Of a stretch of DNA of 64,000 nucleotides, positions 1-64,000 are shown one piece after another (the stretch's first letter is position 1; each line of letters opens with the position of its first letter). This DNA is from Sipunculus nudus (taxonomy: Eukaryota > Annelida > Sipuncula > Golfingiida > Sipunculidae). The notes under the pieces are model-generated. The model was given only the letters and a program-made list of their open reading frames with translations. It did no database searches and was not told the origin of the DNA. The position numbers were made by a program, and so were the translations under genes. The stretch covers positions 20,297,839-20,361,838 of the forward strand of contig CM049316.1 in assembly GCA_026874595.1 (NCBI GenBank), read 5' to 3'.

Positions 1-900
1 AGACTCACCATGTGTATCCTGCCAGTTATGCCATGCCATCAGGAACCACAATATAGTTGTACCCATGTGTTCACACACACAGCACCAAACCATCCTGGGC
101 TGTATTGGGAAGAAGGGTCGTCTCAGGCAAATAACAAATAATATTTAAGAGTTCATGAGGTACCTCTATATTCACCTAGTTTCAGTGTTCTCAGAGTTGG
201 CTTATCATCAGTTTTAGAGATACCTCCTGCCATATGGGCTTTTAGTTATTGTCCAGCTCAGTATCACAGGTCTCTCTCCTCTGGGGATCTCTTGCCAACT
301 GAATTTTCACTGGTCAAGGTTTGCCTCCACAAATTTCCTACCCAATAACCAGTATTGACAGCTAAAAGTGGTCTTTTAAAAGTTACTGTAACAAGACAGG
401 CTTATTCACTAAGCTTTACAATAGGGACCAGAACAGAACACTCACTAAATGGAGGTTCTGCCTGAATGATTTCCAAAGGGGAATTCCCCGGGTATTGCTT
501 AAGGAAACAAAAACAAGGAGATGGGGGGGGGGGGGGGATCTGAAAGGCGTTTGACATCACGCATGCCACACTGTCTCAAAACAAAACCTGAAAAGGTGTA
601 CAGTCACAAGCCACTTTGTGAGAGCTATCCTGTAAGTCCAAGATGTGGTCCATAAATCATATGACTGTATATAAGTCTCTCTATGTTGGACGCTTACTCC
701 AATGAAATATGAAAGTCAATGCAATAAATAATTTAGCGACAATTAATTTTATTCCTCCAAAGACTTGCTATATGTATTATGTGATCAAATAACATGTACC
801 ACTAACCACAAACCCGTTACCAGGTAGTCCTCATCTGTATATTCGCAACTTTCTTCACTAACGACAGAAGATTAGTTTCAATACTAGGTGCGACATTTCC
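1..900. other. Non-coding stretch with a poly-G run
   Basis: No convincing coding sequence was found on either strand. The only distinct landmark is an uninterrupted run of 15 G at about 523-537. The rest is mixed AT-rich DNA of the kind seen throughout the window. Confidence 0.5.
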
Positions 901-1551
901 AGATAGAAAAAAAAGAAATGTTTAACGTTCCATGATGTACGACTTCTATATTACCAGGAAATATCCGTTGTATTTATTGTTTACGCAATATTACATGGCA
1001 TGAACGATTGATAGACAAGTTCGCCATTGGGCATGTGATAAAACTCCTAGTGTACATTGGGTTCTGGCTTTCGTACAGTATGACAGGATTAAGTTCAGTC
1101 CCTATTTAATTTTTAATTTGGATCGAAGGTAAATAATTCACTGGAGTATGTATAAATGATTTTCTGTACAGGATAGGGCATATGCAGTAGATAGTAAAAA
1201 ATAATGTATTGGCTATATGCCTTAATAATCATGACGATCCTCGCATTCTTAGTCTCTGTCTGTCCTGGTAGTTTGTCTGTTTTCGTTTAAGAGTTGACTG
1301 TCAACAAATGGTACCATTTGATGGTGTTAAGCAAGTCAATCTTAATATAAAACGATTATTACGTGCCACTCTTCGGATTATAGAGGCCCCGCTTGGAGAA
1401 GCGGGTGGCCTATAGTAATTCCCTGTCTGTCCGTCCGTCAGCAAATTCGTTTCCGGGTGATAACTTTAGTTTGGATGGACGGATGGATTTCAAACTTAAT
1501 GTATATATGCCCCACCACTAAAGCAAGAACCCTATTGATTTTTGGGTCATG

Positions 1552-1570
1552 AGGTCAAAGGTCAAGATCA
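1552..1570 (+). promoter_or_regulatory. AGGTCA half-site cluster, unit 1
   Basis: The sequence AGGTCAAAGGTCAAGATCA contains a perfect direct repeat of AGGTCA with one-base spacing (DR1) and a third degenerate half-site. DR1 is the classical RXR/HNF4-type nuclear receptor site. It lies inside a dispersed repeat, so any function is inference. Confidence 0.35.
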
Positions 1571-1841
1571 CAATACCCACATCTTAAAAGTTTGTGGATC
1601 CATTATAAGCCAAACTTTTCATTTCAGACCTTCCATCTTGCACATATGCCTCACCTACCAATAGGGGAAGATTCCTATTTATTTTGGGGGCACAAGGTCC
1701 AAGATCAAGGCCGCAAGAGCCAGCTGTCCACAAATTAATTTCCGGATGATAACTCCAGTTTTTATGGACGTATGGATTTCAAACTTCAGTTATATTTGGC
1801 TCATTACTTAAGCAATTAACCCTGTTTATTTTCGTGTGATA

Positions 1842-1860
1842 AGGTCAAAGGTCAAGGTCA
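1842..1860 (+). promoter_or_regulatory. AGGTCA half-site cluster, unit 2
   Basis: The sequence AGGTCAAAGGTCAAGGTCA holds three perfect AGGTCA half-sites, spaced one base and zero bases apart. It lies exactly 290 bp after the first cluster, which gives the period of the internal repeat. Presence of the motif is certain; binding is inference. Confidence 0.4.
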
Positions 1861-3899
1861 CAGGATCCACATATTCAAAAAGATTGTGAATGCATTTTTA
1901 GCCAAACTCTTCACCGCAGACCTTCCATCTTGCACATATAGCTTACCTGCCGATATGGGATGATCCCTATCGATTTTTTGGTGATTTACATGCCAAATAG
2001 GCTTACATTGTAATTCATCCGATGTAATTATTATAAACGAACATCCCTAATTCAAACCTTAACGTCTTGGTTCAGATGTTTAAATACTGTTTTGGGTCAG
2101 TCCCCTCTGTCTCTGCATGTAAACAGGTCCTTTCTTATATTTTTTTCAAGCATCACTCTGACCACAGTGGAATTCTATGGGCCTTTTGCGTGGCCCTTCC
2201 TGAGTATTCTGGTTATCAAGAAAAATGGGAAAGCATGAGGACTTCATAGTGGCTCCGATTGGTTATAAGAACACTGTGCAAATTGCTATGTGGCATCTAA
2301 TTAATAACCTCAAACACCTTCGGTCAATGGTAGATGAACGTTACCTGCGAATATCCATTTGCTGACTTGATTCATGTAATAACCTATATTAGTAACATAT
2401 TTTGGCTGTTATCTATTCAATGGAAACAAAAATAAACTGACATTATTTTTCATATCCATTGTGCTACGGTGTCATATTCACAAGTTGTTTAATGTTCCCA
2501 ATAATTATGAGGGAAAATATAAAACATTATTACAAGTATTACTCTTTGGAAATGAAACCATCGTGCTTTGCGGGATAATTTGTTTCGTTGTATTTACGAA
2601 ACTGAAAAAAAACTTCCTGTTTAAGGGAAGTGTTCAGTGATTTGTATGTTCCTGATGAAACTGCAGTAATTTAGCCGTTTTTATATAAATCAATAAACGA
2701 AGAAAATGTATATTCCCCCCCCCCCAAGAATATAATATGGTGTAACATTTTGTGATATCTATTCTACCAAAATATCAATATTAAACACAGGGAGCTCAGC
2801 CTTTATCACTATGGAGCAAGGTTCTCACAGGCAGCTATTTCATGTTCTCTTAAAAAAGACATTCTTTAAAATCACGTGTGATCTATTATATATCGACTGT
2901 GTGAAAACAGTAAGTTTAGGTTGCTTCAATCAATATATGCTATTTTATTTCATGTGGGTTACAGTTATATTACTTAATGAATACACATAACTGCCAGACC
3001 TGTAAATTGGATTATCTGAATCAATGGTTTTCCGATGCTGTTTAATGCAGATTCAACGTACCTGATGCTAATTGAAGTGATAAATATAATTTCAAAATAT
3101 GGATATCACAATATGCTCTGGGCTTTACACGTTTTCTACCTGTCTTGCACAGGGATCTATATTTCAAACTGAATAATTAAAGTTCTTTCTCTTTGGTTCC
3201 CTTAAAGATTAACTTGCTTTCTAAATTGCAAAACAACCTTAACGTCTGATCTGAATATATGTAACTGCCCTGAGGGCGGGATAAAAAATATAACGTAGAA
3301 CTCATGCGAATATATGAGAGTTCAACGTCAAAATATTTTTAGCCGGTGGGTTGGTAAGTGTAAGTGAGCATAAGCTGGAGTTGTGATATGTTCATTCTGA
3401 AAGGGGGCTGGTCTAAATGTTCAACCACGTTGCCGTCGTTAGGCTTTTATACACGTTTGACCGGGAGCCTTACCCAATAGGGACAAAACCAGGATTGGTA
3501 TTGTCGCTTATTGATCAAAACGTTATTTCTCTTTTACGACTTTTCGTTAAAAACCTTTCCCTGGCACTATGAATAAGTTATATGAAGAGAACAAGTGCAG
3601 ACCAAATGGTATTAAAAATTTATTTAATCCATGCACTGCGAAGTACTTGCTGTATAGATTCTAAGCGCGTAGTCGATGAAGATCCAGTGCCACAAGCCAA
3701 TTGTCTTAATATATTAAGTTGTGTGTAGACGATGTATTCAATGTATGGTAAAAACACCCCAGTCCTTAAACTACTGAAGAAGGGGTTGCAATGGTTTCTG
3801 GTAGCAACCGATAATAGGATTAACATGCCTTTATCTAATAAACCGAACTTAGGGTAAAAGAAACGTTTAGCCTGACATAATTCCGAAGATTTGTTCCAG

Positions 3900-5610
3900 G
3901 AACTATGACATATATTACCAATATACATCGATTATGTGTATTGTTTACGTATGAATATATGGATTGAGCAAATAATAGACAACTTTGTAAATGGGCATGT
4001 GATAAAAGTACAAGTGTTTATTGAGTTCTTTCAATATGACAACATTAAGATTACTCTGAAATTTTGATTTGGATCGAGGTTATATAAATAGTGTAGTATT
4101 ATTTTAAAATAATTTTCTGTACTGATAAGCGTTATGAAGTAAAAAGTAGGAAATAAGGCATTAGCTATACACTTTAATCAGTCTAACAATCCTTGCATGG
4201 TTGTCTCCGGAAATCTTTGTAATTTGATTGTTTTCGTCTAAAAAAAACACCAGTAAAGAAAATTAAATGTACAGAAACGAAACCATACAATAGAAATAAG
4301 CAAATCAGTCTCAACATAATAAGATTTTTACCAGCCACATGTCAGATTCGTATCAGGCACAATAGGATAGGATGAGGAATTCATAGTGGTAAGGAATGGT
4401 TTTAAGAACACTCTACTAACAGTCGTGTGACATCTAATTAATAACCACAAACACCTGGGCCTCCTTGTAGGTGCAATTATCCCCGAATAACCACGACTTG
4501 ATGGAATCCGTATTAATCGTATATTTGAGTCATTATTTATGCAACTAAAATATAAATATTAATGAAGCAACAACTGATTCTAATAACATTCCCCAACACT
4601 GAAAGTCCAACCCTTTGTTTCGAGTAGAAAAAAAATAACGGTAAATTCGACTGTACTTCTTATTGTTAAAAAGAAATAATTTCATCAGTGACAAATGGGG
4701 TGGGCGCAATGTTTTAATGCACTGTGCTTATTAGTTTGTCTCTTTAAAGGGTTTCGGTATTTGTCCTGCTGATAAATTGACCTAATTGAGATCGGGTTTA
4801 TATCAACAATTATCCTACTTCCTGTATCGGGGATTTTTTAAACAAGGTGTTTGTACAGTTTCATTCCTATTGTCATGGCCCTTATTTGTTCATCCTTAAA
4901 AGGTCTCATTTTATCCATCATACTTTGTCCTCCATACTAGACTGCGCTCAATGAAGAAAAAAAAAATGAACTATAAAAACTTAAGGTAGCACCGTCATCT
5001 GCATTCACTGTGCACTCTTAATAAAAGAACAAATAATATAGAACAAACCCATCACAAAAAAAAAAATAATTTTTTAAAACTTTTTTTTTAACTAATACAT
5101 ATATGAGCATTTTTTTCTGCCACGATGTATATAGTTATTGTCCAGGCTTCAGTGGATTCTAGAGAGACAAGCAGTTCAAAGCTGTGTGAAAACAATGTAG
5201 CTTGCTCAAATTGTAGTTATGATTCGCTTATTTTTGCTATTATTCTGGACATAATTCAGACAATGCAAAATAAAACTGGCTAATGGGGGCATGAAGATCT
5301 ATTTTCGGCCTATACGTTTAAGAATCAAATGTGGAGTAAGCAATAAACCCCTTATTTATCTTGTATAGTTTGTGCTTTTGTGTCATATTATTTCTTATAC
5401 TTCATCTGTCCGATGCCAGATAAAAACTATGAGTTGTTTAATGTGCTCCATATAATTACCGAGCATATATAACAACATGAAAAGCAGGACTTTGTGCAAT
5501 AAATTACTTAGCATGTTAATTTGTTTTGTTGTATTTAACGTGATTAAAAGAAGAAAACTTTTCCTGTTTCAGAGGAGTCTCTGAGTTTGGTATGTTCCTG
5601 ATGTCTGCGA
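3900..5610. repeat. Segmental duplication, copy B (pairs with 900-2670)
   Basis: This is the downstream copy of the duplication at 900-2670, in the same orientation. It lacks the AGGTCA-containing insertion of copy A but has about 800 bp of unmatched sequence at 4530-5340. That unmatched part includes A-rich runs at 5052-5092. No gene was recognised. Confidence 0.7.
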
Positions 5611-7560
5611 GTAAGATTAAAAATGACATAGCACTTACTGAATTACAGAATACGGACTGATGGTATTAAAGAATGAGAATCACATTAATTGCAAATCTAA
5701 TGATCCCCAGACTATGCCTACACCTCGGGTAAGATAATCAAACTAAATGCTAATTCAATGATAAACCGACCAAGTGAACACTTGGTGTACTTAACTTACT
5801 TTAAGATACCTCGACTGTACAATAAATGAATGATGAAAAAAAGTACCTTTTATTATAATAATAAGCTCTAAATAACTATTTAAAATGCACAATGTACGTA
5901 TAGGCATGACTGTTATGTATGTCCAATTCAAAACCGATTCACGTATTCATTATTCAGAAATCGAATTTTTTACAATTTTGCAAATGTAGTTTGAATTTGC
6001 ATATTAGGAAGAACAAATTTTTGCAGATTGTATGTATAATTCTATTTTCACACCATATGTGTTTACGAGATAGATTTTTTTGCAAAGGAAACAGTGTAAA
6101 TTAAGCCGGCCCCAACCGTAAATAATTGTTGCGCCATGAATGGTCAAACACATAGAAACCTATGACCTGGGTTAACTTGCCGACAGGGTGCTGGAGCACA
6201 AGTTTACAGTCACATTTATTTCATATCACACATTTAGCTCAAGCATCCGCAATTTCTGGAATGTTCACCAGCCATTGTCTAGCTTCTGTTATCGCGCCTG
6301 CATACTCACCATACTTTGAAACTTAGAGGATGACGAACTTACTATATCAAAGACAAATTCCCTTGCTAACCCTTTCTAAAAAATCACGATAAAAATGATA
6401 ATGCAGTGCATATACTGTATGACATGACTTCAGTTATCTTTATTGTTGTTGCAATCATGCACGATTATTTTAGTATTTTCTAATTTGTTTGTTCCCATTT
6501 CAACGACAACAACAGTTATATGTTAAATACTACATGTACTGGTATTTCTATATATTTTTCGCATTTCCCCACACTGACCCATCGATTGTATCTTTGAGTG
6601 TATTGGTATAAACATTTAATTCCTAATGGATTTGCTTAGAAAATAAATGTTGCTTCAATTCAGTTGGCCAAATGATTTCAAATTATTGTCAACAAACAAA
6701 TATTCCACACCTAGGAAGATGGCCACACTTTTATCCCTCTTCCTTAAATCCCTCGAAAGCCCATGGATATCCAGTGTGAGTCATCGCCGCAAGGTGTCAC
6801 CAGTTAGGTGAAGAGATATCCTAACTGATATCTTCTCCAGCAGGGAATGCGATGCATTTAGTTAACAGACTTAAGTTCCCTTTTCCTTCTTACAGGAGGG
6901 AATACAACGAGATACCACCTCTTCTTGATGCCATCTATTCCCAGAAATTCAAATCAAGATCCATGTTACTTCCCCTACCCCAACTTATAATCCTTTTTAT
7001 AAACAGATCGAAAAACATTAGACAAAAGGATACATGAGCGGTAATATTACGGTAAATTGGAAAAGGTTTTATAGCTCATATTCTGATTTTTTTATCTTCA
7101 CGGTCGACCATCTTTTTTTATAGGATCATCGGCGATGATTCGGAAGAGGGCTCGTAGTAATACATCATTAATTATCCCACCAGTTGGCACACGGGCGTGA
7201 ACTCATGCTCGAATTCACAAGAATTGGAAGGTACATACGCATACACACATACATGTAAGGGTAAGTGTGCAGGATTATCAGGCATAATATGATAATAATG
7301 TTTTGCCGGAGTTAACATAAACATAAGTTTTGTTATGTACATTCTCGTCTAAAAACTCCAAATGTTAACCACCCAATAGACGTTAACAAATGCCTGGCAG
7401 GTACCCTCATCCAAATTGGGAAATTGTCAATCAAACACGCCTTCCTTGTGATGTGTGACGTTTGATTATAGCGACCACAGTGTACGGTATATCATTCGTG
7501 TAAAGTCACACGAACCAGACAGCAATCACCCTTCCCATCATGTGGACTATCTCCCTTTAT
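5610..7560. other. Non-coding stretch
   Basis: No protein family was recognised. A short hairpin lies at about 6812-6840 (AGAGATATC / GATATCTTC arms). The segment 7250-7375 (GGTAAGTGTG ... CCAAATGTTAACCAC) resembles 3350-3425 (GGTAAGTGTA ... CTAAATGTTCAACCAC). The segment 7430-7500 resembles 7905-7965. These suggest further old local duplication. Confidence 0.4.
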
Positions 7561-7562
7561 GT

Positions 7563-7573
7563 GTATATATATT

Positions 7574-7610
<37 letters not shown>

Positions 7611-7640
7611 TTCCACCACAGACTAACATGGCTACATTAG
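7563..7640. repeat. AT microsatellite with a dispersed flank
   Basis: An (AT)n tract at about 7563-7607 is followed directly by ACTTCCACCACAGACTAAC and ATGGCT. Nearly the same text (ACTTCGACCACAGACTAAC, ACGGCT) occurs at 33448-33472, also beside an AT microsatellite. This points to a dispersed element that carries the microsatellite with it. Confidence 0.6.
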
Positions 7641-7959
7641 TAATTATATACATAAATAATTATATACATATATACATTCAGTCTACTTCTAAAATAATAA
7701 TGATAACATTATAGCAGCTGCTTAATTAGATGAGTGGTGTAAATAAAGGAGTAGGCTTGCAAGCTGCGAATTGTAACTGAGCTGAGTAATTTGCTCTTTA
7801 TTTATGGTTTGCTTCCTTTTTCGGGATTGACAGTAAACAGAAGTTGTGCTTAGTTAAGGATCCGTCGTAAAAGCCCTTGATTGAAATATAAACCGACTCC
7901 AAATGTCCATCAAGCACTCCTGCCTAGTAATGTTCGACGTCTCATTATAACCTCCAGTG

Positions 7960-9300
7960 TTCGAAGGATGTCAGCCTATGCATCCTCGTTGCATCATTTA
8001 GACTTGAAAGAAAGCAACCAGTAAATCTGTGTGCTTGTGAACCTCAGCCATTTAAAAATTACTCAGCCCACTGCGAATAATATTCCATTACAGAATAAGC
8101 AACGAGGGACACTTAAACCGAATCTAAGTACCTGACAATGTCTCGTCTGTTGAGGCACAGTTATCTGATTTCTTTATATGGGTGTCTTTTTTTCACTGGT
8201 ATGGTACTTTATACACCCAATTAAACATTGCAGGGACATCCTGTGCATTTAGCAATTGAGCATTAAAAGCTTTATAATCATCTCGATGTTTGTATCTTGA
8301 AAAGGTAATTTCACACTAAGGATTTTGTGTTTATGCTGATCTGTACATAACACTGTGTTCTACTCCAGGGCAGAAGAACAATGTGTACATGAAATGTACA
8401 TAGATTTTAGATGGCAATGTCAGGGATATTGTTTGTTAACATATAATTCAGGCCATTTTGTGTGTAAATATGTGTGCATGTGTGTTCAGCAGTATATGTG
8501 ATTGGTTTAAGATAATATATCCTGCACTTCACCTTTTTGGACGATACGCAAAACAAAACAGGACGCTTTATAATTAACTAACGACCAGGAAGCAGCCCAA
8601 TGAAAACACATATATGGTTATACTGATAACACGAGGAACAGTCAGCAACTACAACACTAACAATTATTACAGGGTTATTCTCTGATAAGCTCATGATAAA
8701 GTTTACTCCGTGTTATTTGCTCCGTCTGTGCATTCAATGTGTATGTGTACTTCATTTTATATGTACATTGCTTATCAGGGCTTACGGTTGATTAATGTGA
8801 TGTCAAAATTAAATTTATCAACAGGCATAGGTGCAGACGATATAATATCCTTCTTAGGAGCCTCAGCATTTAAAGTTCTTACACAGATCGTTCGAAACGC
8901 TATATCCGTTCATTTTGATACATTCTAGTGCATTTTATGTGGGAATATTTTCATTCCATTAAAACATTGCTTATATTCCACGGCCCATAACTATAACGTC
9001 GCCTCTCTTGGAGGCGATAAAGCAGTCTCACGATTTTACTTAGTAACCTGTTTTATTATATTCACATAAACTTTTCGAATTCTATTAGTTAAATTTCTGA
9101 TCATGTAATCAAAGGTTTTGTATGAATTTAAAGGCATGTTGGTATGCATTTTCGATACCCATAAAGCACGGATATAGTTTTGTACCTTCTGATATGTGTA
9201 TATATTGTTGTCAAAAACCCTGTTTTGTTGAAAAAGGAAGGGAAATCAACTACGGGGCGAACCTGTTTAGAATTGATGTTATTCTGCTTCAGAAGAACGG
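7960..9300. other. Non-coding stretch
   Basis: No coding similarity or repeat structure was recognised. Open frames here are short and have no domain features. Confidence 0.4.
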
Positions 9301-9305
9301 AAATA

Positions 9306-9307
<2 letters not shown>

Positions 9308-9362
<55 letters not shown>
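9308..9362. repeat. GA microsatellite
   Basis: This is an almost pure (AG)n tract of about 55 bp with a single AAAG interruption near 9348. Open frames that read Arg-Glu repeats across it are artefacts of the dinucleotide. Confidence 0.95.
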
Positions 9363-10619
9363 GCACATGTGGTCTAGCTGGTTGATCATATGTGTACATT
9401 TGTGTATATGAAGATGTTGTTACTACCCTAACATAACTTAACTGGATCTGTGAAACAAAGCAAAATACATGGAATAGTGCTATATGAAACTCTGACAGTT
9501 CAGGGACGTGGGCACCCTAACCAAAATTGGAGGCCCGGTATTCGATGCCCACACAGTGAGAACTGAATTTTCTGAGTATTCATTATTTATATATGTATGT
9601 GCAGGAGTACATATAGAGTCGGAAAGAGGAAGTTTCTCCTGGGTAAGATGATGCGTATCAGTTAACCTGTTGCCATGGCGACTGCACACTTCTCTTTTTC
9701 ATATACAGCAATCTTTATGTATGGTATATTATTCGTATTACTCTTATTTCAAAACCGTTCAAGGGGCATGTATGCATGTTTTCACGATTCTGTTTGCCTT
9801 TCCATTCGGCATTCTGAATTGCTTCATTATTGCTATGGATCTGTAGACAACTTATGGAATTCCTGTGAAATCTATATTAATTATGTTATGGCGAGACCGA
9901 ACATAGTTTTGCAAGTACCTCTTTCCCAACAGTTCTAATCTTAATTATGCTTTTTCTATTACGATGAAAGGGTCCTATTGGCAATGCCTCTGAGCTATAT
10001 ATTTGGTACAAAACAAATAACTGTAACACATAAATGTCAATCAGAGAACTGATATCGCAGTTCGAAAGATATTAAGCAAAAGCTCATTGCATATAAAGAT
10101 TGAATATTCTGGGATTAATTATATATTATTTGTTCCCTATTAAGAAAGTTGAGATGTATCAATCTTCTCAACAGTCCCAGGGGTCTTACGAATCACTCTA
10201 TGTATATTGACAATTATGGCGGATAACCATGAGTTATAATGATGTAAATGAAATTAAAAATAATTAACATATTAGCCGGTGCCGACAATTGATTCAGCAC
10301 ACTAATCATAATAGAAAATATTCCGTAATCCTGTGTATAATTGATACCTACATATACTCTTGATTTTTTCTCTTACCAGCATAACATTATGTATGGAAAC
10401 ATATTAAATAATCAAATGCATAATCTAAAAGGATTGTCCCCCGGTCCGGCAAAAGGCCCGCGTCTGTTCCAGAAGACATTTCAGCTCTAATTTATAAAGA
10501 AGATAAATTATTTGTGGAGACCCAATAAAGGGGATGTCAGGGGCAGCCTGACCAAGGTCCATTAGCCATAGCTGGATTCTGACATTAAAGGGTATAAATT
10601 GGCATACTTTGAACCACTT
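9363..10619. other. Non-coding stretch
   Basis: AT-rich sequence with no recognised gene, RNA or element. Short open frames at 9480-9938 show no family features. Confidence 0.4.
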
Positions 10620-11425
10620 CTTTATTGCCGTTATACTTCCTCTTAAAACTACTATCGACCAAATATTTACATTATTGTTAGTTATATGTTAACAGCATAT
10701 AAGACCATCTCCAGTAATAAATGTCGCTGATATAAATGCTCAGATAACGATAAAGAAGAAGCTGTAGACAATTCTTAATATGACGGCTCATTGCATGAGA
10801 CAGTACATGATAAAACAACATAAGTCAAGCCTAAGGTCCTTATTATTTTAACGTGGACGGTTATTTTAAAGGAATAACTTATACAACCCCTACGAGTATA
10901 AACATCACGACAACCGATTTGTCCTCACGTAATTACAAAGCGCAAACCATCTTCAGACACAGCCGTTCTGTTACTCACGTGCAGATGTGAGATTAAACGT
11001 AAATACTCATCACCTTTTAAGCAGCAGCGTTGATCTCGTCGACCTTGTAGTCCGTCGGTATATCCAAATGTGATGGTAAGAGGTGAACGTTGTTGGTAGT
11101 TGAGAAATGTTTCCTCGCCGTTAGATATAACCCAATATTTACATTATCGTGAGTAATAAATTAACAGCATAATAGACAAATCGTGTGTGTGATGGAAGTG
11201 TTTTATATCTAGTCAAATAGAAAGAAACGCTAGGCGGGGTGGACTTTTTATTGCAGTAATACTTCCTCTTAAAACTACTATCACTTTTTACATTTTTGTT
11301 AGTTACAATTTAACAGAATAAAAGACAAATAAAACGTGTCTGTGATGGAAGTGTTTTAGATCTTTCTTAGTCAAATAGAAAGAAACATTAGGTGGGGTAA
11401 TACTTCCTCTTACAATTACTTTCTT
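10620..11425. repeat. Diverged tandem/interspersed repeat, three partial units
   Basis: The block TACTTCCTCTTAAAACTACTATC followed by TTTACATT...GTTAGTTA occurs at about 10635 and 11264. A partial copy (TACTTCCTCTTACAATTACT) starts near 11401. A linked block, GTGATGGAAGTGTTTTA plus GTCAAATAGAAAGAAAC, occurs at about 11188 and 11342. The units are therefore about 140-150 bp in the right half, with a separate copy to the left. No coding potential was seen. Confidence 0.6.
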
Positions 11426-12105
11426 TTCGGGGGACGCAGATGCCTTTTACTTTCCCTTCCACTTGTGTCAATACTTAAGTCATAAATAGTGTAGCATCAT
11501 AATATATTTTAACGTGCGGCCTATTTTTTATTCTTGCTTCTTTGGTACTTATTCAATCCAATCATACTTTTGTTAGTATAATTTAATGGAATGTACATCC
11601 GTGGAGTTTGAATATGGCCCGAATATGTTCAGATGTCACTATCTATAATGTCTAACCAATCAGCTATTCAACTAGCTAACCACTGCGAGAAATAAAAGTA
11701 TGGTTCAATATGAAAGCTCCGTTCCATCCACGTAAACCTTATCATGTACACAGCGTTTTAATCGATACTGTAAATAGACGTACACATGTCAGAACAAAAC
11801 CTTGGCAAATGCTACTATATTTCATTGAGAAAACCATGTAACTGAGGTGAATCAAATATGTTTCATAAAAGAATTTGCACATTTAAACATTGACTCATTT
11901 CGAATTTATCATCCACAGAACATAAAGGTATCACGTTGTCATATATTATTGTGTAAATCAGCGTAACTCTTTGTGTGACTCTTGTGTGTGTCTTTAAAAT
12001 TACATTTTTATGTACAGGATTTAGAAATACCATTTTTAAGATTAGGACGTGCAGCGATATCGTGTGCAATGGTAAACGTACATCCTCATGAAGCCAATAC
12101 AAGAA

Positions 12106-13781
12106 TCAAGTTTCATATACTGAGTTATATTGCTCATGTACTTTACCCAGAACGGACTGTAGTCGGGACCAAAATGCAGGGACATGGTTTATTGTATCCT
12201 CCCCAGATCACAAGCGATAGGTGTGAGGCTCAAGATGGCCACAAGAGTGCGTGGCATGTCAGTAATCGGAACTTCTTCAAGCACAGCAACAATTCATTTA
12301 TCTACCCCTTGCTACAGAATGTGGATCCGGGCCATATGCATTTCAAATTTACACCAACCACTTTGAATAATATGTTTTTATAGCACAATGATGGTTTTAA
12401 CGACTTGTGGAAATGCTTCGAAGGATATTTACTTCAATCGGCCACCCAATTTCAAAATCTCTGCAATGACACACAAACGAAACTCCATATCCCCTTCTAT
12501 AAGATTTGGTATATGATGATTCTCAACCCAAGGTAATTTTCTCTCGCTTAAAGCTACAAAAGCATCGTATTGAAACGCTCCGTCTGTTGCACAAATTCGG
12601 CGTACAGCTCCCGGTTTGATTTTCAGACGAATGCAGAAATCCTTTATGTCTAATCTGTGCCAATACGCAATTATGGAAACCGTCAAAGAAAGGACAAAAC
12701 AATACCAGAATACCTGCTATAGTATACAACCATTGTAAGCTAGTGCTTTGTTTTACTCTGTTTACAAAACTCTTTTAAACCCCTGAACTAGACCAGTTTG
12801 TTTTCCGAAAGGTCTATGTATATATATAGTTGAGTGTTTTTATTCTGCAAGGATAGATATACATTGGGGTTGATTATGCCAATTTTGGCGATTTCATTGG
12901 CCATGGAATGGAAAAGTGATATGTTGTTGTAAACATGCCTTCTGAACATTTTTAGTGATGTTCCAAATTTCAGCGTACTGAAATTGGCATGTCTGCTGCT
13001 CCTGACAATCTTTTTTGTCTGTATGACCTGAAAGTATTTCTGGTGCTTGTTGACTTTTGTCTCAAACTTTAAGATGTCGAAGACCCAACAGGAATAATTA
13101 CAATGACAGATGGTTGACGCTCACATAAAGTTTGGAGTAAAACCAATGAGCAAACTCGAAAAGGATGACATTCTCTTTCTGCTGATATCATGTTTCCTGA
13201 GTGAAGGTGTCTTAATAAAGTTTATAATTCTAAAGTGATATAATTATCTGAAAACACACTTGACCAATAAACATGTGTCAGCAGGAGTGTGCTTAATCTG
13301 TTCTTTGTCAAGGACAGCATCATAGAAGTTAAAATTCTATACTTATCTTTTCCCATTTCAGAATTCAAAGACAGATCTAGAGTTTCTAAATTTATAAGGA
13401 GCTTCAAGACGTTTGACATCAGTGCTTTGGTGTCCAAGCCAAGAGAAGTTCTAAGATGTGTAAAGTGGTGAGACCCATATATGACTCTTCTTTTTGTGTA
13501 GAAATGCCGGAACTTCGCAAGTTGCATATCTCTAAGTAACAGCAGTTGACAAATGAACTATTCCTTTTTTCGGGGTGTTTGTTTTCCAGACAGTGTAAAC
13601 TTTGAAACGTTATCTTGTAAAAAAATGGAATATCCGTGAGCCCTTTGTTCCCACAGTTTACGATGGTGGAACCATGGTCCCGTGTACAGACGAAACTAGA
13701 ACAATTGAAGCTTTGCCCAGGGATACAGAAAAACGCGGCCAACAGAGAAATCCAAATTACATGTGATAAAATGCTACGCAT
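12106..13781 (-). pseudogene. Toll-like receptor pseudogene 1 (LRR region deleted)
   Basis: The minus strand starts at 13781 with a hydrophobic signal peptide (MRSILSHVIWISLLAAFFCI). An LRR N-cap follows: a Cys cluster and CGNKGLTDIPFF, matching the start of the other TLR copies here. A frameshift near 13450-13500 leads into LRR text (LINLETLDLSLN) ending at a stop at 13222. About 500 bp of degraded DNA then replaces the remaining LRRs and LRRCT. At 12729 the gene resumes with a membrane segment (SLQWLYTIAGILV) and a TIR domain: box 1 YDAFVALSER, a box 2 fragment RLCV, then DMPRTLVAIL and a box 3 PAFWSRLQSVL just before the stop at 12106. Several frameshifts break the TIR. Family assignment is firm; the gene cannot encode a receptor. 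Confidence 0.85.
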
Positions 13782-16700
13782 ATTTGCTGGTTGCTAAAGA
13801 TGTCCGACAGTAAGGTAATAATAATGATCTGCCCGTTGCCTATATTGCTCTTTGAAAGTAGGATACGATGGAAGTAAAGTAATTCAACCATGTACTCATC
13901 GGGTGAATTATATTTTTGAATCCTGTTAGCTCTTCTTGAAATCATAACATTCTTTGGACTCATAAGCCTCTGATCATATATTGTTTTCCTAATCTACAAA
14001 TCAAATAACAGATAAAGCGATGCGCGTATCGACCTCTTTACTGTAAGTCAGCACCCTCTACAATTAAAAATGGGAATAGTTCAGGTTAGTTTCCGTTTGA
14101 TCAAGGGGGTAGTCATGGATACTCCCTCTCACCCTTCCCATTGGTCATAACAATAAAACTTTGACAGGGTCATGTACTGGGCATTAGGTAACTAGATGCA
14201 CCCTTGGAAAATTCATGTTTGAACAAGACAAATAAATTTGTCGTGAGCTGGAACGGGCTGATTGTAAAATATTTTAAATGACAATATTTTAAAAACAAAA
14301 AAGTAACGATTGTTTAACCTGAATGGATAAGGAGACAAGAAGTGACCTAACTGTAATATATTTCCAGTGGGGCTAGTTGACTTCCTCTCGTTGACATTTC
14401 CTTGTTAAAAATATTTTACAATGATGGAGTCACCAGCTATGCACGAAATTGGAAATAAACGCACTCTGTCTGTCGGCTACTCCCCACCCCTATCCCCTTA
14501 ACAGCATTAAACTCGCTTAACTTTATCGCTTTCTTGATTACTATTTTAATACATTTAATACATTGGTCTTTATTCTGGTCTGTATTTCATTCAGACTTAT
14601 GCAATACCTGGAGAAAAGTGATACAGGATGTTGCCTGCACTAGCATGCTGCACTTACAATTTTAATTTAGTTTTAAATGAATTATAGTCATTTGCGAATT
14701 TAGTAAGTACCATAATTTCACTCCCAACTTCTCTAAAAAGGCACAAACGACACATCCTATTGTCTATATGCACATGGCCTATGAGTTGATTATGTGTTCT
14801 TTGCTTTTCCGTTTAATATATCTTGTATTTTCTCCTGGTTTTTGCAATATTCATTCTTAATTGTTTAATTGGTCCCTGTGACAGAATGCACATTAAGTAG
14901 TATGGGAATCATCAGCAAAATAAATTTGGTCCCCAGACAGTCAACTTGCGGTTAGTGCGGCGTGCCTTGTCTCCTGAGAGGTTCACAATGAAATGTTTAA
15001 GATTGGTCCATACGAGAGGACCAGCGATATCAATTTTCATCGTCCATCCTCCATAGCTTTACACGGAGAAAACTTTATCGAGGGGAAACCATTATATACC
15101 CCTCTGCCGATTTAGTTGCCTTTAATCTAAAACTTACTGGTCATTTACTGTGCCTTTTTCTCTCTCAAACTGCCGTCATATTGAAGCATATATGGTTTAT
15201 GTGGCCGCACGATCTAGGATCACATCATGCAGTGACTCGAAATAGATATCGTTATCCACAAAATATTTCGGTACCGTTGCGAATAAACAACATACATAGT
15301 TGCGCGTATACATCCAGAACATAAAAATCGAATGACTCAAGCATCCACTACTGTTATTATAGTTGGCAAGGATACAGATATAATTTTGATTGGTGCTTCC
15401 TTTTCAGTTCATTTACATGCACATTGATGAAAGGTCTCAAACTAGAACCAACATGTGGGCTAAAGAACGCATTGGCCTTCAAAAAACATTTCAATGACAA
15501 ATCGTGCACTAACAGATGTAGGAGGGTTACTTTCAAATATTTTAGCTACACGTTCCCTTTTTGCAGAGAAAGGGATGTTTTTATCAATTCAGCCTTGGAC
15601 GGAAAAATGCAGAAAAGGGGATATTTTCATACGACCTTCTCAAAGTCTGAATAGAAGGATAACCAAATTGACCCCTGCTTGTACATTTCTTAAATACAAA
15701 CCGTAATTTGGCTTATAAACTCATGTTAACAAACCCATGTTAACAAACACAATTACAGATTTGGTTTTTTTTTGGTGTATTGTCGTGACGACTTGCCATA
15801 TTCAGAGGATAAGCATATGATGCCCAGGAAAAGAACCTTGAATGTTTGATCTAATTACTGAAGCTCCTTCTTTTTTTCAACTACCTTTACAAGGGGGTTT
15901 ATAATATAGACATGTCTATCTGCAATTTAGGTGAATGGGGTTATAATAAAATAACACGAATGGGTACCCACAATGTTTGTAAGTGCCCCCTCGTAGGAAA
16001 AAGATGGGATTTACCATGGATGTCCTCTTGTGTAAACCGTATATCATGATTGCATGCAATAGTTAAACGCTGGTTTACAAAATATAATAGGGTAGTCTGG
16101 TGCCTGAGAACACTCATTGTCTATTTCCCTAATGACGGTTGTAAAGTACATAATCATTTTGTATTAAATAACACATTGACAATACTTCAATGGGTGAAGT
16201 GAATACGCTCAGTCGCCAGCAGCTATGATGTTTTAGGGAAGAGTGGATTTTTGTCACTCATGAGATGACTAATGTGATTGCGTACACGCAGTATCCCCAG
16301 CGCCATCTGCACTTCTGTTCGACAAACTTTGAATAATCACGGGTGACTGGCAAGAAAAAACAACAACTCGGAATAAAGGTAACCTATGTCCCAGGGAATT
16401 TTCACCAGAGAACTGTGAATAAGATATATTATTGTATGCTCATGTAGGGAGCATAGCCAGATGATTGTTTTTATCATTTATTGTAAATTAAGATGGAGTA
16501 TCATGCTTAGATGTTAGCTTGAGAGCTAAGTTAGAGAGCACAGGTGGCTCATTTGATGATAATCTCAGTACAGTTAAATTTCGTGGGAACCCGAATTTTT
16601 TTATTGTAGACTGCAAAGGAAGACCGAAAACCTGCTACCTTTTCTTTTTCTAAAGGTTTGATCTCTTGAGGCGTGTCCATTTAATATTCTTGTAATTACG

Positions 16701-17634
16701 GACAGTCGGCATATAGGGTGTGATGAATGGCCAGAAGACGTTCGGGACTTTTGACGCCAGCACGCACATACAGGTTAAGTTATACATGTTGTTTTTACTC
16801 TTCTGAAAATTTGGGACTGACAGTGGCAGAAATACTGTGGTTTTACTGAGATCTAGAATTTTTGGTCACAGGGGATTTCCCGGTGTTTGACGTCACTGCC
16901 GAATTGACAGTGCTCATAGATGTGCCGATAGTTTTTCAACAAAACTCATGCTTTAAACTAGCTCTAAGAATGTACCTGATCACAGGGATTTATACCTAGT
17001 AAAAGACCGATGGTATGGTAATTTTAATAGTAGTTTAATTATAGTGGTATCATAGAAAATTACATGTAATTAATAGTCAACGTGCCAACCCCAAGAAATG
17101 TGTTTATTAAGAATTTAGATGGTATTTTTGGTTCATGACTGGCAATTGCATCAGAAAGTATGACCGTGGTCCAAGGTTTCAGAATCATCTGGTTGCCAAG
17201 GAGAAACTTGCCCACCAAAGTTCAGGTCAAGAGTTCAAATGTGGTGATATTGTATTTCACCTATATTTACAAATAATCTGCAGCTGTAATCATAAAAATG
17301 AGGCTGTTCTGGAATATGTTGATTTTTTTTTTCATAGTATATGATATATAAGATAATAAATGTGAATTACTCCTTTAATATTCGGTTTATGTTAAAGACA
17401 AGGACGCATTTCAGTTTCATTTAGTATTAGGGTCCAGTCATATATACAATGGCTTTAATCAAAGTAGACAATTGTGGCCGCTAAGGTCGTAGACCATGTA
17501 TTTTGTATCAAACTCACTGGAAACATGGATGAAAGCTCCACATAAATCCACAAACAACGTGAAATTGCGACTATATTCACATTGTCAATAGGTCCATTTC
17601 CCTCAGTGAATATATGTAATATATATGAGAGTAT
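13782..17634. other. Intergenic stretch between TLR pseudogenes 1 and 2
   Basis: This is the space upstream of TLR pseudogene 1 and downstream of TLR pseudogene 2. Nothing in it resembles a known protein. Overlapping frames at 15424-15706 are open in two registers but match no family I know. The 5' non-coding exon expected for TLR pseudogene 1 could not be located. Confidence 0.4.
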
Positions 17635-19956
17635 TCAATCTGTCTGAGCTTGGTTTATATTTCCTTGGCGTTGAGAAAGAGAATACCGAAGACGTGACCA
17701 AAATACAGGAACATTGTCGATCATATCTTTTCCAGGCCACACGAGAAACGTGTGCCGTCTCAGAATGGCCAGCAGGGTGCGCGGCATGTCAGTGCTCGGA
17801 ATTTCCTCCAGCAGTATTACGATATGTTTGTCAACGCCCCTTTCCATCATATGAATTCGAGCCATGTGCATTTCAAACTTACACCAACCGCTGAGAATAA
17901 AATTTCGGGATAAAACAATTATAGTTTTTGACTTGTTGATATACTCCGAAGGATATTTTCCTCGATCGGCAATCCGATTTCGAAGTCTCTATGATGAACG
18001 CACAAACGAAAGGGAGTCTCCCCTTCTTCAATGTTTGGAATGAGATATTCTTTTACCCAAGGTAAGTCCTTCTCATTAAACGCTACGAATGCATCAAATT
18101 GAAAAGCACCGTTTTCTTCAAACAATTCAGCATAGAGTTCCCGACGAATTTTGAGACGGATACAGAAATACTTCATGTCCCATCGGTGCCGATAGGCAAT
18201 AACAGAAGGCGTCAAACAAACAATAACAGTTGCAAGAAATCCTGCGATAACATACAGCCATTGTACATTGATGCAACTTTTCTAAAGATTAGGCAAAATA
18301 TCTGTAAATAATTTGGAAAAATGTACCTGCTTTTCTCGAAGACTACAGGTCATTTTCTTAAATTTGGTAAAATTGTCCCGATATCTGTACAGCCATTTCA
18401 GAAAAAATAAAGAGTTGCATGAGCATTCCAAAGGATTGACGCTCAAGTCTGTCCTAACCGTTTTCCCTGCTTTATCCGACATTTTAAATGCATTTATCAA
18501 TGGTGACAGAACAATTCTCTTTAAATAAGAAAATCGATTATTTGAAAGATCCAAAAACGTAAGATTTATCCAAGCACTAATGCTGACTGGAGCTGGGATA
18601 TCACGCAAATAGTTGTTTTTCAGAATAAGACTGTCTAATCGTAATTTATATCTGAAAATATCTGCTGAAATGTAAAATATATTGTTAGATGTGAGATCTA
18701 AGTGCTTCAAATTCATCATATATGGTAATGGGCCAACATTTTATGCTATCAGTGCACCAAGATTGTTTTCGGCTAAATTAAAAAACACAACTGAGGCCAC
18801 CAAATTTTTGCCAAATCCACGTTTACTTATATTGGTTAATCGGTTTTGGGAGATGTCAACGGTAAGGCCAGTGACCGGATGTTGTAGCTCTATAGTACCA
18901 AAAAAACTCGCGTAGTCTATTATCAGCAAAATCTACCAACCAACTTTGCATCTGTCTTTCATTTAAGACATATATATGGTCACTGGCCGGTAGTGAAGCA
19001 AAATTTGTGATTTGCCTAGCTTTAAAAACTTTAATATGTGGGGGCACAGGGATCATACAATGTATATTGCCAAATATATAATCATCCTGACTGATTTTGT
19101 CGGTTAGTTTAGTATAGTTCCACGTGTTATTTTGTTGTGATTTGCATCTTTGTTTCAAAGCTATTTGTCGCTCTTTTTGCCTTGTCATTCCACCCAGGGC
19201 TTGAAAGCATATATCTAGATATATAATCCGAAATAGTCCCAGCAGGAAACCATAGGAATACAAATGATTAACCCTCAAACGAAGGTCTTCCAAATTTTGG
19301 GTAAAATTAGAAAGTAGGCCATGAATATATCCAATTTTGTTTCTCCTGAGGTCAAGTTTCGTCAGGGAAGGCATCTTGATAGACTCAAGAAATGCATATG
19401 TGATATCATTATCTGAAAACACATGAGACGATGCAACATGTATCAGTAACTGAGTTTTTAACTTTCCCTTTGGCAGAGATAGTATCATAGAAATCATAGA
19501 GCGATATTTTTTATCGTCAAGCTGGTAATTGCCAGACAAATCCAAAGTTTCCAAATGTTTCAATGGTCTGAACACGCTCGAGATCTGTTTCTTGGTGTCT
19601 CTCACAAGGTAATTGTAGCTGAGATTCAGCAATTGTAAACGAACAAGTTCCTCAAATGCACCTTCCTGAAGAGACTGGATTCCGGATTCATCCAAATGTA
19701 ACGCGTTCAAATTCGAGCAATTTTCGAATGCAGAGCTCTTAATCTGATTTATTTGTTTTTGAGAGAGTATAAACTCCTTAACATTTTCTTTGCAGAGGGG
19801 TGATATGTCCGTCAGGCCCTTGTTGCTACAGTTGACGATGAGGGAACCACCATCGTGAGTTCATTCACATTTTGAACATTGAAAGCACTGAACTGCGGTA
19901 TATTCAAAAACACCAAATATAAAAATTACAGTTATATTTCGGATAATGTTTGGCAT
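17635..19956 (-). pseudogene. Toll-like receptor pseudogene 2 (nearly full length, five lesions)
   Basis: Read from the ATG at 19956, the product would be a single-pass TLR of about 770 residues. It has a signal peptide, an LRR N-cap (GLTDISPLC), about ten LRRs (LETLDLSGN, LTKLDLRRN, LKHLDLTSN, LTFLDLSNN), an LRRCT (NPLECSCNSLFFLKWL), a membrane segment (WLYVIAGFLATVIVCL) and a TIR domain (box 1 FDAFVAFNEKD, box 2 LCVHHRDFEIG, box 3 VPVFWSRL). Lesions: TGA at 19861-19863 where the paralogue has Cys; a frameshift near 18900 in a run of seven A; TAA at 18741-18743; TAG at 18282-18284 where paralogues have Glu; and a one-base loss near 17935 inside the TIR. Upstream, TTCTTTTCACAG (AG at 20168-20169) is a good splice acceptor for a 5' UTR intron. 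The stops argue against sequencing error alone. Confidence 0.9.
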
Positions 19957-20167
19957 GTTTACTCTACGTTTGGTAATATATAAATCTATGCGGAAATAGT
20001 ACGTTTTGCCTGTCTCCCGGTGTTGTTATTTGTTGACAACATACTATTGGGTAAATTAACTTGCATGTGCACCATATAAATTCCCGAGCAGGTATGCTGT
20101 ATGAGATGTAATATATCCGAACTGCCAAGCTTGAATCTTTCTCTCTGTGGCATTAACCTGGTTTCCC

Positions 20168-20180
20168 CTGTGAAAAGAAA
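20168..20180 (-). promoter_or_regulatory. Candidate 3' splice site in the 5' UTR of TLR pseudogene 2
   Basis: On the minus strand the text TTTGTTTCTTTTCACAG|GGG is a pyrimidine-rich acceptor ending about 210 bp before the ATG. Plus-strand TLR copy 4 has a comparable acceptor 139 bp before its ATG. The upstream exon was not identified with confidence; a transposon begins about 400 bp further upstream. Confidence 0.4.
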
Positions 20181-20569
20181 CAAAATATAGTTGTTGATCT
20201 GTATAAACAATAATAACACAAACATATGAAACCAATTTAATTGTAAACTGGCCAAGGGTATTCGCGAAATATATGAGCAGTTCTAGGTAAGAATGAACAA
20301 ATTGATTAAATTGAGATAATTTATCGACAGACTGTATATTAGAAATGCAAAAACGAAGCGTTACAATGTTCAAGCGACCTCATAGCGCCACTAGCTGTTA
20401 CAAGTTTATTAACAACTATTACACTAAAAGTTGTGGAAACTAATCATTAGCTCCTGACATATCTTGGTTTTGTATGATTTTTTACTAAATTGTGGCTACA
20501 TTTTATTTGCTTAAAAATTGTCATGCAATAACATCCTGCAACTATAATCTCTTCCAGATTAGTCGGGAC

Positions 20570-20880
20570 AAAATACGCTTTAATAAAAAAAATTGCTACA
20601 GTAGGTTTTCAACGATGTTTGGTATAATTGAACACCTGGAAAAAACATAATAAAAATCTAAGATAATCGGATTTCTGGTGGGCTGTTTTTTTTAATGGGG
20701 TCCAAGATGGTTGCCAAGACCTTAAATTTGCCATAAAACATTCTTTTTACGTGCTAGACCTATAATTTTGCGTTATTGCTAGACCATAGATGGTGTTTGG
20801 AGTCAAGAAAAACAATGGAACTAATAGAAATACTGTTTTGTTTCTTGGCAACCAGTAAATCCAAAATGGCTTCCAAGACT
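20570..20880 (+). repeat. Left terminal inverted repeat
   Basis: Its order of landmarks is GGTTTTCAA, TTTGGTA-ATTGAA-AC, ATAATCGGATTTCTGGTGGGCT, GCCAAGACCTTAAA, GCCATAAAACATT, GCTAGACCTATAATTTT, AACAATGGAA, CTTGGCAACC and AAATCCAAAATGGC. The reverse complement of 26190-26505 has the same landmarks in the same order with scattered substitutions and indels. Confidence 0.8.
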
Positions 20881-21387
20881 GATGCTGTGTAGACTGAAAA
20901 TGGTCACAAACCACTCAGTTTTACATGACTGCTGCAGTTTTGGTGTCTCTACATGGTTTTAAGGGAGTGTACAGATTGGTCTAGATCGGTAAAACTGCAA
21001 GTCAGGACTAAGTAAGGTGGTAATATGTAAACTGCAAGATTGCTGGCAATATATTGAGAGACTAAAGATTTTCAATAGATCACTTATTTGACCACTTAGA
21101 TGTCTTAAGTTCAAATGAAATCCACCTTGACAGCCTTGGATAAATATGCCTAAATACTTATACTATTAGTTGTACCAACTTTTTTGTTTCTTTTTTATAT
21201 ATTCTAATTTTTTATTTTTTTTTATTTCTTAATTTAACACATCAATGGTTTGTTGGTGACATTAAGTTATGGTAATGTTATTAAATATTCTTGTTTTCAT
21301 GAGCACGAACCAAAGAATAACCCAGAAATCTTAGCCTATCATTTAGACATTCAGGACAGAGATAGTCCCTTGGATTCTATCGAAATA

Positions 21388-24300
21388 TCATAATTTGGCG
21401 TTGTTAGACACTGGTGGGGTTCGAATAAGGACCTTCCTCTTTGAGCCCATCACCTGATTCACTTTATTGCGGCAGTCATGTTCTTCCTCTACAGACTTAT
21501 TATGTGGTCCGCAAACGCTTAGGCATGGTAGTCTGTAACCTCTACAGCTACAGCAAACTGTTGAACAAACAGTTGAACAATTGCAATGAATCATCTTAAG
21601 AAGATTGTCAGGAGCAGCATCCATCTCTGACATTAAAGGAACAAACTTTCTGTCGACCATCTTCAAGCCCAAGGCTGTGACGTTCATGTCGCCTTCGTTC
21701 CCTATCCACGCCATGGTCTGGTAGTAGGTCCTAAGAGAGTGAAATTTAGTGGAGGATGCAGCAGAAGGAAGAAGCTCAGGCATCACGGATAATTTAGCGG
21801 ATGAAACTATTTTATGAAAATGTTGTAGTGCATTAATGGCAAGGAATCTGCACAAATGTGTGCTTCTATTATCTCATTTTGCTGATTCGGCAGAGTGTAT
21901 GCTGTAGCGGAGGATTGGATGGTGGGATTGCCATTCACAAGCTTTTGAAAGGCTGACTTTTAACCAATACCGAAAATCCGGGAGGTCGAATCACAACCAG
22001 TGAAGGCGTGAATGAATAGTAGCTGTGAGCAAAGGTCCACCGTCAATGACATAGTGTTCGGTTTGGGGAGCAGAGTCTGTAATGGCCTCGCTTGTCACCT
22101 TTCCTGCATGGTCGATTATAACATGAGTTAATTGGGGCATATCGGCCTTCCGGAAAACAGTGTTCCCTTCATGAGGGAAGGGACTGAGCTCATTACTCAT
22201 AACTTCTTGCAATGAAATAAAACCTCTGCTTTTGACACAACCAGGAACCGATGGGACAAAAGGGCAGAGTATGTGATCCGGCAGGAGCAACCTTGACTGT
22301 AGACATATCTGTCAGCTTTTGACCTTGTCTGTCCATTTGAATGAGGATGTGAATGCGGGCTGTCCAATCATATTTTCAATGCTTTTCGTCCCTACAGACT
22401 CATATTCATGTACATTCACATCTGGTGTAGCCACTACGCCAATATTTCTCAAGGAAGGATCCGGAGAAACAGGTGAACAGGCAGACAGCTTTGCTCTGAT
22501 CTTCGACAAATCAACGGAACCTCTTGTGATCCTGGTGTCAGTGGATTGTTTGTGCTGCTCACTGGTTGCAAATGAGAGATTGGTGAATTCTTGCATAGCA
22601 CGGTTGTAAGCAGATGTTACAGGCATGGACATTGTCCACAATGACCTCTGATCTTCATTCATCCCGCTCCCATGGGTCTAACCGCAACTGCTCTTGAGTG
22701 ATCTCATCAAGGTCTGTTCTATTACCAGATAAGAGCCAAGACCGGCCCAGAATTAGTGCCTACGACGTATTACATGGAATCCGTTTAAGAATCTGTTGAA
22801 TACATCTGGATTGTTTGTCTCAAGCTCACCCATTCATTTCATGTACATAGAAATAGGCAGATCACATAAAGTTGTGACTCCCAGCAGTAGCAAAATAATC
22901 TGTAGGCAGTCAGCAATTGCATGTAAGTGCATTGGCCATGATCTTGTGCGTTCTGCGGTGAGCAGCTCTCTGGCAACCTTCAACATCTTTTGATAATTTA
23001 TCCACAATTGACTGGTTTTTTACCTTGCTTGAAGTTCAGTCTTCCAATTGTCATTTTTAGTCTATTTGTAGAGATCTGTTAGTACACTCTCCAAATTCGA
23101 CTCACCTCTCAAAAACTAGAAGTACATATCTTCTGATTGATCTACCAGTGATTCAAAATCGGGAGCCTCATCCTTCATTGATGTGACATGCATGTGGTTA
23201 AAACATTTGTCTATCAGCAGGTGCCCACAGAATGATCTTTGACTGATCTTCCTGTCATCATATGCATGACGGCATTTTCGCCATAGGCGGTTTCGCGGAT
23301 TTTGCCAAGTCCTGAGCCCTGCATGAGAGTGCTCATTGCTCCAAGCAAACTCATGAATGTTTGGAATCCACCCAGAAGCAAAACGATTTTTTTGCAGGAG
23401 GCTGTTCTGTGGTGCATTAATTATGTTCTGAGCAGCCTTCCAATATAAAAGATGGTCGAATGTTATGACTGGTGAAACATGATGTTTAATTGCCAAATTG
23501 CTGAGGTTCTCTAACGTGGTTAGAACACAAGTTTTGTCCCCAGTATACGTGTCTATCTTGAACAGACGAGTGCCCAGGGTGTTTATTCTCTTGATGAATA
23601 CTGTGCATCATACCAGGCCAGTTGGAGGTTGCATCTCTGAAACTGAATGAGAGCTCCAATAAGATGTCTATCTTATTCTGTCTAAGCGTGCTTGGCAAAG
23701 AGCATTGTATGATGTGAACTTTGGTATCATCGGAAATGTTTAGATCTAAAGTATTCTGTCTGGTAATAACACAACTTGTATTCTGGCTTGGTGTCACGAA
23801 AGCAATCTTGCATATTCCATGAAATGTTCCTTTTCCACCAGTGGATAGTATATTATGGTCAACATTATCAGCGGTGAAAAGCACTTTAACGGACTCACCT
23901 AAGATGTCAGAAGAAACACATCCGGCAGCATTCTTTTCAAATAACATGACTTTCCCGTAGGATGAACAGAACCCCATTTCGGTGTATCCACAATGATCTT
24001 TGACGATACAGGTGATGTATTTGAACGCTAAGACCAAACAGCAAAGGAGCGAGAACGGTCCGTGGCCGAACTGCTTGAATTATTGCCTGTCCATTGTTTG
24101 CGACTTTACGTTGGTTTTCTTTATCCAAAAACAGACTATTCAACAAAGTGCAAAGTCTTGTAGGAATGTATCTCAGTGTTGAATCATGTTTCAACAATTC
24201 TTTACTTGGGAAGTGATAGGGACGGACTGAACTTTTGTTTTTATGTCACTTTTATCAACCTTGCCGATGTTTCAATTATCGCTCGTTTTTGAGATTCTCC

Positions 24301-25130
24301 ATCATCGTCTCTGTGCGTTTGCCTGAAGTATGACCGAAGGATCTGAGATGTCTTTCTGTCATAGTCACAATATTATAAAGACCTGTTCCTTCTGTGATAT
24401 ATATAGAATCCCCATATCGTTCTTTCGGCCTGTCATTGAGATAAATTTACAATATGGAGAAGAACCCTTAGCGCTATTGTCTGAAAGAGTAAGTTGTTCT
24501 TCATCATTCATCTAAAGGTATCAGAATATTTTGGAAAACGCTTGCTCCTTATCTTGATCCTCGGGTCGGCATGATGTTTTTGCGCTTAACTGAAGGGCCA
24601 CTTTGATACTGGAATGGTATGTTCCGCCCAGACCGGAAAATTTCCACCACACGAGTGCTGATATAAACAGTCTGCAGCATGGAGATCGCCAAAAAAAATA
24701 CTCTATGCGACCTTTCACAATGAAAGACCAGTTGTCAGACCAACCATCGCAGCATTCCAGCATTCTTTGTAAAGGTATCAAACTTTACTCGGCTATAGTA
24801 AAAAATTCCTGGACTAATAGTACTACCACAAAACAGACAATCTGTTTTGCTATTGAAGGAACTTAATGATACTCTGACACTTCTCTTTACTGAACCGGAT
24901 GAAAGCGATGTTAGCGGGTCAAGCGGGTTGTCAAGCGGGTCAGTGTACCGCTTACGACATTCAGTATACATTTTAGTGCCAGCCGCGACAATGATGCTAT
25001 ATCCTCTCAGATCACTTGCCTCGTTAATGCTATCAGCGCCCTTTTGTCTCAACTGAAACATTTCAGCTCCATAATCCAATGTCTCTCTGCAGATGGGACA
25101 AACATCTTGGTTGCCGCTACTTGAACTCAT
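21388..25130 (-). pseudogene. Broken gene of a multi-copy, transposon-associated Cys-rich protein family
   Basis: From 25130 the frame opens with a CPICRETLDYG Cys module, then KGADSINEASDLRG, CRKRYTD and DCLFCG. Further segments in order: VKGRIEYF (24.7 kb), QAIIQAVRPRTVLAPL (24.1), FTADNVDHNILSTGGKGTFHG (23.85), ITFDHLLYWKA (23.45), YGENAVMHMMTG (23.3), TMSMPVTSAYNRAM (22.6), HYVIDGGPLL (22.05) and a C-terminal Cys cluster CNCSTVCSTVCCSCRGY (21.55). I recognise this series as an uncharacterised family amplified in mollusc and cnidarian genomes. Paired Asp motifs (ADNVDHN, TFD) could fit an RNase-H-like nuclease, but that is inference. At least six frameshifts or stops occur. Text expected between VIDGGPLL and the C-terminal part (about 1 kb in intact relatives, from memory) is missing near 21.86-22.02 kb. 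Confidence 0.8.
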
Positions 25131-25204
25131 TCTGGTATCTAAAGGTTAGGCGTTTAAATGGAGTCGAAGCACACTATGATTTGTTTTATTGAGCTACGTG
25201 GGTG

Positions 25205-26060
25205 TATTGATTATATCTAATAGTACAAATGATACATTAAATATCCAGTTACATAAATACTTTTAAGTTATTGGACGCCAGATAAAAAAAAAATTGGCTG
25301 ATCTTTTACATATAATCATGTCACTGGGGTATTGTAGGCCTTTATCAGATGCTTTCCTTGGATAAATTATGCAGATTAGTTATCTGATTTAAATGCAATA
25401 GAAGGAATGATACATGGAATATTCAGTTACTTAAATACTATTAAGCAATTGGACCCCCACAACAAAGACATTGCCTGAACTTTAACATATTATCATGTCA
25501 CCGGGGTATTGTAGGCCTTAATCAGACAGTGGTGTAGGCTGTTTATTGGTAAATTGTGCAGAGGAGTTATCTTATTTGAATGCCCAAGTAGAGTCAACAG
25601 TTTAATATTATAAAGCTTCGTCTATAACGTCATGGAAGCCGCCGCATGTATATTCTACGAACAACATGGAGGGAGCGAGAGCCAGGATTTTGTTACATTT
25701 TATTTAAACATTCCTGGTCGGGAGAGTGACGCACTTACACATAGAAATAGGTAAGTTGTAACACGTAAGCATGTTACCGGGATATTGTATATCAGAGAGT
25801 GGCACAGGCTGTCATTGGATGAATTCTGTTTAGCTGTCTGACTCTTTATGAAAGTACTTATGTAGTGTCTACAGAGTTTTATTTTATAAAGCTTGTTCGA
25901 TTACGTCATGAACGCCGCCGCATGTACTTTTCTACAAACAACACGGAGAGAGTGAGAACCAGCATTTTGTAACATTTCGTTTAAACATTCAGGGCCGGAC
26001 GAGTGACGCGCTGGTACATGGAAAGAGATAACACGTTAACATGTTTCCGGAAAATTATTC
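25205..26060. repeat. Subterminal direct repeats inside the ITR element
   Basis: Two unit types were seen. Unit type 1 (about 180 bp; TCATGTCAC-GGGGTATTGTAGGCCT, ATCAGA) occurs at about 25205-25385 and 25386-25560, with a weaker trace at 25770 (ATGTTACCGGGATATTGTA). Unit type 2 (TAAAGCTT-GT, AACGTCATG-A-GCCGCCGCATGTA, GGGAG(C/A)GAG, GAGTGACGC) occurs at about 25609-25735 and 25890-26015. They lie between the gene's 5' end and the right ITR, where transposase binding sites or the promoter would be expected. Confidence 0.65.
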
Positions 26061-26189
26061 ACCAAACAGTAGTGTAGACTGATTTTCAATTAAGACTTTG
26101 TACTTATATGACAGTGCTTAAGTATACAGTCTATAGAGTTTGAGTGGCAAAGGCTGTGTTTTCATTTATAATCTAGCTATTATAAGCAG

Positions 26190-26505
26190 CAATTTTAGAT
26201 ATCTGAAAAATATCGGGTCATTTTGACCGCCATTTTAGATTTACCGGTTGCCTAGAAACGTGACAATATTTTAATTGTTCCATTGTTTTCCTTGACCTCA
26301 TTTTTCTAGCAATAGATGCAAAAATTATAAGTCTAGCGTATAAAATAAATGTTTTATGGCCATTTTAAGGTCTTGGCGGCCATCGTTAACGCCATTTAAA
26401 AAAAAGCCTACCAGAAGTCCGATTTTATTATATTATTCCGTGTATTCAATAGTACCAAAAACTATTGAAAACCCTTTTGAAGCAATATTTATCACGTTCG
26501 GCTAT
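26190..26505 (-). repeat. Right terminal inverted repeat
   Basis: This is the inverted partner of 20570-20880. Read on the minus strand it gives GGGTTTTCAATAG, TTTGGTACTATTGAA, AATCGGACTTCTGGTAGGCT, GCCAAGACCTTAAAATGGCC, ATAAAACAT, CGCTAGACTTATAATTTTTGC, AACAATGGAAC, TAGGCAACCGG and AAATCTAAAATGGC. Confidence 0.8.
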
Positions 26506-26779
26506 TTTTTTCATCATAAATTGACCCGTATATAAACTTTGTAACACTGAGTTTGTTCAGATCCGGCTGGACGGTTCATATGTTTTAGGTTGTGATCTTT
26601 GTATGTCACTTACCCGTGGCTCTACCTTGCAGCAGAAGGGAGCTGTAGGAAACATTTATACGTTTTATTATAAGACATTATTATAACTTCACTGTTCACT
26701 GCTGGGGTATATTTCGATCATAGTATTATGATGTTTAGACTATCATAAGAAGATTTACTGGGAAACTCTATTGTAACTA

Positions 26780-29660
26780 TAAAACAAGTGGCCCATGGGC
26801 CATGACGCTCAGCTGAATTCGAGGAACCTTGAACAATGGGTAAAATGAACTCAAAGAGTGCTAAAAATCATACATTTTGCCAACAAACATTAGATATAGG
26901 TTACAGTGATTTTATTCTACAATCAACTGCTACCATTTGTGTCCATATGACTAAAACAGTGCTAAAAACACAGCTTGCAGAATATAGGTCACAGTGACAT
27001 TATTTCAAATTTCCAAGAATTTTTTACAGGGACCTCCCTGGATCTTAATCAAATTAGAAGTTTCTAGGTCGAACTGTAACCAATCATGCAAATCTGTTGT
27101 TTCACATATCTTTCAGAATATAGGTCACTATGATCTAATTTCTAATTTCCCTGAATGTACAGTTAGAAGTTTCTAGGTCCAACGGTTATGGTTTGTGCCC
27201 TTTTAACAGCCAGACCACTTCATTTGAAGGTCTCAACTAGATGACACCAAAATAATTAAGAAACTAATTTCGTCAGTCTCAAAAATTTCTCAGTCCAACC
27301 AATATGATTTGTCCGGTTAACAGATGACTACATCTTTGAAGGTCTCAACATGGAGAAGAAAATTGTAAGTTAAAATTTGAAAAAATACAGGTAGTGCCAC
27401 CATTTCTGTAGAAACTAAAGAAAGAGTCCATGATCAATTTATATGCAAAGAATCATGCTGATCAATGCATTAGTTATTCACCTACTTGAGCTTTTGTATC
27501 AAATTTTTAATATTCTGAGGGGTAATTCTGAGCCCCATAGCTTGGAGAATATAGGTAACAAAGACATAATTTCAGGTTTCGACAGGGATATATTCATGAA
27601 CCTCCTTTGATGTCAAGTTAGAAGATTCCAGGTCCAGCGATTAGGAATTGTGCCATGTTAACAGTTGACAGTTTCGTTGCAGGTCTAAAAAAAACCAAAA
27701 AACAAAAACGCAGTATTTATTCAGATATTTGAGCTTTTGTATCAAAATTTTGATTATTCTGGGGGGGGGGGGGGTACTTCACAGCCCCATAGCTCAAAGA
27801 ATAATGGTAACAGAGACCTAAATTCTGGTTTCCAAGAATATTCATGGACCTTTCTAGGTTTGAAGTGAGAAGATTCCAGGTCCAGCGGTTACGATTTGTG
27901 TCCTGTTAACAGAAAACAGTTTCATTGCAGGTCTCAAAAAGAGAAAACAATTCGTGAAAATTGGAAAAAATACAGATGGCGCCCCCAGTCTGCAAAAAGT
28001 GATGGAACATCCCAGGATCAATATTCTTGCAAAGAATCATGGTGATCAATGAAGTAGTTATTCAGATACTTGAGCTTTTGTATCAAATTTTGAATTATTC
28101 GGGGGGGGGGGGGGGTACTTCGGAGCCCCATAGCTCCAAGGATATGGGTAACAGAGACCTAATTTCAGGTTTTTAAGGAGAATGTTCATGGACCTCCAAG
28201 GATATTAAGTTCGAAGATTCCAGGTCCAGTGGTTACGATTTGTGCCCTGTTAACAGATGACAGTTTCATTGCATGTCTGAAAAAAGAGAAAAAAAAATCG
28301 TGAAAATTTGAAAAAAAATACAGATGGCGCCACCAGTCTGCAGGAAGTGATGGAACATCCCATGATCAATATTCATGCAAAGAAGCATGGTGATCAATGC
28401 AGTAGTTATTGAGATACTTGAGCTTTAGTATCAAATTTTGCATTATTCTGGGGGTACTTCGGAGCCCCAAAGCTCAAAGAATATGGGTAACAGAGACCTA
28501 ATTTCAAGTTTTTAAGGAGAATGTTCATGGACCTCCCAGGATATTAAGTTTGAAGATTCCAGGTCCAGTGGTTACGATTTGTGCCCTGTTTACAGATGAC
28601 AGTTTCATTGCATGTCTGAAAAAGAGAAAAAAAAATCGTGAAAATTTGAAAAAAAATACAGATGGCGCCACCAGTCTGCAGGAAGTGATGGAACATCCCA
28701 TGATCAATATTCATGCAAAGAAGCATGGTGATCAATGCAGTAGTTATTCAGATACTTGAGCTTTAGTATCAAATTTTGCATTATTCTGGGGGGTACTTCG
28801 GAGCCCCATAGCTCAAAGGATATGGGTAACAGAGACCTAATTTCAGGTTTTCAAGGAGAATTTTCATGGACCTCCCTGGATATTAAGTTTGAAGATTTCA
28901 AGTCCAGTGGTTATGATTTGTGCCCTGTTAACAGATGACAGTTTCATTGCAGGTCTGAAAAAAAAGAGAAAAAAAAAATCGTAAAAATTGGGAAAAATAC
29001 AGGTGGTGCCACCAGTCTGCAGGAAGTAATGGAACATCCCATGTTCAATATTCATGCAAAGAATCATGGTGAGCAATGCAGTAGTTATTCAGATACTTGA
29101 GCTTTATTATCAAATTTTGCATTATTCTGGGGGGGTACTTCGGAGCCCATAGCTCGAAGGATATTGGTAACAGAGACCTTATTTCAGGTTTTCAAGGGGA
29201 TTTTTATGGACCTCCCTGGATATTAAGTTTGAAGAATCCAGGTCTAGTTGTTACGATTTGTTCCCTGTTAACAGATAACAGTTTCATTGCAGGTCTGAAA
29301 AAAAAGAGAAAAAAAATTCGTAAAAATTGGAAAAAATACAGGTGGTGCCACCAGTCTGCAGGAAGTGATGGAACATCCCATGATAAAAATTCATGCAAAG
29401 AATCATGGTGAGCAATGCAGTAGTTATTCAGATACTTGAGATTTTGTATCAAATTTTGATTATTCTGGGGGGTACTTTGGAGCCCCATAGCTCCAAGGAT
29501 ATGGGTAACAGAGACCTAATTTCAGGTTTCCAAGAAGATTTTTCATGGACCTCCCTGGATGTCAAGTGTAAAGATTTCAGGTCCAGCGGTTACGATTTTT
29601 GCCCTGTTAACGGACGGCAAGACGCCCGGACAGATCGCTATAGCTCAGCTGAGCTAAAAA
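26780..29660. mobile_element. Dispersed repeat carrying a 339-bp tandem array
   Basis: The left end reads ACAAGTGGCCCATGGGCCATG with a GGCCCATGGGCC palindrome, then GCTCAGCTGA (26807-26816). The right end reads GACGGCAAGACGCCCGGACAG and then a perfect 14-bp palindrome AGCTCAGCTGAGCT (29642-29655) followed by A's. Ends of this type are common on mollusc repeats. The left 700 bp hold diverged units and the right part a regular array. A palindrome next to CTAA recalls a Helitron 3' end, but this is not established. Open frames inside are periodic artefacts. Confidence 0.6.
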
Positions 29661-29665
29661 CATTG
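27490..29665. repeat. 339-bp tandem array, about six and a half units
   Basis: The landmark AGCCCCATAGCTC (or a close variant) falls at about 27530, 27782, 28123, 28462, 28801, 29143 and 29480. This gives spacings of 252, 341, 339, 339, 342 and 337 bp. Each unit also holds a G run of 3-15 (for example 28101-28115), GTTAACAGATGACAGTTTCATTGCA, an A-rich run and GATGG(C/T)GCCACCAGTCTGCA. The three units at 28123-29143 are the most alike. The 252-bp step marks a unit with an internal deletion. Confidence 0.9.
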
Positions 29666-29669
29666 CTCT

Positions 29670-30400
29670 TTCCAGTACTCTAAGGAATAAACGGTTATTC
29701 GAATAGTGATATGAATAACCCGTGTATCACATGTGAGGTAACCATTAAAACTAAACAATGCCGCTCAACTAAATACTCGCCTCCTGACAAATTGATTTTA
29801 ATTCTAAACTAACGGTTCATTTCGTCGTTTGCTATGCGAAATCCGTTTAACCACCACCTGGATGTGCTAGGCAAACCCTCACGGATTATGAAGCCACACA
29901 TTCAGATATCTTAAACAGTGGCGAGCAAGGTGTGGGCACACGGGATATTTCCTCGTTGTTTGATATACTTGCATGATATTTGGTCTCCTTAAAATAACAA
30001 GAGCTTAATCAAATGATTAAGTGGGGGAAGTGATTGAGAGCCATCTAAATCAGACAGAAGGGCACACTGATGGCAGTTTAATCACATTTTCCCCAAATCG
30101 TTCCCTAAAATCTTTTTGCTGAGAGTTCTTTGTGTTACATACATCAATGATAACGACAGCGGCGAATGGGCTCACTTAGTGCACGTTATAGGAGGTCAAA
30201 GATTATCTTTTCTTTTTACATATTAAGTTAAGGTCTCTTTGAAAGGACCTAAGCTACACCAAGTAAATATATAGCTTTTCATGGGAGCTGGTAGGAGATC
30301 TCCTCGGGCTTTCGTGTTGCTTGTATAATCGTAGAGTTTGATAGTTGATAGAAATTGCATGGTACTTGGACAATACTTACACACCTACACGTGTAGGTTA
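29670..30400. other. Non-coding stretch
   Basis: No coding or repeat feature was recognised between the tandem array and the SINE-like fragment. Confidence 0.4.
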
Positions 30401-30439
30401 AATAACTATAAACTTAAGCTGTCTGATCTTTTTCTAGGA

Positions 30440-30705
30440 TGTGGTAATCATAACTTAGTGATGACTGCCATTGGAAAAGCTCAAACCTTACACGCCCCGA
30501 GATTGAGCCTTGGGAAAATTTGCCTTGCCGCCAATGCATGTCTAGGTCCCATTCACTTCTGGATGAAGAGTACTCACCCTTTTGTTGACACTTTGGCCGG
30601 GTATCTCAACGAAGAACCTGGCTTGAACGGTATTCGAACTCGCTATCTTACGGTCACAAGTCCAGCACCCAAAAATTATACAACCACGCTCCACATTTTG
30701 TGTTC
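30440..30705 (-). repeat. tRNA-derived SINE-like fragment
   Basis: On the minus strand, about 30705-30630 reads like a decayed tRNA. It has a putative A-box region (TGGTTGTATAATTTTTGGG), an anticodon-arm-like GGACTTGTGACC and a good B box GAGTTCGAATACC. About 180 bp of non-tRNA sequence follows (ACTCTTCATCCAGAAG, GGGACCTAGACATGCAT, GGGGCGTGTAAGG). This head-plus-body layout suggests a tRNA-derived SINE. The plus-strand open frame across it (30338-30721) is probably fortuitous. The cloverleaf was not folded computationally. Confidence 0.45.
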
Positions 30706-31105
30706 AACCATCGGTCAATAGTAAATAGATATACTTTAAGCATACCATTGCCCCGTGTTTCGTATTTATGTGTATTTTCATTTTGAGGCACATAACTATA
30801 TGTGCGTCTTTATAGATGGTTATATTGCGTTACAAATACAAAGAAAATTGATGTTAGGCTAAAAACCACGATATTTGTGTGAATCGCTTCTTATACAAGT
30901 TTACAGAAATAAATGGTTAATGTCGATTTTTATTGCGGTTAACAGGATAAAGACATTGTCAATAAAGCTAACAGGTCTTTACCATTGTTTATCAATGACT
31001 AATGTATTTAATATGAAATCAATATCTGATTAACATGTAGTTACAAGACAACTGTATCATAGGGAACGCCTTTTTATAAACATACGTATTGTATGTACAT
31101 GTCGA

Positions 31106-31930
31106 TTATATTTTTATATGCAAGTAATATATAATTGGTTTATCGTTACTTGCTGGCTCTATTGTAGGTAAACGCCTTGTGTATACAGGTTTGACATGGC
31201 GGTTGTTCTGATTTGACGGGGGCGGATCCGGAATTAAGGAAAAGGGAGGGTCCATACCAGATGGACCAATGAGAAGTCTAAAATTGTCCCCCAGTCCGGA
31301 AGGAAAAATTTGGTTAATACCCTGAAAAAGGGATTTTGGCGGCTGAAAATCTGGGGGAGGGGTGTCTTGACCCCCTGGACCTCCCATTAATTAGTGTCTG
31401 TTTAAAATGCAGAATCGTAGCTAATCGTTGCCAGGATTTAAATTGTATCAATTCAACATATATGTCCGTTGGAATTAAGCATACATGCAATTCTTGTAAT
31501 TATTATTCGCCATCGGTTAGTTTATCTTGAAACGGATATATAAGTACAACAAGTAAAATGTGGAATTAATTTTTTAATATTATTCACGTATCTCTGGTGA
31601 GAAAATGTTAAAGATACATGATATACCAAGAAAAGTAATAGTACAATATCTCTTTTAAGAGGGCGACCATCTAACTCGTAAATAGGTTAACATTATCACC
31701 CGATAAAAGTTATCCCTTACCGGTGCATTAGGAAAAAGTCTGCCCCTACCAAGTGAGGACCGGGTTGCCTTTGGTTTAACGCGGTAAAGTAGAGATGGTG
31801 TGGTTTTGATGACGCACTATCGGTGTCCAGCTACACAACAAAACACAAAGTGGTAGCTAAGCAAAAAGGAATATATATTAAAATAAAATAAAAGTAAAGA
31901 ATTCAAAACCACCTACCAGATAGGGTTCCA
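31106..31930. other. Non-coding stretch with a G-rich segment
   Basis: The segment 31210-31385 is rich in GGGGG and CCCC runs, so the minus-strand frame there reads as Pro-rich low complexity. Nothing else was recognised. Confidence 0.4.
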
Positions 31931-31989
31931 ACCCTGTTACGTCTTACACCACATTAAATACGTTGTTTGCTCACTAAATAAGACTCTAA

Positions 31990-32290
31990 AAATTAAAACA
32001 CTGAGTCCGGTTAAACAGTCAATAGCCACATGAACTGGCAATACGTGACCCCAGTGGCGGCACTTGACCCCGGCAGGCAGTACTGTACCCGACAGGCAGC
32101 ACTTGACCCCGACTGGTGGCACTTAACCCTGACTGGCGGCACTTGACTCAGTCCGGTTAAACGATCACAAGACGACCTGACCTGGCAATAAGTGACCCCA
32201 GTGGCGGCACTTAACCCCAAAAGGTGTTACTCTCCTCGAATTGCGGTACTTAACCCCGACTGGCGGCACTACTGCACTGGTTAGTATAGG
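31990..32290. repeat. GGCGGCACTT minisatellite within a 146-bp duplication
   Basis: A short unit of about 18-22 bp, close to GACCCCGACTGGCGGCACTT, recurs about nine times from 32048 to 32272. A larger direct repeat is superimposed. AGTCCGGTTAAAC...CTGGCAATA(C/A)GTGACCCCAGTGGCGGCACTT starts at 32004 and again at 32150, a 146-bp period. No coding meaning is likely. Confidence 0.85.
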
Positions 32291-32299
32291 GGAGTATGT

Positions 32300-33300
32300 A
32301 GCAAATTCGTCATGAGTAAATTTTGTTTGTAAAAATGTGATACCCCATGCATTTTTGTTCTTCACCTTTCTATGAAGCCTTACAAACATGGTGCAATTTT
32401 TTTATTCAGTTTTGTCATGTCTTTCAGATTCTTGTTTTTTATAATATTTAAAACGTTAAATTAATAAACTGTGACCGAAACATAAACAAGGTAAGCAGGG
32501 ACAAGAGGATAAGAAAGGTTATCTTTTAATTGTATTTACATACTTAACACACAAACTTAGTTCTCTGACCAGTTTGGGATTGTCTAAAATTATTTTTTGT
32601 TTATATTAAATGTACCTATTTACATACCAAGTATATTTAATATACACATATGGTGTTATATGCTTTATATACATAGCTTGATTTTTTCTCCTTAAAATAT
32701 GATGGTATCTGCTAATATTTCAGTGTAAACCATTTGAGTACTCCTGTACATAAGTTATGCAAGGTTTGCGAGATCAGTGATACAAATATAAACATAGCGC
32801 ATACGCCAACTGGTGGCCATACCGCGCTACTTTACAAATCAAAATTTTTTCAAGCATCAAAAAAGTGTTTCTTGTGTTTTATCTTTCATATAATTTTACC
32901 TATTTTGGGAATTGTTCAAGCGCAAGTTCAGAATTTAGTTATATTCTACAATCTTGTTATGGTAGACAGACACACGTGGACTGTGTTTACTCACACACAG
33001 AACCTTACCAATGAATGACACAGGTGAACTGAAGATTGTCAGTGTACAGGGATGGTTTCGCCAGAAAAATGTTGCACTAAGCCAAACTAATGAACTAATG
33101 GCATGAGATAAAGCACATACTGTTGCAAATGTTTATGTACCTTTATTGTTTTCTCCAGGGGATGTGTTATTTTTTCTATAAGTAGTGGTAATCTCTTGTC
33201 ATTAAAGTTATCCGGGAAGGTAGCTCCCTTCCGTTTAGTTTCCTAGACACTTAATTTCTTATACATCGAGGTAAACTAAATAGCACTCACACAGATATAT
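32300..33300. other. Non-coding stretch
   Basis: AT-rich sequence. The plus frame at 32734-33018 is open but has no domain features or composition typical of a protein-coding exon. Confidence 0.4.
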
Positions 33301-33305
33301 ATATA

Positions 33306-33357
<52 letters not shown>

Positions 33358-33500
33358 AGAGAGAGAGTAAGAGTGACGCCTTTTAGATAGTAACATGTTT
33401 ATTAATATAAGTCTATCTAAAAGGCATCACCCTTACTCCAAACCTACACTTCGACCACAGACTAACACGGCTTTAGGCCTACAACTAATCATTATATTAG

Positions 33501-33574
<74 letters not shown>

Positions 33575-33579
33575 TAATT
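33306..33579. repeat. Paired AT microsatellites around a 26-bp inverted repeat
   Basis: An (AC)n(AT)n tract at 33306-33353 and an (AT)n(AG)n tract at 33501-33576 flank a near-perfect inverted repeat. GAGTAAGAGTGACGCC plus TTTTAGATAG (33365-33391) is mirrored by CTATCTAAAA plus GGCATCACCCTTACTC (33413-33439). The segment at 33448-33472 (CACTTCGACCACAGACTAAC) is shared with the AT microsatellite at 7.6 kb. Confidence 0.75.
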
Positions 33580-35457
33580 ACCTCGATGGCATTTCTTACA
33601 CAATTATATTTTCTTCCAAAATCATTTAAAATAAAATAATGGTTTACAACACACGTTTTCATATTTAATTTTAACATTTGCAAAATGTACATACTAATAA
33701 TGATTTAATTATTCCTACTTTTTAACAATTTATTATTAAGGTGAGATCATTAAGCAGTAAGTTGGACGAGCAGTAAGAAACACAAACTAAGTTCAGATTC
33801 TTTAAAACTTAGTTACTTGAAATTTACTTGAAAATGTGCCATGTCATAAGAGTTTTATGTACTTATAAGGGAATTTGTATGTGCTGTTTAAACATTCTTA
33901 TTGTTGACTATTTTTTTTAATTACAATAACTTAATATGAAAACAAAGAAATGCAAAAATCTTTATTTACATTCAAGACATTTGTATCTTGTATAAGGCAC
34001 ATATCATTTTTTAGCTTGTGTACGTAATAAAAATTGTTCTTAATCTTGAAATAAGGGAAACGAGCATTAGTTAAGCAAGCATACAATGCTTTAGTTTTTG
34101 TCTTGAGTTATTTGGTATAAAAATAATAAAAAAAAGGCTCCAATCAAAGATGTACATTCCGCTGCTGCATCTGACATACTCTGCATTTAATGACATAACT
34201 AATCAGATTTTATAAATATCATAATAATTCTATTCTTCATTCTTCAGTTCATAGTTTGCATTTAAAAATTTCATTTTAAAAAAGTTGTACCAGTGATCTT
34301 GTTCGGAAGAATGAAGCCTATGTTGCCATTGTGCCATCACAAGTCTTTTGAAGATAATTAGAAAAAGGCGACTTGAATTCAATAATAACAAGCATTTAAC
34401 TTTACCGTTGTTTGAGTTAAACTTTACAATTGGTTCTACCATAATGTATGTTAAGATTTGTCCGTTTTTGTAATTGTACTGGTATATCCTGAATGCCTTG
34501 GTTTTAAATTCCCATAAATGTAAAAAAAAATGGCAAACCAAACAAAATCTTTCAAAAATAGACCTTCGGAGGTGGGGGGGGGGGGTAGAGATGGGATAGA
34601 ACAACATTTGTAAACACGTACGATAATATTATGACTCATGATGACACTTTTTCTATTATGATTTGATATTCAATTTCAAATTTGTTTCCTTCAACAGGAC
34701 TTTTCTTAATCTTCTACATTTTCTTAGCTCCCTTTGTTATTTTTTCGAAACTTCCTCCTTAATAAATTCTTCAGCAAAACATGCATTTCATTCAATGTTT
34801 ATTATACCCTTAACATGTCTCATTCTACGGTAAATGTCTGTAAATGTTTGTTTGCTATAAACTACCTAATGTGCCAAGGTAACAAAAGATTTGCAATGAA
34901 TAGTAAAATAACTGATGAAAATAGCTACTCCAAAGAAGGTATAATTGCTCCAAAATGATATGTTATTGGATCTTGATGCGGATCCATGTATTGGCGGAGG
35001 TATGCACTCTACGAGTGCTCTTTAGTATTGGAATAAATGTCTTGAAGCAGGCTTTGTGTATCTAGTCTAGTTTATTGTGATTTAATATATCTTACCAACC
35101 ATTTAAGGCGTTTTGTTGCTAAATTTCCCTCTGTAATAAATATATATATTGGCCCTAAATTTTTACCTGAAAATATGACAAAACCACTATAGAAAAATTG
35201 GCAACATATTTATTGTAAAGGTTATGGTCTAAGGATCACAAAAATGTAGGGTGTCCACTTTTTACAGGGAAAAATTACTCGGTGACATATGCCTCCACAC
35301 TAGGTCCCCTAACTAGCGGCTGGCTGACTAGAGGTCTCCTAGACACTGATAACTCCCACACTGTCCCCACACTTAAGGCCAACTTAAATACATTTCTACC
35401 CTGGAGACTCATCTATTTTCATGAGGCTAATAAAACGCCTGGAACCGCTTCGTTACT
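33580..35457. other. Non-coding stretch
   Basis: AT-rich, with a G run at about 34575-34586. Short open frames (34230-34607 minus, 34734-34958 plus, 35282-35485 plus) have no recognisable domains. Confidence 0.4.
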
Positions 35458-36048
35458 AAAGCCCCTTTCTCACATTCACGGATAGCCTCACGGATCATCC
35501 CGGATCATCGTACGGGGTCATCCGTGTTAACTGCGTCATCACCGAGTAAACTCCGGGCATCACCGTGTTAACACCGTGTTGCATCCATAGTGATCCTTGG
35601 CGCACCGGCATGTTCGGAGAAAAATTAAACCTGCACAATTTTTCGTCCCAGAGTACACGGATAAAAAAATCATCCGGATCACTCCTTGTTGGCACCGTGC
35701 ACCTCCGTGTAGCCACCGTATATATCCGGGAGTATCCGTGTAGCCACCGGGAGCTCCGTATAAAGGCCGGCACTTTCCGGGTGCAGGTTTAAGTTTTTTC
35801 TCCGATCATGCTGGTGCACCAAGGATCACTAGGGATGCAACACGGTGTTAACACGGTGATGCCCGGTGTTTACACGGCGATACCGTAGATAACACGGAAG
35901 ATTCTGGAACAATGCTCCGGGATTATCCGTGTTGCTATCCGTGATTATGTGAAAGCCCATTTACGAAATCGCGCTGCTGTCCCCGGAACACAACGGATTA
36001 ATGTCCGGGGTGATCCCTGTTGCTATCCGTGAATGTGTGAAAGGCTTT
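35458..36048. mobile_element. Foldback MITE with nested inverted arms
   Basis: The termini are inverted copies: AAAGCCCCTTTCTCACATTCACGGATAG at 35458 against CTATCCGTGAATGTGTGAAAGGCTTT ending at 36048. Inside, 35549-35635 (CATCACCGTGTTAACACCGTGTTGCAT, GTGATCCTTGG, GCACC, GGAGAAAAA) is mirrored by 35782-35862. This leaves a loop of about 145 bp rich in CCGTGTAGCCACCG. A second right-end copy (CTATCCGTGATTATGTGAAAGCCC) lies at about 35935-35958, so the right end seems duplicated. There is no coding capacity. Confidence 0.8.
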
Positions 36049-36715
36049 GGGTTATTTGTATTCATAAGCGCGCAGAATACTAAATGGGCTGGAAAGAATT
36101 CTCTACCACAATGTCATACCTCGAAAGGGCTCACGCGGTTACCGCTCTGAATTTTGCTATTGACCCACGACACGACACACTGACCCGCGACACTGGCTTA
36201 CTTTAACACATTCAACGATACAGCTGACCCGATAAATAAAAATAAAACATGATTCAACAGACGACCCGATACACTTCGTGACACACTTCTTCCTTAAATA
36301 AACATGTAACAAAGTAATGTGTTTTCTATATAACGTTGGCCCGGGCTCATACCTTATTTACCTTTGAGGGGCATACTGCTCTAAATTTAATGGGCTTACT
36401 CGCTGGCAACTCTACTTAAAGATCAGGTCCATAATTTAATTTCCAACTGGATATCAAACTGGTGCTCTTGCAGTATGAGAGCCCATGTCAACACAAGTAT
36501 CTTGTTGCACCGTGAATTTCCTGCAAGCCAAATACATGTCAAAATTTTGGATCGACCAAGCGATAGTTTTCTACCAGCGTACGCGACCGAGAGATAGGCA
36601 AGGAATTGCCGGATTTTAGTAGCGGCCTGTAGTTAAGCTTATTTAGTTAACTTTTCTGATTTTTACAGGCAGTTTATCACTAGTACCGCCGTCTGGACTG
36701 GAGATCTCAGCTGCC
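36049..36715. other. Non-coding stretch
   Basis: Contains short GACCCGCGACAC-like motifs at 36160-36260, too few to call an array. No gene was recognised. Confidence 0.4.
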
Positions 36716-37290
36716 TTCCAGAGGGGGCCCCATTAATCGCAAGCGCAAATAGCAGCTATTTGCTACCCCCCCCCCCGACCCAAAAAAAAATCGGGAGGGG
36801 TTAAGAATTATTGTAGCATGCCGGGGGAATGGACCTGAGTGCGGCTCGCCAGAGGGGCCCCCGTGAATCGCACACGCAAATAGCAGCTATTTGCTACCAT
36901 AAAAATTTGGGAAGGGGGTAGAATTTATGGTAGCATCGCATTGAGTGTTAAGACTGCCGCCAGGGGGAGTGGACATGAGAGCGGCCAGCCAGAGAGGCCT
37001 ACAAAAATCGCACGCGCAAAAAGCAGCTATTTGCCACCCTAAAAAATAGGGAAGGGGAAGGAATTATGGTAGCAACGCATTGAGTTCATGAAAACGGACT
37101 GCAAGAGGGGCCCTTATGAATCGCATGCGCAAATAGCAACTATTTGCTACCATAAAAATTGTCAAGACTGCCGCCAGGGAGACTGGATATAAGCGCGCAA
37201 ATAGCAGCTATTTGCAACTATAAGAAAATCGGGAAGGGGTAGGAATTATTGTAGCATAGTATTTTTGTTCCTGATAAGGGGCCCCCTTGC
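36716..37290. repeat. Hairpin-bearing tandem repeat, five units
   Basis: Each unit runs close to CAGAGGGGCCCC..GAATCGCACGCGCAAATAGCAGCTATTTGCTACC, then ATAAAAA, GGGAAGGGGTAGAATTATGGTAGCA and CCGCCAGGGGGAGTGGA. The core GCAAATAGC-A-GCTATTTGC is a perfect 9-bp inverted repeat at 36745-36763, 36876-36894 and 37197-37215, and nearly so at 37016 and 37129. Spacing falls from 131-140 bp to 113 and 68 bp, so later units are shortened. Confidence 0.85.
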
Positions 37291-37319
37291 ACTTCGGCTA
37301 AGGAAAATCCAATAAGTAT

Positions 37320-39955
37320 CTGTCAAATATGTCATACGGTAAGTCCGTTATATGGGTAACCATAAGCCTTCTTGCGTTCACAGTTCAATTAAGCGCTTTT
37401 CAATGGTCTCATTTTATTTGTCCGTGATATGGGTAAACACAAGCCTTTGGGCACGGAATACTGCGATAAGTTTTCCGAGGAAACTCCAGTAAGTGATTGC
37501 TACATGTTTCATCGTAACTCCGTTGAATTGGTAACCGTGGCAGTTCAGGCAAGGATAATCCATTAAGTTGATTAATATTTTTTTAAACGACATGTCCGTA
37601 ATATGGGTAACCAATATCCTTCATGCATCGAAAACTGAAGTAAGCGCTTGTCACTGGTGTCATGTTATATTTCCTTGATATGCGTAACCCTAACCCTTTG
37701 GCCATTGAATACATCGATGAAGGCTTCCCACATTTGTCCGTTTATATGTCCGTGATATGCATAACCCTTACCCTTCCGGCATGATATACGCCAGTAAGTG
37801 CTTGTTACAGGATTCATTTGTGTCCGTGATATAGGTAACCCTCATCCTTAAAGCACTGAATACTCAAGTAAACGTTGTCACAGGTGTTACATTATGTGTG
37901 CGTGATATGGGTAACTAGAACCTTTCGAACATGGAATACTCCAGTGTGTGCTTGTCCAATGTTTAATTAAATGTCCTGTTATGGGTAACCCTAGATAATT
38001 ATTAAGTGATTGTCCCAGATTCCGCTTAATGTCCGTGATATGGGTATCCCTTTCCCTTCGGGCATTAAATACTAAAGTAAGTGCGTCACACTGGTGACTT
38101 TTTAAAAGATGTACGTAAGATGGCACATGGTGAACCAAGTCCCAGTATATTTGCCATGGATACATAGGACCTCTGCAAAACATAAACTGTAAACAATGCT
38201 TTTTTACCTCAGGAACCAGGTTTGTTTTCTATAGATGTAACTATGTTGTATATGTCTTGAATTCCTTATAAAAAAATGAAACGGAACAACTCCTCGGGCA
38301 TGGATTACCGATATAAGCGCCAGGCACTGGGTATATGTAACGATATGTTCGTAATATGGTTAACCCTGCATGCAGTTAATATTGGTACCCCTATACCTTC
38401 GGGCCAGGAGAAGCAACTAAGGTAAGTGTTTTTCTCACAAGTTTAAATTTCGTCCATGGTATGGGGCCCCTTGGCCGTTCGGCCACGGGGATCCACCAAG
38501 TATCTGACACGCGTTGTAGGGGAAGTCCAATATGGGTAAATGTAACCCTTCGTGTACTGACAGCTCAAGTAGGCGCTCTTCAATAGTCTCATGTTACATG
38601 TCTGTGAATTTTGCAACCCTGACCCTTCAGGCATGAAGTATTGCAGTGGGTGTTTTTCCAAGGTTTCATTTAATGTCAGTGTTATGGGTAACGCAAACTT
38701 TACGAGCTATAGGCTTAACCGGTAAGTAGTTGTCACAGGTATTATACGATTTGGCTATTTGCCATGGATACATGGGACTTTTGCCAAACATCACTGTAAA
38801 CAATGATTTGTTACCTCATGAACCAGTTTTTTTTCTCTTTTGATGTTACAATTTTGTATTTGTCATGAATTCCTGAGAGAAATGAGTTGGGACAACTCTG
38901 TGGGCATGGATTACCGAAAATAGGTTCAGACTATGGTGACAAGTTACATAAGTCCGTAATATGTGTAGCCGAACCCCGTCATGAACTAAATGTTGGTAAC
39001 CGTTGTCTCCAGTGTGTGTTTGTCCAAAGTCTCATTTAAATGTCCGTGTTATGGGTACCCCAAACCCTTTGGGCAAGGCTAAACTGATTAGTTGCTAAAG
39101 GTATTATACGATTGATCCATAATAGGCTAACTGTAACCCTTCGGGCATGGAATATTCCAGTAGGTCTGTTTCACAGGTCTCCGTTTATGTCCGTGATATG
39201 AGTTACCCTAACCCTTCGAGCATGGAATACTAAAGTAAGCGCGTGACACTGGTGACATGTTCATGATATCCGTACTATGGCACATGGTGAACCGAGTCGA
39301 AGTATATTTGCATGGATACATGGTACCTCTGCAAACCATAAGCTGTAAGCAATTATTTGTTACCTCACAAACCAGGCTTTTTCTCTGTTGTTGTAACTAT
39401 TTTGTATTTGTCTTGAATTTGTGATTGAAATAAAAACGAACAATACCTCGCATATGGATTACTGAAGTAAGCGCTAGGCACCGGTTGAATGTAAGAATAT
39501 GTCCGTAATATGGGTAACCCTGCATGCAGTTAATATTGATAGCCCTATACCTTCGGGCAAGGATAAGGTAAGTGCTTCTCACAAGTTTCAATTTTTGTCC
39601 ATGATATGTGGCCCACTGACCCTTCGGCCAAGGAGAATCCAGTAAGTATCTGTCACATGTGTCATACGGTAAGTCCTAATATGGGTAACTGTAACCCTTT
39701 TTGCATTGACTAATTAAGAAAGCGTTTTTTATGTTCTCATGTTATATGTCCGTGATATGGGTGACTCTAATTTTCGAGCATGGATGATTGCAGAAAATGC
39801 ATGGTATTTGTGGCATTAGATTACTCAATGTTATGGTTATTTCAAACCCTTCAGACGTGGACTGATAAATAATAGCTGGTCACATGTATATAATATGTCT
39901 GTCATAGATTACCGTAACCCTTCGAGTAAAAAAAAAAAAAAAAAAACAGCCATAA
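37320..39955. repeat. Satellite array with a unit of about 70-85 bp and higher-order structure
   Basis: The unit is close to TCCGTGATATGGGTAACCC, TAACCCTTCGGGCATGGAAT, ACTCCAGTAAGTGCTTGTCACAGGTGTCAT. It recurs some 30 times in diverged form. A longer block, (C)CATGGATACAT-GG...TGTAAACAATGATTTGTTACCTCA-GAACCAG, interrupts the array at about 38154, 38762 and 39311, which indicates higher-order duplication (608- and 549-bp steps). The array ends at an A18 tract (39929-39946). Open frames inside it are short and periodic. Confidence 0.85.
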
Positions 39956-40890
39956 GTGCACATCACAGTTTTGGTTTTTAGTGCTTGTGAGAGGCACCAC
40001 ATGAAGAGAAGCGTTCAACGTGGGACGGTCGCGGCGTTTTCTTCAACGAATGCAAGGCATCATCAAACATAGACAGTAAGGATTAGATGTTTGAGGCATC
40101 CGGAGAAGACACAGAACCTTGTGTTGTACATTTTAAACAGTCATAATATCATGACTTCATGACATGACAAAGTTTAATATGTGGTATGTACTATTATGTT
40201 TTCATGCATTCCTTTCAAATAAAATAAGTTTCCTGTGCACATGCTGCAATACAATGTTTTAGCGTGCATCTTGTTAAATTAAGAATAAATTACGCCATAT
40301 ACCTATGAACGGTTTGTTGAGTTTTCGGAGATGCAACTGAACTGAGAGTGATATTAGAGTAACATATGTTCAATATCCATAACATATTAAAATATTTCAA
40401 TAAATCATACAGGGAAAATCGATAAAACCGATAACAGCGATGTAATCATGAAAGAGAAGTGAACAGCAAAAGCAGCTCACCTAAATCGTGACTTTATATT
40501 TTGAATATAATGATATATAATTTCTGTGAGATATAAATTATTTTAGAAATATTGCACCATTCCTTGAAATCAGGATATTGGAATAAAATCTGGACAGTTC
40601 TGTTCATGGGAGTGTTGAAGGTTCATCGGAATTAGGACTAACGCAAATCACAAAATATCAATTATTGTAAGAAAAAGTCCATGATTTACAGACAATGCAT
40701 GTGAACAACCCCTAAATAGATGAGCAATATTGTGTATGAACAAACGATGCTAATTCTTTAAGAGAAGGGCGACAAAGGTGTGGAACAAGTGTTTATCGAA
40801 ATTAAATGTTAATATATCATTTGTGATTATTTGAAGGAATTATAATGAAGTGAAGCATATATTATGCCAGGAATATTAATATGAATAGCC
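39956..40890. other. Non-coding stretch between two arrays
   Basis: AT-rich sequence with no recognised gene or repeat. Confidence 0.4.
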
Positions 40891-41960
40891 AGTAACAAGC
40901 ACTTGCTACCTCGCAGATCTGTTTTGCTACCGTGCACATTGCGCTTTGCGGTTAATATAAATCTAATTAATATGGCCCGTCACACTTACTACTGCGCAGG
41001 TCAATGTGCTACTTTGCGACTATTAATTGCTTACAAGCATATTGCTAAGATTGTATCTGGCTGATCCGGGCGACATGTGGCTACCAACATTTGCACTGAA
41101 CCGATAGTAGCAAAATTTTCTATCGCAATTGATAGCCTTCATGGGTACTTGCTACCGCACAAATCTGATTTGCTACCGCGCATATTGCGCATTGCAATCG
41201 CAGCTAAATATCGTCCATGACACTTGCTACCTGCTACCACGCAGTACTGTGTGTTACTTTGTGACTATAAGTTGCTACCGCGCAAATTGCTTATACCTGT
41301 CCTGTCTGAGGGACCTATGGCAACAAATACTTGCCCTTCGTCAATAGTAGCAGAAATTGCGATCGCAAAATCCTAGCCCCCATGGGTAGCAGGTGACAGC
41401 AAATCGCTACCGCGCAGGACTGTTTGCTACCACGCACATTGTGCTTTTCGATCGCAGCTTAACAGGGCCAATGGCATATGCTACCGCGCAGATCTGTTTG
41501 CTACTTTGCGACAGTCAATTGCTACCGCGAATTTTGCTTTGAGTGGTCCTGTCCGAGCAACCATAGGCAGCAAAGACTTGCACTACATCTATAGTAACAG
41601 AGTTTGCGATCGCAAAATCATAGTCCCAATGGATAGGAGGTGACAGCAACTTGCTACCTCGCAGGCCTGTTTGTTACCGTGCACATTGCGCATTGCGAAC
41701 GCAGCTTAATATGAATCATGGCATTTGCTACGGCGCAGATCTGTTCGCTGCTTTGCGTCAGTTAATTACTACCGCGCTTACTGTTTTGAGTGTTCCTGTC
41801 CGAGCGACCTCTGGCTGCAAAGACTTGCACTACATCTATAGTAACAGAGTTTGCGATTGCAAATTCATAGCCTCAAAGGGTTAGCAGTGACAGTCACTTG
41901 CTACCGCGCAGGTCTGATTTGCTACCGCGCACTTTACGCATATGAGCTGGTCTGTGCCTG
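40890..41960. repeat. GCTACCGCGCA satellite with a period of about 250 bp
   Basis: The landmark ACTTGCTACC(G/T)CGCA or a close variant marks unit starts at about 40905, 41151, 41406, 41653 and 41900, so steps are 246, 255, 247 and 247 bp. Within each unit, GCTACCGCGCA-like motifs recur three or four times, followed by CATTGCGC-TTGCGATCGCAG. TTTGCGATCGCAAAA, containing the palindrome GCGATCGC, recurs near 41356 and 41608. The array shares the TTGCTACC word with the array at 36.7 kb. Confidence 0.85.
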
Positions 41961-42299
41961 GAAGTAGCAAGTCCAGTGGCTGCTCAGAACGCATTGTGCC
42001 GAGCTATGCGCAATGGTAGCAAAGAATCCCAGGGATTAATCTGGAAAACTGACTTTATTTGCGTGATAAAAAATGTTAATGTTTTGTGCAATAACCATGT
42101 AACTCAGTTCGAGCTTTTGCAATACCTCTGTAACTTGAGTGACAAGTTTACTGCACTGAAAACACATTTGTTATTGCTTGGTTCTTTTTGCATGCAATTG
42201 GAGTTACAGAGATACTGTCCTAAACATACACACAATTTGAGTTGACACAGGCAAAAAGTCAGACCTGTAGACAGGATAATTTCTACATAATATGGATAT

Positions 42300-42690
42300 T
42301 GATCATAGTTCAGAAATATTTATACTTGGCCTTTCTCAGCTGACTGTTTCTGTTATCTTTTAATCTGCGCCTTGGAGGCCACCAGCCCTGCTGATCAGTG
42401 CGGCCAGTGAGTAAAGAGGAGTAAAAAGACTATTGGGACATTCAGCTGCCCCGGGCCTGTGTGGTGGGATCATTGGCTCATCTTGCTGGTCATTACTTTC
42501 AGGTGTATGTGAATCCCCGTCACCCTATGCACCTGGGGTTTGTTGTTGTTTGCACTACTCCTGCAGCTCCTCTGCAGTAGCTAGTTTGACATCCAAACCA
42601 CCATTTCCAAACAGAACATTAATGGTATCTAGTTGCTCATTTGTGACCAACAGCGCAATTGTTTTCATTCCTTCTTCCATGATAATAAAG
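42300..42690 (-). pseudogene. Possible coding remnant of unknown family
   Basis: On the minus strand an ATG at about 42680 (context ATCATGG) opens MEEGMKTIALLVTNEQLDTI, then LFGNGGLDVKLATAEELQE before a stop. The continuing text is Gln/Pro/Asp-rich (TPESNDQQDEPMIPPHRPG). In another frame it has RLKDNRNSQLRKAKYKYF before a stop near 42318. The composition looks protein-like but I do not recognise the family. It may belong to the adjacent transposon or be fortuitous. Confidence 0.25.
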
Positions 42691-43068
42691 GTAATGCTGG
42701 TAATCTCTGTAAACAAGCCTGCGTGTATCTTCGATCAAATTGAGAATGTAAACCCTGCGAAACTAGGCTATAACAGCAATAACTAAACTTGATATAACCC
42801 TTATCTACAGCAGGGTCAGTGTGTGCAACCTTCCCACATCATGGTTAATATCCTTTGTCAGTCTTACAAGTTACAGGGCCAAAATATTCCCTTATATGTA
42901 ATTATGGTCAAGTATGGTCCCTTAGCATCTCCTCCAGTATCACCAAGCAGCATAACAGTGTTAATGGGTATTAATAAAGATGTTGAAAGATTTATATAAG
43001 CTGCAATTAGGTCCAATGGAAGGCAGTACAAACACATGTAGACACACATTTTAGCTAAATTCAAGTAC

Positions 43069-44605
43069 TTGAATATGGCAGCAGAGAGAACGCGAAAGCA
43101 CAGATCCCTACATAGGAGACAACCAAAATTCAAACCCGAGTGTCCTGGGGACAGAAAGGAAAACCTACTTCAGAAATTAAGACAAGTGAAGAAAGAGTTG
43201 CAAAGCATATCTGTGACAAACACAGGCACACTTGAACAAGCACTTGATTTCTGGCTGGAGCATAACATCAAAATTCAGTCAGATAGACAGGGTGAAAGCA
43301 GTGGAAATAAACCTGTCCTAATCATACTTACCTGTTCCAGCCATCAGTGGCAACTAGTCTATGTTTGCCAACAGAAAATATGCTATACAGGAACTGGTGA
43401 ATCAGATTGGGCACATAAATGTTCTTGTAAAGAAGACCTAGTTTGGCATGAACATTGTACACTAGGCCAAACAGCATTTATAAAATTTGTCTATAGTGCC
43501 AGGCAACAGGTTTCCTTGGGAGCATCAACATATTGACCTGATGACACCAGCCTTTCTCAACATGAGGTTTGCCTATGATTATATGCAAGTGGGATGCTAC
43601 CTTCACACTATGGATGTTTTACTGAAGCTGCAGATTTTGGACAGATAGGATATACCCGTATGAAAGAGATGGTTGCCACCTTTAATGATTGTGTTAATGA
43701 GGAGGCCCAGGATTCGTGCTATACAGCTCTTTTTGAGGAGATAGGGAGTTATGAGGACTTCAAATAAGGTATCACAATCATAATTGATGCTCATGGGGGT
43801 AGGAAAAATGCGAAAGACACAGATATTGTGTGCATCGGCTACCAATGTCAAAAAGTTTTTAGAAATGAACATGTTACAAAATCAGATGAGAACATTACAC
43901 AAAGACATGAGAATTGGTGCAGAGCGACTGTATAAATATTTTTATGAAGAAAATATAGAGATTGATGTACATGCCCATGGCAACAGTGCAACATTCAATA
44001 AATTTATAAAAGAAGAAAGGGAATTCTCAGTATAAAGATACCTTGCATGCTGCCTGCTCAGTGAAGAAGGCCATGACAAATCTGGCCAAGGGGCGCAAAC
44101 TACAAGCATTGTCTATCATTGCACTGGCAGCTCAGTGATAAATCGTGGTCAGTAAGGACACATTTTCCTTGGGCCATGAGGAACTGCCAGAATGATCCTG
44201 ACCAGTTGCGGAATCAACTTGATAATATTGTTAATCATTATCTAAATGATCATGCTAGATACCACAATTCTTCATGGTGCAAAACTGGCCCTCATTATGA
44301 ACCATGCAAAATTATCCTTACAGATTTTAAAGTAGTTGAATAGTTGAGCTGATGTCAAAACTGATAAAACAATCTGCTGCATACAGAAATGCTTCATATT
44401 ATGCATTGGCACGAGATTCGTATTATGTTGAAAGCTTCAACAATGTTTTGAATATATTCCACGATAAATTGATAGTGTTTGGAAACACTAAGTAAGAGAT
44501 ACGTACTAACCTCGCTATTTGTCACTGGAATGAGAATGTTGACAGGCCATGTACCACCAGGTGGTGGCAGAGGATCCAAGGAGGTAAACAGGTAAAAAAG
44601 ATCTC
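43069..44605 (+). pseudogene. Broken DDE-type transposase-like gene
   Basis: The first frame (43069-43536, 155 residues) is basic at the N-terminus and holds a coiled-coil-like ENLLQKLRQVKKELQSI and several Cys/His (CSCKEDLVWHEHC). After a frameshift come FLNMRFAYDYMQVGC, TRMKEMVATFNDCVNE, then TIIIDAHGGRKNAKDT (Asp codon at 43786), GAERLYKYF, IDVHAHGNSATFNKFIKEE (43.96 kb), DTLHAACSVKKAMTNLAKG and YYVESFNNVLNIFHDKLIVFG (Glu codon at 44430) followed by NLAICHWNENVDRP. Asp / Asp-region / Glu motifs in this order suit an RNase-H-fold DDE transposase. I recognise the C-terminal part as a multi-copy cnidarian and mollusc family. At least four frameshifts and two stops (43767, 44484) are seen. The second Asp position reads Gly here. 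Terminal repeats were not found. Confidence 0.65.
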
Positions 44606-46369
44606 AAGCCTGCTACTTATACTTATGGAAATAACATATGGACACGTTGGATCTCTGATTTTATCCAACATAGCATCAGACACTTTCCAAAAAAAATTAT
44701 ATTTGCACAGTATAAAACAGGACATAGACTGTTATATTACTAGTTTTTCACCTAATGTTCTAATGGATTGTAATACATACCTTTTATATATGAAGTGGGA
44801 CAAAGTTACACTTGCAAATATTTGGTAAGTTACACTTTATTATAATTACATGAATCGACTAGGATGAGTGAGAATGTGGACAAAAAAAAAACAGCCATAT
44901 GAGATTGTTATAAACAAAAGGGGTGACTCAGGGCTTGCTCCTGATTAGCCACTCATACTGCTTTGCACCTCCCACCCGGCAAATTTGAACTGGGGCTAGC
45001 TTGAGCAGATATATTTAATTGTATTGCATAAAAACACAACCTATGTCAAAAAAGATGTTATCAAGTCCTTTGTAGTATTAGGAACATGTCTGCTAGATTC
45101 AGCTCAGATAACATCTTTCTTCACAACTAATATTCGGAATAGAGTCAGAGCCCAAGTTACAGATATTATATTAACCTCCATGTTGCCCAGTAACGCCCCC
45201 TAGTTTTTATAGTGGAACCAGGTCTTTAACATGCCATTTGTGGGTGTATTTCAAAGCTATATAAATAACAGTTACTATTGTTGAACAGGGGTTATTGTTT
45301 ATAAGAAGTTCAATAATACTGGTTAACCTAATTAGCCAGTAAAACTAATTATGGATATACGTGGTTACATATTTATCATATCCATACAGCTGTCAGTATA
45401 GTTTAAGGCATGTGCTTCCCATTTAGAAGAGCAAGGGGGTAATTTTTGCGGTAACGTGCATTTTATCTGTTTTCCCCTCTGGCTAACAAGGCCAATTCGG
45501 ATCTAACGACTTCTTTCAAGTGATCTCCTAATTCCCTATAAAACTAAATGCTGTGACTTCTTAATTGTCCCTTGGGATTTATATTGGTTGGATTCGTGGG
45601 TATATTATTTCCACGAAAATAAAAATTGCAGACGATCATTAGTTTATGTTTTACAGAGACTCCGTTGTTCCTCTGAGTAGCCACATAATTAAAATGAATT
45701 CAACCCAATAATTTATAACATTACTGAATTTAACATATTTTGTTAGAGAGGTATAAGTATTCGATTGTAACAATATTTTATCTGTTAACATTAACGTCCA
45801 TGCTAGCAAAGTCCACGCTAGCAATGCAAAATAGGAATAAATAAAATAAAAAGAAAATTGTACAACCTAATAATTATAACAAAATGAAACTGAACATATG
45901 TTGTGAGTAAGGTACGAGTTCAACTATACCTAGGGGTAAGACCTATAACGATTCCAGCACTGTCCGACTTACGTCTTACTATTTCATTAGGTCTGCACTT
46001 TTAAACCTGAACTTGCCCAGTCGCTCTGTATCTAATATAAAAACTGTTAAAGGAGATTTTTGAGAAAAGGGATTGTCCTATTTGTTATGTTTAAACATTC
46101 GCTAGACTCATTATACAGTCACTATAAAACACCAGAATCTATGAACCCATGCATAGTTTGATTATATAGTAATATGGCCATGTTTGAAATGGCATAATTT
46201 TATAATAAATCATTGAAGCTGTATGTTATTATTAATCTTATTTTGGCAGATCATTATTTCTCTAAGAGTAATATATTGATTTGTCGAGCTTTTAACCCTA
46301 TGGATAATTGTTTCATATCAAAACCATGATAATTTCTTAATCCGCAGTATATTTCCTTTCCTAACTTAG

Positions 46370-46371
<2 letters not shown>
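44606..46371. other. Non-coding stretch
   Basis: AT-rich sequence with no gene or element recognised. It separates the transposase remnant from the AT microsatellite. Confidence 0.4.

Positions 46372-46405
<34 letters not shown>
46372..46405. repeat. AT microsatellite
   Basis: A nearly pure (AT)n tract of about 34 bp, followed by further short TATATA stretches to 46432. Confidence 0.95.
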
Positions 46406-46408
<3 letters not shown>

Positions 46409-46746
46409 CATATATATAAACGTGTATATAATTTTCTACATAATCTAATATTTGATATCATAATCTACATATATATATTGCTTTTGATATTATATCTACA
46501 TATGTCTTTAAATATGTTTCATTTTTACGATTTTAAAATGAATCGGCTACTTCTTTCAATTTATCCTGATATGCCTAGACAGTTTGAAGTATTATTTGAC
46601 TCTAAATTATTGTAAGAGTGTCAGGAGGTTTTTTGGTGGTTAATGTCTCTGTTTAACCATACACACTTTAGACTATAAATCACCAATATAAAATTAAAAT
46701 AATTTCATAAGGCTGTTTTACCTTAAATTCGGGTCAATCTAAATTA

Positions 46747-47118
46747 TGTTAAAACTGTATATTTGGCGCTGGTGGCTAACGCCTTGGGCGGTATCAGGCC
46801 GGTTGCTTGCTCTGGGCCGGCAGTGTATATAAGGAGGGGTCCGCGAGTGGTGACGGCGAGTCTGTCTGTAAGTTTTACGAATGTTACATTGGGAGCATCA
46901 TTGCCATAGCCTACTATTTGCACTGGGAGTACCATTGCTATAGGAAATAATTAGTTGAAGCCAAACGTCACACCATCTCAGCGATTTCTGTGGTTTTATG
47001 TGTGAATGTGTCCAAGTATGATTTTTCTTCGTAACATCAAACCCCCCCCCCCCCCACACACACCTTCCCACTGTTCCCGGGCCCGAACTGACTTCTGGCA
47101 CCCTGCCAGGGTGTTACA
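46747..47118 (+). mobile_element. Possible solo LTR
   Basis: A GC-richer island starts TGTTAAAACTG and ends CAGGGTGTTACA, giving TG...CA termini. It holds a TATA-box-like GTATATAAGG at about 46827-46836, then GGAGGGGTCC and a GGCGAGTCTGTCTGTAAG segment. It also has a short CACCCTGCCAGGGTG palindrome at 47099-47113 and a C run at 47041-47055. A 372-bp length fits a solo LTR. No flanking duplication was found and no internal retrotransposon region is present, so the call is tentative; it could also be a host promoter region. Confidence 0.3.
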
Positions 47119-47439
47119 TGTGCGTCAATAACTTACAACTTAATATTACATAAAAATGTGATATAGTTAATAGTTCTGACTGACACACAATGCAGATGTC
47201 ATATAACGTAAACCACATACATTTGTGCCCAATGTCAATTTCATTTTATGTGACGTCACTGGGTGGCAACGTTAATAATAGAATCACTGCATTAACAATC
47301 GGCACACAGTGCCGATTGCGAAAACCACCTAACAATATTAATAACACCCAATTATCTAAACACCCGCAAATGAGAAGAAACAAACAAATTAAGGATACAT
47401 GCGGGGACCTTTCAACGTTACTGCATACGTTATTGAAAA

Positions 47440-47494
47440 CCCGTCTTCAATTCATTCTCGCAAACTCTGAGAAACTCTGTCCGTAAAGGTAAGA
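47440..47494 (+). promoter_or_regulatory. Candidate 5' non-coding exon end and splice donor of TLR copy 3
   Basis: The text TTCATTCTCGCAAACTCTGA...CTCTGTCCGTAAAG|GTAAGATTG resembles TTCATTCCTCGAAGCAC...CTCTGTTAAG|GTAAGATG before TLR copy 4 (54230-54282). The donor is at 47488/47489. A possible acceptor, TATTCAGCAG, ends at 48070, giving an intron of about 580 bp before the ATG at 48206. Similarity to the second copy is the main support. Confidence 0.5.
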
Positions 47495-48205
47495 TTGACA
47501 TTATTATTTCACATTAAACATTTTCCATTAAAACACTTTCTACTTGATTTAAAAGTAACGTTAATACGCCATCCTTTCTCTAAGTTTTACCTATCAGTTA
47601 CCCATGTTTGTTTTGGATGGATTGATGGATGGATGGACAGCTCTCAAGGCTACAGTGTTTACTTAAAAAAAAACAGTCGCCTGTGAAAATAATAAACAAA
47701 CTCAGTGATACATCAAGGTTCCTGCCTCCTGTAAACTGTCAGCCTTTTAGCGGATAACAGAACACTAGAACAAGCAATGATGAGGACGTGCAGGCCGTAG
47801 TTTGCGTGATAAAATGCAAATCATCAGACTTTCTTCGATTTTATACATGTCTACATTTTTATAAAGTCCTCGAAATGTAAGTTAAATAACCTACAGGATA
47901 AATAGTTTATACTACAATAGTTTGTTTGAATGTTAGTATCATCAAATTAATTTATAAGGTTTATTTTCAGTGAATTGTTTGGTGAAACAGAGGAATTCAA
48001 CTGTTGTTTACTAGAGCGTTCAGATATATTTATTACAACAAAATATAATCGTTTGCCTCGTATTCAGCAGAACATGTGCATTGAATAAGACATAGACGGT
48101 TACATATGGCCCAATGAGATCAACAAACACCATTACGTGTACACAGACAGAACGCACGATCTCGGTAGTGTGATTTTCCTAAAAACCAGGGGGATAAAGA
48201 GAAAG

Positions 48206-50520
48206 ATGCGGAACATTATTGTGATCGTAGTTACTACTTTTTTAATAGGTGATATAATCTGCACTGTTACTCAGAGATATAAATGTTCAGCATGTGATTG
48301 CACAAGCAACGGTAACTCTATCACTGTATCTTGTGATGACAAGGGACTGACGGATATACCAAACCTCTGTCAAGACAATGTGACGAAATTTATTCTCAAC
48401 GATAACCAAATAACTCGAATTAAGGATTTTTCATTTGTAAAATGCTTTAATTAAGAGACATTATATTTGGGTGCGTGCGAAATCCGAACACTGGATTAAA
48501 GAGCTTTTGAAGGACTGGTTCGGTTACGTTTTCTTGATCTCAGCTACAATAACATTGGTTCAGATGCTGAAACTTTTGGATGTTTTCAAACCACTGATAA
48601 ATTTAGAAACTTTGGATATGTCTAACAACTTTCAACTGGGTCAAAATAAATATCGCGTTTTGACAAATATGATGTCGTCTCTACCAAAGATACGGTTACT
48701 TTCGTTAACGTGGACAAATGTTGCATCGTCTAGTGTATTTTCCGATAATGATATCACGGTTACACTTCTAGAATCTATCAGGACGCCTTCTCTAAGGATA
48801 CTGTATCTCAGTGGAAATAGGATCGCATATATTCCTAGATTTCTCACTATTTATACGCCAACTTTGGAAGAGCTTTATCTCAGCGCCAATCACCTCTATT
48901 TGTTTTCATTTCTTTTGGGCCTTGAGCGTCTCAGAACTTTAGATTTAATCTACCAAACACCGAGCGCAATTACAAATCATATTCAAAGAAAGAAATCTTT
49001 TGATGAAAATCATACTCGGCTCAAAACTCCGAAGTATTTCTTAGGACAACATGGGGATTTTGAGATTACATTGGACTATATGGAAGTTGATAATACTAAG
49101 GAAGACGTAACTGAAACACATTACCATACCATTCCATGGCCTGCCAATCTTACTTATCTGAATGCTGCTGAAATTGCTTATTTTGGCATAATTAAAAGCT
49201 CTGTGCATTTCATTTTGTACAATAGAAAAAGTATACAAAATATAAACATAGTATTATCTTTTAAAAGTTTAATCGAGTTCTTGGGAAAACAGAGGTGTGT
49301 AATCCAGTGTCCGGTATTACCCTCGATTTATCAAACAACCAAATCCGGAATACTCCGAAAAATTCCTTGGGGCCAAAAGTGGCTTCAGCCATTGTTTCTT
49401 TAAATTTGGAAAACAACAATCGTGGAGGAATGATAACGGAAGACGGTGGACCTTTATACCACTTTCACAATCTAAGAGACATCGATCTTACATCGAAAAA
49501 CATCTTTCACATTTCGCCATTCGCTTTCAACCGTTCAAAAAAAAACTACAATTGGAAAGTTTGATCCTGAGGAATAACTACTTGCATGACATTCCAACTG
49601 GCATAAACACATTGCAACATTTACATATTTTAGATCTTTCCAGAAATCACATTCAGTACCTAAAACGGAGTGTGCTCTCACAAGTGACTAGTATAGTTAA
49701 AAGAGCCAAGGCAGGAGAGAAGAATTTTCGCTTGGATTTGAGTGGCAATCCTTTAGAATGTTCATGTTGTGCTTTACTTTTCCTAAGATGGTTGTCCACT
49801 ATTCGACATAATCTGAAAAATATCGAGACTACAACTTGTAGTCTGCAAGGAACACATATTTCTATTTCTAAATTGCATTCAGAAATTTTGCCTCATCTAG
49901 AGAAACATTGCATCAGTTTCCAGTGGTTGTTTGTTATCGCAGGTGTTCTTGTTTGCATTGCCGTTTGTCTGACAGTATCAGTGATTGCATATAGGCACAG
50001 ATGGGATATCAAGTATTTCTGCATTCGTCTTAAAATCCGGCGCGAATTGTACGCTGAATTAACCGAAGAAGACATAGCCTTTCACTATGATGCCTTCGTA
50101 GCCTACAGCGAGAGGGATTTTTCTTGGGTAGAGGATCACCTTATCCCAAATCTTGAAGAAGGAGAGCCGGCTCTTCGTCTGTGTGCCCATCACAGAGATT
50201 TTGAAATAGGGTGGCCGATTAAAGAAAATATTCTTCGAAGTATATCTTCGAGCCTCATAACGATAATTGTGGTATCACGGCATTTATGAGAAGTGGTTGG
50301 TGCAAATTTGAAATGCACATGGCTCGGATCCCTCACGATTGACAGGGGGGCTGGAATTATTATTTTGCTCGAGGAACTTCCAGTGGCTGAAATGCCGCGA
50401 GCACTGTTAGCTATTATGAGACGTCACACTTATCTCAGGTGGCCAGGGGAGGGTATGATGGACAATGTTCTAGTATTTTGGTCACGTGTGCGGTCCGCTC
50501 TTGGTCAGCACACAAAATAA
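48206..50520 (+). pseudogene. Toll-like receptor pseudogene 3
   Basis: The ATG at 48206 starts a signal peptide (MRNIIVIVVTTFLIGDIIC), an LRR N-cap (CSACDC, GLTDIPNLC) and the first LRR. Lesions follow: stop 48453-48455, stop near 48498, a frameshift near 48575, then 230 codons of open LRR sequence (LETLDMSNN, LRILYLSGN, LEELYLSAN). Frameshifts near 49290 and 49540 (the latter in a run of A) lead to LESLILRNNYL, LHILDLSRN, an LRRCT (NPLECSCCALLFLRWL), a membrane segment (WLFVIAGVLVCIAVCL) and a TIR domain (box 1 YDAFVAYSERD, box 2 LCAHHRDFEIGWPI). The TIR is broken at 50285 and again near 50340. It ends VLVFWSRVRSALG, stop at 50520. The 49552-50289 piece is a continuous 245-codon frame. Confidence 0.9.
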
Positions 50521-51443
50521 TATTTATCCATTAGAGTGTTTGATTCGGTCCCTGCAACATACACACGGATATATGTGTGTGTGTATGTCTGTGTGATTGT
50601 GTGTATGTGTGAAATGCTCTGCATATGGTCTTTTGTATGTATATTTCAAACTCTTTGTGAATTGTGTTTTTAAATTTATTGTGGATCACTATAAGATATA
50701 CCATTTTATAGACCTTGATTCAAATTTCAAAAGAAATGCTTCATCATGTTTGAAAGAGCCTGCTGAATTTTTACTTATCTCGTCACACAGTAAAGTTGCA
50801 TGGATCTGAATTTATATAAAAGAGTTGTGTACATTTGCAGGCATATTCTTTTTAATACTTACAGGAAACGTAAAGGCGTAGATGGGTGCCGATTATAGAG
50901 ATGCTGTGTGTCGCGATATAAACAAAATTGTTAGTAAATGTATTAGATAATAAAGGCATGTGCTATTCTTTCAACCAGACGTATTGGGCATTTCGGTCCT
51001 GGTCAATCGAATACGTAAAGGTATTTAACATAAACATCTGGACACCTGTGATACCAACACTAAGCATACCATTGGACTGCAGGAAAATATAATTCAATTC
51101 TGGTAGCAGACTTTAGATGAAGCTGTAAGATATCTCATAGGTCAGGTATTTTATTGAATATTGTCGAATTTATAGCCTGATGTTGTTATTACCGCAAATG
51201 CTGCTGATTTAAGCTGGAAACATCCGTGTTGGTTTGCCATCCCGGAATATGTGACACACATGTTGAAATATATATTTGACCGTGCATCGTGCTTATGCTT
51301 GGGAAATATTGCTCTAATTGTAGTACTATCACACTGCTTTTTATAAAAAAAATAAACACATTTTGTTATAAATCTCTACTCTCTTTGTGTCAACATTTGT
51401 GAATATAAAGAGTGCCCCAAACAAAGGCTTTCAATGTGTCTCA

Positions 51444-51485
<42 letters not shown>

Positions 51486-53150
51486 ATAAGCTACACCGAT
51501 TTCCAGTACAGTTTGTGAACTATGTGGACGTATAGTGGAATCTAGATGGTCGAGCTGATCAATTCATCCTTGCCAGGCCGTTCAAAATAGGAGCAGGCAG
51601 GATGTAGAGCCTTTTCACTACACTCCTTCTCTAGACCTTTGGCCTTTCGATGGCTGGGATGCATTTCTCTCAGTGCCAATGCTGTTTATCCGATGGGCAT
51701 GGTACTTTAACGTGTTTCACAATGGTAGTACCACGCCTAACCTTTGAATGAAAATATTCTGCTTTTTTTCACAGGTCCTGTAGTTTTTTGTCGGCGCCTA
51801 GAGTTATCGATGAAATGCAGGACACCTAGGGTCAACCTTGTTCGGGCATTTGAATGAAAAAGTTTCAAATTACTTTAGTGTGTATTCAAATAAAAACCGC
51901 CTTGTAATGTAGTATACATTATTTAGCCGGCTGTACAGTCTTTTCTGTTTATATACGTTTGTGCATGAAAAAGAAAATGAGTTTTAGTATATGTTAACGT
52001 GCAATAAAACTGAACTCCTTGTATCAGTAGCAACTTTATTGATGTGTATAAGTAATGACCATATTTTGGAGCAAAGGGGGTCTGAGGAAGGTAAAAACAA
52101 GTGAAGCACTTAAACGTAACACACAGCGCCTCAAATGGTAACCAACAAAGCAGAAAATAAAGCCCTGAATAGTACAGTTAATGTACTTAAGCCTGAAAGC
52201 AATGCAATAAATCAGCAGATTACGTTATTTAAGGAATCATTATTTGACTCAGAAAGACACAGTCGAGAATAAAACTTGTCCTCTTTGACATCCCAGTACA
52301 ATAAATGATGACTGTTACGTGTCGCTAACATACCATCCGGGGTCACCACGCAACAAACTCAAATAAAGAAAGACTCACAAAGTGACTGATAATATTTGTA
52401 ATATGTACAATAATAGAAATTGTTCGTTCCAGTTGCATAAAAAAGACTGTTCCAAGTGAGACACTCATTTTTAAATCAAACAGGAAACTTAGCGTCAAGG
52501 TGTCTCCAATCAGCGAAACACATCGTCCAAATGAAACACCTGGGGCTGCGGTGGAGCTGTTCACAAAACACAATACGTTTAACCGGTATCAGTCCATTCG
52601 AAACGAATTAAAGGATAACATCCTGAACCAGGCCTGGCAAGAAATCATAACAGTTCGGAATATAAGTGTTGCCCACACGAGATCGGGCGCATGGTGTTTT
52701 TATACGAGAAACGTTCGGGTTCAGTACAAGATTGTTGGCTGAATAATAAAAGTTCGGGTTCATCATCTGTGTTACAACTGTTGATATGTTGTTTTCTGCG
52801 GTTGTTCCGCTTCACTGGTCTCCGCTCGATCATACTCTTGTGTCGTTCTGGCACTGGCTGAAAAGCTTTATTGTAGGCTCCCTGCCTTAGTCTACGGAGT
52901 CACAGTGACACCAGCACATTACTGTAAACATATTGTGGCAAAATAAGGCCTACAAACGATTTTGAAATCCACGATGCACTGGAATCTATTGAACATGCTC
53001 ATAGAACAGGAAAAACAAAATATGGGGGTCATAGATATATCAAAGACATATAGATACTCCAGAAAATGCAATACAAAATGGTTATCACAGTTCAAGATAT
53101 CGATTTGTGCCAGGGATAATTCGAGACATATATTAACACAATATCAGCAG
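50521..53150. other. Intergenic stretch with TG and AT microsatellites
   Basis: Holds a (GT)n-rich tract at about 50570-50610 and an (AT)n tract at 51446-51482. No gene was recognised. Open frames at 52500-53156 show no family features. Confidence 0.45.
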
Positions 53151-53154
53151 AGCT

Positions 53155-53245
53155 AGGTATTTTTCTATATTACATTGTAAATCACAAGTTGACCCAGCTA
53201 AGTATTTTTCTATATTATATTGTAAATCACAAGTGACCTTGAATC
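53155..53245. repeat. Short tandem duplication of about 46 bp
   Basis: The text GCTAGGTATTTTTCTATATTACATTGTAAATCACAAGT is followed directly by GCTAAGTATTTTTCTATATTATATTGTAAATCACAAGT, two near-identical units just before a LINE-like fragment. Confidence 0.85.
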
Positions 53246-53283
53246 CATTTCCGTACAATTTAAATATTGTTAATTTACGTAAA

Positions 53284-53545
53284 TGTACTTTTGCAAAGAG
53301 GACGAGGAAACTTTGGTTCGTTTATTTTGGGAATGTTCATTCAAAGCCTTGCTATGGTCAAATATTCAGACAAACTCAGATTGTTAAAATATGAGCTAAA
53401 CACGATAGGGAGAAGAGGTGTCCAAGGTTTGTAGCTCTTTTATGACTTATTTAACCCTAATATGTGGGTAATTTTGAGGTAATTGGCATTTGCTAAGAAT
53501 AAAGTAAAATTCCTGAACATTGTGAAACTCCATTACCCAGTTGTA
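53284..53545 (+). pseudogene. LINE reverse-transcriptase C-terminal fragment
   Basis: The frame from 53284 reads CTFCKEDEETLVRLFWECSF and then LLWSNIQ before a stop near 53377. The pattern C-x-F-C-x-E-x-E-T-L-x-x-L-F-W-x-C is typical of the C-terminal zinc-binding tail of many LINE ORF2 proteins. After a break, VILR, LAFAKNKVKFLN (about 53470-53515) resembles the usual closing segment of these proteins. The rest of the element is absent. Confidence 0.55.
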
Positions 53546-53549
53546 ATTA

Positions 53550-54225
53550 TGTGTATCTTTCTTAATTTATCGTCGTCCAATATAACCCATCCTGTGTCTG
53601 GAGACATATGAATAGAAAACAAAAAACAAGAACCTGTAATAGAATGACTATTTACCACCTGCTTAAATTCTAGGAGGACAAGTATTCCATTTATTTAAAA
53701 AATCAGTTAAAGTTAAGTCTTTGGTAGGAGACAGGACCGGTTGTGCTTGTGGTTTAAATCTTGCGTGTGTTCTAATTTATAAACCAATTTTCATTAAGCT
53801 ACCAAGTAACCCCCTATTCATTTCCTATCAATTATATAGTCAAATCAATTATCCTTAATTAACATTCACCTATCTTAATTAAAAACAAAGGAATCGTGCA
53901 TAATTTCTCTTTCCAATTATAAAGCAACCTAATTTCTACATATTATCTATATAAATCATATAAATTAACAATTTAATACATTGGTCCTTGATATACAATG
54001 CAGAAGAACTGCTGTTACAAACAATGGTGTAAAAACATTAGTATTTGATGTGAAATCTAATCTTGCAAAAACCACTGGCGGTTATGTACAATGCCACTTT
54101 CTTGCGATATCGGTACCCATTGGCTATATACTAATTACATAAAAAATACATTAGCATCCGATACACAATGCAGATCACATGACGCAACACGAAAAGTTTT
54201 TTATATAACTTAGCTGCAGGAGTGA
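53550..54225. other. Upstream region of TLR copy 4
   Basis: AT-rich DNA. The phrase ATACACAATGCAGAT(C/G) at about 54161 also occurs upstream of TLR copy 3 (ACACACAATGCAGATG near 47185), which suggests the promoter-proximal region was duplicated with the gene. A TTATATAA-like box lies at 54200-54206. Confidence 0.4.
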
Positions 54226-54229
54226 CAAA

Positions 54230-54282
54230 ACATTCATTCCTCGAAGCACACACAAACGCTTTAAAGCTCTGTTAAGGTAAGA
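54230..54282 (+). promoter_or_regulatory. Candidate 5' non-coding exon end and splice donor of TLR copy 4
   Basis: CATTCATTCCTCGAAGCACACAC...GCTCTGTTAAG|GTAAGATG, with the exon/intron boundary at 54276/54277. A pyrimidine-rich acceptor TCTATTTTCTGTTAACAG ends at 54698. The intron would be about 422 bp and the ATG follows at 54838. The donor context matches that before TLR copy 3. Confidence 0.55.
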
Positions 54283-54697
54283 TGTTACAGACTTACATAA
54301 TATCTGGCAATGACAAATGTGCCATACACGTGCTATTCCTGTATGTATGCATGATTATTACATGAACTCTCATAGAGAAGGAGCTGTAAATCATTTGTAA
54401 AGTGTTAAAACACATATGGAGTATGGATTTTAAACATGTCGTTGAAACATATTCCAGATACCAAAAGAAACAGACAAGCAATTAATAGCAAGGGTTACAC
54501 CTTTCATGACCAAATATGGTATTTTATCAATGTGAATAGTTCCTTATACCTACTATCTATAACTTCAGATATGATTTATTTAATATCAATAGCCAGAAGG
54601 AAAACACTTCATCTTATAAATTTAGGTATGATTAATGTGTGGACAAATATGCATTTATATACTCATATATGCATATTTAATCTATTTTCTGTTAACA

Positions 54698-54699
54698 GA
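54698..54699 (+). promoter_or_regulatory. Candidate 3' splice site before TLR copy 4
   Basis: AATCTATTTTCTGTTAACAG|AGGACG is a standard pyrimidine-rich acceptor, 139 bp upstream of the start codon and in the position expected for a 5' UTR intron. Confidence 0.45.
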
Positions 54700-54837
54700 G
54701 GACGTCACATGATACTTTACAGGAAATTCAGCTGATCACTCTATTAATCGCATATGGTATAACGTGAGCGATAACCTTCGAAACAGGAACCAAATAGCGA
54801 GAACAACACAAATACCATAATTGAAATACACGTAAAA

Positions 54838-57195
54838 ATGTGGAAAATTATGATGATATTGACTGCTCTTACGGTTGCCCTGATCAGTACTAGGGCTCAA
54901 TCATTTAACTGCTCAAAATGTAATTGCACAAGCGATGGCAGCTCCATCATTGTAAACTGTAATTCTAAGGGACTAATGGATATAACTGACCTCTGCCAGG
55001 ATAATGTGACGATGTTTTTACTCTCTGGAAACCAAATAGGTCAAATTAAGAACTTCTCATTTGTTAAATGCACAAATGTAGAGGTATTAAATTTGCAAAA
55101 GTCTCAAATTTATTTTCTGGAGGATAGATCTCTCGAGGGCCTAGCTCGTTTGCGTCTCCTTTATCTTAACTACAATTACCTTGGGTCGGGTGACGAATTG
55201 ATAATGTCGAACGTCTTTACACCGCTCGAGAATTTAGAAGATTTAGACATGTCTTACAATCAACACCTGGGCGAGAATGAATATAAGATTTTAACTTCGA
55301 TGCTGCTCACTTTGCCAAAAAAGAAGATTAAGATCCTTAATGTTAACACATATTGCATCGTCGTGTGTCTTTTCAAAACATGACATTACGCTTAAACTCC
55401 TTGAATCTCTGAAGACGCCATTTCTTAGGATACTTGATCTCAGTGGATATAGGATTGCATCCTTCTCTCGCGTTCTTGCTGTTTATACTCCACACCTCGA
55501 AGAACTTTATCTCAGGCACAACCACCTCTTTTTATATTTTTTTCTTCTAGGTCTTGAACATCTTAGGGTTTTACATATAAGTTTCCAAACGACAACTGCA
55601 CTTACAAATTATAACAAAAAGGGAAAATCTGGCAAGGAAAACGTTTCTTGGCCACCTAATCGGAGAGATATCATAGAATAACATTATTGCCATCCAAAGT
55701 TTCAGAGAAAATGGAACAAGAAGGGAACCGTTCTTGACAATACAGAAGCCTTTCCCTTAAAGTTTTTTTCTATTTTATTCCGTGGCCTAATAATCTCACA
55801 ATTTTAAGTGCTGTTGAAACCGTTGACCTCGGCATAGTAATGCCCATTGCCGGGTTATTTTTATTAAACCAACCCAATATGAATAATGTGTATATAAACT
55901 TGTCGTTAAACCGATTGATTGATTTCATGGGCAAAATAGAGATATGTAATCCAGCTTCTGGCGTCCATTTAAATCTGTCAAATAACAAAATAAGAAATAT
56001 TCCGATATATTCCTTGGGACCAAAGGCAATTTCTGCCATTGTTTTCCTATATTTGGGACACAGTAATCTTGGAGAAATGATAGCAAAAAACGGTGGTCGT
56101 CTATCCTACTTTCCAAATCTGGAAGTCATTGATCTCACTTCAAACAACATATTTCATATTTCGCCGAGTGCTTTTAACGGCTCAAATGAGCTCCATTTAG
56201 AAAGCCTGGTCCTGAGAAACAATTACTTGGTTGATATTCCAAATAACATTAACACTTTGAAGAACCTGACAAGTTTGGACTTGTCGAACAACCGCATCCT
56301 GTACCTGAAACGGAATGTGTTATCACAACTAACAATTATAATCAAAAGAGCCAAGGGAAAGGGAAGGAGGTTTAGCCTGGACTTGAGTGGCAATCCTCTT
56401 GAATGTTCATGTGCTGCTTTGCATTTACTAAGATGGCTGTACATATTTCGAAATAATCTCCAAAATGTTCAGAAGACTTTTTGTGGACTTCATGGAAAAC
56501 AGACACCTTTCTCTAAATTACAAACGGATATTTTGCCTCATCTTGAAAAACATTGTATTAGTTTACAATGGATGATTGTTATCGCAGGTATTCTTGTCAG
56601 CATAGTAGTTTGTTTGACGATATCTGTGATTGTGTATCGGCACAGATGGGACATCAAGTATTTCTGCATACGTCTAAAGATTCAGCGAGAACTCTACGCG
56701 GAATTATTCGAAGAAGACGGCGCCTTTCAATATGACGCCTTTGTTGCCTTCAATGAGAGAGATTTTTCCTGGGTCGACGATCGTCTTATTCCAAACCTTG
56801 AAGAAGGAGAGTCTCAATTTCGGCTGTGTGTTCACCACAGAGATTTCGAAATTGGATGGCCGATTGAAGAAAATATTCTTCGCAGTATATCGACCAGTCG
56901 CAAAACCATAATTGTGCTATCACAGCATTTTGTTCGCAGTGGTTGGTGTAAATTTGAAATGCACATGGCTCGGATTCACATGATGGAAAGGGATGTAGAT
57001 AAACTTATTGTTGTTTTGCTTGAGGAAATTACGATCGCTGACATGCCGCGCACTCTAGTGGCCATTCTGAGACGACATACATATCTCGTTTGGCCAGGGG
57101 AAGATATGATTGACAAAGTTCCTGCATTTTGGTCACTTCTGCGGTCTGCTCTGGACGAGACACCCGGATATATTCACGGAACACATGATCTTTGA
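54838..57195 (+). pseudogene. Toll-like receptor copy 4 (3' half intact, three lesions in the LRR region)
   Basis: This is the best preserved copy. The ATG at 54838 gives a signal peptide (MWKIMMILTALTVALISTRA), an LRR N-cap (CSKCNC, NSKGLMDITDLC) and LRRs (VEVLNLQKS, LRLLYLNYN, LEDLDMSYN). A frameshift near 55335 moves to the frame with LRILDLSGY and LEELYLRHN. TAA at 55679 and a frameshift near 55765 in a T7 run then lead into the frame that stays open from about 55738 to the stop at 57195. Numbering from the Met at 55840 (451 residues): LRRs to 165, LRRCT with NPLECSC at 185-191, membrane segment 245-267, TIR about 296-440 (box 1 YDAFVAFNERD, box 2 LCVHHRDFEIGWPI, box 3 VPAFWSLL). TLRs sense microbial products and signal through TIR adaptors; this copy as sequenced would not give a full receptor. 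A truncated TM-TIR product is conceivable but unproven. Confidence 0.9.
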
Positions 57196-57915
57196 TTATT
57201 TTAAAAGTAGTACCGTCTTATTTTGCAAGTGTAATATAATCTGTGAAACCGCGTTTACCCATCGTTTGTATCGTCGTATACCCATTTTTGGAGTGATATA
57301 GCTCATGCTTGATCAAAGTAGTCAGTCGGTTAATTTCCAGTTTATCCATGTCTTATAACGTTCCTATTGTAATTGTAATTGATTTGAATGCCGATGAATA
57401 TCGTGTGTCTCATTTCTTTTATTTTTCTTACCTGTGAACTCGAGTTCGACAAAAAATGACATATCGGCATCGTACATTCTTTGCGGGTATAAGCTTACGT
57501 TCATATGGCGTCATCAATATGCTAACAAGGAAAATTCATTTTTAAATTTTAAAATCCTTTGACCGTTTGACGGGAAAAATTATTAAGTTTACTTGTTGTA
57601 TTTGCATGAACAAACGCCCTGGCGTTAATTTTTTTCAGACCTTGCTTTACCCGACGTCTGAACAAGTCCGGCTTCTATTTATTTTTAAAAATGTTTGGCT
57701 CGTCCGACAAAACAAAAAAAAAAGGAACACGTACATTCACTACTTAGTCTTAGGGACACAATTGAAAACATCGGCGGTACACGAAATGTGTTTAGGTAAT
57801 TTAAGATGCCATAGGGATATGGGACACGCACATTCTCCACAATACGCGCCGTTATAAGAACTTACGGAGAATTTTACGGCCATTTTTTCACATCAGGTGC
57901 AGTTGGTAACATTTA
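57196..57915. other. Downstream flank of TLR copy 4
   Basis: No further gene was recognised. The plus frame 57567-57857 has no domain features. Confidence 0.4.
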
Positions 57916-57946
57916 TATATATATATATATATAAATATATACATAT
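57916..57946. repeat. AT microsatellite
   Basis: An AT-dinucleotide tract interrupted by single A residues, followed by more TATA-rich text to 57960. Confidence 0.9.
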
Positions 57947-58021
57947 ATATACGATATATATTCAAAATGCTCTAGGCCAGTATCGAGATGACGTTTCCCC
58001 AACATGTCTGGACCCAAAGCA

Positions 58022-58216
58022 GACAACACCCGCAAGAAAATGATCAAACTCCTCTCCCATGTTTGGTTAAACATAACCATTGAAACTAACCTGACCTACA
58101 CAAATTTTTTAGACAATTTCTTAACAATTGACCTCCAAAACGACATTTTCTACCCTTACAGAAAACCAAACAATGATCCGCTCTATATCCAAGCGCAATC
58201 CAATTTTAAAACCTAA
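58022..58216 (+). pseudogene. Reverse-transcriptase-like fragment
   Basis: The frame reads KKMIKLLSHVWLNITIETNL, then TYTNFLDNFLTIDLQND and FYPYRKPNNDPLYIQAQSN before a stop at 58214-58216. The series FLDVxxNLxxxxxxPYRKPNxxPLYIxxxSNHPP is known from retroelement reverse transcriptases abundant in bivalves and cnidarians, where it lies near the C-terminal end of the RT domain. Here only about 60 residues remain, next to an AT microsatellite. The retroelement class is not assigned. Confidence 0.55.
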
Positions 58217-58584
58217 CATTCATACAATATTCAACGTGCCCGCTCATCCACCCCCGCGAGGATCCGCTAGACATACTTACATGATCAGGTAGTTGCTCTC
58301 TCACCCCATGGTGAGTTTGGCGAGTCGAGTCCACTTGGTATGAGTATAGTATATTTGCCTTTTTATATTGTATATTTGCTATTTGCCTTTTATATTGTGT
58401 ATTTTACATAGTATATGTGTATTTTATATCATATGTGTATACTACTGAAATGTTCACTGTACCCAGGACCCAGCTCTAAAAATCAGCTTACTATGCTAAA
58501 TGGGGATCCTGGTGAAATATCTTTGTATAAAATAATAAACATTAAAACAACAACACACCTCTTTGCCCTCTTGTATTTCTTCAG

Positions 58585-58590
<6 letters not shown>

Positions 58591-58636
<46 letters not shown>
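58591..58636. repeat. AT microsatellite
   Basis: A nearly pure (AT)n tract of about 45 bp with one G interruption at 58625. Confidence 0.95.
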
Positions 58637-58639
58637 CAT

Positions 58640-59690
58640 TTCCATCAAATATCCAGGATATTTTCATGTAAAAACCCATTATTCCATAACTATAAATGGA
58701 ATATAAATTTCACATCGTGTTTAAACGATTAAAAAGGAATAATTAAATGATATGATCATCATTATTGTAATACCTTTCCTGTTGCACGACTCTATTTCTT
58801 AGTCCTTAGTGAAGTGTAAGTATGCATGCATAATAGAAGTTATTTCTATATCTTTTATTATATTTTAATATCCGTGTGACTTTCTAATGTTCAAGCTTTA
58901 TATACGGAGAAAGTGATGAATAATGACGGGTGTTATATACACAGAGGAGTCTACATTTTTTGAGGTAAAGGAGCTACCTTTAATATAGCAATCTACCAGC
59001 GGAAACCATTATTTTAACGTATGCAATATATCATAATTATTTCAACACAAATAAATATGTAGAGATATATGAATGGTACTTTTCGTTCTTGGTTCAAACT
59101 ATTCGCTAAAAGTGAGCGGAACTAATATTCCAAAATACCCGCATCAATGCTGGATTCAAAACCAGCGGTTGACTCCGTGCAGACCTGAACTATGTCTATA
59201 GTCTCTGGTAAAGTTAGAAACCAGTGGTCATCATGGTGTTGCGTCCTATCATGTAGTTAAGCGTTCTTTCCATCAAACGATATTATCATCATTTACATCT
59301 TTAATCAGCCTAAGGCCTTCAGACTTAACAAATCAATAAAGGAAGCTTTTTAATTTAAAACATGTAATATACAAGAGTACCAGTAACTTTTCCTCAGCAA
59401 GTAGCTGTATAACCAGCCATTACACTGCTTAATACATTCGCTGCCCAGCCAAATATTCCCGCGGTGCCAGGGCCTACAACAGTCTCGGGGAGGTCCGGGT
59501 GAGTCAAGGTGTGAAATGCTGATAACGAGGGTGTGAATTCCCCCTGGTCCAAGGGCCACAAAATCTGCCTGAGCTGTTGTGCACAGGAGGATGTCATAAC
59601 CATGTTCGGCCTAATTAGCTAATTAGGCCTACAGCCTGTAAAGACTTCAAAGGAAACAAGCGCAAACAAACACAGATACGCGCGCTCACG
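58640..59690. other. Non-coding stretch
   Basis: No gene was recognised. Two minus-strand frames overlap at 59350-59603 in a GC-richer patch (59440-59600). They may reflect a dispersed repeat, but I could not identify it. Confidence 0.4.
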
Positions 59691-59697
59691 TGCACAA

Positions 59698-59751
<54 letters not shown>

Positions 59752-59760
59752 AGAGAGAGA
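59698..59760. repeat. AT microsatellite followed by a short GA tract
   Basis: (AT)n at about 59698-59747, then CGATAGAGAGAGA. The AT-then-GA order also occurs at 33501-33576. Confidence 0.9.
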
Positions 59761-62700
59761 ATATGTTCACACCAGGACCGGGAAAGTCCAGCGGCTCACG
59801 CAATAGCGGCTCCTGTACAGGCTCGGATCGGCCTTTGATATATTATTGGAAATAATAGATTGAGATTTATAAAACGTCACAGTTATAATCATGTATGAAC
59901 ATCTAATTTCTAATGTCACGTTATCGATCGAGGTAGAACAAGCGATGGTTTTTGTCTCGTTATGCTTTATGGTTGATATAAACAAACGTGGAAAGATGGC
60001 ACAGGGGTCATGTAGGAGGTCAACAATGCGCGACTGGAAACCGCACACGTTGAATTCACTCTTTACTTTTCATTTTCCCTTCATTTTACAAACTTATATT
60101 TTTACTGCAAAAAATACTTTTTGTGCCTTTCATTAGGAACTAACTGATTCTACCAATCAATATAATTCTAAAAATTGTATTATCTTATATTACAATCAGT
60201 CATAGAGGTGATAAACCGAGGCGATAACATTTTGCAATTGACCTCGTCATTGTCACCGTCACAAGAAGCCGGGAATTATACGAAAATTGCGAGTAATCAA
60301 AGTGTAACCTAATATGATTAACTCTACGGCTTATGATATAATACTATATTATGAATTGTCTGAAAGTTATATGTCGGGTCTGCCTGTGGTGAATTCTAAA
60401 GTACGGTTGGGATTGCCGGAATACTAAAGGGCCAACATGTTCCGCAAGTGATTGTCCGAGTTAGGCAGCGAAAGTGTTAAATATTAAGAGCCGCCTAATC
60501 ACAAATGACAGTCATGGGATGCACAGTACTGTGCACTATTTGCATGTCAGACTCTGTGTTTAATACAAACAAACAAGATGATATTCAGTGTAGAATATCA
60601 ATGCTTTGTGAACACATCTGTTGCAAACTTTACTTTCACGGAGATGCGGTGCGATTTTCTGAAAGAGTGGTGCATGGTGTTATCTGTTCCGTTGCTTTAT
60701 TGACTAGATGGCCAAGGTTAGATGCTGATTGTGGCGGTTTACAAGAACTCCAGGTCACAGAGTACCAGATTTGTGAGGCGTTTTAGACAAGGTAAATAAT
60801 TAGAGGAGCCTTCTTAAAGAGCAGTGTCAGTATGGTAAAAACATGTAGGACCATATGCACAGAGCGCAAAATAAAATACATTTTACAAGGTCTTAAGGAA
60901 CATTTGTGCTGAGAAAGAGTAACACATCGAAACAATTGAAGCAGTGATTTATTTTTACTATAACCTTTAGATCAGAACCATGTAAAGATTCCATAGTATA
61001 ATAACAAATAAAATTTTTCAGATACAACAATCTTATGGACTATTTATCTCGTTCTTGTAATGAATGACGAGTGATTTTGATGTATCTCCTTCTACTTCAC
61101 GTCTTTCAATCTTTCATTAACGCAGAACTCAGGTGTTGTCTTACATGTCTAATCCAGATTAGCGTCATGATTCGATGCAACTTTAGGAATGGGTAAGCAT
61201 GTCAACGGGCATCTACGTTGTATACAAACCTAAACGGGTCCTACGGGGATAACACACAATAACCTTAACTTGTAACACAATAATGCACATTATAGGTGAC
61301 ACATAATACATAAGCACATGTACATACAAGGGTACGACACAAGGCTCACATGTTAGATTCTCTGTTGCCATGGCAAAGGTTATGTATTTTATACACTTTA
61401 ACAATACATGTAATCAAACTACCAAACTTAAAGATTGCAGAATCGATAAGCTTTGGTATGTATCATATGGGTGCACATATCCAACTTGAAAATTCACCCT
61501 TTCTCACTCATAATTTCGGAATAGTTCTGATGAGAGACCTTAACGTTTTTATATTTATTTTCCAAAATTACCTCAATTGAATGAAAACTTCAAATCAAAC
61601 TACGTGCACTTTGAAATAAATACAACTTTAATCCATCATACCACTCATTTGTGAAAATGAATGAACATGGTCTAGTGTCAATATCCATAAGATTTCAAAA
61701 ACCTTCCGTATTCCTCCATTTACTACCATAATAAAAATTATTGAAACACAAAACCGTGAATAGGATCGAACATGAAATCAGAAGTCCTTTGAGACAGAGC
61801 CTAAATTAAACCATTCCTTGCTTCATGATCCATGTGCCTTGCTCTTCTTCTATCTTATCTGATCATTTCCAAAGTTTTATCTGTACTTCCGTATATGAAT
61901 ATCCGTAAAAACATGTTTTCTTTTAATTATTAAATCTTCAAGGAGGTGCTTAGTAGTTTTTTTTCTAGAGAAGCAATCATAGAAGAAATTTTAAAGATCC
62001 TGTTAGTTTACTTCCATGATGACAACAATCAAAGGTTTGATCTGCTACTTACAATATACTAGCATCCTGATGCAAAAGGCAAGATAAAAAAAGTATTTGT
62101 AGGTGAGCAAATATATCATTATTACTGTCATACAGGAACTGCACTCTTTGAACTAACATTATGGGTAACTATTTACTCGAAAAATTCGAATTTTGCTTGG
62201 AAAATCAGTAATTTGTTTTGACGCACTTGCCTAGATATGTTGACTTTATTGATTAATGAAATTATTAAATAATTAAGGCATTCATTAAACATTATGTTAT
62301 ATAGGACTGCAGTAACTGTAACTATCGGGGACACAATGGAGAACATCAGTAGCCTAAGCTGTGTTTCCTTCTTTCAAATAGTTACATCACCCTCGGAAAC
62401 ATTATTATTGAAGAGGAGCAAAACGGAAATTTATTTGGCATTTTAGCTGCTAAATATAACGGAGCAGCCATAACAGAGGAGCTGTCCGATAAAACTTCAA
62501 ACTGCTGCGAAAAATATCAGAAGCCCCACTTTGACATGCCACAATTTGTCATTAATACTACAATAAATGGGAGCCTTTACTAAACATCTGTACAAAAGGC
62601 CATACTTTTAATGTTTCATAAATAAACGAACCAAATTATAAAATTAATTATCTCTTACGATTTCTATGTTTGTTTTTCAAAGACAGAACCACATTCCCGC

Positions 62701-63000
62701 GGATTCTTACACGAGAGGCAACAAAAAAAATGGAAGTCGTTCTTTATCGGATGTTCAAAAGTTGTCACCTGGTTGAGGTGCATGACCATGATGTGTTTAG
62801 GATGGAACGGAACTAAAATTGACTCGGTAAAACTTCATTTTAATTTATTTTATAATAACTTCAAAATCTCTACAATAGATATTTATCTGAATTAAGACAA
62901 TCATTCGTTTATCTTATCGCTTATGTACGATATTTACATTGACAAGCTGCTTATGTCATTGACCCCAAACGCATTATCAAACCATGTTATTTGAGAACCA
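59761..63000. other. Non-coding stretch
   Basis: AT-rich sequence with no recognised gene, element or RNA. The frame at 60505-60786 is open and Cys-rich, but I know no family it fits. Confidence 0.4.
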
Positions 63001-63225
63001 TATATTACTGTGAATTACCGGCCCTCGCGAGCACATTTTCTATTCATATTATTCTTCCGATATAAAAATTTGACGAATCAATCTGGTACTATTCAACTCA
63101 TGTACTAAAACATACAAGGACCTGCAATATACAATAACTTATAAAATGTTATCCTCATTTTAGCGGCAAAAAGATACGACATTTACTTTTTCGTTCTAGA
63201 TCATGTTACTCGAAAACCTGATATG

Positions 63226-63270
63226 CCAACTCATGAACACACACATAGCTTTAAGCTTTCTTGAACATTC
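63226..63270 (+). promoter_or_regulatory. Weak third copy of the TLR 5'-exon-like sequence
   Basis: CTCATGAACACACACATAGCTTTAAGCTTTCTTGAAC resembles CTCGAAGCACACACAAACGCTTTAAAGCTCTGTTAAGG before TLR copy 4. The donor dinucleotide itself is not conserved here. It may be the decayed 5' end of a further TLR copy. Confidence 0.25.
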
Positions 63271-64000
63271 TGGTATTTTCATACTGGAACCGACTTTGAT
63301 GCTCTTCCTTTCAGATGCAAGCACTTGCTCCAGAATCAGAATAATAACTGGAACATGCGTTTTGCGATTATAACAAATGTGGAATAGAGGAAATGTGTCG
63401 CAACACAGAAGAACAGTGTTGTATCACGCGGCGGTTTTATGAAACAGTTTTGAGACCATGGAGAGGGTGTTGCATCATCCTGATCCTATTGAGAACCTAA
63501 GATAAAAATACGCTCATTTTCCCCAATAGATAACCGTAAGACAATTTTTGATATTTTCCTAATCTTGTCTCTAATCACGATAGATTACATAACTACCCGC
63601 AGTATTACTGAACATGAAAAGAGAGGCGATAAATAGATGCTAAATGAAAGACATTGCTTCTTAAATCTTTAATTAACAATACAGGGAATATTTACACAGA
63701 ATTTTCTTTTTCGGAATGCTCCTATCATAGAAATCTATATATTACAAGAAATACCAAATTCTCGCATTTGCACATACTGAGATTTTACATACTAGTTCGC
63801 AAACACGCACTGTCTCTCCTAAATTTGCAAGAGTATTGTACCTGGCATTTATAAGATTCTGGTATTTTCGTTTAACTCAGTTAAAGTAATTTGAAATTTT
63901 AATCAAGTAATTTTGGAAATGGTACACTGCAGTTGGCAAATTTAATTTTGTCACGCGTTTTGATTTTGGTTTGATTCAGTAAATTCATCAAGTATTTGTG
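63271..64000. other. Non-coding end of the window
   Basis: No coding feature was recognised to the end of the window. Confidence 0.4.

Follow-up and report, generated by a model that had tools for sequence, protein, structure and literature searches.

The window analyzed here, a 64-kb stretch of the Sipunculus nudus genome, harbors a decayed DNA transposon in which a broken minus-strand gene is enclosed by imperfect terminal inverted repeats. The constituents of this element and their locations are listed in Table 1. Scanning of five frames in the window identified leucine-rich repeats in three, one of which also contains a TIR domain, as in Toll-like receptors. No second copy of the element was found within the 64 kb, and Rfam at the gathering threshold gave no match over the window.

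Table 1. Constituents of the element, in window positions; assignments of coding segments are from sequence motifs and from alignment to relatives in the same genome.
Feature	Position	Strand	Basis or remark
Whole element, 5,973 bp	20560..26532	.	Homology of termini and inverted repeats; adjoins Toll-like-receptor-type genes
Left terminal inverted repeat, on the 3' side of the gene	20560..20870	+	Begins TAGTCGGGAC
Broken putative transposase gene, three frames, with stops	21508..25145	-	tblastn of L066, L067 and L070 proteins
C-terminal segment including Cys-rich tail	21508..21816	-	tblastn E 2.6e-41, joint for the L070 C-terminal matches
Two edges of predicted XPG/FEN-type nuclease, IDGGPLL and HAFTGCDSTSRIFGIG	21864..22047	-	Core retained in L025
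Segment carrying the candidate catalytic E, in LVIEQTLMRSLK, and then the QHK / LRNI region	22312..22956	-	tblastn, alignment A1
Frame with TFDHLLYWKA, candidate second catalytic D	23119..23607	-	TFDQP in relatives
Frame with ADNVDHN, candidate first catalytic D	23486..24079	-	76 matches in host genome
N-terminal part, Cys motifs CPICRE and CLFCG	24735..25145	-	Frames; 10 DNA matches in host genome
Diverged direct repeats, located between the start of the gene and the right repeat	25211..26056	.	Spacing about 178 and 277 bp
Right terminal inverted repeat, on the 5' side of the gene	26229..26532	-	45 matching stretches in host genome

Ends and gene of the window copy

The core of the inverted repeats (20588-20870 versus 26490-26229) aligns over 286 columns at 73.8% identity (E 1e-43) across an interval of 5.36 kb, and the local score of this pair is 208 as compared to a maximum of 75 among 988 random pairs of similar spacing from the same window. 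These values bear out the first-pass annotation, in which imperfect repeats of about 300 bp were described at a distance of 5.3 kb. Weaker similarity reaches outward and inward to 20570-20928 and 26508-26162.

The ends of the element were fixed by comparing near-identical relatives that have different flanks. In two such pairs, L066 and L069 (98.8% identity, 6,094 columns) and L067 and L070 (98.2% identity, 5,869 columns), the similarity ends at, or one base beyond, a terminus of the form TAGnCnRnWCAA, which is found also on both ends of L026, L027, L030 and L064. Homology to the termini of these related copies places the left end of the window element at 20560, where it begins TAGTCGGGAC, and the right end at 26532 (..GACCCGTATA). 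At the right end of the window copy the outermost TAG reads TAT, and the related copy L030 has TAG at both ends. The earlier view that the inverted repeats give the extent of the element was thus nearly right, but the true ends are located further out, i.e., the transposon is slightly longer than first stated. The diverged direct repeats recur in L025, L026, L027 and L033, and are therefore considered to be part of the element.

Between the inverted repeats, eight minus-strand frames reach 80 aa or more and add up to 1,073 aa, while 500 dinucleotide shuffles gave at most seven frames and 729 aa. With 197 aa, the longest of these frames is unexceptional (one of the 500 shuffles gave 217 aa). 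Proteins of the genomic relatives align colinearly to the window gene over three frames in tblastn, which together with the frame counts supports the original description of a single minus-strand gene remnant; reading across a frameshift by a four-letter word yielded no single clean frame. The nuclease core has lost about 500 bp between approximately 22027 and 22038, where IDGGPLL is followed by HAFTGCDSTSRIFGIG, and the motifs lost here, VVFDGY, PGDAD and GEDTD, are kept in L025. Because of this loss and the division of the gene over three frames, neither a functional nuclease nor the complete protein is expected from the window copy. In a Pfam search with the window fragments all matches fell below the curated cut-offs; the lowest E value, 0.003, was obtained for a DB module in the Cys-rich tail, and this is the sole Pfam match to that tail, which is found also in L066, L067 and L070.

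Copies in the host genome and target-site duplications

Multiple copies of the family exist in the host genome (1.43 Gb, 153 contigs), to which all copy counts given here refer. The 411-bp N-terminal piece has 10 matches, the 197-aa fragment 76 and a 457-aa stretch of L066 118, but these are not copy numbers because one copy can yield several matches. Inverted termini are found on both sides in 10 of 15 loci (L026, L027, L030, L031, L032, L064, L066, L067, L069 and L070), among which L031 and L032 (99% identity) and L030 (92%) are duplicates of the window region. Four loci have a terminus on one side only (L025, L029, L033 and L068), and L065, which overlaps L033, on neither side. The repeats differ in length and identity between copies, from 711 bp at 92% (L064) and 593 bp at 94% (L027) to 272 bp at 85-87% (L067 and L070) and 135 bp at 68-69% (L066 and L069), and imperfect repeats alone are therefore no sign of age. 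Some of the genomic matches to the right repeat of the window lie near gene copies, and around C3:44.72M two of them form an inverted pair; others lie away from the listed gene matches, e.g., at C9:13.27M, C7:60.37M, C12:6.64M, C8:19.45M and C16:58.43M.

Copies of the gene that lack the flanking repeats, or repeats around unrelated genes, had been named at the outset as observations that would speak against this interpretation: the ten two-sided loci support the association, while five loci with one repeat or none and the repeat matches away from listed genes do not. One-sided loci and repeat matches away from listed genes would also be expected from truncated and non-autonomous copies. The same observations could be explained if a host multi-copy gene happened to reside between inverted copies of some other, unrelated repeat, but this explanation can practically be dismissed. 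The geometry and the terminal motif are shared by three lineages, although L066 and L067 have no detectable DNA similarity, and in two of the three lineages 3-bp duplications are found immediately outside the terminal motif, which already contradicts an unrelated origin of repeats and gene.

These duplications were sought in the youngest copies, as had been proposed when the element was first noticed. Eleven younger copies were examined, and eight of the nine in which both ends were found display a 3-bp target-site duplication: ATA in L066, CCA in L069, CTG in L067, ATA in L070, TAT at C12:70.3M, ACA at C1:85.67M, TTA at C7:34.9M and CAA at C10:71.1M. By chance, 3 bp would match in about 1 of 64 cases. 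The exception is C6:31.68M, a member of a young lineage with both ends found and no duplication; at C4:65.1M the termini were sought and not found, and in L068 a single end was found, such that neither is included in the nine. Among the older or segmentally duplicated copies (the window copy, L031, L032, L030, L026, L027 and L064) none of seven has a target-site duplication. The window copy is flanked by GAT and TAA, and it shares its flanks with L031 and L032 through segmental duplication; L026 is flanked by TCA and TCG. A search for a duplication in the window alone, using end positions inside the final ends, gave equal or better results with 56 of 60 shuffled flanks for 3 bp and with 28 of 60 for 4 bp. 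The proposal that the locus is a DNA transposon carrying its own gene is upheld by the relatives, which keep the same arrangement and, where younger, have the 3-bp duplications.

The sequences of the duplications also separate the element from other superfamilies. Harbinger transposons duplicate the 3-bp target TWA, which only one of the eight duplications fits, and the TTAA duplication of Kolobok and piggyBac does not agree with the variable 3-bp sequences found here. Outside the host genome, scans of IMG/VR, GTDB contigs and plasmids (tblastn, limit E 0.01) revealed no relatives of the element, and for 16 loci selected by pattern in the prokaryote and virus scans, no tblastn match to frames of the window was better than E 0.08.

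Architecture of the encoded protein

The protein is best described from L066, in which a single frame is open over 1,471 codons. Here, a Cys motif at residue 16 is followed by ADNVDHD (446), TFDQPLWWKA (603) and DLVIEQ (860), then by the motifs of the nuclease region, VLDGGAL (1086), VVFDGY (1124), SGDADLMI (1196), GDDTDLLVLL (1220) and GCDTTSRLFGIGKG (1280), and finally by the Cys-rich tail from residue 1426. In alignment A1, the rows of which are 38-56% identical to the first row, DNVDH, TFDQP and IEQ are found without exception wherever a row extends over them, which by our count is in 7, 9 and 10 of the 16 rows, respectively. In sequence, these motifs look like a D..D..E triad, with D447, D605 and E864 in L066 numbering as the candidate catalytic residues. 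A Pfam search with the L066 protein matched no transposase model and no helicase; DUF6589 (PF20231) gave a weak match to residues 623-828 (E 0.001, below the family cut-off). Over the genome DUF6589 has 36 matches, by our reading none at the listed gene matches of the element, and it is therefore at best a distant relative. A PDB profile search with the D..D..E-like region found nothing, and PDB sequence searches gave nothing meaningful.

For the nuclease region, a predicted structure model and its structural matches point to an XPG/FEN-type fold, as found in the XPG/FEN1/EXO1 family; structure prediction of an intact family member, to look for an RNase-H or other nuclease fold, had been suggested in the first-pass annotation. 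The order of acidic motifs, LDGG, VFDG, GDAD, DDTD and GCD..GxGK, is the same as in that family, the difference being that the nuclease is here embedded in a transposon protein, and L066, L068, L070 and L083 retain the acidic positions. The bacterial and phage XPG/FEN profile reads EADD where the acidic motif of the element reads GDAD. In a profile comparison, for which a shuffle control was run, the nuclease was matched at an hhalign probability of only 24-25%. The features used to recognize this nuclease type, i.e., a FEN-type fold, ordered acidic residues and a GxD..GxGK motif, are all found in the predicted nuclease. No Pfam XPG model gave a match in the nuclease region of eight members, and weak matches were seen to a PIN model (E 0.15) and to a YacP-like NYN model (E 0.023), each in one of the eight. 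Over the genome, XPG_I (PF00867) has 11 matches up to E 10, of which five are over the cut-off and none is at the copies studied. One XPG_I match (E 0.79) is located in a 769-aa frame at C11:47.17M.

The nuclease is the only domain whose fold is supported by prediction, and its acidic positions are conserved, which might suggest that it is itself the recombinase of an element driven by a flap endonuclease, without any DDE region. We consider this very improbable, given that DNVDH, TFDQP and IEQ are present in every covering row of alignment A1. Furthermore, inverted termini combined with a short duplication of constant length, as found here, are typical of DDE enzymes, and no flap nuclease is known to join strands.

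Probable assignment to Academ and proposed mechanism

The nuclease of AcademX elements is of XPG type, and Academ proteins carry a Cys8 zinc finger. The AcademX lineage was described by Kojima 2020, as cited in PMC10045372. As reported there, AcademX has target-site duplications of 3 or 4 bp and AcademH of 9 or 10 bp, which is related to the helicase and nuclease that are encoded (PMC10045372). Academ is counted among the DDD/E superfamilies in PMC9587614, and in bivalves the superfamily is reported to have expanded, its elements averaging 5,565 bp (PMC10294476).

The combination of a D..D..E-like region, an XPG/FEN-type nuclease and a 3-bp duplication fits AcademX, and we conclude, with a probability of about 0.8, that the element is a decayed Academ-like transposon, most likely of the AcademX lineage, as judged by published descriptions of Academ. 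The predicted nuclease, the 3-bp duplication and the terminal inverted repeats all match those described, and the length is near the bivalve Academ mean noted above; the window copy differs in being decayed, with most of its nuclease core gone. AcademH of the same superfamily does not fit, as 3-bp duplications are observed here instead of the 9 or 10 bp reported, and the helicase reported there has no Pfam counterpart in L066.

The first-pass annotation had raised the possibility of a new transposon group, which is probably wrong in view of this fit to published AcademX. A separate superfamily would imply that a transposase-like region and an XPG/FEN nuclease were fused independently of Academ, and, in its most far-reaching form, that the flap nuclease is obligatory for strand processing, with a 5'-flap intermediate in excision or integration. 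We regard this scenario as unlikely, if less so than the other alternatives discussed above. It draws on the fact that membership in Academ is deduced from architecture, duplication length and literature descriptions, and that no Pfam transposase model matches, but the same architecture and duplication length are reported for AcademX, and elements of similar length are common among bivalve Academ. The transposon is real and decayed, and most likely belongs to a known superfamily.

The window copy derives from a DNA transposon of the cut-and-paste type, about 6 kb long, with imperfect repeats of about 300 bp that end in TAGnCnRnWCAA, encoding a single protein of about 1,470 aa, as in the open relative L066. 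A DDE-type region in this protein would most likely recognize the repeats, cut and join the ends, and thereby produce the 3-bp duplications. During excision or integration, the likely task of the XPG/FEN-type nuclease is the trimming of strand ends or 5' flaps, and DNA may be bound by the Cys motifs of the N-terminal part or by the Cys-rich tail.

In this genome, some copies are open and some have 3-bp duplications, which would allow the contribution of the nuclease to transposition to be examined experimentally. At this locus, such an element sits among Toll-like-receptor-type genes and has been duplicated together with its flanks. More generally, multi-copy proteins annotated as uncharacterized gain an identity as proteins of mobile elements, with an apparent DDE region and a flap-type nuclease.

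Duplication of the element and its flanks

Segmental duplication copied the element together with its flanks. On the same host-genome contig, C11, two more copies are found at 99% identity to the window region, together with two related copies at ~91-93%; L030, a duplicate locus, aligns with the window region in the flank on either side of the element.

Coordinates of features in the window and in related host-genome loci
Feature	Location	Position	Strand
Duplicated region (window, L032, L031, L029, L030)	C11	20.32M, 20.48M, 20.64M, 21.28M	
Diverged direct repeats, immediately beyond element	window	26952-28500	
TRF repeat, period 348, 2.3 copies	window	27712-28500	
Toll-like-receptor-type genes	window	12791-13793, 17638-19860	minus
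Toll-like-receptor-type genes	window	48089-57192	plus
Additional inner copies, part of terminal repeat	L027	2415-2566, 8448-8901	
Additional inner copies, part of terminal repeat	L064	4344-4521, 8123-8273	

Surroundings of the element

Direct-repeat families of 24-113 nt start at the first position of the diverged tract. One Toll-like-receptor-type gene adjoins the element, and of the several genes of this type in the window some are apparently broken. Five window frames were scanned against Pfam; leucine-rich repeats were found in three, one of which also carries a TIR domain, while the frames at 17922-18281 and 43042-43533 gave no Pfam match.

Related transposons in the host genome

The inner partial terminal-repeat copies in the related loci L027 and L064 constitute nested repeat ends. 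The second lineage of the transposon includes three copies spaced 9.8 kb apart (C9:36.154M, 36.164M and 36.174M), with equal match scores in the host-genome search. The one sampled, L068, was examined for termini and its 5' terminal repeat is missing; by eye, its flanking frames resemble those of retrotransposons. A genome-wide search also identified a 554-aa open frame at C3:42.85M that matches DUF6589 (E 3e-37); it may represent a further transposon family in the host, a distant relative of the element studied.
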